Origin: Pseudomonas sp. MYb118
GTDB taxonomy: Bacteria > Pseudomonadota > Gammaproteobacteria > Pseudomonadales > Pseudomonadaceae
Assembly (NCBI RefSeq): GCF_040947875.1
Contig: NZ_JBFRXN010000002.1
Span: forward strand, 2,790,001-2,854,000
DNA length: 64,000 nucleotides
Direction of reading: 5' to 3'
A program made the translations under genes and the position numbers. Positions 1 to 64,000 of the stretch are shown piece after piece. Positions within the stretch are counted from its first letter, which is position 1, and every line of letters starts with the position of its first letter. The notes under the pieces were generated by a model. The model was not told the DNA's origin, searched no databases, and saw only the letters and a program-made list of their open reading frames with translations.

Positions 1-2
1 CT

Positions 3-62
3 CTGTTGATCAGGCTGGTGGAGAAATTCCCGGATATGGTTGATCGACTGGCAGTGGTTTGA
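3..62 (+). CDS. 3' end of an unidentified upstream gene
   Basis: One frame is open from the window edge to a TGA at 60-62 and reads LLIRLVEKFPDMVDRLAVV, which looks like an amphipathic protein end. A strong rho-independent hairpin follows within 20 bases, as expected after a real gene. Only about 19 residues are visible, so no function can be given. Confidence 0.45.
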   Translation: MLIRLVEKFPDMVDRLAVV

Positions 63-79
63 ACAAGTAATACGCCTTG

Positions 80-113
80 AAAGCCCCGCTTTCATCGAGA
101 AACGCGGGGCTTT
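80..113. terminator. bidirectional rho-independent terminator
   Basis: AAAGCCCCGC at 80-89 pairs perfectly with GCGGGGCTTT at 104-113, with a 14-base loop. The A run on one side and the T run on the other let it serve both the gene entering from the left edge and the minus-strand MocR gene that ends at 138. Confidence 0.85.
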
Positions 114-137
114 ATGCCGTGATCAAGAACATTCAGG

Positions 138-1547
138 TCAACTGGCAAGCAACCGAAAAAACCGCTCCCGCACCTGGAAATTATCACTGTGCGCCACATT
201 GAAGCGCATGAACTGGCTCGCCTGCGGGGCCTTGCTCAGTAGGGTGCCGGGTGCCAGCACCAGGTCGATGTCCATGCCTTTTCTCGCCAGCGTTTCGGCA
301 TGCAGCCCCTCCGGCAGGCGTGTCCAGATGTACAAGCCTTCGTGGGGGAGCGATGACACCGAGCAACCGGCCTCGATCAGCCAGCCGGACACGCGGCTGC
401 TCGATTCGTAGAGCCGGTCCACGGTGCGTCGGGTGTGCTTGGCGTAGCTGCCATCGCTGAGCATGGTGCAGACGATCTGTTCTGCCAGCTCCGAGGTCAT
501 GCCGCCGCAGGCCATTTTCAGGGTGACCATGCGCGCCGCCAGTTGGGGTGACAGCACGGCATAGCTGACGCGGCTGTTGGCGGTCAGGGTCTTGGAGAAG
601 CCGGAGATGTAAGTGACATTGTCCAGCCCGCCCGCCGCCAGGCGCGGGGTCATGCGCTGTTGCAGGTCGCAATACAAATCGTCTTCGACGATATGGAAGC
701 CATAGCGATGGCTCAACTCCAGCAGGCGATACACCTGGGCCGGGGAGAACGAGTGTCCGGTCGGGTTATGCAGGACGTTATTGGTCATGTACAGCACGGG
801 GCGCTGGCTGTTCACCAGATGCTCGAAGGCCTCCATGTCCATGCCGTCGGCGCCGCGGGGGATGGTGATGACGCGGGCACCGTGCAACGCCAGATTGGTG
901 TGCATGGTGATGTAGCACGGGTCATCGAGCAGCACCGTGTCGCCGGGCTTGACCAGCAGGCGCATGAGCATGTCGATGGCCTGCACGGTGTTGGCCGTGG
1001 TGACGATCTGGTCCACCGGCACTTCGATGCCGATCGCCGCCAGTTTGACCCGCAATGCCTCGCGCAAGGGCAGGTAACCGGCGGCGACACCGTATTCGCC
1101 CATTTGCAGCGAAGCGGCGCGCAGGGTGCCGCGCACCGCCTTGAGCAGTTCTTCGGCGGGCAACCAGGAAGACGGCAGGAAGCCTGCGCCGGGACGCAGG
1201 GCGCCGGTGTCCTGCAGCACCGCGCGGCGCACCACGCTCAAGGTGTCCTGGGGTTGCAGGTCCGGGCCGGCATCAGGCTTGATCGTCAGTGTGGAGCGGT
1301 GCACGTAATGCCCTGAACCCTGGCGCGACACCACCAGGCCCTTGGCCCGCAAGCGATCCAGCGCATCTACCACCGTGGATTTGCCGACGTTCATCAGCTC
1401 GGAGAGTTCGCGAATCGGCGGCAGTCGCGAGCCGTGAGGCAGCCCGCCCTGGCTGATGGCTACCGTCAATTGATCGACGATCTGCTGGACCAGCGGCACC
1501 CCCGGCTGGAACTCGAAGGCGGCGATCACCGCGCGCTGCACCTGCAT
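138..1547 (-). CDS. MocR/GntR-family regulator with aminotransferase-like domain
   Basis: The 469-residue product has an N-terminal GntR-type winged helix (about residues 10-80, with the GSRLPPIRELSE motif) joined to a fold-type I aminotransferase-like domain (about 105-469). The PLP-binding lysine is K319 in SGFSKTL, and the NPTG motif is near residue 261. MocR proteins sense PLP or an amino compound and usually control a divergent neighbouring gene. Here the gene is divergent from a transporter and biosynthesis cluster starting at 1696, with a perfect inverted repeat in the shared promoter region (1570-1595). It is therefore inferred to be the pathway regulator. The specific effector cannot be read from the sequence. 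Confidence 0.9.
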   Translation of the reverse strand: MQVQRAVIAAFEFQPGVPLVQQIVDQLTVAISQGGLPHGSRLPPIRELSELMNVGKSTVVDALDRLRAKGLVVSRQGSGHYVHRSTLTIKPDAGPDLQPQDTLSVVRRAVLQDTGALRPGAGFLPSSWLPAEELLKAVRGTLRAASLQMGEYGVAAGYLPLREALRVKLAAIGIEVPVDQIVTTANTVQAIDMLMRLLVKPGDTVLLDDPCYITMHTNLALHGARVITIPRGADGMDMEAFEHLVNSQRPVLYMTNNVLHNPTGHSFSPAQVYRLLELSHRYGFHIVEDDLYCDLQQRMTPRLAAGGLDNVTYISGFSKTLTANSRVSYAVLSPQLAARMVTLKMACGGMTSELAEQIVCTMLSDGSYAKHTRRTVDRLYESSSRVSGWLIEAGCSVSSLPHEGLYIWTRLPEGLHAETLARKGMDIDLVLAPGTLLSKAPQASQFMRFNVAHSDNFQVRERFFRLLAS

Positions 1548-1569
1548 TTTACTGGTCCTTTTGGCAGTA

Positions 1570-1595
1570 AAGTTCGTTCGATTCTATACGAACTT
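1570..1595. promoter_or_regulatory. candidate operator, perfect inverted repeat in divergent promoter
   Basis: AAGTTCGT at 1570-1577 and ACGAACTT at 1588-1595 form a perfect 8-bp palindrome with a 10-bp AT-rich spacer. It lies 23 bases upstream of the MocR start codon and about 100 bases upstream of the MFS gene. The position and symmetry suit autoregulation by the MocR protein, which is an inference. Confidence 0.55.
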
Positions 1596-1695
1596 ACTCT
1601 GATGAAAACAAACGGCTCTCTCTACCATCACCTCACAGACTACCCAGATTGTCGGCGTTCGTCGCCTGTGCAATCGCTGGTTCCAGAGGTGTTGC

Positions 1696-2796
1696 ATGAG
1701 TGTGCAAACAACGGCCGCCGTCGCCAAGCCGGTGATCAACGTCCGCCTGTTCCTGATCCGGATTATCACCGCCGTGTCGCTGTTCGCGGTGCTGGGCAAG
1801 GCCAACGTGTGGCTGGACACCGCCACCAACAGCATCCTCGCCCTGGGGTACCGGGCCTTGCTGTTGCTCCTGCCGTTGACCTTGCTGGTGCTGGGGCGTC
1901 GCTCCCTGAGCGTTACCTTGTCGTGCGCCGCCCTCGGGCTGGTGCTGCTGGCCGTGACCAGCAACCAGGGCGTGGTGATGTTCGCCGCTGCCTTGTTCGC
2001 CTACGGCATCGCGATTGCCGGTTACCTGATCAAGAGCGAAGCGGCGCAGACCAAGGAAGGGGCTGCCTACAACCGCGTCGCCATGAACATGGGCAGCCTG
2101 CTGGCCGGCCTGATTCTGCTTTCGCCGCTGCTGACTCCCAGCATGTTTTTCCTGGGTGCGGCGGCGTTCGTCCTGCTGTGCCTGCCGATCGCCGCGGGGG
2201 CGACCTTCACCACCCAGCCGGTGACCGCCGCTGCGGTCACCGTTGACGGCAGCGGCTGGCGCAACAAACTGCCGTGGGTGATCGCCGGCGTCATCATGGG
2301 CATCAAGCTGTTCGGTGTGTTTTCGATCCTGCCCCAGGCGATCCTGCGTGAGACCGGCGAGCTGCCGTCCTGGTACGGTTTGATGCTGATCCTCAACAGC
2401 GCGGTGGTGGTCTTCGCCCAGGTGCCGATGATGAAACTGATCGAGCGCACCGGGCGCTTCAAGGTGCTTGCCGTAATCGGCATCATCGCCGGCGGTTTTG
2501 CCGTGCTTTCCTCGCCCGCCGCATTCCACGTGCAGACGCTGGTCGGCGCGCTGATCTGGGTCGCGCTGCTGTCCCTCGCCGAGTGCGCGTTCAGTTACCT
2601 CGACTACTTCTCCGTCAAGCAGAACAACATGTTCATCAAGGAAGTTTCCCTGGGCGTGGGCGCCGGGCTGACCGTGCTGATCATGCGGGTGGTGCCGATG
2701 CCGTACAACGCCCTGTTGCTGGCCGCCATCGGCGCCGCGGGCATCCTGGCGTGGTACTGGTTCAACCGTAAAACCGTTGCATCGCTGCATGACTGA
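1696..2796 (+). CDS. MFS-like transporter of the biosynthesis cluster
   Basis: The 366-residue product is almost wholly hydrophobic, with about 10-12 predicted membrane segments, and looks like a major facilitator-type permease slightly shorter than the usual 400 residues. The start is preceded by an AGAGGTG ribosome site. It is the first gene of the unit running to 5219, followed after 42 bases by the ATP-grasp gene. That context suggests export (self-protection) of the pathway product, although uptake of a precursor is also possible. No substrate-determining motif could be recognised. Confidence 0.75.
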   Translation: MSVQTTAAVAKPVINVRLFLIRIITAVSLFAVLGKANVWLDTATNSILALGYRALLLLLPLTLLVLGRRSLSVTLSCAALGLVLLAVTSNQGVVMFAAALFAYGIAIAGYLIKSEAAQTKEGAAYNRVAMNMGSLLAGLILLSPLLTPSMFFLGAAAFVLLCLPIAAGATFTTQPVTAAAVTVDGSGWRNKLPWVIAGVIMGIKLFGVFSILPQAILRETGELPSWYGLMLILNSAVVVFAQVPMMKLIERTGRFKVLAVIGIIAGGFAVLSSPAAFHVQTLVGALIWVALLSLAECAFSYLDYFSVKQNNMFIKEVSLGVGAGLTVLIMRVVPMPYNALLLAAIGAAGILAWYWFNRKTVASLHD

Positions 2797-2838
2797 TTCA
2801 GCGCGTCTGCGTTTTTCACTCCACAGGTCGGAGGTTTC

Positions 2839-4119
2839 ATGAGTACGACGTCATGCGTAGTAGTGGTCGGGTACAACGGCAACCGGGTGCACGATATCCG
2901 CAAGCTGCGCGACCTTTGCAAGGCACTCTATAACGCCCGGCTGATCCTGGTGGTCGAACAGATCCAGGTCGATGACGACCAGGTGGCGGACCACGTCTGC
3001 ACGGCGTCGATGGCCGTGGAGGACATTGCCGACTCTGTCGATCTGGTGGCCGGCTGCCTCAGTGTCGATCAGTGGAAACTGATCGGCGTGTTGCCGTTTT
3101 CCGACCGTGGCGTGTTGCTGGGTGCCGCGCTGGCGACACACTTCGGCCTGCCAGGGATCAGCCCGGGCCAAGCGCGAGCGGGCCTGGATAAACAGATTTT
3201 TCGCAAACTGGAAGCCAGCGCCGACAGTGCGCCGCCGGACTATCGCCCGGTGTTCTCCGCGCGGATCGAGAGCCTTGGCGAACTGCGTCAGCGGGTGGTC
3301 GAACTGGGCGGAAGGGCCTTCATCAAACCGGCCTGCGAAGGGGCGAGCCGCGGTTGCCGGGTCATCCACCATCCGTCCGAATGCGATGAGGCCTGGCAGG
3401 CGCTCAAGCCGTACCGCGAGGGCGGCATCGTACTCGAGGAGTTGATCCAGAACGCCCGCGAATACAGTTGGGACTACGTCGCCGGCAGCACCTGGGTGAC
3501 CGAGAAAACCACCACCGAGGGCGCTTATCGCGCCGAAATCCAGCAAGTGGTGCCAGCACCGCTGGCCGCTGACGTTCAGGCACGACTGGCGTCTGCCGGC
3601 CAGCATATGGCCGGGCTGGTGTCACTGGACAACGGCGCCTATCACAACGAGGTCTTCCTGCGCAGCGACGGCCTGACCTCGGCGGTGGAAACCAACATGC
3701 GCCCCGGTGGCATGCACATCTGGGACCTGGCGCGGCTGGCCTTCGTCGATTTCGACCCCTGGGAGCGCTGGGTCAGATGGGCCGTGGAGGGGTCGGTCGA
3801 GCCCCACGATCCGGTGGCGCGGGGTTACTGCGGCATCCGCCTGCTGCGGGCGCCGTCGGGTGGTTTATTGCGCGCGGTGCCGGACATCGAAGCGCTGGCC
3901 CGGGAGCTGAACATCGAACTGGTCGAGGCGGTGTACAGCAAACGCCTCAGTGATTCGGTCACGGCGCTGGTCAAGGACAACACCTCGTTCATCGGCCACA
4001 TCGTGCTGTTCAACGAACACTACACGGCACTCAGCGACAACTTGCTGCGCCTCGCCGAGGCCATCGAGTCCCGTGTCGAAGTCACCGCTCTGGCAGCACC
4101 GGCGAGAGCCGTGGGCTGA
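2839..4119 (+). CDS. ATP-grasp domain ligase
   Basis: The 426-residue product has the layout of ATP-grasp carboxylate-amine ligases: an N-terminal Rossmann-like part (VVVVGYNGNR), a central part with FIKPACEGASRGCRVI (ATP-binding lysine, about residues 160-175) and VLEELIQ, and a C-terminal catalytic part with a metal-binding segment around SAVETNMRPGG (about 280-290). Such enzymes activate a carboxylate as acyl phosphate and join it to an amine or thiol. A GGAGG ribosome site precedes the start by 6 bases. With no NRPS in the cluster, this is the best candidate for the amide or peptide bond-forming step. Its substrates are unknown. Confidence 0.85.
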   Translation: MSTTSCVVVVGYNGNRVHDIRKLRDLCKALYNARLILVVEQIQVDDDQVADHVCTASMAVEDIADSVDLVAGCLSVDQWKLIGVLPFSDRGVLLGAALATHFGLPGISPGQARAGLDKQIFRKLEASADSAPPDYRPVFSARIESLGELRQRVVELGGRAFIKPACEGASRGCRVIHHPSECDEAWQALKPYREGGIVLEELIQNAREYSWDYVAGSTWVTEKTTTEGAYRAEIQQVVPAPLAADVQARLASAGQHMAGLVSLDNGAYHNEVFLRSDGLTSAVETNMRPGGMHIWDLARLAFVDFDPWERWVRWAVEGSVEPHDPVARGYCGIRLLRAPSGGLLRAVPDIEALARELNIELVEAVYSKRLSDSVTALVKDNTSFIGHIVLFNEHYTALSDNLLRLAEAIESRVEVTALAAPARAVG

Positions 4120-4168
4120 GCCATTGAGAACGTTTTTCAAGGTTTGTGGGTCAAGGGGATCGGGTTAA

Positions 4169-4669
4169 ATGATTGTGCAGAAAAAGATGTCTTGCGATGA
4201 ACGCTTCATTGCCCTGGCAAAGGAGCTCGACTACGACATTTACGGTGAGAACACCGTTGGCGGGCACTACGCGCCGCTGGTCAGGCATCACGATGAGCTG
4301 TACATCAGCGGCCTGGTGCCGCGCACCAACGGCAGGATCCAGTATCCGGGCCGGGTGGGGCTGGAGCTCGACATGGCGGACGCCCAGGCCGCAGCCAGTA
4401 TCAGTGCCATGCGCGGCCTGGCGCTGATCGTCGATGCCATCGGCTCGCTGGACAAGATCAAATCGCTGATCCGCATCACGGTCTACGTGAAGTGCACCGC
4501 AGACTTTGTTGACCTCAGTGAAGTCGCCAACGGCGCCTCGGACGTCTTCAGTCATGTACTGGGCGATGCCGGAAAACATACCCGCACCACGGTCGGTGTA
4601 TATCAGTTGCCAAAAAATGCGGCCGTCGAAGTTGACATGATTGTGGCGCTGCGGCCTTCGGTCTTATAA
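4169..4669 (+). CDS. RidA/YjgF/YER057c/UK114 family protein
   Basis: The 166-residue product carries the RidA core. Its C-terminal RTTVGVYQLP...AAVEVDMIVAL keeps the ligand-binding arginine (R139) and the conserved glutamate region (E154). RidA proteins hydrolyse reactive enamines or imines, and several family members act as pathway enzymes or condensing catalysts. It is about 35 residues longer than classical RidA, mainly at the N terminus. An alternative start exists at M7. It sits between the ATP-grasp and cupin genes on the same strand, so a role in handling an imine from the cluster's aminotransferase or PLP chemistry is plausible. Confidence 0.85.
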   Translation: MIVQKKMSCDERFIALAKELDYDIYGENTVGGHYAPLVRHHDELYISGLVPRTNGRIQYPGRVGLELDMADAQAAASISAMRGLALIVDAIGSLDKIKSLIRITVYVKCTADFVDLSEVANGASDVFSHVLGDAGKHTRTTVGVYQLPKNAAVEVDMIVALRPSVL

Positions 4670-4751
4670 GAGTTATTTATCTGGCTTTACACTGAACCAT
4701 TGTTTGTCTAATGTTTTGTTACTTGATTGGACGACAGGTCGGTGTTTACAG

Positions 4752-5219
4752 ATGAATAACTTCAAGGGCGGGTATTTTTCATATAAGGATTTTCGTCAGA
4801 GCCTGGGCAATCCACCGGCCAATGCTCAAGTATGGAAGCACAACGAGCTGTCGGACCTGCGCCACAGTCTCGATGCCAGCGAGGTCGATATCGTCTCGCT
4901 GGCTCGTGACAACACTGTCGAAGGCTGCAAGCTGACGCCCGGCATGGCGGTGTCGATGCAGTGGTTGAAGCCCGGTACGACGCTCAATGGCCATGCCCAT
5001 TGCTGGTGGCATCTGTTCATCATCCAGTCCGGCACAGGCGCCTTGACCTTGGGCGAGGCCGATGAAGTCAGCGTCAGCCCCGGTGACGTGCTGCTGGTGC
5101 CGGCCTGGACGCGACACGGTTTCATCAACACCAGCGCCACAGAGCCGCTGGCCATGCTCAACATGAGCAACATGCCGCAGATCGCCCAACTCGCCGGTCC
5201 AGCCGACGCCATCGCCTGA
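4752..5219 (+). CDS. cupin-domain protein with an all-histidine metal motif
   Basis: The 155-residue single-domain cupin begins MNNFKGG. A longer in-frame extension upstream exists but has no ribosome site. Cupin motif 1 reads GHAHCWWHLF: two histidines (H81, H83) are kept, but the usual glutamate position is a histidine (H87). Motif 2 has PAWTRHGFIN with H122. The metal site would thus be four-His rather than the usual three-His/one-Glu, as seen in some cupin oxygenases. It is the last gene before the terminator at 5253. Function is unknown; a mononuclear iron enzyme acting on a pathway intermediate is an inference. Confidence 0.8.
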   Translation: MNNFKGGYFSYKDFRQSLGNPPANAQVWKHNELSDLRHSLDASEVDIVSLARDNTVEGCKLTPGMAVSMQWLKPGTTLNGHAHCWWHLFIIQSGTGALTLGEADEVSVSPGDVLLVPAWTRHGFINTSATEPLAMLNMSNMPQIAQLAGPADAIA

Positions 5220-5252
5220 TTTCACCCCACCCGACGTTACCCCCGCCCCCCC

Positions 5253-5284
5253 AGGGAGTCCGCATTGTGCCGACTCCCTTTTTG
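5253..5284 (+). terminator. rho-independent terminator after the cupin gene
   Basis: GGGAGTC at 5254-5260 pairs with GACTCCC at 5272-5278 and is followed by TTTTT. It separates the cluster into two transcription units. Confidence 0.8.
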
Positions 5285-5298
5285 TTTCCGGTGGCAGT

Positions 5299-5337
5299 TT
5301 TCTGTATCCGTATAAACAGATAATTTCTGTATCTGTT
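5299..5337. promoter_or_regulatory. candidate operator region upstream of the second unit
   Basis: AACAGATA (5315-5322) and TATCTGTT (5330-5337) form a perfect 8-bp inverted repeat with a 7-bp spacer. The word TTTCTGTATC also occurs twice in direct orientation (5299-5308 and 5324-5333). The element lies 72-110 bases upstream of the GST gene, in an AT-rich gap that must hold the promoter of the second unit. Confidence 0.5.
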
Positions 5338-5408
5338 CAGCGTTTAATCATCTAAATACGATCGCTTCTAATGCAACGGATTATTGTGTTGATGCAAGGG
5401 AGCGTTCT

Positions 5409-6056
5409 ATGGAAAGTACCAGGATTGAATTGTATGTCGGTGCTGACTTTGTCAGTGCTTTTGCCATGTCGGCATTTGTGGCGTTAAAGGAAAAGCAACT
5501 TTCTTTTAAACTTGTCACACTGGATTTGAAAGCGCGTGAAAATTATCAAAGTGCATATCGCGATGTTTCGCTGACTTGCAAAATTCCCACGCTGGTCCAT
5601 GAAGGTTTTGCCCTGTCGGAATCTTCGGCCATCGCCGAATACCTGGAAGACCTAGCGCCGGGGCATCCGCATCTGTTCCCCCTGGGCATCCAGCAACGCG
5701 CCCGCGCCCGTCAACTCCAGGCCTGGTTGCGCAGTGATCTGCTGGTGATTCGTAAAGAGCGCCCGGCGGACCTCATCTACTTCGGCAAAAAGAACACGGC
5801 GCTGTCCGACGAAGCCCAGGCTGCGGTGGCCAGGTTGTTCTTCGTTGCCGAGCACCTGCTCGAGGAGGGCGCCGAAAACCTGTTCGGCGACTGGAGCATC
5901 GCCGACACCGACCTGGCAATCATGCTCAACCGCCTGGTGGCCAATGGCGATCCGGTGCCTGAGCGCCTGGTGAAGTACGTGCGTGGGCAGTGGGATCGCG
6001 ACAGTGTCCGGGCGTGGATGGACCTGGAGCGCATCGCGCCCGCCATTGCACCTTGA
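5409..6056 (+). CDS. yfcF: glutathione S-transferase, YfcF-like
   Basis: The 215-residue product has an N-terminal thioredoxin-like GST domain with the glutathione-binding IPTLVHEGFALSESSAIAEYLED segment type (residues about 58-80) and an all-alpha C-terminal domain. The run from LSESSAIAEYLED through ARARQLQAWLRSDL and DWSIADTDLA closely resembles Escherichia coli YfcF as recalled, so the family call is firm. AAGGGAG precedes the start. It opens the second transcription unit, next to the radical SAM gene. It may conjugate or isomerise a pathway intermediate or protect against a reactive product; both are inferences. Confidence 0.85.
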   Translation: MESTRIELYVGADFVSAFAMSAFVALKEKQLSFKLVTLDLKARENYQSAYRDVSLTCKIPTLVHEGFALSESSAIAEYLEDLAPGHPHLFPLGIQQRARARQLQAWLRSDLLVIRKERPADLIYFGKKNTALSDEAQAAVARLFFVAEHLLEEGAENLFGDWSIADTDLAIMLNRLVANGDPVPERLVKYVRGQWDRDSVRAWMDLERIAPAIAP

Positions 6057-6088
6057 TTCCGTGAGGCTTTTACACCAGGAGCGCTGCC

Positions 6089-7429
6089 ATGCAAGGACTG
6101 TCGGAGCAGGAACGTTACAAACCCTACAACTCACGCACCATTCGCGACACGCCGTACTGGCAGAAACTGACACCCGCGTTGCAGGAGGCCATGAACGTGG
6201 TGGCGCGGGTCATGCCGTTTCGCACCAATGAATACGTGCTGGGCCACCTGATCGACTGGGACAACATCCCGAACGACCCGATTTTTCGCCTGACCTTCCC
6301 GCACAAGGACATGTTGCTGGAAGAGGAGTACGCGTCGCTCAAGCAGTTGATCGACTCGGATGATGCCGTCGCCATCAAGCGGCGCATCGAGGCGATCTGG
6401 CTGCGCATGAACCCGCACCCGGCCGGGCAGCTGACGCACAACGCCGCCATCCTCGACGGAAAAGTGCTGCCAGGCTTGCAGCACAAGTACCGAGAGACCG
6501 TGCTGTTTTTCCCCGGTGCCGGTCAGACGTGTCACGCCTACTGCACTTTCTGTTTCCGCTGGGCGCAGTTCATCGGTGAGGAAGAACTCAAGTTCAACGC
6601 TCGGGAATCCCAGGAACTGGTGAATTACCTGCGGGTGCACACCGAGGTCACCGACGTGCTGATCACCGGCGGCGATCCGATGATCATGAACACCCGTTCC
6701 TTGGCGGGGTACATCGAGCCGCTGCTGGCGCTACCACACCTCAAGAGCATCCGTATCGGCACCAAATCGGTGGCGTACTGGCCGCAACGATTTGTCAGCG
6801 ACAAGGATGCGCCGCAGTTGCTGGAGCTGTTCGAGCGGATTGTCGCGGCCGGCAAGCACCTGTCGATCATGGGCCACTACAACCACCCGGTGGAGATCCG
6901 CCAGGCCGTCGCTCGCCAGGCCATCGAACGCATTCGCTCGACCGGCGCGACCCTGCGCATACAGGCGCCGGTGATCCGCCACATCAACGAAGATCCCGCC
7001 GACTGGGCGGCGCTGTGGACCGAGGGCGTGCGGCTCGGGGCGGTTCCGTATTACCTGTTCGTCGAGCGCGACACCGGGCCGAGTCACTACTTCGCGATGC
7101 CGCTGGCGCGGGCTTTCGAGATCTTCCAGGCGGCTTATCGCAGCGTGTCCGGGTTGGCGCGCACGGTGCGCGGGCCGTCGATGAGCACGTTCTACGGCAA
7201 GGTGCTGATCAACGGCATCGAGGTGGTCGCCGGGGAAAAGGTCTTCGTCCTGCAGTTCCTCCAGGCCCGTGATCCGCAATGGGTGTTGCGCACCTTCTAT
7301 GCGCGCTTCGACCCGCATGCCACCTGGTTCGATCAGCTGCGGCCGGCATTTGGCGAAGCGTCGTTCTTCTTTCAACTGCCGCCGGCGAACGCGCCTGAAT
7401 TGATACCGGTCCTGCTCGAAACGGCGTAG
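6089..7429 (+). CDS. KamA-family radical SAM protein (lysine 2,3-aminomutase-like)
   Basis: The 446-residue protein has the radical SAM cluster motif CxxxCxxC at C148, C152 and C155 (CHAYCTFCF), an ITGGDP SAM-binding segment (192-197), and overall similarity to lysine 2,3-aminomutases, including SGLARTVRGP and PYYLFVERD regions. The glycine-rich PGGGGK motif that holds the PLP lysine in classical aminomutases is not present. The equivalent region reads GPSMSTFYGKV, with K371 the only nearby lysine, so aminomutase activity is not assured. An AGGAG ribosome site precedes the start. In context it probably rearranges or otherwise transforms an amino acid precursor. Confidence 0.85.
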   Translation: MQGLSEQERYKPYNSRTIRDTPYWQKLTPALQEAMNVVARVMPFRTNEYVLGHLIDWDNIPNDPIFRLTFPHKDMLLEEEYASLKQLIDSDDAVAIKRRIEAIWLRMNPHPAGQLTHNAAILDGKVLPGLQHKYRETVLFFPGAGQTCHAYCTFCFRWAQFIGEEELKFNARESQELVNYLRVHTEVTDVLITGGDPMIMNTRSLAGYIEPLLALPHLKSIRIGTKSVAYWPQRFVSDKDAPQLLELFERIVAAGKHLSIMGHYNHPVEIRQAVARQAIERIRSTGATLRIQAPVIRHINEDPADWAALWTEGVRLGAVPYYLFVERDTGPSHYFAMPLARAFEIFQAAYRSVSGLARTVRGPSMSTFYGKVLINGIEVVAGEKVFVLQFLQARDPQWVLRTFYARFDPHATWFDQLRPAFGEASFFFQLPPANAPELIPVLLETA

Positions 7430-7453
7430 GACGATTCATCTGGAGATAAGGAC

Positions 7454-8326
7454 ATGAGCAGTATCGGCTTCGATCAGCGGCAAGGTTTCATCTGGCTCGA
7501 CGGCGAGTTCGTCGAGTGGTCCCAGGCCCGGCTGCACGTGCTGACCCACGGTCTGCATTACGCCAGCACCGTGTACGAGGGGGAGCGGGTCTACGGCGGC
7601 AAGGTGTTCAAGTTGCGCGAACACAGCGAGCGGCTGTATCGCTCGGCGCAACTGATGGATTTCGTCATTCCCTTCGAGCGGGCCGAGCTGGAGGCGGCCA
7701 GCCGCGAACTGCTGCAACGCAACAACGTGGTCGACGGTTACCTGCGACCGGTGGCGTGGCGTGGCAGTGAGATGATCTCCACCTCGGCGCGCTTCAACCG
7801 CGTGCATGTGGCGATCGCCTGCTGGCAATGGCCGAGCTACTTCGACCCGGCGGCGCGCATGGCCGGCATTCGCCTGAAAACGGCCGCATGGCGGCGCCCG
7901 CCACCGGACACCAGCCCGTTCCAGGCCAAGGCCTCAGGGCATTACCAGATCGCCACGCTGAGCAAGCACGACGCGGAAAATCACGGCTATCACGATGCGC
8001 TGATGCTCGACTGGCGCGGCCATGTCGCCGAGGCCACCAGCGCCAACGTGTTCTTCGCCAACGGCCGCACGCTGTATACGCCCACGCCCGATTGCTTTCT
8101 CGATGGCATCACCCGCCAGACCGTCATCGAACTGGCCCAGGCACTGGATTACCAAGTGGTCGAACGCACGATCCTGCCCACCGAGCTTGGCGATTTCGAG
8201 GAGTGTTTTCTGACCGGCACCGCCGCCGAAATCACCCCCGTGCAGAGCATCGACCAGCACGGCTATCGACCGGGTAACGCCTGCCGCGACTTCATTGCCG
8301 CTTACACCCAAACCGTTAACGCCTGA
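7454..8326 (+). CDS. class IV aminotransferase, branched-chain (IlvE) type
   Basis: The 290-residue product is a fold-type IV PLP enzyme. K159 in FQAKASGHYQ is the expected Schiff-base lysine, and the later HVAEATSANVFF (E193) matches the E-x-S/T-x-x-N-x-F signature of branched-chain aminotransferases. The length is slightly under the usual 305. It would interconvert a branched-chain or related 2-oxo acid and amino acid. It follows the radical SAM gene by 24 bases, with GGAG/AAGGA before the start. It is probably a pathway-dedicated paralogue rather than the housekeeping IlvE, given its cluster location. Confidence 0.88.
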   Translation: MSSIGFDQRQGFIWLDGEFVEWSQARLHVLTHGLHYASTVYEGERVYGGKVFKLREHSERLYRSAQLMDFVIPFERAELEAASRELLQRNNVVDGYLRPVAWRGSEMISTSARFNRVHVAIACWQWPSYFDPAARMAGIRLKTAAWRRPPPDTSPFQAKASGHYQIATLSKHDAENHGYHDALMLDWRGHVAEATSANVFFANGRTLYTPTPDCFLDGITRQTVIELAQALDYQVVERTILPTELGDFEECFLTGTAAEITPVQSIDQHGYRPGNACRDFIAAYTQTVNA

Positions 8327-8347
8327 TAAACCACCAGGAACACCACC

Positions 8348-9106
8348 ATGTCAGATCAAGGGATTGTTGCGTCTACTCCTTACGTTTCGCTCGGCCATCG
8401 CCATGAGGAATTGGCCTCGCGTGGCTGGACGGTGCTGACCGCCGGCGAATTTGCCTACGACGTCGTCGGCACTTTGCAGGCCTTCGGCCGAATCATTCCG
8501 CAGTTCAACGGGCAAACCGCTTACCCCATCACCCGCAAGCCGGGCTACGAAGCCTTGCCCTATTCCCAGAGCATGAACGGCATTGGCCCACACACCGAAG
8601 CGCCGGTCTACGGGCCGCCGCCGCGTTACCTGGCCTTGCATTGTCATCAACAGGCCACCTGCGGTGGCGGGCATACCGGGCTGGTGGACGGTATCGAGTT
8701 CCTCGCTCATCTGGGACGCACCGAACCTGACTTGCGCGAATGGCTCGAGGAAAACCCCGTGGAGTTCGTGGCCACCGCCAAGCCCGGGGAGGCGGCACAG
8801 ACGCGGGTCAAGGAATACATCCTCACGCCTACGGAAGACGGGGATATTTTCCGCTTCAGCTACAACCAGTTTCACTACGGTGATGTGAACCCTTCCGAGG
8901 CGGACCTGCAGCAATCGAAGGTGGCCAACAGCAACTCGCCGCTGGCCCGCTTCGCCACCCTGGGCGAAGCCTGGTTCGTCGAGCACAACACGCCGGTGTT
9001 GATCCCCGACGGCTGCCTGTTGATCTGGGATAACTGGCGAATGATCCACGCCCGCAGCCGCTACACCGATCCCGGACGCAACCTGACCCGCTACTGGCTG
9101 GCCTGA
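8348..9106 (+). CDS. Fe(II)/2-oxoglutarate oxygenase, TauD / clavaminate synthase-like
   Basis: The 252-residue product has a facial-triad motif H82-x-E84 (GPHTEAP) and distal H234 (MIHARSRY), with R245 or R248 placed to bind 2-oxoglutarate. The HxE form instead of HxD is typical of clavaminate synthase-type members. The segment NGIGPHTEAPVYGPPPRYLALHC also fits that group. It probably hydroxylates, desaturates or cyclises an amino-acid-like substrate. It sits 21 bases after the aminotransferase gene with AGGA before the start. The substrate is not deducible. Confidence 0.85.
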   Translation: MSDQGIVASTPYVSLGHRHEELASRGWTVLTAGEFAYDVVGTLQAFGRIIPQFNGQTAYPITRKPGYEALPYSQSMNGIGPHTEAPVYGPPPRYLALHCHQQATCGGGHTGLVDGIEFLAHLGRTEPDLREWLEENPVEFVATAKPGEAAQTRVKEYILTPTEDGDIFRFSYNQFHYGDVNPSEADLQQSKVANSNSPLARFATLGEAWFVEHNTPVLIPDGCLLIWDNWRMIHARSRYTDPGRNLTRYWLA

Positions 9107-9132
9107 TTCATTCGTCTTTCCTTTTCCCTTGC

Positions 9133-9154
9133 GCGTACCCCTCGGCGGGTACGC
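9133..9154 (+). other. perfect intra-operon hairpin
   Basis: GCGTACCC (9133-9140) and GGGTACGC (9147-9154) form a perfect 8-bp stem with a 6-base loop in the 67-bp gap between the 2-oxoglutarate oxygenase and AurF-type genes. No T run follows, so it is more likely an mRNA-stability or processing element than a terminator. Confidence 0.5.
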
Positions 9155-9173
9155 GTCCTACAGGTATCGCGTC

Positions 9174-10133
9174 ATGCAAACAGCAATCGAGATCGCCAAG
9201 GTCGATCATCAACTGGTGGTACGCCTCAACCAGGCCTGGACTAAACGGGCTACGGTGTGCTCGCCGGACAAGGCCCAGGTCAACGAAACATTCGACCCGG
9301 CACGCCCGGATTACCCGGAGTGCATGGTGCCGTTTTTCCATCACCCGAAATTCCAGGCCCTGGACGCCGAGCTGAAAAGCAGCGTCGTGACCTGGGGCTG
9401 GATCGGCTACAACCTGCGCACGGTGACCGCCGAAGAACATGTGGTGAACCCGGCCCTGAGCGTCATTGCCAACCAGTACCTGGGCAAGGACCACTGGCAT
9501 TTTCGCGAGGCGATGCAGCAGACGCTGATCGACGAGCACTACCACACGTTGATGCACCTGCGTGCCATCGAGCGCACCCGCGAAGATCGCGCCCTCGATC
9601 AGGACCTGGACCTACCGCCCTCCGTCACCTACCTGCGCCTGATCGCCTTGCAGGAAACCCTGGCGCAACAGTGGCAGCGTGACCTGGCGGCGATCACCTT
9701 CGCGGTGGTGGCCGAGATCAGCGTCAATGCCTACCTGGACCTGCTGGCCGACGACCAGACCATCCAGCCACAGAACCGTCGGGTCGCCGAACTGCACAAC
9801 CGTGATGAATATGCCCACAGCAAGGTGCTCGCGGAGGTGGCGAAAGTGATGTACGCCGGCATGTCGCCGGAGCGCCGGGCGTTTTTCACACAGACCTTGT
9901 CGGTAGCGCTGAGCGCATTCGTGGCCCAGGACTACTCGATGTGGGAAGCCATTCTGACCCAGCTCGGGGTCGAGGACGCAGCGGTGATCATTGCCGACAC
10001 CCGCGAGAGCAACCGCAACGCGACGATCATGCGCGACTACAGCGGCTTGCATCGACTGGCCGAAGACCTGGGCATCAGCGAGCAGATCGACTTCGACTTC
10101 CGCCCGACCCTCAAACCGGCTGCCGTGGCCTGA
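9174..10133 (+). CDS. AurF-family diiron N-oxygenase
   Basis: The 319-residue product shows the ligand pattern of p-aminobenzoate N-oxygenase AurF: a glutamate in TAEEHV (E87/E88), ExxH in EHYH (E121, H124), E181 in AEISVNAY, and HxxxExxH in HNRDEYAH (H208, E212, H215). All seven diiron ligands appear to be present. AurF-type enzymes oxidise amines to hydroxylamines or nitro groups, and relatives act in the chloramphenicol, fragin and valdiazen pathways. ATG at 9174 is chosen because it has an AGG ribosome site and removes an unlikely 15-residue extension. The enzyme marks the cluster as one with N-oxygenation chemistry. Confidence 0.85.
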   Translation: MQTAIEIAKVDHQLVVRLNQAWTKRATVCSPDKAQVNETFDPARPDYPECMVPFFHHPKFQALDAELKSSVVTWGWIGYNLRTVTAEEHVVNPALSVIANQYLGKDHWHFREAMQQTLIDEHYHTLMHLRAIERTREDRALDQDLDLPPSVTYLRLIALQETLAQQWQRDLAAITFAVVAEISVNAYLDLLADDQTIQPQNRRVAELHNRDEYAHSKVLAEVAKVMYAGMSPERRAFFTQTLSVALSAFVAQDYSMWEAILTQLGVEDAAVIIADTRESNRNATIMRDYSGLHRLAEDLGISEQIDFDFRPTLKPAAVA

Positions 10134-10146
10134 TCAGGAGATGAAC

Positions 10147-10950
10147 ATGTCCGTTCCTGCGTACGAAGTATTTGCCATCCGTGTGGGCGCCAATGCCCAG
10201 CGCACGGCGCGGGAGAACTTTCTCTACGACGCCTGTTGCGGCGATCCGAACGCGTCGATGCCGCTGGATTATTACTTCTGGGTGATTCGCCACGAGCAGC
10301 AGGTCATCGTGGTCGACACCTGTTTTCAACCGGCCACAGCCGACCGGCGCAACCGCCAGATGTACTGCTTGCCGGAACAATCCCTGCGCCAGCTGGACGT
10401 TGATCCCGCACGGGTCGAGAACCTGATCCTCACCCATCTGCACTGGGACCATGCCGGCAACCTGGGCTTGTTCCCCCGTGCCACGGTGCATTTGCAGGAA
10501 GCCGAACTGCGCTTCTGCACCGGCCCGAAAATGGCCCATCGCACGGTGAACAAAACCTACGAGGTCGAGGACGTGATGTCGGCGCTGCCACCGCTGTTCG
10601 AAGGGCGCCTGCGTTTGCACGGCGGCGCGGTCGAAGTGGCGCCGGGCGTGACCTTGCACCCGGTGGGCGGCCATACACCGGGCAGCCAGGTGGTGCGGGT
10701 CCACACGGCGCGCGGGTGGATCGTCCTGGCCTCGGATGCTGCGCACCTGTGGGCCAACATCCGCGAGCGCAGCCCGTTCCCGATCCTCGATGACCTGGCG
10801 CAGACGCTGGAAGCCTTCAGCCTGATCAATGAACTCGCCGACGGCCCGGACCACGTCATCCCCGGCCACGACCCGCTGATCGCCGAGCGTTTCCCGCATT
10901 GGAACGATGATCCGCACATTATCTGCCTGCACCAACCCCCTGCGTCGTAG
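10147..10950 (+). CDS. metallo-beta-lactamase-fold hydrolase, AHL lactonase-like
   Basis: The 267-residue product has HLHWDHAGN (the HxHxDH dinuclear zinc motif, about residues 98-106), a later GGHTPGS histidine and a downstream DAAH plus PGHDP. This arrangement matches the N-acyl homoserine lactonase (AiiA/AttM) branch of the metallo-beta-lactamase fold. AGGAG at 10136-10140 favours the ATG at 10147 over the one at 10141. It is the last gene of the second unit, only 13 bases after the N-oxygenase gene. It may hydrolyse an ester, lactone or thioester intermediate; true quorum quenching is less likely in this context. Confidence 0.85.
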   Translation: MSVPAYEVFAIRVGANAQRTARENFLYDACCGDPNASMPLDYYFWVIRHEQQVIVVDTCFQPATADRRNRQMYCLPEQSLRQLDVDPARVENLILTHLHWDHAGNLGLFPRATVHLQEAELRFCTGPKMAHRTVNKTYEVEDVMSALPPLFEGRLRLHGGAVEVAPGVTLHPVGGHTPGSQVVRVHTARGWIVLASDAAHLWANIRERSPFPILDDLAQTLEAFSLINELADGPDHVIPGHDPLIAERFPHWNDDPHIICLHQPPAS

Positions 10951-10960
10951 CTCCCAACCG

Positions 10961-11049
10961 CTGTAGGAGCGAGCTTGCTCGCGATGCGGAGTGTCAGCCG
11001 ACGCATTTGTATCTGACACACCGCATCGCGAGCAAGCTCGCTCCTACAG
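10961..11049. repeat. REP doublet (inverted pair)
   Basis: CTGTAGGAGCGAGCTTGCTC at 10961 and its reverse complement ending at 11049 flank a short spacer that is itself partly palindromic. It lies between two convergent genes, a usual place for Pseudomonas REP elements. Confidence 0.9.
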
Positions 11050-11058
11050 GGTAAGGTG

Positions 11059-12486
11059 TTAGACCTGCGCCTTAAGCAACCCCCCCAACCTCGCCAGCGC
11101 CTCATCAATCTTCGGCGAATACGGCATCCCGCAGCCGATCCGCACAAAATGATTGAAGCGCGGGCTGTTGGAAAAGATATCCCCAGGCGAAATCTGGATG
11201 CCCACCTGCAGCGCCTCATGGAACAACCGTATCGACGAACAATGGGGCGGCAGTTCCACCCACAACAACGTCCCGCCCCGAGGCTCGCTGACGCTGGTAC
11301 CCACCGGGAAGTAGCGGGTGATCGACTCACTCATCTGCTGGCGTTGGTGTGTCAGGGTTTTCCTCAAACGGCGCAGGTAACGTTCGTAGGACGGGGTTTT
11401 CATGAACTCGCTCACCGCCATTTGCGACATCACTTCGCAGCCCCTGGACTGGGCATGTTTGAGCATCGCCACGCGCTCGTGCCATTTCCCAGCACTGATC
11501 CAGCCCAGGCGTATGCCCGGTGCCAGGGTTTTGTTCAGCGATGCGCAATGGATCACGTTGTCGCTGAGGTCCCAATGTTTGAGCGTGGACAGCGGCTGTT
11601 CGATGTCCACCAGATCCCCATAGGTGTCGTCTTCGATCAGCACCGTGCCGTGTTCGGCGCACAGTTGCACCAGTCGGGCCTTGTTGGCATCCGGCATGAT
11701 GCTGCCCAGCGGATTTTGCAGGTTGGGCATGACGATCAGCGCCTGGATGGCTTCCGGGCCTTGCAGCAGTTGCTCGAGGGCCAGCAGGTTGATGCCGGCC
11801 TGGGCCGTCGCCGGCACTTCCCGGGTACGCAGGTGCAGGCTTTCGAGAATCTGCAGGAGCCCGTAGAAGGTCGGGGATTCCACGGCCACGGTGTCGCCCG
11901 GTTGAGTGACCGCACGCAGCGCCAGCGTCAGGGCTTCGGTGGCGCCGTGGGTGATGACGATTTTTTCTGCCGGCAGTTGCGTCTTGGCCGCCAGTGCCCG
12001 GCGAGCCAGCAGGTTGCGCAACGCCAGGCAGCCGTTTGTCGAGCCTTCGGCATCGAGCAAATGCGCGTCCCGGCGCAAAGCCTTGGCCATGTGATCTTGC
12101 AGGGTCTTCAACGGGTAGAGCGACGGTGCGCAGTAGGCACTGGCCAGGTTGACCCGGATCGCCGCGCGTTGTCCGGCCGTGAGTACCGAGGAAATGGGAG
12201 GGTGAAGGCCGAGGTAGACGCTGGTGTCGAAGGGCGGGGGAGTGAGGGGAACCGGTTTGGGCGCAGTGTCGGGCAGGCGAATGTAGTTGCCGGAGCGCGG
12301 TCGGGCTTCAAGGACGCCGCAGTCCTCGAGCTCGCGACAAACCTGCACGGCGGTGGACAGGCTGACCGCGTGTTTCTCCATCATCAGCCTGATCGAGGGG
12401 AAACGTTCACCGGTTTTCAAGGTACCGCTGCGGATCGCGTCGAGGTAGTGGTTGGCCAACTGACGGTACAGGGGAAGCGTGTGCAT
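11059..12486 (-). CDS. MocR/GntR-family regulator, second copy
   Basis: The 475-residue product has an N-terminal winged helix (about residues 5-70, GERFPSIRLMMEKHAVS) and an aminotransferase-like domain with the PLP lysine at K319 (ASLNKTLAPGIRLGW). It differs clearly from the MocR at 138-1547. Its promoter faces the terminator at 12644, not a divergent gene, so its target is not evident from position. Such proteins often regulate amino acid, PLP or transporter genes. It is convergent with the biosynthesis cluster and separated from it by a REP doublet, so a link to that pathway is not supported. Confidence 0.88.
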   Translation of the reverse strand: MHTLPLYRQLANHYLDAIRSGTLKTGERFPSIRLMMEKHAVSLSTAVQVCRELEDCGVLEARPRSGNYIRLPDTAPKPVPLTPPPFDTSVYLGLHPPISSVLTAGQRAAIRVNLASAYCAPSLYPLKTLQDHMAKALRRDAHLLDAEGSTNGCLALRNLLARRALAAKTQLPAEKIVITHGATEALTLALRAVTQPGDTVAVESPTFYGLLQILESLHLRTREVPATAQAGINLLALEQLLQGPEAIQALIVMPNLQNPLGSIMPDANKARLVQLCAEHGTVLIEDDTYGDLVDIEQPLSTLKHWDLSDNVIHCASLNKTLAPGIRLGWISAGKWHERVAMLKHAQSRGCEVMSQMAVSEFMKTPSYERYLRRLRKTLTHQRQQMSESITRYFPVGTSVSEPRGGTLLWVELPPHCSSIRLFHEALQVGIQISPGDIFSNSPRFNHFVRIGCGMPYSPKIDEALARLGGLLKAQV

Positions 12487-12643
12487 GATGACCTCAGCAA
12501 TTGCACCACTGAAGTCTTGGGCTGGAAAGAAAGTCGATGTTCCCCGCAGGCGGACCCGTGGTGCTCAGGGGTGAAGGGAAGTGTTTAAACATGTGTCGAT
12601 ACTGTGAGATTAATCGGGCTTTGGCAGGAATCGCGGGCAATAA

Positions 12644-12669
12644 AAAGCCCCGCTCTAGGGCGGGGCTTT
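12644..12669 (-). terminator. rho-independent terminator of the gene at 12700
   Basis: AAAGCCCCGC (12644-12653) pairs with GCGGGGCTTT (12660-12669). On the minus strand it is followed by a T run, directly downstream of the hypothetical gene. Confidence 0.85.
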
Positions 12670-12699
12670 CAGGCCGGTAGCGACGGTGTCGCGGGGTTG

Positions 12700-13404
12700 T
12701 TATTGCGCGGCGATGCTGTAGCCGTCGAAGGCTGTCTGCTGTTGAAGCGCGGTGATGATGTTCTTGCGATTGACCGCCTGTTCGGTACCGGCATTGTCCA
12801 GGAAGGTCTCGCTTTCCAGCTCCGCTTCATCGCCTTCGCCAACGAAGGCAAAACCCAGGAACTCCAGCGCTTCACGGTCAACGCTCAGGCGCGAACGCGG
12901 CGTGCGCAGCGGCAGGGTGACGCTCACGCCATCCTTGCTGATGGTGAACACTTCGGCTTCTTTCTTGGCGCGGGCGGCCTTGCCCTTGCCACCGCCAGGA
13001 TTGCTGATGGCCTGATGGGTCTGGTTCAGCACTTTCAGCGCCAGGCCGTAGACGATTTCCTGGAAGGCCGGGTCGTCCTTGAAGCTGGACAGGATGCGAC
13101 TGATCGGGAACCGGCTGCTCAGGTCTTCCAGCGCCGCGGTGTCGGCGGCTTCGGCGTCCTTGAGCTGCTTGAGCTGGCCCATCAGTTCGTAGGCGGTATC
13201 GTCATCAAAGCGGTCATGCGCCTGGCGGATCGCGGCACGCAGCTCGCGGATCTGCTCGCTTTCCCGGGTGGACTGGAAAGCGTCCAGCACCATCTCGCTG
13301 ATGGTTTTGGCCTGGGACACATGTTGTGAAAGATTGATGGAGTTTTCGTATTCCGCTTTGGACGACAGGGTGACTACGGATTCAGCGGTATTGGAATCGG
13401 ACAT
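12700..13404 (-). CDS. conserved-looking hypothetical protein, 234 residues
   Basis: I do not recognise the family. The product starts MSDSNTAESV at 13404; a 32-residue upstream extension is rejected as basic and repeat-free with no ribosome site. The N-terminal half is acidic and helical with coiled-coil-like stretches (residues 15-100). A Gly/Lys/Arg/Ala linker GGGKGKAARAKKE follows, then a beta-rich C-terminal part (FTISKDGVSVTLPL, SRLSVDREALEFLGFAF). There is no signal peptide or membrane segment. It is a single-gene unit with its own terminator. Codon use resembles its neighbours, so it does not look recently acquired. Confidence 0.7.
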   Translation of the reverse strand: MSDSNTAESVVTLSSKAEYENSINLSQHVSQAKTISEMVLDAFQSTRESEQIRELRAAIRQAHDRFDDDTAYELMGQLKQLKDAEAADTAALEDLSSRFPISRILSSFKDDPAFQEIVYGLALKVLNQTHQAISNPGGGKGKAARAKKEAEVFTISKDGVSVTLPLRTPRSRLSVDREALEFLGFAFVGEGDEAELESETFLDNAGTEQAVNRKNIITALQQQTAFDGYSIAAQ

Positions 13405-13501
13405 TGAAATTTCACTACTTTTTTCAGCTTGAATAGAGACGAGAAAGCGCGGGGGCTTTTTCCGGCCGACTAGCCTATTGGACAGAGGCGGGGTTGTCAC
13501 C

Positions 13502-13774
13502 CTGTAGGAGCGAGCTTGTCGAAACGTCGAACCGTCGCGATGGTCGTCAACGATAACGCGGAAAACCTGACACCCCGCGGTGGCCTCAAGTCCATCGCGA
13601 GCAAGCTCGCTCCTACAGTGGATCGCGTTCTCCTGTAGGAGCGAGCACGCTCGCGATGGTCGTCAACGATAACGCTGGAAACCTGACACCCCGCGGTGTA
13701 CTTGAGTCCATCGCGAGCAAGCTCGCTCCTACAGTGGATCGCGTTTCCTGTGGGAGCGAGCCTGCTCGCGATGG
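13502..13774. repeat. array of REP elements (five or more palindromes)
   Basis: At least five REP units, in alternating orientation, are separated by a repeated spacer containing GTCGTCAACGATAACGC and CTGACACCCCGCGG. The first unit (13503) is damaged (GAGCTTGTCGAAAC). The array sits between the minus-strand HK gene end and the start of the hypothetical gene's promoter region and explains most of the 400-bp gap. Confidence 0.9.
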
Positions 13775-13813
13775 TCGTGAACGATAACGCGAGCCAGCAG
13801 GAGCGACAGGGTC

Positions 13814-15328
13814 TTATAGTTGCGGCGAATTGAGGTTCATCGAGCGCACCGCCCACTGTTCCGCAGTCTGTTGATCCACCGGCAGGCTGAAGCGAAAGGT
13901 CGCGCCGCGCCCTGGCAGCTCGACCAACTGGATATCCCGGCCATGCAATTGCAGGATCCGGTGCACGATCCGCAGCCCCAGCCCGCCATCGCGGCGTGCG
14001 CCGCCGATGTTGAACGGGCGCAGGAACAGGCCTTCGCGCAATTGCGGGGCGATGCCGGGGCCGGTATCGCTGACGGTCACTTCGACGAACGCCCCCTGTG
14101 GCCGCAGGCTCAGCTCGATTTCCCCTCCTGGCGGCGTATGGCGCAGGGCGTTGTCGAACAGGTTGGTCAGCACCCGTTCGATCAAGCCCAGGTCCGCGCA
14201 GGCTGCCGCCACGCTGGGGGCGAAGCTGGCCTTGAGTTCGACCTGGCGCGCCTCGGCGGTGAGCTCGAACTTCTGGAAAATATCCTGCACCAGGTCGGTC
14301 AGGGAGAAACGCTCCAGCACCGGCTGCACAAAACCATGCTCCAGGCGCACCAGTTCCAGCAGCGACTGTGCCAGTCCACCCACCTTGCGACTCTGATCCA
14401 GGGCGATGCCCAGATAACGCCGCCGCTCGTCGGCCGATAACGTTGCGTCCTTGAGCGACAGGGTCTCCAGGTAACCGTGCATCGACGCCAGCGGCGTGCG
14501 CAAGTCATGGGAAATGTTCGCCACCAGCTCGCGACGCTCCTGATCCTGGCGAGTCAACGAACGCCATTGGTCGCTGAGCCGCGCCTGCATCTGCCGAAAC
14601 GTCGCATCGAGGATGGCGATTTCGTCATGGCTGGCGATTTTTTCCGCCGGAGCCACCACGGGCGCCGTCGGGACGCCGTCGATGTCGAATTGGCTGACTG
14701 TCTCGGTCAGGCGCCGCAAGGGCCGGGTGATCAATGCAAACGCGGTGAGACCGGCAATCAGGCAAAGCAGCGCCACCAGGGCGATGGACAGCAATGCGGT
14801 ATCGAGCGCCGCACTGGTTGCACCGCGTTGGGCCAGGCGGTCGTGGTCTTCGCCCAGCAGCACCACGTACAGGTAACCGGCAGGCTGGCCATTGACCTTC
14901 AGCGGCGCCGCGCTGAACACCTTGTGGGCGTCGAGGCTGCGCGGGTCGTCACCGAGGATCGGCAGGGCATCGCCCCTGAGCAGGCGCTGGACCGGCGCGA
15001 GGTCGACACGGTCACGGTGAATCCGCCCTTCAGGGGCCGCACTGCCGACAATCTTGCCCTCGGTGTCGAGCAGGTACACCTCGACACTCGGGTTGACCAG
15101 CATCAGCTTGCTGAACAGATCGCGCACGGCATTGGGCATCAGGCCCTGGGTGTCCATCAGCACGGTGTCACGGGCGATGTGCTGGGCCAGGTCGCGCGAT
15201 AGGCCCTGCACCACTTCCTGCTCGTGCATCTGGTTGGAGCGCACCTGCATCCACGCCGACGTGCCGCAGCACACCAGCAACAGAGCGGCGAACACCAGCG
15301 ACAGACGCTGCGTCAGGGTCAGCCTCAT
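13814..15328 (-). CDS. sensor histidine kinase beside the periplasmic Msr operon
   Basis: The 504-residue product starts MRLTLTQRL, sharing ATGA with the stop of the upstream response regulator. It has a first membrane helix (about 10-27), a periplasmic sensor region (about 30-175), a second helix (about 176-200), HAMP (201-250), the phospho-acceptor H274 in ANISHDLRTPL, and an ATPase domain with NLFDNALRHTPPGG and DTGPGIA. It is expected to autophosphorylate and pass phosphate to the partner regulator. Because the pair is divergent from msrB-dipZ-msrA, sensing of envelope oxidative stress is a reasonable inference. Confidence 0.92.
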   Translation of the reverse strand: MRLTLTQRLSLVFAALLLVCCGTSAWMQVRSNQMHEQEVVQGLSRDLAQHIARDTVLMDTQGLMPNAVRDLFSKLMLVNPSVEVYLLDTEGKIVGSAAPEGRIHRDRVDLAPVQRLLRGDALPILGDDPRSLDAHKVFSAAPLKVNGQPAGYLYVVLLGEDHDRLAQRGATSAALDTALLSIALVALLCLIAGLTAFALITRPLRRLTETVSQFDIDGVPTAPVVAPAEKIASHDEIAILDATFRQMQARLSDQWRSLTRQDQERRELVANISHDLRTPLASMHGYLETLSLKDATLSADERRRYLGIALDQSRKVGGLAQSLLELVRLEHGFVQPVLERFSLTDLVQDIFQKFELTAEARQVELKASFAPSVAAACADLGLIERVLTNLFDNALRHTPPGGEIELSLRPQGAFVEVTVSDTGPGIAPQLREGLFLRPFNIGGARRDGGLGLRIVHRILQLHGRDIQLVELPGRGATFRFSLPVDQQTAEQWAVRSMNLNSPQL

Positions 15329-16041
15329 GGCTGTTCCTCCGGTGCGGCGAATTTGTAGCCGCGCCCCCATACCGTGAGGATGCGCACCGGGTCTGCCGGG
15401 TCGGCCTCGATCTTGGCGCGCAGGCGGTTGATGTGGGTGTTGACCGTGTGTTCGTAGCCTTCGTGGCTGTAGCCCCACACGGCATTGAGCAGGTCCATGC
15501 GCGAGAACACCTTGCCGGGTTGGCGGGCGAAGAAAAACAGCAGGTCGAACTCCCGGGGCGTGAGGTCCAGGCGCCGCCCGTCGAGGGTGACTTCGCGGGT
15601 GATCGGGTCGATGCCGAGCCCATCCAGGATCAGGCTGCCGGCGTCCATCTTCAGGTTGCGCGCCATGGCCTCGACCCGGCGCAGCAGGGCCTTGACCCGG
15701 GCCACCAGCTCGAGCATGGAAAAGGGTTTGGCCAGGTAGTCGTCGGCGCCGAGCTCCAGCCCGAGAATCCGGTGCACTTCGCTGGAGCGTGCGCTGGTGA
15801 TGATGATCGGTGTGTAGCGCGCCATGGCGCGGGCGCGCCGGCAGATTTCCAGGCCGTCGACTCCCGGCAGCATCAAATCGAGAATCAATGCGTCCCAGCT
15901 TCCTTGCTGCAGCAGTCGCATACCTTCGTTGCCATCGGCGCAGTGCACCACCTCGAATTGCTCGTCACGCAGGTGCAGGCAGATAAGGTCGGCGATATGC
16001 AGGTCGTCCTCGACCACGAGAACGCGTTTGGTCTGTTCCAT
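15325..16041 (-). CDS. OmpR-family response regulator
   Basis: The 238-residue product has a receiver domain (1-120) with the acidic pocket E11/D12, phospho-acceptor D55 (LILDLMLPG) and K105 region (LAKPFS), then a winged-helix DNA-binding domain ending in TVWGRGYKF. ATG at 16041 is preferred: AAGGA is nine bases upstream, while the TTG at 16050 would abut that site. It is translationally coupled to the kinase gene through a 4-base overlap. It is divergent from the periplasmic methionine sulfoxide reductase operon, which is its likely target. Confidence 0.92.
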   Translation of the reverse strand: MEQTKRVLVVEDDLHIADLICLHLRDEQFEVVHCADGNEGMRLLQQGSWDALILDLMLPGVDGLEICRRARAMARYTPIIITSARSSEVHRILGLELGADDYLAKPFSMLELVARVKALLRRVEAMARNLKMDAGSLILDGLGIDPITREVTLDGRRLDLTPREFDLLFFFARQPGKVFSRMDLLNAVWGYSHEGYEHTVNTHINRLRAKIEADPADPVRILTVWGRGYKFAAPEEQP

Positions 16042-16192
16042 CCAGTTCAATCCTTCGACGCAATGGGCACATTGTGCGGGTTTTCCAACGCCAGAGTTAT
16101 CACGAATTATTTAACTTCTCGTGAGGATTTGGCGATCAACCCAAGCCTAGGCTGTGTTCCACGAAAGGCACTTTGGATTGTTGGAGGCGGCC

Positions 16193-16705
16193 ATGTTTTC
16201 ACGACGACATTTTCTTCTCGCGGGCGGTGGGCTGGGGGTTGCAGCGGTGGTGGCGGGTGTATTGCCAAAATTTGCCACGACCAGCGCACTGCTCAGCGAG
16301 GCCAATGCCGAGGAGGTGTTCGAGGTGACCCACAGCGACAGCGAATGGCGCTCGAAACTCAGTGCCGAGCAGTACGAGATCCTGCGCGAAGAGGGCACCG
16401 AACGGGCCTACAGCAGTGCCCTCAACGACGAGCATCGCGAGGGCACCTTCGCCTGTGCCGGTTGTGAGCTGGCGCTGTTCTCCTCGGCGACCAAGTTCGA
16501 AAGCCACACCGGCTGGCCGAGTTTCTGGGCGCCGCTGGACAAGGCCGTTGCCACTCGCCAGGACCGCACCTTCGGCATGTTGCGCGAGGAGGTGCACTGC
16601 CGGCGTTGCGGTGGGCATTTGGGGCACGTCTTCGATGACGGGCCGAAACCCACCGGCCTGCGTTACTGCATGAATGGCCTGGCGATGACCTTCCAACCGG
16701 TCTGA
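16193..16705 (+). CDS. msrB: peptide-methionine (R)-S-oxide reductase MsrB, Tat-exported
   Basis: The 170-residue product starts MFSRRHFLLAGGG, a twin-arginine signal (SRRHFL) with a hydrophobic stretch to about residue 33. The MsrB domain follows: zinc ligands C88, C91, C136, C139 (CAGC, CRRC), GWPSF, and catalytic C159 in RYCMN. It reduces methionine-R-sulfoxide. A GGAGG site precedes the start and supports this start over one 39 bases earlier. It heads the msrB-dipZ-msrA operon. Most pseudomonads use cytosolic MsrB, so export is the notable point. Confidence 0.93.
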   Translation: MFSRRHFLLAGGGLGVAAVVAGVLPKFATTSALLSEANAEEVFEVTHSDSEWRSKLSAEQYEILREEGTERAYSSALNDEHREGTFACAGCELALFSSATKFESHTGWPSFWAPLDKAVATRQDRTFGMLREEVHCRRCGGHLGHVFDDGPKPTGLRYCMNGLAMTFQPV

Positions 16706-16741
16706 CCCAAGGCCTTTGACTTCACTTTTCAGGTAAACACC

Positions 16742-18517
16742 ATGTGGCTTCTGGTTCTCGCTTATCTCGGTGGTGTGCTGACCATCGTCAGCCCGTGCAT
16801 CCTGCCGGTCCTGCCCTTCGTCTTCGCCCGCACCGGCCAGCCGTTCGTCAAGAGTGGCTTGCCGCTGTTGGCAGGCATGGCCCTGACCTTCGCCTTCGTC
16901 GCCACCCTGGCGGCGGTGGGCGGGGGCTGGGTGGTGCAGCTCAACCAGTACGGGCGCTGGCTGGCGCTGGTGTTCGTGGCGCTGTTCGGCCTGACGCTGT
17001 TGCTGCCGCAACTGGCCGAACGGCTGACCCGACCACTGGTGGCAGCCGGGAGCCGTTTGTCCGAGGCTGCCGGGGCTGATGCGCAGCCGCGTCCCGGTGC
17101 GTCGTTTCTGATCGGTGTGGCCACCGGCCTGTTGTGGGCGCCGTGCGCCGGGCCGATTCTGGGCCTGCTGCTGACGGGGGCTGCCTTGCAGGGCGCGAGC
17201 GTCGCCACCACCTTGCTGTTGCTGGCTTATGCCGCCGGTGCGGCGACCTCGCTCGCCGTGGCATTGCTGCTGGGTGGCAAGGTATTCGCCGCGATGAAAC
17301 GCTCGATCGGTGCCGGCGAATGGCTGCGTCGCGGGCTCGGTGCGGCGATTCTGGCCGGTGTGGCGGCCATCGCCCTGGGGCTCGACACCGGCCTGCTGGC
17401 GCGGGTCTCCACTGCATCGACGGGTGGCATCGAACAGGCACTGGTAGAGCGTCTGGCGGGCAAATCACCGCGTAACAGCTCGGCGATGATGGCGCAAAAA
17501 ACCTCAGCCGCTGGCGCGATGAAGGCGGCGGACACCGGCGCCAGCACTTTGCCGGTCGAAGGCAACCTGCCGTCGCTGGACGGTGCGGTGCAGTGGCTCA
17601 ACTCGCCGCCACTGGATGCCCAGGCGCTCAAGGGCAAGGTGGTGCTGGTGGACTTCTGGACCTACTCCTGCATCAACTGCCTGCGCTCGCTGCCTTACGT
17701 GAAGGCCTGGGCCGAAAAGTACCGCGACCAGGGGCTGGTGGTGATCGGCGTGCATGCGCCCGAGTTCGCCTTCGAGCGCAACGTCGACAACGTCACCAAG
17801 GCCATGAAGGACCTGGGTATCCAGTACCCGGTGGCCATCGATAACGATTTCAGCATCTGGCGCGCCTTCAACAACGAATACTGGCCGGCGCACTATTTTG
17901 CCGATGCCCAGGGGCGCATTCGCTACCACCACTTCGGCGAAGGCGAGTACGCCGAATCGGAGCAGGTCATCCAGCAACTGCTGCGCGAGGCCGGTGCCAG
18001 CAACGTGTCGAACGGGCTGATCAGCGCCAAGGCCGACGGTGTGCAAATGGCCCCGGACAACCAGGAAGTGCAGTCGCCCGAGACCTATGTCGGCTACGAC
18101 CGCGCGGAAAATTTCGTACCGCCTGTGGGCATGGTCCCGGACAAGGTCTCGACCTATCAGGCACCGACCAAACTGGCGCTCAATGAGTGGAGCCTGGGCG
18201 GCCAGTGGCGGGTCGGTGCCGAGCAGGCCACGGCCAGTGGGCCGGCCAGTCGCATCGTCTACCGCTTCCATGCGCGTGACCTGCACCTGGTGCTGGGCCC
18301 AGGGGCGGACGGCAAACCGGTGCGCTTCAAGGTGCTGATTGATGGCAAGGCCCCGGAAAACGACCATGGCATGGACGTGGCACCCGACGGCAGCGGCACC
18401 GTGACCGAGCAGCGCCTGTATCAACTGGTGCGCCAGAACGGCAGCGTGCAGGACCGCACGTTCAGTATCGAGTTTCTCGACCCCGGTGCATCGGCTTACG
18501 CCTTCACCTTCGGTTGA
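16742..18517 (+). CDS. dipZ: DipZ-type CcdA-thioredoxin fusion protein
   Basis: The 591-residue product joins a CcdA/DsbD-beta membrane domain (about residues 1-220, with reactive cysteines C19 in SPCILPVLPF and C135 in WAPCAGPI), a periplasmic thioredoxin domain (about 275-425, active site C310-x-x-C313 in SCINCLRS) and a C-terminal beta-rich domain (about 430-591) as in mycobacterial DipZ. It carries electrons from cytosolic thioredoxin across the membrane to periplasmic thiol enzymes. Placed between exported MsrB and exported MsrA, it is the obvious reductant for both, which is an inference from context. Confidence 0.92.
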   Translation: MWLLVLAYLGGVLTIVSPCILPVLPFVFARTGQPFVKSGLPLLAGMALTFAFVATLAAVGGGWVVQLNQYGRWLALVFVALFGLTLLLPQLAERLTRPLVAAGSRLSEAAGADAQPRPGASFLIGVATGLLWAPCAGPILGLLLTGAALQGASVATTLLLLAYAAGAATSLAVALLLGGKVFAAMKRSIGAGEWLRRGLGAAILAGVAAIALGLDTGLLARVSTASTGGIEQALVERLAGKSPRNSSAMMAQKTSAAGAMKAADTGASTLPVEGNLPSLDGAVQWLNSPPLDAQALKGKVVLVDFWTYSCINCLRSLPYVKAWAEKYRDQGLVVIGVHAPEFAFERNVDNVTKAMKDLGIQYPVAIDNDFSIWRAFNNEYWPAHYFADAQGRIRYHHFGEGEYAESEQVIQQLLREAGASNVSNGLISAKADGVQMAPDNQEVQSPETYVGYDRAENFVPPVGMVPDKVSTYQAPTKLALNEWSLGGQWRVGAEQATASGPASRIVYRFHARDLHLVLGPGADGKPVRFKVLIDGKAPENDHGMDVAPDGSGTVTEQRLYQLVRQNGSVQDRTFSIEFLDPGASAYAFTFG

Positions 18518-18548
18518 CAGCCCCTTCAATTTTTCAGGAGTGCTACCC

Positions 18549-19256
18549 ATGAAAACTCTGTTCACCTGGCGCCGTACCCTGTTGGGCCTGGCCGCTGCTG
18601 GCGTCATCGGGCAATGTTCGGCCTTCTCCCTGGGCGGGGCGGAAGAGGGCGTGTTGCTGCCGCCACCGGCCCTCGATGAAAACACCCAGGCCCACAGCGA
18701 AACGGCGGTTTTCGCCGGTGGCTGCTTCTGGGGTGTGCAAGGCGTATTTCAGCATGTGAAAGGCGTGAAAAGCGCGGTGTCCGGTTATGCCGGCGGGGCG
18801 GCCAGCACCGCGCAATACGAGCGGGTCAGCGAGGGCGATACCGGCCATGCGGAGTCAGTCCAGGTCACCTTCGATCCCACGCAAGTGAGCTACGGCACCC
18901 TGCTGCAAATCTACTTTTCCGTGGCGCATAACCCGACCGAACTCAACCGCCAGGGACCGGACCATGGCACGCAATACCGCTCGGCGATCTTCGTGCAGGG
19001 CAGCGAGCAACAGCGTGTCAGCGAGGCCTATATCGCGCAACTGAGTGCGGCGAAATCCTTCGAGCAACCGATCGTCACCCGGCTGGAAAGCTACAACGGT
19101 TTTTATCCGGCGGAAGAGGAACACCAGGATTTTCTGACCGAGCACCCGACCTATCCCTACATCGTGATCAACGATCTACCGAAGGTGGCGCAGTTGAAGC
19201 AGCTGTATCCACAGCACTATCAGGAAAAACCGGTGCTGGTGAAGGCGGGGCTCTGA
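18549..19256 (+). CDS. msrA: peptide-methionine (S)-S-oxide reductase MsrA, exported
   Basis: The 235-residue product starts MKTLFTWRRTLLGLAAAG, an export signal (a WRRTLLG twin-arginine-like pattern, possibly Tat or Sec). The MsrA domain follows, with catalytic C59 in GGCFWG, a GYAGG element and the HNPTELNRQGPDHGTQYRS block. It reduces methionine-S-sulfoxide. The start is chosen for its AGGAG site; 21 residues further upstream are open but lack one. It completes an envelope repair operon covering both sulfoxide stereoisomers. Confidence 0.93.
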   Translation: MKTLFTWRRTLLGLAAAGVIGQCSAFSLGGAEEGVLLPPPALDENTQAHSETAVFAGGCFWGVQGVFQHVKGVKSAVSGYAGGAASTAQYERVSEGDTGHAESVQVTFDPTQVSYGTLLQIYFSVAHNPTELNRQGPDHGTQYRSAIFVQGSEQQRVSEAYIAQLSAAKSFEQPIVTRLESYNGFYPAEEEHQDFLTEHPTYPYIVINDLPKVAQLKQLYPQHYQEKPVLVKAGL

Positions 19257-19265
19257 CGGGAGAGT

Positions 19266-20279
19266 TCAACCGGAAATGACATTCTTGCCGGCCACCTTGG
19301 AGCGATACAGGGCCTGATCGGCCCTGGCCAGCAGGCCGGTCTGCTGCTCTTCGTCGAAGCGCTGGACCACGCCAAAGCTGAGGGTCAGCTGGAAGTCGCC
19401 CACCGGGGGCAGGTCGGCCAGATTATGACGAATGGTTTCGGCAAGGGCCCTGGCATCGGCCAGGGTCGTGTTCGGCAGGATCATGATGAATTCGTCCCCA
19501 CCCCAGCGCACCAGCAGGTCGCCTTCGCGCACGCATTGTTTGACCTTTTCGACCACCCGCACCAGCGCCGCATCACCGAGGGCGTGGCCGTAGTGGTCGT
19601 TGATCGGCTTGAAGTCGTCGATGTCCATGGCGATCAGCGACAGCGGCTGGCGGAAGCGTTGGGCGCGCTCACATTCCTGGGGCAGCGCGGTGCTCAGCAA
19701 GTGGCGGTTGGCGGTGGCGGTCAGTTCATCGGTTTGCGCCAGCTTGCGGTTTTCCTCAAGCTGGGCCTGCAACTGCTCGTTGACGCGTGACAGTTCCTGG
19801 GTGCGCGCTTCGACGATGGCTTCGAGGGATTCGTTGCGTCGCTCCAGGGCTTCGACCAGACGCTTTTTGTCTTCGATGCTGCGATGCGCGCCAACCATGC
19901 GTGCAACCGAACCATCGTCATTGCGCGCAATCACGTAGCCGCGGTCTTCGATCCAGATATAGCTGCCGTCCTTGGTGCGGCAACGGTACTCGGCTTGGTA
20001 ACCGTCCGAGCGTTGTTCCAGATAGGCGTCGAACAGCGCCATCACCCGCGAGTAGTCGTCAGGGTGCATCACGCTTTCCCAGGTCAGCACGGTGTTTTCC
20101 AGGGAATGTGGCGCGTAACCGAGCATCTCGTACCAGCCGGGGTTGCGGTAGACAAAGCCGGTATTGGCGTTCCAGTCCCAGATGCCGTCGCTCACCAACT
20201 CCATGATGGTGTGCAGCATGTCTTCGTTCAAATCCGACAGATTGAACTTCAGCGATTCAATTTCCGACGCCCCATCCAT
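19266..20279 (-). CDS. PAS-GGDEF diguanylate cyclase
   Basis: The 337-residue product has a PAS/PAC sensor domain (about 20-145; GIWDWNANTG, YEMLGY, EYRCRTKDG), a coiled-coil linker (about 145-180) and a GGDEF domain (about 185-337) with the active motif RWGGDEF. RxxD (REGD) lies five residues before GGDEF, so the inhibitory c-di-GMP site is intact. It is predicted to make cyclic di-GMP from two GTP in the cytoplasm; no membrane segment is seen. ATG at 20279 follows AGGGGG by seven bases. Confidence 0.92.
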   Translation of the reverse strand: MDGASEIESLKFNLSDLNEDMLHTIMELVSDGIWDWNANTGFVYRNPGWYEMLGYAPHSLENTVLTWESVMHPDDYSRVMALFDAYLEQRSDGYQAEYRCRTKDGSYIWIEDRGYVIARNDDGSVARMVGAHRSIEDKKRLVEALERRNESLEAIVEARTQELSRVNEQLQAQLEENRKLAQTDELTATANRHLLSTALPQECERAQRFRQPLSLIAMDIDDFKPINDHYGHALGDAALVRVVEKVKQCVREGDLLVRWGGDEFIMILPNTTLADARALAETIRHNLADLPPVGDFQLTLSFGVVQRFDEEQQTGLLARADQALYRSKVAGKNVISG

Positions 20280-20343
20280 CAACGTTCCCCCTGACGAAAG
20301 TGATCCGCGTGCCCGCAGAGTAGTCGATGGCGTATTCAGCCGG

Positions 20344-21249
20344 CTAGTGCTTGCCCCACATCCCCATGGCGAAGTCGACGAAACTGCGTAATTTCGGCAA
20401 TCGGTAACGATCTTGCGCGTACATCAGGCTCATGGGCCGGCTGGGTGGCAGAAGTCGGGCATCAGCGCCACCAGCTTGCCGTCCAGCAGGTCCTGTTCCA
20501 CCAGGGCGTCGGGCAGCATCACGATGCCCATGCCGGTGCGCGCAGCCTGATGCAGGCCGGCGGAACTGTTGATCAGCATCGGCCCGTTGACCGCGACGGC
20601 CACCTCGCCATCGGGGCCGCTCAGGCGCCATTGTTTTTCCACCGAGTGCCAGTCGTCGCCGGCCGGGTAGGCGAAGGACAGGCAGTCATGCTGTTGCAGC
20701 TCTTGCGGGGTTTGCGGATTGCCACGCCGTGCCAGATAGCACGGTGAGGCGCACATGGTCAGCGGGTAGTCGATCAATGGGCGGGCGATCAGGTTGGTCT
20801 GTTCCGTGTAGCCCAGGGCGAAACGCCACATCGAAACCGTTTTCCAACAGGTCCGGGCGGCGATTGGTCAGCACCACATCGAGCTTGACCCGTGGGCAGA
20901 GCAGGGTGAACTCGCTGAGGGCCGGCGCCAGTTTTTCCGTACCGAATGTCAGCGGCGCGGTAATGCGCAGGGTGCCGCTGGGCTCGTCCAGCGCCTGCTC
21001 GGCCAGGCGCTCGGAGTCGGCCACCAACCCCAGGACTTCCAGGCAACGCTGATAGTACGCGGTGCCAAATTCCGTCAGCCGTTGGCGCCGTGTCGTACGG
21101 TTGAGCAGGCGCACACCGAGGCGTTGCTCCAGCGCGCGCAGGTGGTTGCCGACCATGGTGGTGGACATTTCACACTGAAAGGCGGCGGCGGTCATGCTGC
21201 CGGTTTCCACCACTTTGACGTAAACGGTCATTGCCTGGAACAGATCCAT
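20344..21249 (-). pseudogene. LysR-family regulator gene with two frameshifts
   Basis: Three overlapping frames together give a normal ~300-residue LysR regulator. Frame one (from ATG 21249) carries the winged helix (FQAMTVYVKVVETGSMTAAA) to GFDVAFR. Frame two takes over near 20815 with LGYTEQTNLIARPL and runs to PDFCHP near 20450. Frame three adds SRPMSLMYAQDRYRLPKLRSF to the stop at 20344. The first break is explained by one extra C in CGCCCTGGG; the second by one missing C in TGCCACCC. Both are homopolymer changes, so sequencing error is as likely as a true pseudogene. It is divergent from the argD-like gene. Confidence 0.8.
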
Positions 21250-21351
21250 TATCAAGCCCAGCTTTTAAATGAATGAAGTTTTACAGAGTTTATCCAGTTC
21301 AGGTGGCTAACCATACTGGCAAAAACACCGACCTTGATGGAGCCTGATGTC

Positions 21352-22527
21352 ATGACCGCCACCTGCCTGATGAGCACGTACCAACCACTGGCCTTGAGCT
21401 TCAGCAAAGGGCTGGGCACACGCTTGTGGGATCAGGCGGGTCGAGAGTACCTGGACGCAGTGGCGGGCGTGGCGGTGACCAATGTCGGGCACTCCCACCC
21501 GAAAATCGTTTCCGCCATCAGCGAGCAGGCCGGCTTGTTGTTGCACACCTCCAACCTCTACAGCATCGACTGGCAGCAGCAGTTGGCGCAGAAACTGACG
21601 CAGTTGGCGGGCATGGAGCGTGCGTTCTTCAACAATTCCGGTGCCGAAGCCAACGAGACCGCGCTGAAACTGGCGCGCCTGCATGGCTGGCACAAAGGTA
21701 TTGAGCAGCCGTTGGTGGTGGTCATGGAGAACGCCTTCCATGGCCGTACGCTCGGCACCCTGTCGGCCAGCGACGGCCCGGCGGTGCGGCTGGGTTACAA
21801 CACATTGCCGGGGGATTTCATCAAAGTGCCGTTCGGCGACCTCAAGGCGCTGGATAACGTGCAAAAGGCCGAGGGGCCACGCATTGCGGCGATCCTGATG
21901 GAGCCGATCCAGGGCGAAAGCGGCGTACAGCCGGCACCGCCCGGTTATCTCCAGGGCCTGCGTGAGCGCTGCAACCGGCACGGCTGGCTACTGATGCTCG
22001 ACGAAATCCAGACCGGCATCGGCCGTACCGGCCAGTGGTTCGCTTTTCAACATGAAGGCATCGTCCCGGACGTAATGACCCTGGCCAAGGGCCTCGGCAA
22101 CGGCGTCCCCATCGGCGCCTGCCTGGCCCGGGGGCGGGCCGCCGAGCTGTTCACCCCCGGCAGCCACGGCAGCACCTTCGGCGGCAACCCGCTGGCCTGC
22201 CGGGTGGGTTGCACCGTGCTGGACATCATCGAAGAACAAGGTCTGCGGGAAAACGCCAAGGTGCAGGGCGAACGCCTGCTGGAAAAATTGCGCATTGAAC
22301 TGGCCGACGCGGCCAACGTCCTGGCGATTCGCGGTCGCGGCCTGATGATTGGCATCGAACTCAAGCAACCCATCCGCGACCTGGCCCTGATCGCCGCCCG
22401 GGACCACGGCCTGCTGATCAACGTGACCCGCGGCAAGACCATCCGCCTGCTGCCGCCGCTGACGATTGATGAGCGTGAGGTGGAGATGATTGTCAGAGGG
22501 GTGGGGCGGGTGGTGCGGGAGGGTTGA
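21352..22527 (+). CDS. acetylornithine-type (class III) aminotransferase
   Basis: The product is a fold-type I, class III aminotransferase of the ArgD/AruC group (about 391 residues from ATG 21352, after GGAG). It has [18 protein letters not shown], the [12 protein letters not shown] block, [11 protein letters not shown], and the PLP lysine in [15 protein letters not shown]. ArgD-type enzymes act on N-acetylornithine or succinylornithine and related omega-amino substrates. The [15 protein letters not shown] run is typical. It is divergent from the LysR gene, its probable regulator. It lacks other arginine genes nearby, so it may be a catabolic paralogue. Confidence 0.88.
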
Positions 22528-22530
22528 AGG

Positions 22531-22785
22531 TCAGTAATGGTATCTGCACATGAGGATGCAGATTTCACCGCCTTCGACGGCGTAGACCAATCGGTGCTCT
22601 GCCGTAATCCGACGTGACCAGAAACCGCTCAAGTTGTGTTTGAGCGGTTCTGGCTTTCCGAGGCCATCGAACGGTTCGCGTTGAATGGATTTGATCAACA
22701 GATTGATGCGCTTTAACCCCGCCTTATCGTTTTGTTGGAACCACAAATAGTCTTCCCAACCTTCAGGAGTGAATTCGATATTCAT
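22531..22785 (-). CDS. yoeB: YoeB-family mRNA interferase toxin
   Basis: The 84-residue product matches Txe/YoeB. Catalytic residues E46, R65 and H83 and the terminal tyrosine Y84 fall at the canonical positions, and the C-terminal CRYHY is characteristic. YoeB cleaves mRNA in the ribosomal A site. It overlaps the antitoxin gene by ATGA (22782-22785), so the two are co-translated. All active residues are present, so the toxin should be functional. Confidence 0.93.
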   Translation of the reverse strand: MNIEFTPEGWEDYLWFQQNDKAGLKRINLLIKSIQREPFDGLGKPEPLKHNLSGFWSRRITAEHRLVYAVEGGEICILMCRYHY

Positions 22786-23036
22786 TCTTCGATAAGTTGT
22801 CTGGTTTTGGTTTTCCCTGCTCGCAGGTTGCCGATCGACTTGATCAGACGCTCAGCGTTGGCCGGTGAGCGCAGGAGATACGCTGTCTCTTCAAGGGCGT
22901 TGTATTCCGCCAGGGACATCATCACGACCGGCTCGCCTTTCTGGCGCGTCACCAGCAATGGCGCTCGGTCTTCGTTTACCCGATCCATGGTTTCGGCAAG
23001 GTGCGCGCGTGCAGTGGTGTAGTTAATGGTTTGCAT
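22782..23036 (-). CDS. yefM: YefM/Phd-family antitoxin
   Basis: The 84-residue product starts MQTINYTTARAHLAETMDRV, the typical YefM/Phd N-terminal DNA-binding fold, and has PVVMMSLAEYNALEETAYLL. The C terminus is charged and probably disordered, as needed to bind YoeB. ATG 23036 is chosen: it has GAGGA upstream, and the 18-residue upstream extension looks non-coding. It precedes and overlaps yoeB and probably autorepresses the operon. Confidence 0.93.
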   Translation of the reverse strand: MQTINYTTARAHLAETMDRVNEDRAPLLVTRQKGEPVVMMSLAEYNALEETAYLLRSPANAERLIKSIGNLRAGKTKTRQLIEE

Positions 23037-23224
23037 GTTGTCGTCCTCGCTTGATGCAAAGAACGTACAGAAATGAGTACAGGTTGACAAGGCGATACCT
23101 ACCAGTGGTGTTTCGCAGATGACGTATCTGCGTTCACCTTGAAGTATTGCTCAAGCCGATTCGAGACGTTTCTGTGACTGATGTAGTCCGGATCTGAGCG
23201 TGATCAAGCAAACAACAGGGATAA

Positions 23225-23586
23225 CTGTGGGAGCGAGCCTGCTCGCGATGGGGCCAGGTCGGTCAACTTCGATTTTGGATGTTCTGCCGTTATCGCGAGC
23301 AGGCTCGCTCCCACAAGGGGTTGGTGGTTGTTTGCAGATCCCATGGTCGACGCAGAACCCTGTAGGAGCGAGCTTGCTCGCGATGGGGCCAGGTCAGCCG
23401 ACTTGGATGTTGAATGTTCTGCCGCTTTCGCGAGCAAGCCCGCTCCCACAAAGGTTTGGCGGTGTTTCACAAATCCCATGGTCGACGTAAAACACTGTAG
23501 GAGCGAGCATGCTCGCGATGGGGCCAGGTCAGCCGACTTCGATGTTGGATGTTCTGCCGCCATCGCGAGCAAGCTCGCTCCTACAG
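23225..23586. repeat. three REP doublets with a shared spacer type
   Basis: Three inverted REP pairs each enclose a spacer of the form GGGGCCAGGTCAGCCGACTT...GATGTTCTGCCG. They fill the gap between the yefM promoter and the end of the phosphatase gene. The spacer differs from that of the 13502 array, so this is a different REP doublet subfamily. Confidence 0.9.
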
Positions 23587-25500
23587 GTCCTCGGGGTTTG
23601 GGGGGATCATCCGGGTTTTCGGCGTGCCGTTGGCGTTGTGCTGGTAGATCTCCTGCGGTTGCCCCTGTTCGTTGAAGAACACCTGGCCGATGCCCGCCGA
23701 GTTCCACAGGCGTTCGCCGGCTTCGGCGTGTTCCGGGACGTGCGGCACGATGCGCATACGCCGGCGTTTGGTCAGCCAGTTCAGCGGTGACCGCGGGCTG
23801 TAGAGCCAGCGGTTGAGGCGGTCGAACCATTCCAGCAAGGCGGGCGGGAATTCGTTCTTGATGCCGCTGCTGGTGATCTGCCAGATCCTCGGGCCGCCCT
23901 TGCGGTGGCGGATAAACACTTCGTAGACGAAGGAATAATGCACGTCGCCGGACAGCACCACGTAGTTACCGGGCGTGCGCGAGTGTCGGAAAATGTTCAG
24001 GATCACCTGCGCTGCGCCGCGATGGGCCATCCAGTTTTCCGCATCCACCAGCAGCGGGTAACCCAGCCAGCTGAACACCCGCTGCACGGTCTCGATCAGC
24101 TTCACACCGAAGATCGGCGCCGGCGAAACGATGATCGCCGACGGGTGATCGAGCAGTTCCTGTTGCAGCTCACACAAGGCTTCCCAGTCCAGCAGGCCGG
24201 AGGGTTGCTTGAGTGTCATCTCGCTGCGCCAGCGCCGCGTGCGGGTGTCGAGCACCACCAGGGCCGGGGTGGTGGGCAGCACGTAATGCCAGTGCTGGAA
24301 CTTGAGCAACTCGTCGATCAAGGCGTCTTGCACCGGGCTGTCGAGGTAGCCATCCTCGCCGGTGGCACTGAAGCCGTCGGCCTTCTCCAGCAAGGCAGTG
24401 AAGGCATCCGGGTTGTTACCCCAGCCCTGGCACAGCATGTAGGCAATCAGCGCGTTGCCGATGATGCGCTTGGAGAACGGATGGCCGTAGGCCGTTTCCT
24501 CCCATTGCGCAGACAGGTTCCAGTCATCGGTGATGTCGTGATCGTCGAAGATCATCAGGCACGGCACATGGGCGAAGGCCCGGGCGACACCGCCCAGACC
24601 GGCCTTGAACGCGTCGATGCGCGTCTGCTCCAGGGCATAACGCTCGCGGCGTTCAGGGATCAGTTTCGGCGGTTTCGGCGCGATCAGCGTCCAGGGTGTC
24701 GGCGACCAGACCAGCAGGTACATGGCCATGACCTCGGCGAACGTCACCAGATGGTTGTCGGCACTGCTGCTGGTGAAAATCGGCTTACGTGTACCACCGA
24801 AAAATCGCTCGCGCAGGGTTTCGTTGCTGCGCAGCGCCGGTAACAAATCTGCACGGTGGTAATAGCTGGCCGGGTGCTCGTAAAGCCTGGCGCTGTCACT
24901 GACCACCGCGCCGTCGAGGTGCTCGCCGAACAGGCCGAGTCGCTCGATCAAGGCATGAATGGCCCGCAGCATCGGCCCGGCCACGTCGTCGGCATACACC
25001 TGGTCGCCACTCATCATCAGCAGCGCCGGGCGTTGCGTCGGTTCATGTGCCGTCGCCAGCAAACCGTCCACGCAGAGCAGACCATCCACGGTCGGATGGT
25101 GCGGCTTGCGGCAGGAACCATGCAGCAACTGATCGACGCGCGAGCGCAGGACAAAATTCGCGCTTGTCGCCTCGCCGTACAACAGATGCGGCGCCCATTC
25201 GGCGATGCCGGCGCCGTCGATCAGCAGGTCGTACTCGATCAGCGTGTCGCAGGGCAGGGCGTTGTCCAGCGGCACATCAATCAAATGCACGTGGGCATGG
25301 CGCCCCACCGCGACCACCGTGCATTGCCCGGCATCCAGGGCAATATCGCCAACGCCCTGTAGCCGCAGCGTCAGCGACAACGGCCGACTTCCTACAAGCC
25401 ACATCACCAGCCGCGCAGGCTCCAGCCGGCGCAGCATGGGCCCGGCGAGAACCGCTGGCAGGGGTGGGCAGTCGTCAGGTAATGGCAGAGATACAGACAT
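23581..25500 (-). CDS. PhoD-like metallophosphatase
   Basis: The 639-residue product shows metallophosphatase motifs of the alkaline phosphatase D group: MSGDQVYADD (about 164-172), IFDDHDITDDWN, and LSGDVHYSFVYE near the C-terminal third. There is no signal peptide at the N terminus, so a cytoplasmic enzyme is more likely than a classical exported PhoD. The substrate is unknown, perhaps a phosphodiester. Its start overlaps a small hypothetical gene by 26 bases. Confidence 0.85.
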   Translation of the reverse strand: MSVSLPLPDDCPPLPAVLAGPMLRRLEPARLVMWLVGSRPLSLTLRLQGVGDIALDAGQCTVVAVGRHAHVHLIDVPLDNALPCDTLIEYDLLIDGAGIAEWAPHLLYGEATSANFVLRSRVDQLLHGSCRKPHHPTVDGLLCVDGLLATAHEPTQRPALLMMSGDQVYADDVAGPMLRAIHALIERLGLFGEHLDGAVVSDSARLYEHPASYYHRADLLPALRSNETLRERFFGGTRKPIFTSSSADNHLVTFAEVMAMYLLVWSPTPWTLIAPKPPKLIPERRERYALEQTRIDAFKAGLGGVARAFAHVPCLMIFDDHDITDDWNLSAQWEETAYGHPFSKRIIGNALIAYMLCQGWGNNPDAFTALLEKADGFSATGEDGYLDSPVQDALIDELLKFQHWHYVLPTTPALVVLDTRTRRWRSEMTLKQPSGLLDWEALCELQQELLDHPSAIIVSPAPIFGVKLIETVQRVFSWLGYPLLVDAENWMAHRGAAQVILNIFRHSRTPGNYVVLSGDVHYSFVYEVFIRHRKGGPRIWQITSSGIKNEFPPALLEWFDRLNRWLYSPRSPLNWLTKRRRMRIVPHVPEHAEAGERLWNSAGIGQVFFNEQGQPQEIYQHNANGTPKTRMIPPNPEDL

Positions 25501-25831
25501 CCGGGTTCAAGACTCTTGGCGCTCGGGTGGCCGATGATAACGCAGAGCGTGGATGAGCCAGGTAGGGCTTTGCTGTAACAGCAGGATTGGCCTGGGTTTC
25601 TTCGCGACGGATCGCCGTTTCGCCATTGGCCACCAGCCAGCGGAACAGCTCGCTGACCGACACCGTATGACTGCGCTCGATCCAGCGCACCAGCGCCGGG
25701 CCGTAATGTTCGCTGTAGCGGCTGAGCACCAGTTGCTGGCAGTCTGGGGAGAAACGCAGGGTGATTTCCCGGCAATGCAGCGATGCTTCATTGTCGCGTT
25801 GAGTGCGTTGTTGCAGCAGTTCAAAAACCAT
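25475..25831 (-). CDS. small hypothetical protein between mlaA and the phosphatase gene
   Basis: The 118-residue product begins MVFELLQQRTQRDNEASL at 25831. It has a plausible globular composition (REITLRFSPDCQQLVLSRYSEHYGPALVRWIERS), no signal and no recognised domain. The gene overlaps the 3' end of mlaA by 11 bases and the 5' end of the phosphatase gene by 26, so the three are probably one transcript. The last 35 residues lie in a less protein-like stretch. I do not recognise the family. Confidence 0.55.
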   Translation of the reverse strand: MVFELLQQRTQRDNEASLHCREITLRFSPDCQQLVLSRYSEHYGPALVRWIERSHTVSVSELFRWLVANGETAIRREETQANPAVTAKPYLAHPRSALSSATRAPRVLNPDVCISAIT

Positions 25832-26630
25832 CGCTCGATGCTCCCGTGCATTGTGCCTTGGACGCCTCTGGCGAACCCTGTTTGCCGTCCAGCACGAAAC
25901 CGGCGCGATGCTCGGCCACCACGTTGCGCAACGCGCTGTAGTAGTCCGGCAGTTTTTGCAGGCTGTCGGTGAGCGGCAGGGCTTCGGCGCGGCCATCGAC
26001 GATGTCGCCCACGGTGTTGACGGTCGACAGAGTGTCCACGGTGTCGCTGTTGTCGCCGAACGGATCGACGACAAAACTCAGCACCCGCCCGGCGGCGTCG
26101 CGGCTGTTGGAGGTGCCGAGCAACGGTAGCTCGACGATCGGCCCGTTGCCGATGCCCCACACACCGAAGGTCTGGCCGAAGTCGGCCTGGTGGCGGGCGA
26201 TACCCAGCTTGCCGGACACGTCGATCAGGCCGACCACGCCCACCGTGGTGTTGATCACGAAACGCCCCAGGGTGTTGGCCGAGCGCCGCGCATTACCCTG
26301 CAAGAGGTCGTTGATGAACACCTTGGGCTCGCCGAAGTTGTTGACGAAGTTATGTACACCCGTTTGGAAAAAATCCGGCAGGTGACGGTAACCACGGGCT
26401 ACGGGCGCCAAGGCGTAGTCGTCCACCACGCGGTTGAAGGCGAAGATCCCGCGGTTGACCGGTTCGGCCGGGTCATACACCGAATAGTTCGCATCGGCGC
26501 AACGCACGTCGGCCGCCGGCGCGTCCGTGGTGGGCGCGGGTGACTGGCTGCTGCAACCGGCCAGCCCCACGGCGATCACGGCAATGGAGGTGTTGCGGGC
26601 CATCCAGGGGGCACAGGTATAACGCGACAT
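25821..26630 (-). CDS. mlaA: MlaA/VacJ outer-membrane lipoprotein
   Basis: The product (up to 269 residues) has a lipoprotein signal ending in GLAGC, then the MlaA domain with DPAEPVNRGIFAFNRVVDDYAL, FVNNFGEPKVFINDLLQG and SSNSRD-like GTSNSRDAAGRVLSF. MlaA takes mislocalised phospholipids from the outer leaflet of the outer membrane and passes them to MlaC. An internal ATG at 26603 (MARNTSIAVIAVGLAGC) gives a more standard signal length; neither start has a good ribosome site. The mla transport genes are not in this window. Confidence 0.92.
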   Translation of the reverse strand: MSRYTCAPWMARNTSIAVIAVGLAGCSSQSPAPTTDAPAADVRCADANYSVYDPAEPVNRGIFAFNRVVDDYALAPVARGYRHLPDFFQTGVHNFVNNFGEPKVFINDLLQGNARRSANTLGRFVINTTVGVVGLIDVSGKLGIARHQADFGQTFGVWGIGNGPIVELPLLGTSNSRDAAGRVLSFVVDPFGDNSDTVDTLSTVNTVGDIVDGRAEALPLTDSLQKLPDYYSALRNVVAEHRAGFVLDGKQGSPEASKAQCTGASSDGF

Positions 26631-26798
26631 AGGGGCGAGTCTCGTGGGAAATTCGCCGAGATGCTGGGCCCAGAGCCTTGCGCAAAGATGTCCGGTTTAT
26701 TGCGTCGCTGTCGTTTTGTTGCACGATTGAAATAAATGACGCGCCGCCGCGAATGGTTTTGAATGACGGCTCTATTCGCGCCGTGAAAGTGATCCTTG

Positions 26799-27509
26799 GT
26801 GAACAGCCTGTTGATTGTCGATGACGACGTTGAAGTCCTCGACCTGCTTAAAAAATTCTTCGTCCAGCACGGCTACCGCGTCGAAGTCGCCACCGACGGC
26901 GCGTCGATGTGGGCGGCGATCGAGCGCCAGGCGCCGGACCTGATCATCCTCGATGTGATGCTGCCGGGCGACAGCGGGCTGATCCTCTGCCAGCAACTAC
27001 GCATCCGCCACGCCATACCGGTGATCATGCTGACCGCCATGGGCGAACTCAGCGACCGCGTGGTCGGCCTGGAACTGGGCGCCGACGATTACCTGACCAA
27101 ACCCTTCGATGCCCGCGAGCTGCTGGCCCGAGTGCGCGCGGTGTTGCGCCGCGTCGATGACCGTCGCCCGCTGGCCGAAGAACGGCCGCGGCCGCTGATC
27201 GACTTTGCCGACTGGCACCTGGACGTCACCCGCCGTGAACTGCGCTCGCCGGACAACGTGATGATCCCGCTGTCGGCCGGCGAGTTCGACCTGTTGCTGG
27301 TGTTCGTCGAGCACCCGCAACGGATCCTCACTCGCGAGCAATTGCTGGACCTGGCGCGGGGCCACAGCCACGACGCCTTCGATCGCAGCATCGACGTGCA
27401 GGTCAGCCGCCTGCGGCGCAAGCTGGAGTCCGACACCAAGCGCCCGGCGATGATTCGCACGGTGCGCAACGGCGGCTACCTGTTCACCCCCAGCGTGTCG
27501 CGGCGATGA
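26799..27509 (+). CDS. OmpR-family response regulator
   Basis: The 236-residue product has a receiver with D52 (IILDVMLPGDSG), T/K residues in LTAMGE and LTKPFD, and a winged-helix effector domain ending VRNGGYLFTPSV. GTG at 26799 is taken as start; an adjacent TTG lies one codon earlier. It shares ATGA with the downstream kinase gene. Sequence features such as RPRPLIDFADWHLDVTRRELRSP fit the OmpR subgroup. Target genes are unknown. Confidence 0.92.
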   Translation: MNSLLIVDDDVEVLDLLKKFFVQHGYRVEVATDGASMWAAIERQAPDLIILDVMLPGDSGLILCQQLRIRHAIPVIMLTAMGELSDRVVGLELGADDYLTKPFDARELLARVRAVLRRVDDRRPLAEERPRPLIDFADWHLDVTRRELRSPDNVMIPLSAGEFDLLLVFVEHPQRILTREQLLDLARGHSHDAFDRSIDVQVSRLRRKLESDTKRPAMIRTVRNGGYLFTPSVSRR

Positions 27510-28918
27510 ACTGGCTCAAGCGATTTCGCCGCGACACGGTGGCACGCTGGGTCGCACTGACCATCATCCTGGCCATGCTGATTTCCCTGGCGCTCAACGG
27601 CCTGTTTATCCAACTGGCCGGGGTCTGGGCGCGCCCGCCATTGACCGAGGTCGGCATCCTGGAAAACGCCGCGACCATCACCCGGCTGATTGATGCATCG
27701 CCGGTAGCGCTGCGGCCGCAGTTGGCGCGCACGGTGACGGAAAACGGCTTCGAGGTCAGCTGGCACGCCGACCGGCACGATCTCCGGTTACCGGAGGTGG
27801 ACGATGCCATTTCCGAAGAGGGTTCCAGAATCCTCCTACCGTTGCTGCACGCCACCAATCGGCGTATCGAGGCTTATGAACCCAGCGAGTGGCCCGAGGG
27901 CTCGGCGGATGCGCGTTATGTGCTGGTGATCGAACTGGCCGATGGCTCATGGCTGACTTTTTCCGCGCCCTCGCGCAGTTGGGGCCTGGATGAAACGCCG
28001 CGCACCCTGATCGTCATCCTGCTGGTGCTGATCTCTACGGCCCTGGTCGCGCTGATCGCCACCCGGCGCCTGGCCAGGCCCTTGCAACAGTTCACCGAAG
28101 GCGCCCGGCGGTTTGGCGTGGACTTCCGCGCGCCGCCCATCGAGCCGCTGGGCCCCCAGGAAATCCGCCAGGCCATCCTCGCGTTCAACGCCATGCAGGC
28201 GCAGTTGCAACACTTCATCCGCGACCGCACGCAGATGCTCGCCGCCATTTCCCACGACCTGCGCGCACCGCTGACGCGCATGCGCCTGCGCGGTGAGTTC
28301 ATCGAAGACGCCGAGCAACAACAGCGGCTGTTTCGCGATGTCGATGAAATGCAGGCCATGATCAACTCGGCGCTGGAGTTCTTCCGCGATGATGCTCGGC
28401 TGGAGCCGGCGACCCAGTTCGATCTGGCCGAATTGCTGCACACGCTCACGGACGATTACCGCGACCAGGGCATCGAGATCGCCTTCGATGGCCCGCAGCG
28501 CCTGGTGTATTTCGGCCGGCCGCTGGGGCTCAAGCGGGTGATGACCAATCTGCTGGACAACGCGATCAAGTACGGCGTGGAGCCTGAAATGAAGCTGGTG
28601 GCCGATGCCGGGGAAGTGCGGATCAAGGTGCTGGATCGCGGGCCGGGGATTGCGCAGGAGAGCCTTGAACAGGTGTTCACGCCGTTTTTCCGCCTGGAAG
28701 GTTCGCGTAACAAAAGCACCGGCGGGGTAGGCCTGGGCCTGTCGGCGGCGCGGGCGATCGTGCTGGAGCACGGCGGTGAGCTGACCTTGCGCAATCGCTA
28801 CAAGGGCGGGTTGCAGGCGCGGGTGGTGTTGCCGGTGCATCGCGAGCCCCGGCGTTCGATTTTCCAATCCTGTGCCAAGCTTGATGGGGTGCCAAACCCC
28901 AGGAGAGCCCGCACATGA
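27506..28918 (+). CDS. sensor histidine kinase, EnvZ-like layout
   Basis: The 470-residue product has a first membrane helix (about 15-38), a periplasmic loop (about 40-160), a second helix (about 166-186), HAMP (187-240), phospho-acceptor H250 in AAISHDLRAPLTRMRLR and an ATPase domain with NLLDNAIKYG and DRGPGIA. The H-box with Ala-Pro-Leu-Thr-Arg-Met-Arg is of the EnvZ type. Its stop overlaps the start of a small ion-channel gene, so channel and sensor may be co-expressed. Confidence 0.92.
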   Translation: MNWLKRFRRDTVARWVALTIILAMLISLALNGLFIQLAGVWARPPLTEVGILENAATITRLIDASPVALRPQLARTVTENGFEVSWHADRHDLRLPEVDDAISEEGSRILLPLLHATNRRIEAYEPSEWPEGSADARYVLVIELADGSWLTFSAPSRSWGLDETPRTLIVILLVLISTALVALIATRRLARPLQQFTEGARRFGVDFRAPPIEPLGPQEIRQAILAFNAMQAQLQHFIRDRTQMLAAISHDLRAPLTRMRLRGEFIEDAEQQQRLFRDVDEMQAMINSALEFFRDDARLEPATQFDLAELLHTLTDDYRDQGIEIAFDGPQRLVYFGRPLGLKRVMTNLLDNAIKYGVEPEMKLVADAGEVRIKVLDRGPGIAQESLEQVFTPFFRLEGSRNKSTGGVGLGLSAARAIVLEHGGELTLRNRYKGGLQARVVLPVHREPRRSIFQSCAKLDGVPNPRRART

Positions 28919-29252
28919 CGCATGCCCACACGTCGCACATTCGTCGAGAGTTCTACAAGGCGGTCGGCTTTTACCTGCGACTGGCCTGGCCGATCTTCTC
29001 GACCATGCTGGTGGTGATTATCTCGGTGGGTTTGATCATCGCCTACTGGAAGGCTGGGCGCCGTTCGACGGGATCTACTTCGGCTTTGTGACCGGCCTGA
29101 CCATCGGCTACGGCGAACTGGTGCCCAAGCTGCCGCTGTCGCGGGTGCTGGCGATTCTGCTGGGGTTCAATGGCGTGCTGCTGACGGCGATATTTGCGGC
29201 GATCAGTGTCAGGGCGATCGAGACGGCGGTGCGGGTGACGGGTGGGGGATAA
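28915..29252 (+). pseudogene. two-helix K+ channel family gene with one frameshift
   Basis: Starting at ATG 28915 (overlapping the kinase stop by ATGA), the first frame gives MTHAHTSHIRREFYKAV and a membrane helix to VGLIIAYW. The second frame continues EGWAPFDGIYFGFVTGLTIGYGELVP, a pore helix with selectivity filter TIGYGE, then a second membrane helix to the stop at 29252. One missing G in TACTGGAAGG (near 29049) restores a ~112-residue ion channel. As read, translation stops after about 57 residues. The loss is in a short G run, so assembly error is possible. Confidence 0.75.
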
Positions 29253-29279
29253 GTAGTCCTGAATCACTTGCCGAGAATT

Positions 29280-29502
29280 CTGTGGGAGCGAGCCTGCTCG
29301 CGATAGCAATCTCTCAGACACTGCAATAGTGACTGGAAGACGGTAATCGCGAGCAAGCTCGCTCCTACAGGGGATTACGATATTCATGAGGTTGAGCAAA
29401 CGCCGCAAACATTGTGGGAGCGGGCTTGCCCGCGATAGCAATCTGTCAGGCACCCCATAAGTGACTGGTAGACTGCAATCGCGAGCAGGCTCGCTCCCAC
29501 AG
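29280..29502. repeat. two REP doublets, third spacer type
   Basis: Two inverted REP pairs enclose spacers beginning GCGATAGCAATCT and containing AAGTGACTGG/TAGTGACTGG. They separate the convergent ion-channel and formate dehydrogenase delta genes. Confidence 0.9.
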
Positions 29503-29533
29503 TGGTAGGGGGGCTCACTGAGTTCGGCGAACC

Positions 29534-29755
29534 CTAAGCCTCCCAACCCGCCCCACTCACTGCCGTCTGCACCAGCGGGTGCAGCTCTGCACCCTGGTGC
29601 TCGGTCTGCCAGGCCAGCAACTCCTTGCGCATGCCGGGCGTCCAGAACATCTGCAGGTGATTTCTCACACTGAGCACCGCCTGTTGCTGGTCCGGCTCGT
29701 TGGCGAAGTACTGGGCGATCTGGTTGGCCATCTTGATCAGGTTGCTGGTGCTCAT
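29534..29755 (-). CDS. fdsD: formate dehydrogenase delta subunit
   Basis: The 73-residue product (MSTSNLIKMANQIAQYFANE...) fits the small FdsD subunit of NAD-dependent formate dehydrogenase: helical N terminus, NHLQMFWTPGMRKEL, and LHPLVQTAV near the end. FdsD assists maturation or stability of the molybdenum enzyme. Its start overlaps the fdsA stop by ATGA. It is the last gene of the fdsGBAD operon. No fdsC/fdhD gene lies between fdsA and fdsD. Confidence 0.88.
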   Translation of the reverse strand: MSTSNLIKMANQIAQYFANEPDQQQAVLSVRNHLQMFWTPGMRKELLAWQTEHQGAELHPLVQTAVSGAGWEA

Positions 29756-32639
29756 CGGCGCGCCTCCACTTTATCGCCCCGTGCCTGACGGCGTTCCTTG
29801 AGCAGTCGTTGTTGTTCGTCGCTGAACGCCTGGTAGCGTTTCTGCCACTCGGAAGGGTGGTAGACGCGGCTGACTTCCACCGCCGTGACCTTGTATTCCG
29901 GGCAGTTGGTGGCTCAGTCGGAGTTGTCGGTGGTGATCACGTTGGCGCCCGATTCCGGGAAGTGGAACGTGGTGTACACCACGCCCGGCGCCACTCGCTC
30001 GGTCGCACCCGCGCGCGCAGCACGGTTTGCCCGGCGCGGCTGCCGATGCGCGACGACCAGTCGCCTTCGTCGATGCCACGGCTCTCGGCGTCGGTCGGGT
30101 GGATTTCCAGGCGGTCTTCGTCGTGCCAGGCCACGTTGTCGGTGCGCCGGGTCTGCGCGCCCACGTTGTACTGGCGCAGGATGCGCCCGGTGGTCAGCAG
30201 CAGCGGATAACGACTGTTGACCTTCTCTTCGGTGGGCACATAGCCGGTGAGCATGAAGCGCCCCTTGCCGCGCACAAACTCCTCGATGTGCATGGTCGGC
30301 GTGCCGTCCGGTGCCGCTTCGTTGCACGGCCATTGCAGGCTGCCGTGGCGGTCCAGTTCGGCGTAGCTGACGTTGGTGAAGGTCGGCGTAAGACTGGCAA
30401 TTTCATCCATGATTTCCGATGGATGCTTGTAGTTCATCGGGTAACCCAGCGCATGCGCCAGGGCCACGGTGCCTTCCCAGTCGGCCTTTCCGCCCAGCGG
30501 TTCCATGACCTTGCGCACCCGCGAGATACGCCGCTCGGCGTTGGTGAAGGTGCCGTCCTTTTCCAGGAACGAACTGCCCGGCAAAAACACATGGGCGAAC
30601 TTGGCGGTCTCGTTGAGGAAAATGTCCTGCACCACCACGCACTCCATCGCCGACAGGGCCGCCGTTACGTGTTGGGTGTTCGGGTCGCTCTGGGCGATGT
30701 CCTCGCCCTGGCAATAAAGGCCCTTGAAACTGCCGGCCAGTGCAGACTCGAACATGTTGGGAATACGCAGCCCCGGCTCGGGTTGCAGGGTGACGTTCCA
30801 CGCCTGCTCGAACTGGGTACGCACGCCGACGTTGGAGATGTGTCGGTAACCGGGCAGCTCATGGGGGAAGGAGCCCATGTCGCAGGAGCCCTGCACGTTG
30901 TTCTGCCCGCGCAATGGGTTCACGCCCACGCCTTCGCGGCCGATGTTGCCGGTGGCCATGGCGAGGTTGGCGATGCCCATCACCGAGGTGCTGCCCTGGC
31001 TGTGTTCGGTCACGCCCAGGCCGTAGTAGATCGCCGCGTTGCCGCCGGTGGCATACAGCCGGGCCGCCGCGCGGATGTCGGCCGCCGGCACACCGCAGAT
31101 CGGACCGAGCACTTCCGGCGAGTTTTCCGCACGGCTGACGAATTCACTCCAACGGGCAAAATCGCTGGCCTCGCAACGGGCGTCGATGAACGCCTGGTCT
31201 TGCAGGCCTTCGGTGAGGATCGTATGTGCCAGGGCATTGAGCATGGCGACGTTGGTGCCGGGGCGCAGCGCCAGGTGCAGCTCGGCGCGGGCGTGCACCG
31301 AGTCCACCAGGTCGATGCGTCGTGGGTCGATGACGATCAGCCTGGCGCCTTCACGCAGGCGCCGCTTGAGCTGCGAGCCGAACACCGGGTGCGCATCGCT
31401 CGGGTTGGCGCCCATCACCAGCACCACGTCGGCCTTCATCACCGAATCGAAGCTCTGGGTACCGGCGGACTCGCCCAGGGTTTGTTTCAAGCCATAACCG
31501 GTGGGCGAGTGGCAGACCCGCGCGCAGGTGTCGACGTTGTTGTTGCCGAACGCGGCGCGCACCAGCTTCTGCACCAGGTAGGTTTCTTCGTTGGTGCAGC
31601 GGCTGGAAGTGATGCCGCCGATGGAATCGCGGCCGTACTTTTGCTGCAAACGACGGAATTCGCTGGCGGCGTAGGTCACCGCCTCATCCCAGCTGACTTC
31701 CTGCCATGGATCGCTGATGTGCTTGCGGATCATCGGCTTGGTGATGCGATCGGGGTGGGTGGCGTAACCCCAGGCAAAACGGCCCTTGACGCAGGAGTGG
31801 CCGTGGTTGGCCTGGCCGTTCTTGTCCGGGACCATGCGCACCAGTTGATCGCCCTTCATTTCGGCGCGGAACGAGCAGCCCACGCCGCAATAGGCACAGG
31901 TGGTGATCACCGCGCGTTCCGGCTGGCCCATTTTCACCACGCTTTTTTCCATCAGCGTGGCGGTCGGGCAGGCCTGCACGCAGGCGCCGCAGGACACGCA
32001 TTCGGAATCGAGGAAGTCTTCGCCACCGGCCGCCGAGATCCGCGAGTCGAAACCGCGCCCGGTAACGGTCAGGGCAAAGGTGCCCTGGGTTTCCTCGCAG
32101 GCGCGCACGCAGCGGTTGCAGACGATGCACTTGCTCGGGTCGTAGTCGAAATACGGGTTGGACGTATCTTTCACGTCGGCCAGGTGGTTCTCACCTTCGT
32201 AGCCGTAACGCACCTCGCGCAGGCCCACCTGGCCGGCGACGGTTTGCAGCTCGCAGTTGCCGTTGGCCGAGCAGGTCAGGCAATCGAGCGGGTGATCGGA
32301 GATGTACAGCTCCATGACGTTGCGGCGCAGCGTGGCCAGCTTGGGCGTCTGGGTGTGCACGGTCATGCCTTCGGTGACCGGCGTGGTGCACGACGCCGGG
32401 TAACCGCGCATGCCGTCGATCTCCACCAGGCACATGCGGCAGGAGCCGAAGGCTTCCAGGCTGTCCGTGGCGCAGAGTTTTGGAATGGTGGTGCCCATCA
32501 GCGCGGCGGCGCGCATCACCGAGGTGCCTTCGGGCACGCTGATGCTGCGGCCGTCGATGTTCAGGGTGATTTGCACCTGGCTATCACGGGCGGGCGTGCC
32601 CAGGTCGATATCGGTTTTCGGGTCGAAGAGAGTGATCAT
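29752..32639 (-). pseudogene. fdsA: formate dehydrogenase alpha subunit with 3' frameshift and nonsense codon
   Basis: From ATG 32639 the product has an N-terminal [2Fe-2S] domain (GSCRMCLVEIDG), a CxxCxxxxxC/histidine ferredoxin segment (DCLTCSANGNCELQ), two [4Fe-4S] motifs (CIVCNRCVRAC, CVSCGACVQAC), a Mo-bis-MGD domain with CAYCGVGC and the catalytic cysteine in RVCHSPTGYG. Near 30005 the frame breaks (RARVRPSEW); the true frame continues TERVAPGVVYTTFHFPESGA to NSD. A TGA at 29914-29916 then replaces the expected tryptophan codon, after which ATNCPEYKVTAVEVSRVY runs to the real stop at 29752. The last ~85 residues are lost as read. Either decay or sequence error. Confidence 0.85.
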
Positions 32640-34195
32640 TGCTCGGCCTCCGAGGTTTGCAGACCGAAGTCGGCAGGGAAATACTTGAGGGCGCTGGCCA
32701 CCGGATAGGAAGTCATGCCGCCCAATGCGCACAGGGAACCGTATTGCAGGGTGTCGCACAGGTCCTTGAGGATGATCGCCTGCTCATCGCGACCGCTCTG
32801 GTCCTTGGCCGCCAGCAGGCGGTCGATGACCTCGACACCACGGGTCGAGCCGATCCGGCAGGGCGTGCACTTGCCGCAGGATTCCTCGGCGCAGAACTGC
32901 AAGGCGAAGCGCGCCATATGCGCCATGTCGAGGCTGTCGTCCGCCACCACCACGCCACCGTGGCCGAGCATCGCGCCCATGGCGGCGAACGCTTCATAGT
33001 CCAGCGGCGTATCGAATTGCCCCGGCGGCACCCAGGCGCCCAGCGGGCCACCGACCTGCGCGGCCTTCAGCGGCCGGCCACTGGCGGTGCCACCGCCGTA
33101 GTCTTCCACCAGCTCGCGCAGGGTCAGGCCAAAGGCGCGTTCCACCAGGCCGCCATGGCGAATGTTGCCCGCCAGTTGGAACGGCATGGTGCCCAGCGAA
33201 CGGCCCATGCCGTAATCGCGATAGAACGGCGCACCCTTGGCCAGGATCAGCGGCACCGACGCCAGCGTCAGCACGTTGTGCACCAGGGTCGGCAGGCCGA
33301 ACAGGCCCTTGAGTGCCGGAATCGGCGGCTTGGCGCGCACGTAGCCGCGCTTGCCCTCGAGGGAGTCCAGCAGCGCGGTTTCCTCGCCGCAGATGTAGGC
33401 GCCGGCGCCGACACGCACTTCCATATCGAAGGTCTGCCCGCTGCCAGCGACATTCGCGCCCAGGTAACCGGCAGCCCGCGCCAGGTTGATGGCCTGACGC
33501 AACACCGCTATCGCATCCGGGTATTCCGAACGCACATAAATGTAGCCATAGGTCGCGCCGACGCAGAGGCCGGCAATCGCCATGCCTTCGATCAGCAGGA
33601 ACGGGTCGCCTTCCATCAGCATGCGGTCGGCAAAGGTGCCGGAGTCGCCTTCGTCGGCGTTGCACACGATGTACTTCTGCTCGGCCTGGGTGCTGCGCAC
33701 CGTGCGCCACTTGATCCCCGCCGGAAACGCCGCGCCACCGCGACCACGCAGCCCGGAATCGAACACCGCCGTCGCGGTTTGCTCACCGCCCAGCTCGACG
33801 GACCTTTTCAGGCCTTCGAAACCGCCGTGGGATCGGTAATCGTCCAGCGACAACGGCCGGGTAATGCCGGCGCGGGCGAACAGCAAACGCTGTTGCGTCT
33901 TCAGGTAAGGCAACTCCTCCACCAGCCCCAGGGCCAGCGGATGGCTGGAAGAAGGGTTTTGCAGGGCATCGAGCACCGACGGCACATCGTCGGCGGTCAA
34001 CGGCCCGAAGCCGAGCCGACCTTGCGGGCTGTCTACTTCCAGCAGTGGCTCCAGCCAGTACAAACCCCGGGAGCTGGTGCGTTGCAGTTCCAGCGGCAGA
34101 TTGCGTTCGGTGGCCTGGGTGATCAGCGCCGTCGACACCTCATCGGCACCCACGGCGCGGGCCAGTGAGTCGGCCGGCAAATAGAGAGTGGGCAT
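32636..34195 (-). CDS. fdsB: formate dehydrogenase beta subunit (NADH/FMN-binding)
   Basis: The ~519-residue product is NuoF-like: an N-terminal thioredoxin-like part, the FMN/NADH domain with GRGGAAFPAGIKW and ICNADEGDSGTF-type IVCNADEGDSGTF, and a C-terminal [4Fe-4S] motif ESCGKCTPCRIG. It passes electrons from the molybdenum subunit to NAD+. ATG at 34195 is preferred (GGAGG seven bases upstream); a GTG three bases earlier is possible. It overlaps fdsG by one base and fdsA by ATGA, so the operon is tightly coupled. Confidence 0.93.
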   Translation of the reverse strand: MPTLYLPADSLARAVGADEVSTALITQATERNLPLELQRTSSRGLYWLEPLLEVDSPQGRLGFGPLTADDVPSVLDALQNPSSSHPLALGLVEELPYLKTQQRLLFARAGITRPLSLDDYRSHGGFEGLKRSVELGGEQTATAVFDSGLRGRGGAAFPAGIKWRTVRSTQAEQKYIVCNADEGDSGTFADRMLMEGDPFLLIEGMAIAGLCVGATYGYIYVRSEYPDAIAVLRQAINLARAAGYLGANVAGSGQTFDMEVRVGAGAYICGEETALLDSLEGKRGYVRAKPPIPALKGLFGLPTLVHNVLTLASVPLILAKGAPFYRDYGMGRSLGTMPFQLAGNIRHGGLVERAFGLTLRELVEDYGGGTASGRPLKAAQVGGPLGAWVPPGQFDTPLDYEAFAAMGAMLGHGGVVVADDSLDMAHMARFALQFCAEESCGKCTPCRIGSTRGVEVIDRLLAAKDQSGRDEQAIILKDLCDTLQYGSLCALGGMTSYPVASALKYFPADFGLQTSEAEQ

Positions 34196-34671
34196 CACGC
34201 GTCCTCCCGGCAGCTATCCAGCAGCGCATCCAGCCGCTGCGCACTGAGCCGCGCATGCACCCGGCCATCCAGCTCCAGGGCCGGCGAACAGGCACAGGCG
34301 CCCAGGCAATACACCGGGCGCAAACTGATCCGACCATCGGCGCTGCTGCCGTGATCGTCCAGTTGCAGGCGTTCGCGCAACTGCGCCGCCAACTGCTCGG
34401 CGCCGCGGCTCTGGCACGACTCGGCACGGCACAAACGCAGAATGTGCCGCGCCGGCGGTGCGGTGCGAAAATCATGGTAGAAACTGATCACCCCGCGCAC
34501 CTCGGCCTGGCTCTGGTTCAGCGCGTGGGCAATTTCGGGGACAGCGGCATCCGGGATGTACCCGATGCGCTCCTGGATATCATGCAGGATCGGCAACAGC
34601 GCACCCGCAGAGCCCGCATGGCGCTCCAGCAGGCTGTTGACCACGGACAGGTGCAAACTCTCATCAGGCAT
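34195..34671 (-). CDS. fdsG: formate dehydrogenase gamma subunit
   Basis: The 158-residue product is NuoE-like with a thioredoxin-fold [2Fe-2S] site: CRAESCQSRG and later VYCLGACACSPAL, giving the four cysteine ligands. It carries electrons within the NAD-dependent formate dehydrogenase. ATG at 34671 (MPDESLHLSV) is chosen; the open frame runs 71 codons further upstream, but that part is arginine/glycine-rich and overlaps the promoter region. It is the first gene of fdsGBAD. Confidence 0.92.
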   Translation of the reverse strand: MPDESLHLSVVNSLLERHAGSAGALLPILHDIQERIGYIPDAAVPEIAHALNQSQAEVRGVISFYHDFRTAPPARHILRLCRAESCQSRGAEQLAAQLRERLQLDDHGSSADGRISLRPVYCLGACACSPALELDGRVHARLSAQRLDALLDSCREDA

Positions 34672-35282
34672 ACAGCAATCCTCACGGTCACGGACATACC
34701 AGCGGGTTGTCGGTTGTCCGAAAGTGTCGGCTGCGGCACTCGCCACGTCACGATTCGCGGCATCTTCAGGCCGTCGGCCAGGGCACCCTAAAGGGCATCT
34801 TGTTGTGCCCGACACGGTCTTCGCCGCGCCTCCAAAGGGCATAAAAGGCAGATTGCCACGGCGCCATGGGTTTACCTGCACCAAAGCGACGTGTTCAGTT
34901 CTGTCTACGACTATCCATTGAGTCTAGATGAGAGTAGCCCAGGGCGTTCCCCCACCGATCCAATGCCCACAGGGCTTGTCGATGAGGGATGTATAGCAAG
35001 GGCTAGAGGGGCAAAACAGGCTCAGAAGGGCCCGCAAATTTACGGTGCAGACGCATCCGTCAAAAAGTCTTGAAACAAATTAGCTCGCACCCTCCGTGGG
35101 AGCGAGCCTGCTCGCGATGGACTTCAACGATCACGCTGAAAACCAGACACCCCGCACGACCGCCCTCTGTAGGAGCGAGCTTACTCGCGATAAACCGTCA
35201 ACGATAACGCGGCAATCCAGACTCTCCACCGATCACCAACGCGCAACCGACCTACTCAGGCCCGTCCACACACCAGCGATTT
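34672..35282. other. intergenic region upstream of the fds operon
   Basis: This 611-bp gap must contain the fds promoter. It holds a GGGCAC...GTGCCC inverted repeat near 34781-34810 and two copies of AAAGGGCAT (about 34791 and 34835). Two REP units in the same orientation lie at 35094-35215. I see no convincing gene here. Confidence 0.6.
35094..35215. repeat. two REP units in tandem orientation
   Basis: GTGGGAGCGAGCCTGCTCGCGATGG at about 35096 and TGTAGGAGCGAGCTTACTCGC at about 35168 are separated by the same spacer type (TTCAACGATCACGC...ACACCCCGC) as the 13502 array. The second is followed by another partial spacer (CGTCAACGATAACGCGG). Confidence 0.85.
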
Positions 35283-35612
35283 TCACACGATGTCTTTCAG
35301 ATAAGCCTTAAGAGCAACTAGCGGCGCACCCAGGTGTTCCATGGTTTTGCCATCGGCAAACTCCGTAGCCAACCGCTGCAACTCCCGCCCCAAAGGCTTC
35401 TCCACCCCACCCACAGCCGCCATCGCCAACCCCACACATTCCCCCACCTTCACCTGAATCCCCGCCACATCCCCACGCTTCACCAACAGCTCAAACACAT
35501 CCCGCTGGTAATCCCCCATCACCAAATCATCCCGCAAAATCGGGCTCTGGTCTTCCGACTCATAAGCCAGTTTCAGGGAGAAGAGGGCGACGGTTTCCAG
35601 CTGCGATTCCAT
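35283..35612 (-). CDS. small hypothetical protein, 109 residues
   Basis: The product starts MESQLETVALFSLKLAYES at 35612, after a plausible ribosome site; the upstream 34 codons are a poor-quality extension. It is soluble, with helical character (RDVFELLVKRGDVAGIQVKVGECVGLAMAAVGG) and no signal or membrane segment. I do not recognise the family. It is a single gene between REP units and the MHS transporter, divergent from the latter. Confidence 0.65.
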   Translation of the reverse strand: MESQLETVALFSLKLAYESEDQSPILRDDLVMGDYQRDVFELLVKRGDVAGIQVKVGECVGLAMAAVGGVEKPLGRELQRLATEFADGKTMEHLGAPLVALKAYLKDIV

Positions 35613-35835
35613 GGGCGAATCCTTGTGAAATGGTCCAGCGAGGTTTGGGCGCGCGATTGTACCGCTGTGGATAAAACCCGGCACTGGGTTATCCACAACC
35701 ACTGAAAACCCCAAAACCGGCCTTTCTCGCCCATAACAGGTCGCTACTGACTACGTCGACGACATATCTGAGCCGAACCGCGCCCATGGCTACCCCGATA
35801 ATCGGTCGCTAATGGACGAATTGGCGAGGTGCAGC

Positions 35836-37182
35836 ATGACGAGCGTAACGACAGAGCAGGTCAGCCCGCAGACGTTGAGAAGGGTGATCGTGGCCGCCGG
35901 GATCGGCAATTTCGTCGAGTGGTTCGACTTCGCAGTCTATGGCTTCCTGGCCACGACCATCGCCCAGCAGTTTTTTCCCAGTGGCGACGCCAGTGCCGCC
36001 TTGCTCAAGACGTTTGCCGTGTTCGCCGTGGCGTTTGCCTTTCGGCCCTTGGGCGGGCTGTTCTTCGGCATGTTGGGTGACAAGATCGGTCGCAAGCGCA
36101 CCCTGGCGATGACGATCCTGTTGATGGCCGGCGCGACGACGCTGATCGGCCTGCTGCCCACCTACGCCGCGATTGGGGTCATGGCGCCGATCCTGCTATC
36201 ACTGATCCGTTGCGCCCAGGGTTTTTCCGCCGGGGGCGAGTACGCGGGGGCCTGTGCTTATTTAATGGAGCACGCGCCGAGCGACAAACGCGCCTGGTAC
36301 GGCAGCTTCATTCCGGTGTCGACGTTTTCCGCCTTCGCCGCGGCGGCGGTGGTGGCCTATGCACTGGAGGCATCGCTGTCGGCGGAAGCCATGGGCAGTT
36401 GGGGCTGGCGCCTGCCGTTCCTGATCGCCGCGCCGCTGGGGCTGGTAGGCCTCTACCTGCGCTGGAAGCTCGATGAGACGCCTGCCTTCCAGGCCGTGAC
36501 CGAAGAACACGCCGTGGCACATTCCCCGCTCAAGGAAACCCTGCGCAACCACGGCGCCGCCATTTGCTACCTGGGCGCGTTCGTGTCGCTCACGGCGCTG
36601 TCGTTCTACATGTTCACCACCTACTTCGCCACCTACCGGCAAGTCGCCGGCGGCCTGAGCCGCGCCACCGCGTTGCTGGTGTCGCTGATCGCCTTGCTGT
36701 TCGCCGCGGCAATCTGCCCACTGGCCGGGCTATATTCAGACCGGGTTGGCCGGCGAAAAACCGTGGCCACCGCCTGCATCCTGCTGATTGTGGTCGTGTA
36801 TCCGTCGTTCCTGATGGCCAGCTCCGGCTCGTTCGTCGCCTCCATCGTCGGCGTGATGCTGCTGGCGATCGGCGCCGTCCTGTGCGGCGTGGTCACGGCC
36901 GCCCTGCTGTCGGAAGTCTTCCCGACCCGCACCCGCTACACCGCCTCGGCGATCACCTACAACATGGCCTACACAATCTTCGGCGGCACCGCGCCATTGG
37001 TCGCCACCTGGCTGATCACCACCACCGGCAGCAACCTGTCACCGGCGTTCTACCTCATTGCGATTTCGTTGTTGGCACTGGCTGGTGGATTGGCGTTGCC
37101 GGAGACGTCGCGAATTTCCCTGCACGAGGTGGCGACGGAAGAGAAGGGCGCGGTCTTAGGTGCGCCGGCGAGAAACGCGTAA
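35836..37182 (+). CDS. MHS-family MFS transporter (ProP-like)
   Basis: The 448-residue product has twelve predicted membrane helices and metabolite:H+ symporter signatures: GNFVEWFDFAVYGF in helix 1, GDKIGRKRTLAMTI in loop 2-3, and RCAQGFSAGGEYAGA in helix 4. Family members import osmolytes, dicarboxylates or aromatic acids by proton symport in the inner membrane. GAGGTG before ATG 35836 supports this start over one eight codons earlier. The substrate cannot be assigned. A terminator follows at 37206. Confidence 0.9.
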   Translation: MTSVTTEQVSPQTLRRVIVAAGIGNFVEWFDFAVYGFLATTIAQQFFPSGDASAALLKTFAVFAVAFAFRPLGGLFFGMLGDKIGRKRTLAMTILLMAGATTLIGLLPTYAAIGVMAPILLSLIRCAQGFSAGGEYAGACAYLMEHAPSDKRAWYGSFIPVSTFSAFAAAAVVAYALEASLSAEAMGSWGWRLPFLIAAPLGLVGLYLRWKLDETPAFQAVTEEHAVAHSPLKETLRNHGAAICYLGAFVSLTALSFYMFTTYFATYRQVAGGLSRATALLVSLIALLFAAAICPLAGLYSDRVGRRKTVATACILLIVVVYPSFLMASSGSFVASIVGVMLLAIGAVLCGVVTAALLSEVFPTRTRYTASAITYNMAYTIFGGTAPLVATWLITTTGSNLSPAFYLIAISLLALAGGLALPETSRISLHEVATEEKGAVLGAPARNA

Positions 37183-37205
37183 AAAATAGAAAAAGCCAAA
37201 CCCAG

Positions 37206-37232
37206 AAAAACCGGCCAACAAGCCGGTTTCTC
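37206..37232 (+). terminator. rho-independent terminator after the MHS transporter
   Basis: AAACCGGC (37208-37215) pairs with GCCGGTTT (37222-37229), with an A run before and T-rich sequence after. Confidence 0.8.
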
Positions 37233-37248
37233 TGTTACCCCCTCTCCC

Positions 37249-37273
37249 TGTAGGAGCGAGCTTGCTGGCGATG
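37249..37273. repeat. single REP unit
   Basis: CTGTAGGAGCGAGCTTGCTG followed by GCGATGG, with one mismatch in the palindrome. It is followed by the TCTTCAACGATAACGC spacer seen at other REP sites, but no inverted partner remains. Confidence 0.8.
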
Positions 37274-37349
37274 GTCTTCAACGATAACGCCAATACCCAG
37301 ACATGCCACCGTCACCAACCAAACCCACCCCCACAGCCCAACACCAGCC

Positions 37350-37664
37350 TTAACCCGCAGCCTCTGTCTCAGCCGCCCGCTTAGCCGCAGCCCCCCGATC
37401 CCACTCCAACACCTTCACCGCATCATCCACCAACGCCTTACTCATCGACGTCAGGTAATGCGCAGCCCAGGCGTGATAATCCAAATCCCGCGCATAAGCC
37501 GCATCCTTGCTCAGCGCCTTGGCGAGAAACAGAAAATCAGAGGCCATGCTCAACGCATCCACGAGCGGCACACCGCGAGTGACATGGAACAGCGGATCGT
37601 CAGAACCGGTAGAGTAAATGGCCGGGGTCAAACCGATGGTTTTGAGTTCGGGTTGCTCGGTCAT
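37350..37664 (-). CDS. DUF3077 domain protein
   Basis: The 104-residue product carries the DUF3077 pattern LFHVTRGVPLVDALSMASDFLFLAKAL (about residues 24-51) followed by a helical tail rich in Ala/Glu/Lys. ATG 37664 (MTEQPELKTIG) is chosen, as the upstream 39 codons are proline-rich and unlike the domain. The family is common in Pseudomonas, often near stress or accessory genes, and has no known function. It lies at the left edge of the accessory island. Confidence 0.75.
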   Translation of the reverse strand: MTEQPELKTIGLTPAIYSTGSDDPLFHVTRGVPLVDALSMASDFLFLAKALSKDAAYARDLDYHAWAAHYLTSMSKALVDDAVKVLEWDRGAAAKRAAETEAAG

Positions 37665-38280
37665 TGGACACCTCCGCAGATGCAGGGGTGGTGGGGGAGG
37701 GTGGAACGTGGACGGGAGAGCCAGATTACAGACGGATTTGTACTGCACATAGTGAAGCTCCTTAATTTCAAGAGCCGCCACAATTCGTTACCAAGCGAAT
37801 GGGTGGCAGCTGTGCGCAGGTTGGTAAACCGGGAAATCAAGGAAACCGGCACGTCCGAAGACGTCCCACGCACAGCCGCCATAACGCAGATCGCAGGCGA
37901 AAAAAAGCGCCTGCGAACGCAGAGCACTGTTGCGCAGTGATTTACCTCGGGTTACCAAGCCCGGCCGCTGAATTGGCAGCGACGTAAGGAGGTTATCGCC
38001 CGGAAGGCTTTCCCGCAACCGTCAGCATTACGGGTGATAAATCAGCCCTTCGCCGGAAAAACTCAGAGGAATCAAGGCACAACAGCACTTCTGTAGGCAT
38101 GCGGGTGTATATCACGAAAACCATTGAAACAAACCTCTGTCAGGTGGCAACACTTTGCCTCTGCCGGCAAATCGCTGCACCTAACCCCCCAGCTAATCAG
38201 CAAACACCCCGCAAAACAGCGCTCAAACCAATTGGCCTGCCTTTTGCTCAACCGCTCATTAACCACAAAGGAGCGGCAAA
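37665..38280. other. gene-poor region at the island's left edge
   Basis: This gap of about 615 bp has no frame with a ribosome site and protein-like composition. Its right end (from about 38190) resembles the sequence before the degenerate gene copy at 44820, so the duplicated segment begins here. Confidence 0.5.
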
Positions 38281-38700
38281 ATGATCGGAAGCAACCTCCC
38301 CATGCTGGACTACGTCAAAGAGTTCAGAAAGTCACTGGAAAACGGCACAGTAAAGACCGCCCGATTCGTGCTCGACAACGCGACCCCGGAAATCCAGGCA
38401 AAGCTCGATCAGCGATTCGTCCAGGACGAGATAGATTTAAAACAGCTGATAAAACACCATCAGGCGAATCCAAGCTGGGCAACGTTCGATGACCAGAACA
38501 ATTCCGTCGAATTCCCGGATGTGCAGTCCCTCAGCAAGAGCGATGCGTCGCACATACTGAGTGGCCTAAAACACCTGATGGACATCGGGCGTTTGGATGG
38601 CAAAACCGTCAACGCTACGAATGGCGGTCTGTCGACTAACGACGTAGCGGACTATAAAGACTGGTTGTTGGCTCGTATGGGGGTGGATGAAACGGCGTAA
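38281..38700 (+). CDS. hypothetical protein, duplicated at both island ends
   Basis: The 139-residue product (MIGSNLPMLDYVKEFRKSLENG...) is soluble, with no signal peptide and no recognised domain. The N-terminal half is helical, and the C-terminal half has SLSKSDASHILSGLKHLMDIG and TNDVADYKDWLLARMG. GGAG lies before the ATG. A second, degenerate copy lies at 44884-45301 in the same orientation. Its function is unknown; the duplication suggests it was carried or copied with the island. Confidence 0.7.
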   Translation: MIGSNLPMLDYVKEFRKSLENGTVKTARFVLDNATPEIQAKLDQRFVQDEIDLKQLIKHHQANPSWATFDDQNNSVEFPDVQSLSKSDASHILSGLKHLMDIGRLDGKTVNATNGGLSTNDVADYKDWLLARMGVDETA

Positions 38701-38828
38701 GCCCCGAGGCAGAAGCCAATCATCAAAGTAAACGGACGCTTTCGAGCCTTCAGTTTCGTTGTCAGTTCGCTTTCACTAAGCGCCCGGACTGGCCTTGGGT
38801 CAATTCAAACAGGAAAAGGTGTGACGAC

Positions 38829-39251
38829 ATGGCGGCAGATATAGCCTGTCCTGTGATTCTGCGTTCTCGTGAAACTCTGGAAGTCCTGGCGTTTGAGCAC
38901 CCGTTAGCCGGCCTGCAACTGGTCAAAGGCAGTGTGGGGCCCGGTGAGTCAACCGACATGGCTGCCGTGCGAGAGCTCATGGAAGAAGCTGGGATTCAAT
39001 CCGAGGTATTGAGAAATTTGGGTGAGTGGCGTGCCATGGAAACGGGGCACACGTGGGCATTTCATGAATGCCATGTTGCCCTAGACCTTCCCGATACTTG
39101 GGTGCATTTTGCCAACGATGATGGAGGCCATGAATTCAGGTTTTTTTGGCATCCACTGATGAGTGAGCCTACTGAAAAATGGCATCAGGTTTTCAAGGAT
39201 GCTTTGAGTTTTCTCAGGTCTTCCATTGCTGATGATTTTCATCGAGATTGA
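38829..39251 (+). CDS. NUDIX hydrolase
   Basis: The 140-residue product has a complete Nudix box: GSVGPGE, seven residues, then RELMEEAGI (about residues 39-62, consensus Gx5Ex7REUxEExGU). The family hydrolyses nucleoside diphosphates linked to another moiety. It is tentatively a single gene at the left part of the island, followed by a weak hairpin. A standalone Nudix enzyme next to defence genes could clean up modified nucleotides, but a link is not shown. Confidence 0.88.
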   Translation: MAADIACPVILRSRETLEVLAFEHPLAGLQLVKGSVGPGESTDMAAVRELMEEAGIQSEVLRNLGEWRAMETGHTWAFHECHVALDLPDTWVHFANDDGGHEFRFFWHPLMSEPTEKWHQVFKDALSFLRSSIADDFHRD

Positions 39252-39731
39252 ATGGAAAACTGAATAAAAAATCGGACGCAAAAAGCCGGCCCAACTGGCC
39301 GATTTGTTCATTGCAAAAGCCTAGAGCTAGGACGTGAGGCTGCGACTCCGTCTAACATCCCGCGCCGAAGGTAACCACATAAAAAACCTCAAAATTTTCA
39401 GCGTCATGCGCCCATAAGTCGAAATCATACTAAAGGATGATGATGTGTAGTGGACGGCGAGATGGCAAAATAGTAGCTTCATGGTGGAGCGCTTTTATCG
39501 GTGTTGATCTATGAGTTCCATTTGCATTTCGTGAAGGAAGACGGCATGCGTGCTTACCCCCTCTTAGCCTGTATTGACGTACTTCTAGATATTGAAATTG
39601 TCGAAAATAGTACGCGTAACGAATTCTCGGGAATGCTTATAACTCGAACGGAAAACTATAATTTAGGTTTTTCAATCTCTAGGCATATAAAATTTAGATT
39701 AAGGTGAAGTTTCAAGGAGGAGTGTGTTGCC
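39252..39731. other. AT-rich gap before the Hachiman operon
   Basis: A weak hairpin (AAATCGG...CCGATTT with a GGCC core) at about 39276-39306 may end the NUDIX transcript. A 68-codon GTG-start frame at 39501-39707 is open but has no ribosome site or recognisable domain. The 3' end has AAGGAGG serving hamA. The promoter of the defence operon should be here. Confidence 0.5.
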
Positions 39732-40598
39732 ATGAAGCACCCCGATAATTTTTTGAGCATTGTTTTTCATCGTTCAGCTGATGTTGGCGATGATCTTGCA
39801 CTTTGTGCGGGGTTTGAAAGAGGGGAGTGGAGAAGTGACCAATTCGCCGATCATGTGATTGAGTGGCTGCCCGAGTTTGCGCTGAGCTACTCTGAAATAA
39901 ATGAAATAGGTCATCATAACGCGTTGCGATTGATAAAAAGAGCAGCAAAAATAGTTTATGATACGGCAAAGTATGGTTCTCGTGGTGAGTTTGGTGAAGT
40001 TTTGCTGCATATAGCAATACGACAGGTTTATCAGACTTTGCCGGCAATTAATAAAATTTATTACAAAAGCTCAGTGAATGAAACTGTCAAGGGCTTTGAT
40101 GCTGTTCATGTTGTAAAAAAAGAAAGTGGTTTGGAGCTCTGGGTAGGGGAGACTAAGTTCTATAATACTGTTTCTAAGGCAATATATGATGTTTCCAAGG
40201 AAATAATAGAGCATTTAGAGACGGACTATCTTAAATCTGAATTTATTTTAATTAGGAATAAGATAGACCCCCAGTGGCCTGAGGCAACTGAACTTAAAGA
40301 GCTACTGCATGAAAATACGTCTCTGGATAAGGTGTTTGAGCGGGCTTGTATCCCGGTTCTCTTAACTTATGATAGCAAAGTTGTGAGCGAAGGTGGGGCT
40401 GACAAGGAGTATGAGAAAAACATCCAGAATGAAGTAGCTGAAGCTTATACCTCTATGCGAAGTAAGCTAAATGAGCAATACCTAGCGAGGTTCTCCACGG
40501 CTTTACCGATCACTGTTCATGTGATTCTCATTCCATTAAAAGAAAAGAAAGAACTGGTTTCGGCTCTAGATAAACGTCTAAAGGCATTGCAGATATGA
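39732..40598 (+). CDS. hamA: Hachiman defence protein HamA (DUF1837 nuclease)
   Basis: The 288-residue product matches the DUF1837 family: GEFGEVLLHIAIRQVY (E89), YYKSSVNETVKGFDAVHVV (D123) and LELWVGETKFY (E140, K142) form a PD-(D/E)xK-like nuclease core. HamA is the effector nuclease of the two-gene Hachiman anti-phage system. AAGGAGG lies 11 bases before the start. Its stop overlaps the helicase start by ATGA. The coding sequence is AT-rich compared with the chromosome, which indicates horizontal transfer. Confidence 0.88.
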   Translation: MKHPDNFLSIVFHRSADVGDDLALCAGFERGEWRSDQFADHVIEWLPEFALSYSEINEIGHHNALRLIKRAAKIVYDTAKYGSRGEFGEVLLHIAIRQVYQTLPAINKIYYKSSVNETVKGFDAVHVVKKESGLELWVGETKFYNTVSKAIYDVSKEIIEHLETDYLKSEFILIRNKIDPQWPEATELKELLHENTSLDKVFERACIPVLLTYDSKVVSEGGADKEYEKNIQNEVAEAYTSMRSKLNEQYLARFSTALPITVHVILIPLKEKKELVSALDKRLKALQI

Positions 40599-42760
40599 TG
40601 GATAATCAAGCTATGCGGAAAGAGTTGAGAGAGGATGAATGGGTAAATAAGCCGTTCAAAATGCTTTCAGTGATATCCACGGTTTGCTCTAGAGATTTGG
40701 AACTGGGGCGTGAGTTTGTAATCAGAGCACTTGAAAAGCGAGAGTTGTTGGAGATTGAATATCAGAATATTGTCGATGAATTAGCCATGCAGGTCGGACT
40801 GTATCCCTATGCCTCAGATCTTGAGGGGTTATCATTGCGTAGCGCTATTATTCATGCAAGTAACCGAGCAGAAAGGGAGATGGAAAAGTATGTACTTCAC
40901 AGTTCGCAGAGTAGAATTCTAAGGCGGCTTATAGGTGGTGAATCAATTATTCTAAGCGCTCCTACGTCGTTTGGGAAAAGTTTGCTCATCGACGTAGTTA
41001 TATCCGAGAAAGACTTTTCAAATATTGTATTGATTTTACCTACATTGGCCTTAGTTGAGGAGACTCGCCGTCGAATGTCAAGGTTCGGTGGTCGATACAA
41101 TATTATCACTACGGGAAACCAAGCCGTAGGCGAGCGAAATATTTTTGTTTTGACTCAGGAACGTTATTTGGCCATTGAGGCGCAAATACCTAGTGTTGAT
41201 TTTTTTGCAATTGACGAATTTTACAAATTGTCGATTTCTGGCGAGGGTGATAGAGCGACACTCCTCAACCAGGCACTGTTAAAACTCGTTAAAACTGGCG
41301 CTCAGTTTTATATGCTCGGCCCTTCGATTAGATCTATACCTGAAGTCGTTAAAGAACGGTTGAGATGTACATTTTGTGTTGAAGATTTTCAGACTGTTGC
41401 AGTGGAACTGAATGTCATAAGCAAGGAACCTTATAGAGAGGAGGCATTCGCGGCGCTTTTAGACCGTCTGACTGGGCAGACTTTAGTTTATTGTCAGTCT
41501 CCTGCAAGTACTAGAAAATTATTAAGTAAGTACTTGCAAATTAGGACTGTGGGAGTTTCTGAAGATGAAGAGTTGCTTGAAGCTGCGAAATGGACGTCAC
41601 AACACTATCATGATGAATGGTTGGTTTCGGTTGCATTGCAGCATGGGATAGGGATACATCATGGTAGGCTTCCAAGATCGTTGGGTCGATTTATGATCAG
41701 GGCTTTTGAAGAGGGGAAGTTGAAGATGCTTCTCTGTACTTCTACATTGATTGAGGGAGTAAATACGGCTGCGAAAAATGTCGTGGTTTATGACGGGGTT
41801 CTGAATAGAAAACCTTTAGATTTTTTTACCTTCAATAATATCAAAGGGCGCTCGGGACGGATGTTTAAGCACTTTGTAGGAAGTGTTTATTGTTTCGATT
41901 CTCCTCCTGAGGAAGATTTGCCATTTGTAGATATACCGTCATTTAATCCGACGAATACTACTCCGGGTAGCATACTGATTAATATTCCGGGTGAGATCGT
42001 TCCGGCTGGGTTGCTTAGTAAACTTGAATTATTCACTAAGCAGGATTTGCTGCCGCTGGCTATTTTAAGAAAGTTGTCAGGTGTGGAGCCTGAGTATTTG
42101 CTGGAAACGGCAAATTTTTTGTATGGTTTAGATGTTAGAGAGTTACAAAAGTTGGTCTGGTCGAGTAGGCCTCAATATGATGATATAAAGGCTACCTCAG
42201 AAATTATATGGAAGCAACTGGGTGGGGGTAGTGTTGCTCGGCAGAGCTCAATGCGCTCATCTTCAATGATGACTATGTATGTCTGGAGGCTGTACGCTCT
42301 TAGAAGTGTTCCTCGGTTTCGAAAAGAAATGATAAACAGCCAGATCAAATTTGGTACTTCACCTGATGATGCTGTAGAGAATGTTCTTGCCTTCCTTCGT
42401 GGTTGGGCATCTTTCAACTATCCGAAGTATCTGATTGCCTTGAATGAGGTTTTAAATGTTGTCTTGAATAAGCGAGGTCTTAAAGGGGCGAATTACACTG
42501 CGTTCGCTGCATTAATTGAGCACTTATTTCAACCTAGTTCGTTTTCTACACTTGAGGAGTACGGGCTTCCGACAGAAATATCTGAAAAACTTATGAATGG
42601 TCGTGTGTTTTCAAAAGATGATGGTCTTGAGTTTGTAGTAAATACATTGAAGGATAGAGAATTGGGCGGTTACGCTGACGGGGTTTTTGAAAAGCGTGTC
42701 ATTGAGGATTTTCAAGAGGGCATTGGGTCAAACATTAGATCGGTAAAAAATAGAATATGA
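40595..42760 (+). CDS. hamB: Hachiman defence protein HamB (SF2 helicase)
   Basis: The 721-residue product is a superfamily 2 helicase: Walker A APTSFGKS (122-129), motif Ia LPTLALVEE, Walker B DEFY (207-210), motif V-like LCTSTLIEGVNTAAKNVVVYD, and motif VI GRSGRMFKHFVG. The C-terminal ~250 residues are helical and lack a known domain. HamB guards or senses DNA and controls the HamA nuclease. Translation is coupled to hamA by a 4-base overlap. The pair is complete, with all core motifs kept. Confidence 0.88.
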   Translation: MMDNQAMRKELREDEWVNKPFKMLSVISTVCSRDLELGREFVIRALEKRELLEIEYQNIVDELAMQVGLYPYASDLEGLSLRSAIIHASNRAEREMEKYVLHSSQSRILRRLIGGESIILSAPTSFGKSLLIDVVISEKDFSNIVLILPTLALVEETRRRMSRFGGRYNIITTGNQAVGERNIFVLTQERYLAIEAQIPSVDFFAIDEFYKLSISGEGDRATLLNQALLKLVKTGAQFYMLGPSIRSIPEVVKERLRCTFCVEDFQTVAVELNVISKEPYREEAFAALLDRLTGQTLVYCQSPASTRKLLSKYLQIRTVGVSEDEELLEAAKWTSQHYHDEWLVSVALQHGIGIHHGRLPRSLGRFMIRAFEEGKLKMLLCTSTLIEGVNTAAKNVVVYDGVLNRKPLDFFTFNNIKGRSGRMFKHFVGSVYCFDSPPEEDLPFVDIPSFNPTNTTPGSILINIPGEIVPAGLLSKLELFTKQDLLPLAILRKLSGVEPEYLLETANFLYGLDVRELQKLVWSSRPQYDDIKATSEIIWKQLGGGSVARQSSMRSSSMMTMYVWRLYALRSVPRFRKEMINSQIKFGTSPDDAVENVLAFLRGWASFNYPKYLIALNEVLNVVLNKRGLKGANYTAFAALIEHLFQPSSFSTLEEYGLPTEISEKLMNGRVFSKDDGLEFVVNTLKDRELGGYADGVFEKRVIEDFQEGIGSNIRSVKNRI

Positions 42761-42889
42761 TGGGCTTATGATTTCTGAAGGGTAAAATTTTGGTTGTCTG
42801 GGTGTGGGATTTATAATGGTTAGACATAAATTTTCAGTGCTTTCATTTGAAGTTTTTTATTCTTAATTTCTGGATTTTTGAGGTGAGAG

Positions 42890-43555
42890 ATGGGAGTGTC
42901 TAAGCCGGTTGTGTTGCCAAGTATTTCTTTTAAAAAGCAGGGTGACGCGGATGTGTTTTTTAAGGCAATTCTTGACCGATATGAAGATGGAGAATACTTA
43001 GAAAGTACAGATGAGGAGTATGTCTACGAGCTCCTTCAGAGGCACCCTGAATCTGAATCAAAAATTGGATGCGGAGCCCTTGGGATTTATCGCGATCGCT
43101 CAGCGGATCACCCATCTAGCTGTTTTCACGTGCATAGAGTTGACGGTTCCAAGACGGATTTTTCCTACAAAGCTTGTGTCAGAGCCTCTGCGCCTAGTTT
43201 GAAGGCGCGTTTCTATGAAGCTTGTCAGAGATCTATCGCGAGTACCGTTTCTGCTCAAAAGAAACTTGCATTTGAATCGGCGGGAGGCGAAATTCCTTGT
43301 TTTAAAACTGGAGTGTCAACGACCTTTACTACTTCTGACTATCGGCATACTGATCCTAGGTTCAGAGATATTGTTGAAAATTTTATTGAGATTAACAGGA
43401 TTGTGATGTCAGAGTCTCTTCTTTCTAAATCGGGTGATATGCAGTACTCGACCATCTTTGTAGATCCTGTCATGGCCGATAATTTTGTTAGTTACCACTC
43501 GTCTGTGGCAAAACTTCAAGTTTTTAAACGTTACGAAATTCCAGTTTTTGCTTAG
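42890..43555 (+). CDS. DCL family (DUF3223) protein
   Basis: The 221-residue product shows the DCL/DUF3223 pattern: DADVFFKAILDRYEDGEYL, LLQRHPESESKIGCGALG, then SCFHVHRVDGSKTDFSYKAC (residues about 18-110). Plant DCL acts in plastid rRNA maturation. Bacterial members often sit in defence or mobile islands, with unproven roles. The C-terminal half (110-221) is unassigned, with a TDPRFRDIVENFIEIN stretch. It has low GC, lies 129 bases after hamB, and is probably a separate unit with the FRG gene. Confidence 0.7.
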   Translation: MGVSKPVVLPSISFKKQGDADVFFKAILDRYEDGEYLESTDEEYVYELLQRHPESESKIGCGALGIYRDRSADHPSSCFHVHRVDGSKTDFSYKACVRASAPSLKARFYEACQRSIASTVSAQKKLAFESAGGEIPCFKTGVSTTFTTSDYRHTDPRFRDIVENFIEINRIVMSESLLSKSGDMQYSTIFVDPVMADNFVSYHSSVAKLQVFKRYEIPVFA

Positions 43556-43632
43556 AAATTGGTCTGTGCATTCAGTGTGCTAGATTGTTAAATTAAGCTT
43601 GTGTTGTCGTGTGCGCACGGAAGGAGTGTAAG

Positions 43633-44367
43633 TTGAGATTTTCAGGCGAAATAAATTCTTTTGATGATTTTCGCGCAATTGTTCGAGGGATAACGCCTGA
43701 TGAAAGGTATTTTTTTCGCGGGGAAGGGCGTGATTATTATTCATTGATCCCTAAAGTGGGGAGGGTTGGACGGTCGCTGCTGCCGCTGGCCTACTATGAC
43801 GAAAAGACAATTTTTGATCGGTTCAAAAATCAAGCTATTGGCTTGGTGGAATCTATACCATCGAGCGAGTGGGAGTGGCTCGCGTTAGCCCAGCATCACG
43901 GCTTACCTACGCGGTTATTAGATTGGTCAACTAATCCATTAGTGGCGCTTTATTTTGCAGTTGCGGAGCCAATGGGCAACGTGGATCTCAAGAGAGAGCA
44001 GGTGACGATTTCGGCATATCAAGGCGATGCAGCATTCTATTTCCTTACAATAAAATCTGCATTTATAGATACAAGTATTGTTCGGAATCCGCTAGCGCAT
44101 AAATATGTTGGCGTCTTTAAACCACCTCATGTTACGCATAGAATTAGGGCTCAGTCTGGTCTGTTCACGATACAGCCCGATCCTCATGAGCCACTTAATG
44201 AAAGGCTTAAAAGTCGCGCAGTTCGGAAGTATAGAATCCCTTGTGCTGCGCGGGAGGAGATACGGCGAGAATTGAGGTTGTTTGGTGTACATCAGGCATC
44301 TATTTATCCTGATCTTGATGGGGTGGCGGGTTATTTGCAGAGCATGTTTTTAGAGCGACAGAGTTAG
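43633..44367 (+). CDS. FRG-domain protein
   Basis: The product (244 residues from TTG 43633, which follows AAGGAG by six bases; a GTG start at 43609 is also open) has the FRG domain: FFRGEGRDYYSLIPKVGR and QHHGLPTRLLDWSTNPLVALYFAV. FRG proteins occur widely near phage-defence genes; the conserved charged residues suggest an enzyme, but the activity is not established. It lies 77 bases after the DCL gene on the same strand and shares its low GC content. Confidence 0.82.
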   Translation: MRFSGEINSFDDFRAIVRGITPDERYFFRGEGRDYYSLIPKVGRVGRSLLPLAYYDEKTIFDRFKNQAIGLVESIPSSEWEWLALAQHHGLPTRLLDWSTNPLVALYFAVAEPMGNVDLKREQVTISAYQGDAAFYFLTIKSAFIDTSIVRNPLAHKYVGVFKPPHVTHRIRAQSGLFTIQPDPHEPLNERLKSRAVRKYRIPCAAREEIRRELRLFGVHQASIYPDLDGVAGYLQSMFLERQS

Positions 44368-44883
44368 TTGCTGGGCTTTTGTAGGGCTGTCAAGTTGTTG
44401 ATGATAAAGGATTCCGTGTAATGGCCGTGGCAGGGAGTATGCCGCTTACCAGTGTTCAGAATTAAAGAAACTTTAGGTCGATATAAATTCGCACGGCGTG
44501 CATTCGGTGTAGGCCTGATCTCGTTATTTATTTCTTTAGCCTTTAATTCCGAATAGGTTGGTGCATTTCTAATCGCCATCCCCTGTTTCATGGTGGTGGG
44601 GAACTTATTTTGTTTAGCGGAGTAATTAGAAAAAGTCGATGCGAGAAATGTAACCTGGGATAATAATTCACGGTCGTAATTTAGGTGTGTTATTTCTCGA
44701 ATTTATCCTCTTGTTTTCTAAGTGCGGAAGTGGGTGTATTCAGCTTTCAGTGAAGTCTTGACTCTGGCGGCGAATCCATGACTCTAACCGCCTCTCCATA
44801 TTCCAGTACTTCAGCAATCAAGTGCGCCAGTCGATTGGCCGACCTTTTACCTAACCGCTCAACACCCACATAGCAACGGCAAA

Positions 44884-45301
44884 GTTATCGTAAGCAACTT
44901 ACCTCGCCAAACGATATCAACGAGCTCAAAAGGTCTCTGCAAAATGGCACGGCAACCGCCACCCGGTTTGAAGTCGGCAACACTATGTTGGAAACCCAAG
45001 CAAAGGTCGATTAAGCTTTCTTTTGATACTGAGCTCGGTTTAGAAGCAGACACAAAGTTTTCAAACTAACCTGCGCAGGGCGACGTTCGATGGCCAGAAC
45101 AACGCTGTCGAATTGCCGGATGTGCAGTCCCTCAACAAGAGCAATGCTTCGCACATATTGAACGGCCTAAAGCACTTGATGGGAATCGGGCGCCTCTATG
45201 GCAAAACCATCAATGCTACGAATGGCGGAGTGTCGACCAACAGCGTAGCGGACTACCAGGACTGGTTGCTGGCGCGCATGGAGATTGATGAAACGGCGTA
45301 A
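44884..45301 (+). pseudogene. degenerate second copy of the 38281 gene
   Basis: Sequence from about 44820 aligns by eye with that before and within the gene at 38281. The start ATG is changed (GTTATC for ATGATC), the middle is shifted, and the last 62 codons (45113-45301) stay open, with LNKSNASHILNGLKHLMGIG matching LSKSDASHILSGLKHLMDIG. It is in the same orientation as the intact copy, so the two bracket the island as direct repeats. Between 44370 and 44880 I see no other gene. Confidence 0.75.
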
Positions 45302-45334
45302 ACCCCAGGTAAAAGCCGATTTCCAGACACAAAA

Positions 45335-45357
45335 AAACCGGCTCAAAAGGCCGGTTT
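45335..45357. terminator. terminator shared by island end and tRNA-Leu
   Basis: AAACCGGC (45335-45342) pairs with GCCGGTTT (45350-45357), with an A run on the left and T-rich sequence on the right. It lies 44 bases beyond the 3' end of the minus-strand tRNA, so it works for that gene and for plus-strand transcripts. Confidence 0.8.
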
Positions 45358-45400
45358 CTTCATTCCGAAAGCCCGGTAACGGCTTTCGTCTACTGCTATA

Positions 45401-45485
45401 TGGTGCCCCGAGGGAGACTCGAACTCCCACTCCTTTCGAAAACGGATTTTGAATCCGCCGCGTCTACCAATTCCGCCATCAGGGC
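45401..45485 (-). tRNA. tRNA-Leu (CAA anticodon)
   Basis: On the minus strand an 85-base tRNA starts GCCCTGATGGCGG and ends CTCGGGGCACCA with encoded CCA. The acceptor stem pairs GCCCTGA with TCGGGGC. The anticodon loop is TTCAAAA, giving anticodon CAA (reads UUG). A long class II variable arm (CGTTTTCGAAAGGAG region) and the TTCGAGTCTC T-loop are present. It borders the defence island. Confidence 0.95.
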
Positions 45486-45592
45486 TCAATGGCGGCGAAG
45501 TATAGAGAGGTGAATACCGCTGGTCAATCAGGTACATGGAGAATTTTGCGTAATTCCGCTAGACTTCCCGGCCCTGCTAGACGAACCCCATC

Positions 45593-47772
<2,180 letters not shown>

Positions 47773-47815
47773 GTTTTCTGACCCCAAGATTCAACATTTG
47801 CAACTGGAGTGCTAA

Positions 47816-48154
47816 ATGAGCTTTTTTATCTCGAATGCCATGGCTGACGCTGCTGCACCGGCTGCTGCCGGCCCAATGGGTGGCGGTTTTGAGTGGATTT
47901 TCCTGGTCGGTTTCCTGGTCATCTTCTACCTGATGATCTGGCGTCCACAGGCCAAGCGCGCCAAAGAGCAGAAGAACCTGCTGAGCAGCCTGCAAAAGGG
48001 TGACGAAGTCGTGACCACTGGCGGCATCGCCGGCAAGATCACCAAAGTGGCCGACGATTTCGTGGTTCTGGAAGTTTCCGACACCGTGGAAATGAAGTTC
48101 CAGAAAGGCGCAATCGCCGCCACCCTGCCGAAGGGCACGCTGAAAGCGATCTAA
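47816..48154 (+). CDS. yajC: Sec translocon accessory subunit YajC
   Basis: The 112-residue product has one N-terminal membrane helix (about residues 25-43, FEWIFLVGFLVIFYLMIW) and the conserved RPQAKRAKEQ and GDEVVTTGGIAGKI. YajC joins SecDF in the inner membrane. GGAG lies before the ATG. It is typically encoded directly before secD, as here. Confidence 0.97.
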   Translation: MSFFISNAMADAAAPAAAGPMGGGFEWIFLVGFLVIFYLMIWRPQAKRAKEQKNLLSSLQKGDEVVTTGGIAGKITKVADDFVVLEVSDTVEMKFQKGAIAATLPKGTLKAI

Positions 48155-48176
48155 GTTCCAACTTCTACTCAATCGA

Positions 48177-48197
48177 CGGGGCGCGCAAGGCGCCCCG
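48177..48197 (+). other. hairpin between yajC and secD
   Basis: CGGGGCGC (48177-48184) pairs perfectly with GCGCCCCG (48190-48197) over a 5-base loop. No T run follows, so it may stabilise or attenuate the transcript rather than end it. Confidence 0.55.
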
Positions 48198-48217
48198 CGT
48201 TCTAAACGGGCGGCGTG

Positions 48218-50086
48218 ATGCTGAACAAATACCCTCTGTGGAAATACATTCTGATCCTGGCGGTGCTGGCGATCGGTCTGATTTATTCCGCTCCCAATCT
48301 TTATCCTGATGACCCGGCCATTCAGATCAGCGGCGCCAGCACGGCGTTGCAGGTCAATCAGGGCGACCTGGATCGCGTGAGCGCTGCGCTCAAGGAATCC
48401 GGGATGGCGGTCAAGGCGACTTCGCTGACAGCCGGTGGTAAGGGCGGCTTGATTCGCCTGGTCAAGGCTGAAGACCAGTTGCCAGCCAAGGATGTCGTGC
48501 GCAAGGCGTTGGGTGATGACTACGTCGTCGCGCTGAACCTGGCACAAACCACCCCGCAATGGCTGCGCAGCCTGGGCGCGCACCCGATGAAGCTGGGTCT
48601 GGACTTGTCCGGTGGTGTGCACTTCCTGCTCGAAGTGGACATGGACAAAGCCCTCGATGCGCGCCTGAAAGTCTACGAAGGCGACGTCAAGAGCCTGTTG
48701 CGTAAAGAGAAACTGCGTTATCGCAGCCTGCCGCAACTCAATGGTGCCATTCAGCTGGGCTTTGCTGACGAAGCTTCCCGCGAACAGGCCCGTGCGCTGA
48801 TTCGCAAGAGCTTTACCGATTTCGACATCGTGCCGGCCGACCTCAATGGTCAGGCGGTACTGCGTCTGGCGATGACCCCGGCCAAGCTGGCGGAAATCCG
48901 CGAATACTCCATCAAGCAGAACTTGACCACGGTGCGTAACCGCGTCAACGAGCTGGGTGTTGCCGAGCCGATCGTCCAGCGTCAGGGTGCCAATCGCATC
49001 GTGGTTGAGCTGCCGGGCGTGCAGGACACTGCAGAAGCCAAGCGTATCCTCGGCAAGACGGCCAACCTGGAGTTCCGTCTGGCCGCAGAGCCGGGTGCTT
49101 CGAAAGCCACTTCCGAAACCTTTGAATTCCGTGAAGGCAAGCGTCCGCCAGCGCAGATCGAGCGTGGCCTGATCATCACCGGTGACCAGGTGACTGACGC
49201 CAAGGCTGGCTTCGGTGAGCACGGCACACCAGAAGTGAACATCCGCCTGGATGGCCACGGTGGCGAGCTGATGAGCCGCGCGACCCGCTCCAACGTCGGT
49301 CGCAGCATGGCGGTGATCTTCATCGAGCAGCGTCCGGTCACCACTTACACCAAGCAAGTGGTCGATGGCGTCGAAAAAGACGTCGCGGTGCAGAGCTTCA
49401 AGGAAGAGAAGAAAATCATCAGCCTGGCGACCATCCAGTCGCCGCTGGGTGCGCAGTTCCGTATCACCGGCCTGAACGGCCAGGGCGAATCGTCCGAACT
49501 GGCGCTGCTGCTGCGTGCCGGTGGTCTGGCAGCGCCGATGTACTTCGCTGAAGAGCGCACCATTGGCCCGAGCCTGGGTGCCGACAACATCACCAAGGGT
49601 ATCGACGCGTCCCTGTGGGGCATGCTGTTCGTGTCGCTGTTCATCATCGCCATCTACCGCTTCTTCGGCATCATCGCCACCGTCGCACTGGCGGTGAACA
49701 TGGTGCTGCTGCTGGCCCTGATGTCGTTGCTGGGTGCCACGCTGACCCTGCCAGGTATCGCCGGTATCGTCTTGACCATGGGTATGGCGGTCGACGCCAA
49801 CGTACTGATCTTCTCGCGGATTCGTGAAGAGATCGCGGCGGGCATGACCATCCAGCGGGCAATCAACGAAGGTTTCAGCCGTGCGTTCACGGCGATTCTC
49901 GACGCCAACCTGACCACCTTGCTGGTGGGCGGGATCCTGTTCGCCATGGGTACCGGGCCGGTCAAGGGCTTCGCGGTCACCATGTCCCTCGGGGTTTTGA
50001 CTTCGATGTTCACGGCCATCATGGTCACCCGCGCGATGGTCAACTTGATCTTCGGCGGTCGTGACTTCAAGAAGTTGTGGATTTAA
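48218..50086 (+). CDS. secD: protein translocase subunit SecD
   Basis: The 622-residue product has an N-terminal membrane helix (YPLWKYILILAVLAIGLIYS), LGLDLSGGVHFLLEVDM, a large periplasmic P1 region, and five C-terminal helices with GMAVDANVLIFSRIREE. It uses the proton gradient to pull exported proteins through SecYEG. ATG 48218 is preferred to the GTG three bases earlier. secF follows after 9 bases. Confidence 0.97.
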   Translation: MLNKYPLWKYILILAVLAIGLIYSAPNLYPDDPAIQISGASTALQVNQGDLDRVSAALKESGMAVKATSLTAGGKGGLIRLVKAEDQLPAKDVVRKALGDDYVVALNLAQTTPQWLRSLGAHPMKLGLDLSGGVHFLLEVDMDKALDARLKVYEGDVKSLLRKEKLRYRSLPQLNGAIQLGFADEASREQARALIRKSFTDFDIVPADLNGQAVLRLAMTPAKLAEIREYSIKQNLTTVRNRVNELGVAEPIVQRQGANRIVVELPGVQDTAEAKRILGKTANLEFRLAAEPGASKATSETFEFREGKRPPAQIERGLIITGDQVTDAKAGFGEHGTPEVNIRLDGHGGELMSRATRSNVGRSMAVIFIEQRPVTTYTKQVVDGVEKDVAVQSFKEEKKIISLATIQSPLGAQFRITGLNGQGESSELALLLRAGGLAAPMYFAEERTIGPSLGADNITKGIDASLWGMLFVSLFIIAIYRFFGIIATVALAVNMVLLLALMSLLGATLTLPGIAGIVLTMGMAVDANVLIFSRIREEIAAGMTIQRAINEGFSRAFTAILDANLTTLLVGGILFAMGTGPVKGFAVTMSLGVLTSMFTAIMVTRAMVNLIFGGRDFKKLWI

Positions 50087-50095
50087 GGGGCTGCC

Positions 50096-51010
50096 ATGTT
50101 ACGTACTATCAACTTCATGGGCGTCCGCAACGTTGCGTTCGGCGTCACAGTGTTTCTCACCCTGCTGGCGTTGTTCAGTTGCTGGCACAAGGGCATGAAC
50201 TGGGGCCTGGACTTCACCGGCGGTACGCTCATCGAGCTGACCTACGAGCGTCCGGCCGATGTTTCCAAGGTGCGTGAGCAGCTGGTTTCGTCCGGCTATC
50301 ACGAAGCCGTGGTGCAGAACTTCGGTGCGACCACCGACTTGCTGGTGCGCATGCCGGGTGAAGACCCGCAGCTGGGCCATCAGGTAGCGGAAGCGCTGCA
50401 GAAGGTTGGCGGCGACAACCCGGCAACCGTCAAGCGCGTCGAGTTCGTGGGCCCGCAGGTGGGTGAAGAGCTGCGTGACCAGGGTGGCCTCGGCATGCTG
50501 ATGGCGCTGGGCGGCATCCTGATCTACCTGGCGTTCCGCTTTCAGTGGAAATTCGCTGTCGGCGCCATCGTGTCGCTGATCCACGACGTGATCGTGACCA
50601 TCGGTATCCTGTCGTTCTTCCAGATCACCTTCGACCTGACGGTGCTGGCGGCGGTACTGGCGATCATCGGTTACTCGCTCAACGACACCATCGTGGTATT
50701 CGACCGGGTTCGTGAGAACTTCCGCGTACTGCGCAAGGCCAGCCTGATCGAGAACATCAACATCTCGACCACGCAGACCCTGCTGCGCACCATCGCGACT
50801 TCGGTGTCGACCTTGCTGGCGATCGCTGCACTGCTGTTCTTCGGCGGCGACAACCTGTACGGCTTCTCCCTGGCGCTGCTGGTGGGTGTATTGGCGGGTA
50901 CCTACTCGTCGATCTACATCGCCAACGTGGTGCTGATCTGGCTGAATCTGAGCTCTGAAGACCTGATTCCGCCGACGACCAGCGAGAAGGAAGTTGACGA
51001 CCGTCCCTGA
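50096..51010 (+). CDS. secF: protein translocase subunit SecF
   Basis: The 304-residue product has six membrane helices, GLDFTGGTLIEL, and the conserved GYSLNDTIVVFDRVREN. It forms a complex with SecD and YajC. The length is typical for Pseudomonas. A strong terminator follows at 51038. Confidence 0.97.
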   Translation: MLRTINFMGVRNVAFGVTVFLTLLALFSCWHKGMNWGLDFTGGTLIELTYERPADVSKVREQLVSSGYHEAVVQNFGATTDLLVRMPGEDPQLGHQVAEALQKVGGDNPATVKRVEFVGPQVGEELRDQGGLGMLMALGGILIYLAFRFQWKFAVGAIVSLIHDVIVTIGILSFFQITFDLTVLAAVLAIIGYSLNDTIVVFDRVRENFRVLRKASLIENINISTTQTLLRTIATSVSTLLAIAALLFFGGDNLYGFSLALLVGVLAGTYSSIYIANVVLIWLNLSSEDLIPPTTSEKEVDDRP

Positions 51011-51037
51011 CTGAAATTTCCGTCAGCGGTGTAGTCC

Positions 51038-51070
51038 AAAAAAGGCGCGAGTTGAACTCGCGCCTTTTTT
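51038..51070 (+). terminator. rho-independent terminator after secF
   Basis: A long stem pairs AAAAAAGGCGCGAGT with ACTCGCGCCTTTTTT, giving a clean T run; it ends the queA-secF unit. Confidence 0.92.
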
Positions 51071-51130
51071 TGTGCTCCAAGGCTGGGAGAAGCGCGGGCA
51101 TGTCCCGCATGTGATGGTCAGGAGGTTCAT

Positions 51131-51679
51131 GTGAACAAGTCGTTGCTGGTTGGTGCGGTATTGGGTGCTGTCGGTGTCACTGCCGGGGGTGCTGTTGCTA
51201 CCTACAGCCTGGTTAAAAGCGGCCCTGAGTTTGCGCAAGTACTGGCCGTTGAACCGGTCAAGACACAAATCAAGACTCCACGTGAAGTGTGCAAGGACGT
51301 GACGGTCACCCGGCAGGCGCCGGTCAAAGATCAACACCAGATCGCCGGTACGGTGGTCGGTGCCCTGGCTGGCGGCCTCTTGGGCAACCAGATCGGCGGC
51401 GGCACCGGCAAGAAGATCGCCACCGTGGCTGGTGCGGTCGGTGGCGGCTACGCCGGTAACAAGGTGCAGGAGGGCATGCAGGAGCGTGACACCTACACCA
51501 CCACCCAGACTCGCTGTAACACTGTGAATGACATCAGCGACAAGGTCGTGGGTTACGACGTGCGTTACTCGCTGGACGGCAAGGAAGGCAAGGTGCGCAT
51601 GGATCGCGATCCGGGGAACCAGATCCCTGTGGACAAGGAAGGCAAGCTGATCCTGTCGCAGGCGCAGCCGGGGCAGTAA
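51131..51679 (+). CDS. glycine zipper 2TM domain (Rick_17kDa-like) protein
   Basis: The 182-residue product starts with GTG after GGAGG. It has an N-terminal hydrophobic signal-anchor (LLVGAVLGAVGVTAGGAVATYS), then a glycine-zipper stretch (GTVVGALAGGLLGNQIGGG and ATVAGAVGGGYAGNKVQ, about residues 73-113) and a C-terminal soluble part with SDKVVGYDVRYSLDGKEG. Related proteins are outer-membrane or envelope proteins of unknown role. A single-gene unit with its own terminator at 51696. Confidence 0.85.
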   Translation: MNKSLLVGAVLGAVGVTAGGAVATYSLVKSGPEFAQVLAVEPVKTQIKTPREVCKDVTVTRQAPVKDQHQIAGTVVGALAGGLLGNQIGGGTGKKIATVAGAVGGGYAGNKVQEGMQERDTYTTTQTRCNTVNDISDKVVGYDVRYSLDGKEGKVRMDRDPGNQIPVDKEGKLILSQAQPGQ

Positions 51680-51695
51680 GGCTCAGGGTTGGATG

Positions 51696-51730
51696 AAAAA
51701 GGGGCACTCCATTGGGGTGCCCCTTTTTTT
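51696..51730 (+). terminator. rho-independent terminator
   Basis: AAAAAGGGGCAC pairs with GGTGCCCCTTTTT; ends the glycine-zipper gene. Confidence 0.9.
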
Positions 51731-51763
51731 GTGCCCGCGATTTGGATATTGCAGGCATTGGCC

Positions 51764-51985
51764 CTTGTGGGAGCGAGCCTGCTCGCGATGTGGTAAAACA
51801 TTCAACATCTGCTTTGGCTGATACACCGCTATCGCGAGCAGGCTCGCTCCCACAAGGTTTTCGCCGTCCCTGTAGGAGCGAGCTTGCTCGCGATGGTCGT
51901 CAACGATGACGCTGGGAATCTGGTGCCCTGCGGTGTCTGGGCCGCTATCGTCGGAACGCCGCCCGGAGCAAGCTCGCTCCTACAG
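51764..51985. repeat. two REP doublets
   Basis: The first inverted pair (51764-51856) is intact. The second (51870-51985) contains the GTCGTCAACGATGACGC...CCCTGCGG spacer seen at 13502. Its right palindrome is altered (CGGAGCAAGCTCGC), with an odd insert GCCGCCCGGAGC. Confidence 0.9.
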
Positions 51986-52013
51986 GGGAGGGGTGTGGGG
52001 ATTTGGGGGCATA

Positions 52014-52041
52014 AAAAAAGCACCCCGAAGGGTGCTTTTTT
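52014..52041 (-). terminator. terminator of suhB
   Basis: AAAAAAGCACCC pairs with GGGTGCTTTTTT around a CGAA loop, 15 bases beyond the suhB stop on the minus strand. Confidence 0.92.
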
Positions 52042-52055
52042 GTGTCGCCGAACGC

Positions 52056-52874
52056 TTAGCGCTTCAGCGAAGCCGGCAGGTGCGGCTGGATGGCGGTCAG
52101 GACGGCCTTGAAGCATTTGGTGTTGCCGGCAACGACGTGGCCTTTTTCCAGGAAGTCGTGACCGCCGGTGAAGTCGCTCACCAGGCCGCCGGCTTCCTGA
52201 ATCAGCAGGGCGCCTGCTGCCATGTCCCACTCGGACAGGCCCGACTCCCAGAAGGCGTCGAAACGGCCAGCGGCCACGTAGGCCAGGTCCAGGCTCGCCG
52301 AACCTGCGCGGCGGATGCCGGCGGTCTGGCCTACCAGGGCGCGGAACATGCCCAGGTAGTTGTCGAGGTTGTCCATCTGGTCGTCACGGAACGGGAAACC
52401 GGTGCCCAGCAGAGCGCCGTCCAGGCTGGTGCGGCCGCTGACGCGCAGGCGACGGCCGTTCAGTTGGGCGCCACGGCCACGGCTGGCGGTGAATTCTTCC
52501 TGGCGAACCGGATCCAGGACCACGGCGTGTTCCAGGCGACCACGGTATTTGCAGGCGATGCTGACAGCAAAATGAGGAATGCCGCGCAGGAAGTTGGTGG
52601 TGCCGTCCAGTGGATCGATGATCCACAGGTATTCTTCACCCTCGATCCCGGTGCCAGCGTGCAGGCCGGTCTCTTCACCCATGATCGAGTGGTTCGGGTA
52701 CGCCTTGCGCAGGGCGTCGATGATTTTCTGTTCGGCGGCACGATCCACCTCGGACACGTAGTCCTTGGCGTCTTTTTCGTCGACCTTGATGGTATCCAGG
52801 CGCTCGATGGAGCGGAAGATCAGTTCACTGGCGCTGCGGGCGGCGCGCAGCGCGATATTCAGCATGGGCTGCAT
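52056..52874 (-). CDS. suhB: inositol monophosphatase family protein SuhB
   Basis: The 272-residue product has the metal-binding motifs WIIDPLDGTTNF and SEWDMAAGALLIQEAGG, plus GEETG. SuhB dephosphorylates inositol-1-phosphate in vitro and, in enterics, acts in rRNA antitermination with Nus factors. Its length and sequence match Pseudomonas SuhB. It is divergent from trmJ with a 146-bp shared promoter region. Confidence 0.95.
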   Translation of the reverse strand: MQPMLNIALRAARSASELIFRSIERLDTIKVDEKDAKDYVSEVDRAAEQKIIDALRKAYPNHSIMGEETGLHAGTGIEGEEYLWIIDPLDGTTNFLRGIPHFAVSIACKYRGRLEHAVVLDPVRQEEFTASRGRGAQLNGRRLRVSGRTSLDGALLGTGFPFRDDQMDNLDNYLGMFRALVGQTAGIRRAGSASLDLAYVAAGRFDAFWESGLSEWDMAAGALLIQEAGGLVSDFTGGHDFLEKGHVVAGNTKCFKAVLTAIQPHLPASLKR

Positions 52875-53020
52875 GGATGTGTCACCTAAGGTTGTTAAAG
52901 AAAGCCGGGCATTCTATCAGAAACTTTCTACAGGTGAAGGTCGGTAATCGCTTTCATGGCTTAACGGTAGGATGATCTGTAAGATTCCGGTCCCCCATTC
53001 TGTGTTCGAGAGCGCCTCCC

Positions 53021-53791
53021 TTGCTGCAAAACATTCGTGTCGTACTGGTCAATACCAGTCATCCAGGCAATATCGGCGGGACTGCGCGAGCCATGAAAAA
53101 CATGGGCCTGTCGCGGCTGGTGCTGGTTGATCCACGGGTGTTCCCGCATCACGAGGCCGACGCCCGTGCCTCCGGCGCCAACGATATCCTTGAAAAAGCG
53201 CAAGTCGTCGCCACCTTGGAAGATGCCCTGGTCGGCTGCAACCTGGTGCTCGGCACCAGCGCCCGCGACCGTCGCATCCCCTGGCCATTGCTTGACCCTC
53301 GCGAGTGCGGGACGAAAGTGGTCGAGGAAGCCGGGCAGGGCGCAGAAATTGCCCTGGTCTTCGGTCGTGAAGATTCCGGCCTGACCAATGAAGAGCTGCA
53401 GCGATGTCATTATCACGTGCACATCCCATCCGACCCCGAGTTCAGTTCGCTGAACCTGGGGGCGGCGGTGCAGGTGTTGAGCTATGAAGTGCGCATGGCC
53501 TTTCTCGCTGCCCAAGGGCAGCCGAGCAAGGTTGAAAAGGAAGAAGTGGCATCGGTCAAAAGCACGGAGCTTGCGACCATGGATGAGCTGGAACGATTCT
53601 ATGAGCACCTGGAGCAGACCCTGGTGGCCATCGAGTTCCTCGATCCTGAAAAACCACGGCACTTGATGGCGCGCCTGCGTCGGTTGTACGGACGCAGCTC
53701 GGTCAGCCGGGCGGAAATGAATATATTGCGTGGCATCCTCACGGAAACCCAAAAAGCGGCCCGTGGCGAGCTTCTGAAGCGGAAGGATTGA
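53021..53791 (+). CDS. trmJ: tRNA (cytidine/uridine-32 2'-O) methyltransferase TrmJ
   Basis: The 256-residue product is a SPOUT methyltransferase: VLVNTSHPGNIGGTARAMKNMG at the N terminus, ALVFGREDSGLTNEEL in the knot, and SSLNLGAAVQVL. TrmJ methylates the ribose of nucleotide 32 in several tRNAs. It has a TTG start; no ATG lies nearby in frame. It is followed after 3 bases by cysE, with which it is probably co-transcribed. Confidence 0.95.
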   Translation: MLQNIRVVLVNTSHPGNIGGTARAMKNMGLSRLVLVDPRVFPHHEADARASGANDILEKAQVVATLEDALVGCNLVLGTSARDRRIPWPLLDPRECGTKVVEEAGQGAEIALVFGREDSGLTNEELQRCHYHVHIPSDPEFSSLNLGAAVQVLSYEVRMAFLAAQGQPSKVEKEEVASVKSTELATMDELERFYEHLEQTLVAIEFLDPEKPRHLMARLRRLYGRSSVSRAEMNILRGILTETQKAARGELLKRKD

Positions 53792-53794
53792 AAG

Positions 53795-54574
53795 ATGTTC
53801 GAGCGTTTGCGTGAAGATATCCAGAGTGTTTTCCATCGTGACCCGGCGGCGCGTAACGCTTTTGAAGTCCTGACCTGCTACCCGGGCATGCATGCCATCT
53901 GGATTCACCGTTTGTCGGCGATCCTCTGGCGTGCGGACCTCAAATGGCTGGCGCGCCTGGTGTCGAACTTCGGCCGTTTCCTCACCGGGATAGAGATTCA
54001 CCCGGGGGCCAAGGTCGGTCGGCGCTTCTTCATTGACCACGGCATGGGCATCGTCATCGGTGAAACCGCCGAAATCGGCGACGACGTGACGATCTACCAG
54101 GGTGTGACCCTGGGCGGCACCAGCTGGAACAAGGGCAAGCGTCACCCGACCCTGGAAGACGGCGTGGTGGTGGGTGCGGGCGCCAAGGTGCTGGGTCCGT
54201 TCACCGTGGGCGCCGGCGCCAAGGTCGGCTCCAATGCCGTGGTGACCAAGGCGGTACCGCCGGGGGCGACCGTGGTCGGCATTCCGGGGCGGATCATCGT
54301 CAAGCCCGACGAAGCGCAGGACGCCAAGCGCAAGGCCATGGCCGAGAAGATCGGCTTCGATGCCTACGGCGTCGGCGGCGAAGACATGCCTGACCCGGTG
54401 GCGCGTGCCATCAACCAACTGCTTGATCACCTGCAAGCGGTCGATGGGCGCCTGGAGGGTATGTGCGGCGCGCTGACCGAGCTGGGCAGCAACTATTGTG
54501 CGAAAGACCTGCCTGAACTGCGCGAAGAAGACTTCGCCTGCGTAAAAGACAAGGACCAAACCCAGGCAAGCTGA
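53795..54574 (+). CDS. cysE: serine O-acetyltransferase CysE
   Basis: The 259-residue product has an N-terminal helical region and a left-handed beta-helix of hexapeptide repeats (about 65-170): [60 protein letters not shown]. It makes O-acetylserine, the cysteine precursor, from serine and acetyl-CoA. Lying just before iscR, it links cysteine supply to Fe-S assembly. AAGGA precedes the ATG. Confidence 0.95.
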
Positions 54575-54584
54575 CACCCTGGTC

Positions 54585-54675
54585 CTGTAGGAGCGAGCTT
54601 GCTCGCGATGCGGTGTGTCAGGCACCCAGTATGGTGGATGTGCTGGCCTCATCGCGAGCAAGCTCGCTCCTACAG
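54585..54675. repeat. REP doublet
   Basis: CTGTAGGAGCGAGCTTGCTC and its inverted copy flank a 40-base spacer (CGGTGTGTCAGGCACC...). It lies between cysE and the iscR promoter. Confidence 0.92.
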
Positions 54676-54784
54676 GTTTCGATGTCAGCCGGCATTTGCG
54701 CCCGGCGGGGCAGGGGGCGGGAAAAGGATAACTGGCCGTACACCCCCACCCTTTGCTATCATTCGCGCGCTCTTTTGCGGGTAA

Positions 54785-54832
54785 ACCTGACTAAAGTACT
54801 AGGTCTTATAGTTGACTTAAATACTCGGGAAT
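54785..54832. promoter_or_regulatory. tandem IscR-type operators upstream of iscR
   Basis: ATAGTTGACT-TAAA-TACTCGGGAAT at 54808-54832 matches the type 1 IscR site in its left half and closely resembles the E. coli iscR promoter site as recalled. An adjacent dyad ACCTGACT-AAAG-TACTAGGT just upstream is a weaker second site. Autorepression by [2Fe-2S]-IscR is expected; exact contacts are inferred. Confidence 0.65.
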
Positions 54833-54873
54833 CGCATACTCGCCTCAATTCCGAAACTCCGTGGTAATTGTCC

Positions 54874-55365
54874 ATGCGACTGACTACAAAAGGCCGATAC
54901 GCCGTGACCGCCATGCTTGACCTGGCGTTGCACGCGCAGCACGGGCCCGTGTCCCTGGCCGATATCTCCGAGCGCCAAGGCATCTCCCTGTCCTACCTCG
55001 AACAGCTTTTCGCCAAATTGCGCCGCAGCAATCTGGTCTCCAGCGTCCGCGGTCCAGGCGGCGGCTACCAACTGTCCCGCGATATGCAGGGCATCCAGGT
55101 CGCCCAGGTGATCGATGCGGTCAACGAATCGGTAGATGCCACCAAGTGCCAGGGCCAGGGCGATTGCCATTCCGGCGACACCTGCCTGACTCACCACCTG
55201 TGGTGCGACCTGAGCCTGCAGATTCACGAATTTCTGAGCGGTATCAGCTTGGCTGATCTTGTCACTCGCCGTGAGGTACAAGAAGTAGCCATGCGTCAGG
55301 ACCAACGCCGTTGCAACAGCAAGGCGCCACGCCTGGACAAGATTGAAGCGTCCGCCGTCGAATGA
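54874..55365 (+). CDS. iscR: Fe-S cluster assembly regulator IscR
   Basis: The 163-residue Rrf2-family protein has an N-terminal winged helix ([17 protein letters not shown]) and the cluster-binding segment [17 protein letters not shown], providing three cysteines and the nearby histidine. With its cluster it represses its own operon. ATG 54874 is chosen over an upstream TTG. It is the first gene of iscRSUA-hscBA-fdx-iscX. Confidence 0.97.
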
Positions 55366-55416
55366 CAGCCATTAGAGCTAACGGCGTGCCAGCCAGCCTG
55401 ATTTAGGAGACAGTCC

Positions 55417-56631
55417 ATGAAATTGCCGATTTACCTTGATTACTCCGCGACCACCCCGGTTGATCCGCGTGTTGCGCAAAAGATGAGTGAATGCCTGCTG
55501 GTCGACGGGAACTTCGGTAACCCGGCGTCCCGCTCCCACGTGTTCGGCTGGAAAGCCGAAGAGTCGGTGGAAAACGCCCGTCGCCAGGTGGCTGACCTGG
55601 TCAACGCCGACCCGCGTGAAATCGTCTGGACCTCCGGTGCCACCGAGTCCGACAACCTGGCAATCAAGGGTGCGGCACATTTCTACCACACCAAGGGCAA
55701 GCACCTGATCACCTCCAAGATCGAGCACAAGGCTGTCCTGGACACCATGCGCCAACTGGAGCGTGAAGGCTTCGAAGTCACCTACATCGAGCCAGGCGAA
55801 GACGGCCTGATCACCCCGGCCATGGTCGAAGCCGCCCTGCGCGACGACACCATCCTGGTTTCGATCATGCACGTGAACAACGAGATCGGCACCGTCAACG
55901 ACATCGCCGCCATCGGCGAGCTGACCCGTTCCAAGGGCATCCTGTTCCACGTCGACGCCGCTCAGTCCACCGGCAAGGTCGAGATCGACCTGCAGAAGCT
56001 GAAAGTCGACATGATGTCGTTCTCGGCGCACAAGACTTACGGCCCTAAAGGCATCGGCGCGCTGTACGTGAGCCGCAAGCCACGCGTGCGCATCGAAGCG
56101 ACCATGCACGGCGGCGGTCACGAGCGCGGCATGCGTTCGGGCACCCTGGCGACCCACCAGATCGTCGGCATGGGTGAAGCATTCCGTGTGGCCAAGGAAG
56201 ACATGGCCGCCGAGAACGTACGGATCAAGGCCCTGAGCGACCGTTTCTTCAAGCAGGTCGAAGGCCTGGAAGAGCTGTACGTCAACGGCAGCCTGACCTC
56301 GCGCGTTCCGCACAACCTGAACCTGAGCTTCAACTACGTTGAAGGCGAGTCGCTGATCATGGCGCTGAAAGATCTGGCGGTTTCGTCCGGTTCGGCCTGC
56401 ACCTCGGCGTCCCTGGAGCCTTCGTACGTACTGCGTGCCCTGGGCCGCAACGACGAACTGGCACACAGCTCGATCCGCTTCACCTTCGGCCGTTTCACCA
56501 CCGAAGAAGAGATCGACTACGCCGCGCAGAAGGTCTGCGAGGCTGTTACCAAGCTGCGCGCCCTGTCGCCGCTGTGGGACATGTATAAAGACGGTGTCGA
56601 CATTTCGAAAATCGAGTGGGCGGCACACTGA
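55417..56631 (+). CDS. iscS: cysteine desulfurase IscS
   Basis: The 404-residue PLP enzyme has [14 protein letters not shown], the PLP lysine in [17 protein letters not shown], and the sulfur-carrying cysteine in [17 protein letters not shown]. It takes sulfur from cysteine and hands it to IscU and other acceptors. It follows iscR by 51 bases. Length and motifs are canonical. Confidence 0.98.
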
Positions 56632-56651
56632 TTTCAAGTCGCCGCGAACCA

Positions 56652-56675
56652 GCCCCGCGACTGATGTAGCGGGGC
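56652..56675 (+). other. hairpin between iscS and iscU
   Basis: GCCCCGC (56652-56658) pairs with GCGGGGC (56669-56675). It lacks a T run, so it is a possible RNA processing or stability element in the isc mRNA. Confidence 0.5.
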
Positions 56676-56713
56676 CCAAAGAGCGACTCTCTGATGAGTG
56701 AGGAATAAGTATC

Positions 56714-57100
56714 ATGGCTTACAGCGAAAAGGTCATCGACCACTACGAAAACCCGCGTAACGTCGGCAAGATGGACGCCGAAGACCCGGATGTCGGCACC
56801 GGCATGGTCGGCGCTCCGGCGTGCGGCGACGTGATGCGCCTGCAGATCAAGGTCAACGAGCAAGGCATCATCGAAGACGCCAAGTTCAAGACCTACGGCT
56901 GCGGTTCGGCCATCGCCTCCAGCTCCCTGGCGACCGAGTGGATGAAAGGCAAGACTCTGGATGAAGCAGAGACCATCAAGAACACTCAGCTGGCCGAAGA
57001 ACTGGCCCTGCCGCCAGTGAAAATTCACTGCTCCGTACTCGCCGAAGACGCCATCAAGGCCGCCGTTCGCGACTACAAGCAGAAGAAAGGCTTGATCTGA
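56714..57100 (+). CDS. iscU: Fe-S scaffold protein IscU
   Basis: The 128-residue product has the three cluster cysteines (C37 in GAPACGD, one in [12 protein letters not shown], one in IHCSVLAED), the conserved D39 region, and the LPPVK motif bound by HscA. It builds [2Fe-2S] and [4Fe-4S] clusters. It has typical length and a good ribosome site (GAGGAATAAGTATC region). Confidence 0.98.
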
Positions 57101-57134
57101 TTTTCAAGGTTTTGCGACGAGTAAGGAGTCACCG

Positions 57135-57458
57135 ATGGCTATCAGCATGACAGAAGCGGCTGCTCGACACGTGCGACGCTCCCTCGACGGGCGCGGCAAA
57201 GGTGAAGGGATTCGTCTGGGTGTTCGCACCACGGGCTGTTCCGGCCTTGCCTACGTGCTGGAGTTTGTCGACGAGGTGGTGGCGGACGATCAGGTATTCG
57301 AAAGTCACGGCGAGAAAGTGATCATCGACCCGAAAAGCCTGGCCTACCTGGACGGCACCGAGCTCGATTTCGTCAAGGAAGGGTTGAACGAAGGCTTCAA
57401 GTTCAACAACCCCAACGTGCGCGGTGAATGTGGCTGCGGCGAAAGCTTCAACATCTGA
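57135..57458 (+). CDS. iscA: Fe-S carrier protein IscA
   Basis: The 107-residue A-type carrier has the three conserved cysteines: C35 in [10 protein letters not shown] and the C-terminal GECGCGES pair. It receives clusters from IscU and delivers them to apo-proteins. AAGGAG lies before ATG 57135. Confidence 0.98.
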
Positions 57459-57466
57459 GGCTTGTC

Positions 57467-57988
57467 GTGGGTACTCCTTGTCATTTCGCTTTATTCGAGC
57501 TGCAACCGAGTTTCAACCTGGACCTCGATCAGCTGGCTACGCGCTACCGTGAGTTGGCGCGCAGTGTTCATCCGGACCGTTTCGCGGACGCTTCCGAGCG
57601 CGAGCAGCGCCTGGCGCTGGAGCAGTCGGCGAGCCTCAACGAGGCCTACCAGACGCTCAAGAGCCCACCCAAGCGCGCGCGTTACCTGCTCGCCTTGAAT
57701 GGTGGCGAGCTGCCGCTTGAAGTCACGGTGCACGATCCGGAGTTTCTCCTGCAACAGATGGAGTTGCGCGAAGAGCTTGAAGACCTGCAGGACAGCGCCG
57801 ATCTGAACGGTGTTGCTGCGTTCAAGCGCCGCCTCAAGTCCGCCCAGGAAGACCTGAACCAGAGTTTTGCCGCTTGCTGGAACGATGCCGCGCACCGCGA
57901 ACGGGCCGAGCGCCTGATGCGGCGCATGCAGTTCCTCGACAAGCTGACCTACGAAGTGCGCCAGTTAGAAGAGCGCCTCGACGATTAA
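57467..57988 (+). CDS. hscB: J-domain co-chaperone HscB
   Basis: The 173-residue product has an N-terminal J domain with HPDRF (HPD) and a C-terminal helical bundle that binds IscU. GTG at 57467 is chosen because it gives the family's length and removes 13 residues that overlap iscA. It stimulates HscA ATPase and presents IscU. Confidence 0.95.
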
Positions 57989-58039
57989 CCCAGTGCCGCT
58001 CCGGTCGCACGCCTGATATACAGATAAGTCCTGATCACG

Positions 58040-59902
<1,863 letters not shown>

Positions 59903-59904
59903 CG

Positions 59905-60246
59905 ATGCCGCAGGTCATTTTTCTGCCACACGAAAAGTTTTGCCCGGAAGGCATGGTTGTGGAGGCTGAGCCCGGTACGTCCATCCTCGATCTGGCCCAC
60001 GAACACCACATCGAGATGGAAAGCGCCTGTGGCGGCGTCTGCGCCTGCACCACTTGTCACTGCATCGTCCGTGAAGGGTTCGATTCGCTGGAAGAAGCCG
60101 ACGAGCTGGAGGAAGATTTCCTCGATCGCGCCTGGGGTCTGGAAGCTCAATCGCGCCTGGCCTGCCAGGCGATCGTCGGGACTGAAGACCTGACTGTCGA
60201 AATTCCGAAATACTCGCTCAACCACGCAGCCGAAGCGCCGCACTGA
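59905..60246 (+). CDS. fdx: [2Fe-2S] ferredoxin of the isc operon
   Basis: The 113-residue adrenodoxin-like ferredoxin has cluster cysteines in ESACGGVCACTTCHCIV plus a later cysteine in RLACQAIV. It supplies electrons for cluster assembly. It starts 2 bases after hscA, so translation is coupled. Confidence 0.97.
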   Translation: MPQVIFLPHEKFCPEGMVVEAEPGTSILDLAHEHHIEMESACGGVCACTTCHCIVREGFDSLEEADELEEDFLDRAWGLEAQSRLACQAIVGTEDLTVEIPKYSLNHAAEAPH

Positions 60247-60260
60247 TTCAAGGAACTCTC

Positions 60261-60461
60261 ATGAGTCTGAAGTGGACTGATGTGCTGGAGATCGCGATCC
60301 AGCTGGCTGAAAGCAAACCTGAAGTTGATCCAATGTCGGTCAACTTCGTCGATCTGCGCAAATGGGTGATGGAATTGCCCGAGTTCGACGACAAGCCTGA
60401 ACACTGTGGCGAAAAGATCCTCGAGGCCATCCAGGCCAACTGGATCGAAGAACGCGACTGA
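60261..60461 (+). CDS. iscX: Fe-S assembly protein IscX
   Basis: The 66-residue acidic product (MSLKWTDVLEIAIQLAE..., DDKPEHCGEKILEAIQ) is IscX/YfhJ, which binds IscS and iron and tunes the desulfurase. AAGGA lies before the ATG. It is the last gene of the isc operon. Confidence 0.96.
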   Translation: MSLKWTDVLEIAIQLAESKPEVDPMSVNFVDLRKWVMELPEFDDKPEHCGEKILEAIQANWIEERD

Positions 60462-60490
60462 GCCACGCTGCAGGTTAGGCAATACCCAAG

Positions 60491-60522
60491 AACCCGCGTA
60501 TAATTCGCGGGTTTAATTTTTC
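60491..60522 (+). terminator. terminator after iscX
   Basis: AACCCGCG (60491-60498) pairs with CGCGGGTT (60506-60513), followed by TAATTTTTC. Confidence 0.85.
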
Positions 60523-60549
60523 ACAAATTATCGTTTCTGGAGTTACACC

Positions 60550-60975
60550 ATGGCTGTTCAACGCACTTTCTCCATCATCAAGCCTGACGCCGTTGCTAAA
60601 AACGTGATCGGCGAGATCACCACTCGTTTCGAAAAAGCCGGCCTGCGCGTTGTAGCTTCGAAACTGAAGCAACTGTCCAAAGCCGAAGCCGAAGGCTTCT
60701 ACGCTGAGCACAGCGCTCGTGGCTTCTTCGGCGACCTGGTTGCCTTCATGACTTCCGGTCCGGTTGTTGTTCAGGTTCTGGAAGGCGAAAACGCCATCGT
60801 TCGCAACCGTGAACTGATGGGCGCTACCAACCCTAAAGAAGCTGCTGCCGGCACCATCCGTGCTGACTTCGCGGAGTCGATCGACGCCAACGCTGTACAC
60901 GGTTCGGACTCCGAAGCCGCTGCTGCTCGCGAAATCGCATACTTCTTCGCAGCTACCGAAGTAACCACTCGCTAA
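60550..60975 (+). CDS. ndk: nucleoside diphosphate kinase
   Basis: The 141-residue product has [29 protein letters not shown] and the phospho-histidine in NAVHGSDS (near residue 117). It balances NTP pools by phosphate transfer. GGAG lies before the ATG. The gene is rich in optimal codons, consistent with high expression. Confidence 0.98.
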
Positions 60976-61004
60976 GCATTGGCTTAAAGAGTGAAGGTGA
61001 ATCC

Positions 61005-62267
61005 ATGACGACATCGACTGTTAAAACCAACCTGCTGGGTCTCACCCAGTCGGAAATGGAAAAATTCTTCGACTCAATCGGGGAGAAGCGTTTCCGTGCC
61101 GGTCAGGTAATGAAATGGATTCACCACTTTGGCGTCGATGATTTCGACGCCATGACGAACGTCAGCAAGGCCTTGCGCGAAAAGCTCAAGGCTGTTGCTG
61201 AAGTTCGCGGCCCCGAAGTGGTCAGCGAGGACATCTCCAGCGACGGCACCCGTAAATGGGTGGTGCGTGTGGCGTCCGGCAGCTGCGTCGAGACCGTGTA
61301 CATTCCCCAGGGCAAACGCGGCACCTTGTGCGTTTCGTCCCAGGCAGGCTGTGCCCTGGATTGCAGTTTCTGCTCCACCGGCAAGCAAGGCTTCAACAGC
61401 AACCTCACCGCCGCCGAAGTCATCGGCCAGGTATGGATTGCCAACAAATCCTTTGGCAGCGTCCCGGCGACCGTCGACCGTGCCATCACCAACGTGGTGA
61501 TGATGGGCATGGGTGAGCCGCTGCTGAACTTCGACAACGTCATTGCGGCCATGCACCTGATGATGGACGACCTGGGCTACGGCATTTCCAAGCGCCGCGT
61601 GACCCTGTCGACCTCCGGCGTGGTGCCGATGATCGATGAGCTGTCCAAGCATATCGACGTCTCGCTGGCGTTGTCGCTGCACGCACCGAATGACGCATTG
61701 CGTAACCAATTGGTGCCGATCAACAAGAAATATCCGCTTAAGATGTTGCTCGAATCCTGTCAGCGCTACATGTCCGCCCTGGGCGAGAAACGCGTGCTGA
61801 CCATCGAGTACACCCTGCTCAAGGACGTCAACGACAAGCTTGAGCACGCTGTGGAAATGATCGAGTTGCTCAAGAACATCCCGTGCAAGATCAACCTGAT
61901 CCCGTTCAACCCGTTCCCGCATTCCGGTTACGAGCGTCCGAGCAACAACGCGATTCGTCGTTTCCAGGATCAGCTTCATCATGCAGGCTTCAACGTCACC
62001 GTGCGCACCACCCGTGGTGAGGACATCGACGCCGCCTGCGGTCAATTGGTAGGGCAGGTGCTGGATCGCACCCGTCGCAGCGAACGTTATATTGCCGTGC
62101 GCGAATTCGAGCGCCGACAGCGATATGGCGCAAAACGCTGCGAAATAAATAGAGAGGATCTCCATGTCCCTGCGCTTCGCGCTGCTTGTGCTGTTGGCCA
62201 GTCTTTGCACTGGCTGCGTCCTGTCGGGCGACTACAACCCGATGAAGACCAGCAAGGGACGCGATGA
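61005..62267 (+). CDS. rlmN: 23S rRNA/tRNA adenine C2-methyltransferase RlmN, 3' end apparently frameshifted
   Basis: This radical SAM enzyme has [14 protein letters not shown] (CxxxCxxC), MGMGEPLLN and TLSTSGVVP. It methylates C2 of A2503 in 23S rRNA and of A37 in some tRNAs. After RYIAVREF the frame runs 36 codons into pilW, ending at 62267. The +1 frame instead reads [12 protein letters not shown] and stops at 62148, just before pilW, which resembles known Pseudomonas RlmN ends. One extra base in GAATTCGAGC (near 62105) explains it. Core residues are untouched. The natural end is likely 62148. Confidence 0.93.
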
Positions 62268-62922
62268 GGCGCGTGTGGCCTATGTGCAACTGGGCATTGG
62301 CTACCTGCAGCAGGGCATGACCGAACGGGCCAAGGTGCCGCTGAAGAAGGCCCTGGAACTCGACAGTTCGGACCCGGACGCCAACGCGGCGCTGGGCCTG
62401 GTGTTCCAGGCCGAACGTGAGCCGGAACTGGCCGACGAGCATTTCCGCAAGGCGCTGTCCTCTCGCCCCAAGGACGCACGAATCCTCAACAACTACGGCA
62501 GTTTCCTCTACGAGCAGAAGCGCTTCAAAGAGGCGTACGAGCGCTTCGAACAAGCCGCCGCCGATACCCTGTATCCTGAGCGTTCGCGGGTGTTCGAAAA
62601 CCTGGGAATGACCGCTTCCATGATGGGCCAGCGTGAATTGGCCCAGCAGCAGCTGGATAAAGCGCTGCGTTTGAACCAACAACAACCCCGTGCCTTGCTG
62701 GAAATGGCTGAGTTGTCTTACGAAGACAGGCATTATGTGCCCGCGCGTGACTACTACGACCGTTTTAGCCAGCTGACCGAGCAAAATGCACGTAGTCTAT
62801 TGCTCGGCGTTCGGTTGGCAAAAGTGTTTGAAGATCGCGACAAGGCCGCCAGTTACGGCCTGCAACTAAAACGACTCTATCCCGGTACGCCGGAATATCA
62901 GCAATACCTGTCGGAGCAATGA
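62164..62922 (+). CDS. pilW: type IV pilus biogenesis lipoprotein PilW (PilF)
   Basis: The 252-residue product has a lipoprotein signal ending LCTGC and then six or so tetratricopeptide repeats ([57 protein letters not shown]). It is the outer-membrane pilotin needed for PilQ secretin assembly. GAGAGGATCTCC precedes the ATG. It overlaps rodZ by ATGA. Confidence 0.95.
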
Positions 62923-63992
62923 TGAAAGCGGCGCATCCTGAAGTTGTAGCAGCGAATCGCGTTAACCCCGGTGAGACTTTGCGCCAGGCCCGCGAAAGCA
63001 ATGGCTGGTCGCTGGCCGAAGTGGCCCTCAAGCTCAACCTCACTGTTACTTCCTTGAGCAATCTTGAAGCGGGCGCATTCGACAAGCTGCCCGGGCACAC
63101 CTTTGCTCGTGGCTATATTCGCGCCTACGCCAAGTTGCTGGGCATGGACCAGACCGTGCTGGTCCAGCAGTTCGACCAGTCCACCGGCACCGATTCCCAG
63201 GGCAGCAACGTCCACGCCCTGGGTCGTATCGAAGAGCCGGTGCGGGTTTCCCACACCATTTTGCGTATCGTCAGCCTGTTGCTGCTAATCGCCGTGATCG
63301 GCGGCGGTTTCGTCTGGTGGCAGGATCAAACCTCGCTGCGCACCAAGGACCTGATCAGCCTGAGCCCGGAGCACGTCGAAGTCGAAGGCGCCGACGGCAC
63401 CACGCAGATCCACCCGCTGGACGAGCCGGAAGACCAGGCCGTCGCCGAAGCCCAGACCGACAATTCCACCGCGCTGGCATTGCCGCAGGCCGAGACTTCG
63501 GCTGAAGCGCCAGCCGACGCCGCGACCGCCACTGCGCCTGCCACCGAGCCGGCAGCCCCGGCCACTGCGGTAGCGCCAGCCGCACCGGCAGTTCCTGCGC
63601 CAGCACCGGCAGCACCGACCCACAACGCCGCACCGGTCGTCAGCGCGCCTGCGGCCCCGGCGCCGACCGCTCCCGTGGTTTCCACACCTCCGGCGGCGGC
63701 TTCGGTCACCCCGACCATCCCGGCCCAGACCACGGCTGCCACCACCGCCGGCCAAGGCCAGGTGCAACTGCAATTCACCGCTGATTGCTGGACGCAAGTC
63801 ACCGACGGCGCAGGCAAAGTGCTGCTCAGTGGCCTCAAGCGCAAGGGCGACAGCGTCAGCCTCAGCGGCAAGCCGCCGTTCGCCGTGCGCCTGGGTTATG
63901 CCCGTGGCGCGCAGGTCAGCTACAACGGCCAGGCGGTCGATGTCACTCCGTTCACCAGTGGCGAGACTGCTCGCCTGAAGTTGGGTCAATAA
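62919..63992 (+). CDS. rodZ: cell-shape protein RodZ (helix-turn-helix membrane protein)
   Basis: The 357-residue product has an N-terminal Xre-type helix-turn-helix (LRQARESNGWSLAEVALKL, GHTFARGYIRAYAKLLG), one membrane helix (about 114-133, ILRIVSLLLLIAVIGGGFVWW), a long periplasmic Ala/Pro-rich linker (about 175-280) and a C-terminal RodZ domain (QLQFTADCWTQVTDGAGKVL). It links MreB to peptidoglycan synthesis. Typical position between pilW and ispG. Confidence 0.94.
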   Translation: MMKAAHPEVVAANRVNPGETLRQARESNGWSLAEVALKLNLTVTSLSNLEAGAFDKLPGHTFARGYIRAYAKLLGMDQTVLVQQFDQSTGTDSQGSNVHALGRIEEPVRVSHTILRIVSLLLLIAVIGGGFVWWQDQTSLRTKDLISLSPEHVEVEGADGTTQIHPLDEPEDQAVAEAQTDNSTALALPQAETSAEAPADAATATAPATEPAAPATAVAPAAPAVPAPAPAAPTHNAAPVVSAPAAPAPTAPVVSTPPAAASVTPTIPAQTTAATTAGQGQVQLQFTADCWTQVTDGAGKVLLSGLKRKGDSVSLSGKPPFAVRLGYARGAQVSYNGQAVDVTPFTSGETARLKLGQ

Positions 63993-63995
63993 GTC

Positions 63996-64000
63996 ATGCA
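63996..64000 (+). CDS. ispG: first bases of the next gene, probably ispG
   Basis: The window ends with ATGCA, a start codon four bases after the rodZ stop. In Pseudomonas rodZ is followed by ispG, whose product begins MHGES. Only five bases are present, so the call rests on gene order. Confidence 0.35.

Follow-up and report, generated by a model that had tools for sequence, protein, structure and literature searches.

Gene content and conservation of the locus

The window (the whole stretch of 64,000 nucleotides that was analysed) contains a set of ten genes on the plus strand, flanked by two genes for MocR/GabR-type regulators on the minus strand. The first regulator (positions 138 to 1547) was recognised by its GntR and Aminotran_1_2 domains in Pfam, the second (11059 to 12486) by Pfam and synteny. 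The first unit of the cluster encodes a small multi-pass membrane protein of 366 amino acids (1696 to 2796), an ATP-grasp ligase (2839 to 4119), a RidA/YjgF protein (4169 to 4669) and a four-His cupin (4752 to 5219, ATG at 4752). It is closed on the plus strand by a hairpin with a T run (5253 to 5284) that resembled an intrinsic terminator when read by eye and folded, and that was missed by the consensus terminator scan. Consensus scans yielded 2 promoters versus 2.4 in shuffled sequences and 13 terminators versus 9.7 (standard deviation 3.7), and thus no more than expected by chance. The remaining genes encode a YfcF-type glutathione S-transferase (5409 to 6056), a KamA-family radical SAM aminomutase (6089 to 7429), a class IV aminotransferase of the branched-chain type (7454 to 8326), a TauD-family Fe(II)/2-oxoglutarate oxygenase (8348 to 9106), an AurF-family diiron N-oxygenase (9174 to 10133, ATG at 9174) and a hydrolase of the metallo-beta-lactamase (MBL) fold (10147 to 10950, ATG at 10147). 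Every gene named in the original prediction is an open reading frame at these positions. The cluster is also free of NRPS genes, as had been claimed: its longest assigned gene encodes 475 amino acids in the ORF list, and Pfam detected no NRPS domain in the ten proteins.

Most of the predicted family labels were borne out by profile searches. Scores above the Pfam cut-offs were obtained for the RidA protein, a predicted imine/enamine deaminase (YjgF/RidA, 48.6 bits), the cupin (Cupin_2, 48.6 bits), the glutathione S-transferase (GST_C_4, 141.6 bits), the aminotransferase (Aminotran_4, 174.6 bits) and the MBL protein with its HLHWDH motif (Lactamase_B, 73.3 bits). The transferase and the aminotransferase also passed the NCBIfam models PRK15113 of the YfcF type (295 bits, cut-off 150) and PRK07544 (465 bits, cut-off 396). 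Among NCBIfam models the MBL protein best resembled lactonases, with scores below their cut-offs. The TauD protein reached 61.4 bits against PF02668 (cut-off 27); its iron triad, H82-T-E84 and H234, was invariant in 7 of 7 sequences, in agreement with the predicted HxE oxygenase, and its closest solved relatives are gamma-butyrobetaine dioxygenases. Likewise, the four cupin histidines H81, H83, H87 and H122 were invariant in all 24 aligned sequences (23 of the 64 extracted cupins and the window's own). The ATP-grasp and KamA labels were supported only below curated cut-offs, and the MFS label matched no profile. Against Pfam ATP-grasp_4 the ligase scored 24.7 bits (cut-off 27), below but recognisable, and its NCBIfam matches were weak as well. 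A dipeptide ligase is predicted from its family alignment (30 of at least 120 listed homologues) and from BacD, its sole PDB relative at E≤1e-3, a weak match over part of the fold (E 9e-5). For the membrane protein, a likely exporter kept by 55 of the 56 Pseudomonas loci, neither a Pfam or NCBIfam match nor a PDB relative at E≤10 was found; the designation MFS is nevertheless plausible, because its 20 raw hydropathy peaks were merged by eye to about 11 to 12 helices.

In all but one of 56 Pseudomonas loci the ten genes stood together in identical order (hits by tblastn at E≤1e-10 with more than 50% identity), beyond what chance would give and as would be expected of the predicted cluster. The sole exception is a contig of 3,972 bases, and in a few loci (L029, L076 and L082) single genes matched piecewise. 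The first MocR gene adjoins the cluster in 55 of the 56 loci and the second in 52, the remaining four ending before it. The originally proposed extent of 1570 to 10950 thus holds for the ten genes, while the conserved block also takes in the second MocR gene. AurF was present at 78% identity or more in 38 of 398 sampled Pseudomonas genomes, about one in ten. The cluster occupies a fixed chromosomal site. The comparison of gaps at empty sites started from 64 genomes with the right-flank gene, nine of which were excluded because cyoE was distant or on another contig (G020, G021, G022, G026, G035, G050, G068, G085 and G115; G021 has the cluster).

Outside Pseudomonas, the core of KamA, aminotransferase, TauD and AurF recurs in Trinickia/Paraburkholderia, in Amantichitinum and in actinobacteria. 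Relatives of the second MocR lie beside the cluster in Amantichitinum (52%) and Trinickia (44%), while the first MocR had only matches of 23 to 25% in five Trinickia/Paraburkholderia/Amantichitinum loci, at the place of the second. The relatives contain additional genes. One encodes an Ldh_2 dehydrogenase; a single locus has a gene like that for L-2-hydroxyglutarate oxidase, and actinobacterial loci have one resembling DgcA/L-Ala-D/L-Glu epimerase. Each label denotes the closest NCBIfam model, none of them above its cut-off. The ATP-grasp ligase had no match in three Trinickia/Paraburkholderia genomes and therefore stands outside the core. The predicted amide bond is reasonable, since BacD, the one structure related to the ligase at E≤1e-3, is itself a dipeptide ligase, but it does not belong to the core chemistry.

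The KamA-type protein and the probable nitrogen-oxidising enzymes

The KamA protein carries the CxxxCxxC motif (C148, C152 and C155) and a lysine, K371, which from its equal spacing to K337 of 2A5H we take to be the PLP lysine, the two features expected of a radical SAM aminomutase. These residues and R327 were invariant in 13 of 13 aligned sequences; nine of at least 120 listed homologues were used, and in the homologue searches for KamA and for the ATP-grasp ligase scoring was confined to the 8000 candidates with the most words in common. The protein scored 139 bits against the KamA family TIGR00238 (cut-off 199) and a recognisable 21.1 bits against Pfam Radical_SAM (cut-off 29.5). The glutamate 2,3-aminomutase model TIGR04368 failed as a direct identifier (100 bits, cut-off 650), and no score exceeded the NCBIfam models for lysine, arginine or EpmB. 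In glutamate 2,3-aminomutases a basic residue replaces Asp293 of lysine 2,3-aminomutase (LAM) and no acid stands at Asp330. Both aspartates bind lysine in LAM, whose numbering beyond 321 is assumed here. The profile alignment to 2A5H placed R327 at Asp293 without a gap, and S364 lies at the place of Asp330 by equal spacing, whereas in the single-sequence alignment E326 and not R327 falls at Asp293. Glutamate is the predicted substrate of KamA and a likely precursor of the cluster product.

The AurF protein was clearly assigned to its family, with 152.7 bits against PF11583 (cut-off 29.6) and PDB matches to 5hyg (E 8e-66) and 3chh (E 1.5e-63). The seven positions that we take to be the diiron ligands were invariant in 19 of 19 aligned sequences, chosen from at least 119 listed homologues, which upholds the predicted diiron enzyme. 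The AurF enzymes characterised to date are known to use aromatic amines; against the 4-aminobenzoate N-oxygenase model NF045603 the protein scored 251.5 bits (cut-off 620).

All 19 KamA genes compared share the signature ERDTG...RGPxMS, and they lie beside AurF (10), a flavoprotein (6), AsnB (2) or a PKS (1). In six Streptomyces loci AurF is replaced by a flavoprotein resembling aspartate N-hydroxylase; the protein of L136 matched the L-aspartate N-hydroxylase 8CP2 with E 2e-65, and the other five were found by tblastn at 58 to 91% identity. Three of the six contain a second flavoprotein gene, of which the only copy compared (L131) scored 624 bits against 8CP2. Because the same KamA type thus pairs elsewhere with an unrelated N-hydroxylase-like protein, the predicted oxidised nitrogen in the product is the best reading. 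In 295 Streptomyces genomes the KamA type was much commoner than AurF (56 versus 16 genomes). Twenty of the 58 listed places, chosen across the score range and not randomly, had KamA flanks with AurF (3), the flavoprotein (6), a PKS (1) or other or unrecognised genes (10). Two of five KamA-AurF neighbour pairs are not independent, since G403 and G406 were reached via known cluster loci. In the PKS genome (L140/L157) the genes immediately before KamA encode an AMP ligase and a PLP enzyme of PF00155, and the PKS gene is about 14 kb away. A third N-oxygenase was sought in the KamA-AsnB loci (L013/L014), where the 225-residue candidate appeared by eye to be a membrane protein and had no informative PDB match.

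Proposed pathway and alternative readings

We put at just short of an even chance that the cluster serves to produce and export a small amino acid or dipeptide derived from glutamate, with an oxidised nitrogen, nitro or hydroxylamino, at C3. KamA would turn L-glutamate into beta-glutamate by shifting the alpha-amine to C3. The freed C2 would be hydroxylated by the TauD enzyme, a predicted C2 hydroxylase, and the alcohol oxidised to a ketone; Ldh_2 would do this where present, and in the window either TauD would act a second time or a dehydrogenase encoded elsewhere would serve. The class IV aminotransferase would re-aminate C2, AurF would oxidise the C3 amine before or after this step, and the ATP-grasp ligase would couple the resulting compound with a further amino acid. 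RidA, the glutathione S-transferase and the MBL protein may serve protection or tailoring, the membrane protein export and both MocR proteins regulation. The product is perhaps a nitropeptin-like peptide of 3-nitro- or 3-hydroxylamino-glutamate. This scheme was built on the families, catalytic motifs, synteny and co-occurrence observed; substrate, reactions, order and product are predicted from them. Several points go beyond the original prediction: glutamate as the likely precursor, the second regulator, a step for which the dehydrogenase is missing, a wider distribution and a fixed place in the chromosome.

The additional genes of the relatives (Ldh_2, L-2-hydroxyglutarate oxidase and DgcA/epimerase types) share a glutamate theme and support the pathway. 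Further points in its favour are R327 in the profile alignment, the incednine-like genes near the one PKS, the kept AurF ligand positions, the pairing of KamA with the flavoprotein and the relationship of the ligase to BacD. Against it stand the large distance of KamA from TIGR04368, the E326 alignment, the lack of a ligase in some relatives and the many other contexts of KamA. So do the aromatic substrates of known AurF enzymes, the failure of L-glutamate to stimulate 8CP2 and the lack of observed in vitro activity of IdnL4, the KamA-family enzyme of incednine biosynthesis. KamA, aminotransferase and TauD were all absent from 5 of 19 non-proteobacterial AurF loci, and in Nocardiopsis (L093) no KamA adjoins the AurF cluster, the one KamA lying elsewhere in the genome. 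The window's cluster also lacks Ldh_2, which was found in only 3 of the 56 Pseudomonas loci. The two Ldh_2 proteins from the window's own genome were not accepted as the missing dehydrogenase, having only 28 to 33% identity to the cluster type.

A bolder version is rather doubtful as a whole: KamA and AurF would jointly build 3-nitroglutamate, an aliphatic beta-nitro amino acid exported as a dipeptide, by a nitropeptin-like antimetabolite route common to Pseudomonas, Betaproteobacteria and actinobacteria. Nitrogen shift to C3, oxidation and re-amination of C2 would form one conserved programme, with two unrelated N-oxygenase types recruited to the same KamA type. If the proposed pathway is right, it would supply the genes behind a class of N-oxidised glutamate antimetabolites that is as yet unexplored. 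AurF chemistry would then include an aliphatic amine, and KamA and AurF would be small testable enzymes. Since AurF occurs in a tenth of the sampled Pseudomonas genomes and the whole cluster in nearly all named loci, the cluster may shape competition in the habitats of these bacteria.

It is unlikely that AurF halts at the hydroxylamine, the product then being 3-(hydroxyamino)glutamate or an isoxazolidinone ring closed by the ATP-grasp enzyme and opened by the MBL protein for self-protection. The lactonase-like MBL protein, which lies beside KamA in proteobacterial AurF, flavoprotein and AsnB contexts, suits such a role, and ring closure on an N-O group by an ATP-grasp enzyme has a precedent in cycloserine. 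However, tblastn detected no MBL gene in any of 22 AurF loci from actinobacteria or myxobacteria, the dipeptide ligase relationship points away from ring closure, and some AurF clusters have no ligase. Formation of an N-N bond (hydrazine, N-nitroso or diazeniumdiolate) is improbable. In SznF a cupin acts after the N-oxygenase in N-N bond formation, and the four-His cupin occurs in all five betaproteobacterial loci and in 55 of the 56 from Pseudomonas. Half of the six Streptomyces relatives have the second flavoprotein, and a report on 8CP2 describes that family as a source of nitrous acid for N-N bonds (PMC10404684). Neither a cupin nor such a flavoprotein was detected by tblastn in the same 22 loci, and by Pfam none of the window's ten proteins is a flavoprotein of this kind or resembles an aminoacyl-tRNA synthetase. 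N-N chemistry, one of the forms originally envisaged for the oxidised nitrogen, is not required because these loci do without a detectable cupin.

Negamycin and sperabillin are hydroxylated beta-amino acid amides, and a product of this kind would be expected if KamA acted on lysine or another amino acid. Membership of the KamA family permits it, and TauD and the ATP-grasp enzyme suit it. This reading was ranked second because the profile alignment shows other residues at the places of the acids that bind lysine in LAM, the single-sequence alignment being less clear, and we hold it to be improbable: no lysine, arginine or EpmB model was passed, though neither was the glutamate model, and the relatives contain hydroxyglutarate- and glutamate-type enzymes. 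A catabolic or detoxifying cluster is very improbable, for although glutathione S-transferases, RidA, MBL proteins and cupins occur in degradation pathways and an 'aminobenzoate oxygenase' is counted with the degradation genes in one published genome (PMC4505138), KamA, N-oxygenase, ligase and likely exporter occur together here, and ligase, epimerase-like and FemAB-like genes are present among the relatives.

Comparison with known systems

No pathway with this gene set was recognised in the open-licence literature, mostly judged by title and start of the abstract, with most subscription papers outside the search; this agrees with the original prediction. In incednine biosynthesis, according to the published report (PMC11284099), beta-glutamate is an intermediate, idnL4 was disrupted, and activity of IdnL4 was not observed in vitro. 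IdnL4, a KamA-family radical SAM enzyme, is likewise predicted to supply beta-glutamate for a natural product, and a similar gene set lies near the one PKS relative. By contrast, the window's cluster has no PKS, its KamA is far below TIGR04368, and beta-glutamate would be N-oxidised and re-aminated. The L-aspartate N-hydroxylase 8CP2 (FzmM/CreE type) carries out the same kind of N-oxidation, its substrate too being an acidic amino acid, and yields nitrosuccinate, with no stimulation by L-glutamate (PMC10404684); this protein is unrelated to AurF and does not occur in the window.

The arylamine N-oxygenases AurF and CmlI belong to one family with the window's enzyme, which agrees with them at each of the seven diiron ligand positions but has an aliphatic amine as its predicted substrate. 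BacD of bacilysin and other dipeptide antibiotics made by ATP-grasp enzymes follow the same NRPS-free dipeptide logic, although the match is partial and the warhead enzymes are different. Fragin, leudiazen and pvf-type diazeniumdiolate clusters are also small-molecule clusters of Pseudomonas and Burkholderia with an AurF-like N-oxygenase, but they are built round an NRPS. For nitropeptin of Streptomyces xanthochromogenes no gene cluster was found in the open-licence literature. Nitropeptin reportedly contains a 3-nitroglutamate residue, and it combines a dipeptide with a nitro group, as predicted for the product of this cluster.

Conservation of the cluster in Pseudomonas

The cluster is real and conserved. 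All genes named in the original prediction were present in the ORF listing of the window, which belongs to a 6.58-Mb, four-contig genome; close homologues bear names that point to the genus Pseudomonas. The families assigned to the genes are in line with Pfam and NCBIfam, except for the membrane protein at 1696-2796, for which searches of Pfam, NCBIfam and the PDB gave no match. The ATP-grasp and KamA proteins were recognisable as members of their families at scores under the curated cut-offs. The genes form two compact units, MFS-ATP-grasp-RidA-cupin and GST-KamA-AT4-TauD-AurF-MBL (AT4, class IV aminotransferase; MBL, metallo-beta-lactamase-fold hydrolase). Between the units, at 5253-5284, a hairpin with a T run was read and folded that is missing from the consensus terminator scan. 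A second MocR-type gene, MocR2 (11059-12486), is part of the conserved block.

A long inverted repeat (10963-11050, fold of -82 kcal/mol) lies between MBL and MocR2. Its 20-base core occurs in the window in 24 copies at no more than 2 mismatches, many of them as inverted pairs, as in Pseudomonas repeat elements. At 38001-46000 the GC content is 0.41-0.50, compared with about 0.6 around it, and a tRNA-Leu is located at 45401-45485; this region looks like an acquired island.

Scanning one genome per species with an AurF alignment matched 234 stretches, 205 of which encode a relative; the best 80 of these 205 were kept. Among them were 56 Pseudomonas loci, of which 55 carried the complete ten-gene run (MFS to MBL) in unchanged order, with single genes matching piecewise in a few; the remaining locus was a contig of 3,972 bases. 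MocR was found in 55 and MocR2 in 52 of the 56, and in the four loci lacking MocR2 the contig stops right after MBL. A dehydrogenase gene (Ldh_2) lies between KamA and AT4 in three of the 56 (P. gingeri/fuscovaginae; 334 bits in Pfam for P. gingeri), while the spacing is 26-49 bases in those Pseudomonas loci of the best 80 that hold both genes and no Ldh_2. Within the genus, 398 sampled genomes were queried with AurF: 44 matched at E<=1e-30, 38 of these at an identity of at least 78%, one of the 38 (G315) as two pieces. The KamA query matched 16 of 149 genomes, ten of them at 81% identity or more. The original prediction named no described pathway with this gene set, and as far as literature searches reach the cluster is undescribed.

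Chromosomal site and probable loss

The flanks were compared with those of three AurF-bearing genomes (G128, G129 and G261). All share the left-flank genes up to one that we take to be cyoE and, on the right, a 266-aa gene at 12700-13500. The latter was present in 64 of 119 genomes, nine of which were left out of the count of flank-to-flank gaps. In genomes with the cluster the gap was 12.9-14.0 kb (five genomes) or 26 kb (G044); in 46 that lack it the median was 1.56 kb (range 0.13-9.3 kb). Odd gaps were seen in G083 (19.2 kb), G070 (12.5 kb) and G006 (9.2 kb). The approximately 19 kb between the right-flank gene and cyoE in G083 (locus L172) were searched for cluster genes, and none was detected.

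G070, G006, G141 and G333 (L168-L171) contain MocR at 71-72% followed by a single chimeric frame, in which the start of ATP-grasp is fused to the second half of AurF. The frame is open in all four genomes and has 227-236 codons between stops; the four ligand positions of the AurF half, from first to fourth, are lost in four, four, one and three of the four frames. It reads as the relic of an internal deletion common to four species, and the cluster would therefore also have been lost at the same chromosomal site.

Relatives outside Pseudomonas

KamA, AT4, TauD, AurF, MBL, GST and cupin are retained in Trinickia/Paraburkholderia (L022-L024, L078) and Amantichitinum (L047), and Ldh_2 was found in all five betaproteobacterial loci among the best 80 of 205. 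RidA was not detected in L022-L024, L078 and L047. At E<=1e-8 the window-type ATP-grasp gave no hit in three of these genomes (L022, L023, L078) and a single hit, at 50%, in that of Amantichitinum.

The rest of the best 80 are 19 loci of actinobacteria and Corallococcus (L083-L101). TauD adjoins AurF in 14 and KamA adjoins AurF in 13 of these. The order TauD-AurF-KamA-epimerase-Ldh_2-ATP-grasp-FemAB-AT4 was found in 12 of the 14, the exceptions being L093, with no KamA at the locus, and L089, a 3.4-kb contig. Five of the 19 have AurF without KamA, AT4 or TauD nearby. L093 and L084 come from genomes that encode a KamA of the cluster type elsewhere; the L086 and L098 genomes have weak relatives only, and a KamA search of the L092 and L101 genomes found none. 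A tblastn search of 22 loci, these 19 plus L137-L139, detected none of the following: cupin, MBL, GST, RidA, the MFS of the window, and the flavoprotein described below.

Among 295 Streptomyces genomes, KamA relatives were found in 56 and AurF relatives in 16. By printed coordinates the two genes are no more than about 110 bases apart in 5 of the 16, including two (G403, G406) that were already known to have the pair; three further genomes have both, distant or on separate contigs. Twenty fetched KamA flanks comprised three AurF clusters, six of a flavoprotein type, one PKS case and ten other or unrecognised contexts. The six (L131-L136) have KamA-MBL-flavoprotein-cupin without AurF, TauD and AT4, and are a second, uncharacterised cluster type. 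Some have an MFS gene nearby.

Predicted product and known systems

The product is best read as an amino acid or dipeptide derived from glutamate and N-oxidised at C3; we give this reading almost even chances, slightly lowered because 10 of the 20 KamA flanks fetched show contexts that have nothing to do with it. The window AurF aligns almost end to end with AurF and 5hyg, and seven ligand positions are kept in 19 of 19 AurF-family sequences. The flavoprotein of L136 matched the L-aspartate N-hydroxylase 8CP2 over its full length (E 2e-65); a second gene of this type is present in three of the six, and the L131 copy, the sole one compared, gave 624 bits. Among the indirect signs that a KamA product is N-oxidised, the strongest is the presence of two unrelated N-oxygenase types beside one KamA type. 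The 8CP2 enzyme converts aspartate to nitrosuccinate, and L-glutamate does not stimulate it (PMC10404684).

KamA retains the CxxxCxxC cysteines and the lysine presumed to hold PLP. The profile alignment with lysine 2,3-aminomutase 2A5H places its invariant R327 at Asp293, the residue that binds the lysine side chain, whereas a gapped single-sequence alignment sets E326 there; because the two disagree, the evidence from this position is only suggestive. Like R327, the relatives' accessory enzymes would favour glutamate as precursor. Their closest NCBIfam models, all under cut-off, were sulfolactate/ureidoglycolate dehydrogenase for Ldh_2, DgcA/L-Ala-D/L-Glu epimerase for an enolase-superfamily gene in L090, and L-2-hydroxyglutarate oxidase for the gene directly after MBL in L047, at this one locus. 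L015 and L016 have, at most 10 kb from the ERDTG-type KamA, a further KamA-family gene that keeps Asp at the Asp293 place. In two Pseudomonas genomes (L013, L014) KamA-MBL lies beside genes for an asparagine-synthase-like amidotransferase, an MFS protein and a membrane protein.

In the Streptomyces PKS case, a KamA with the signature of the cluster type has genes for an AMP ligase and a PF00155 enzyme as neighbours, and a PKS gene lies about 14 kb away. This set resembles the incednine route, which passes through beta-glutamate, although no activity of IdnL4 was observed in vitro (PMC11284099).

A PDB search with a profile of 31 ligases gave BacD, the alanine-anticapsin ligase, as the sole match (9e-5), over part of the fold. 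The predicted dipeptide would fit this match, and the dipeptide reading is tempered by the ligation step missing from some relatives. Nitropeptin contains 3-nitroglutamate; for the present cluster, a product that is precisely a 3-nitroglutamate dipeptide is rather improbable.
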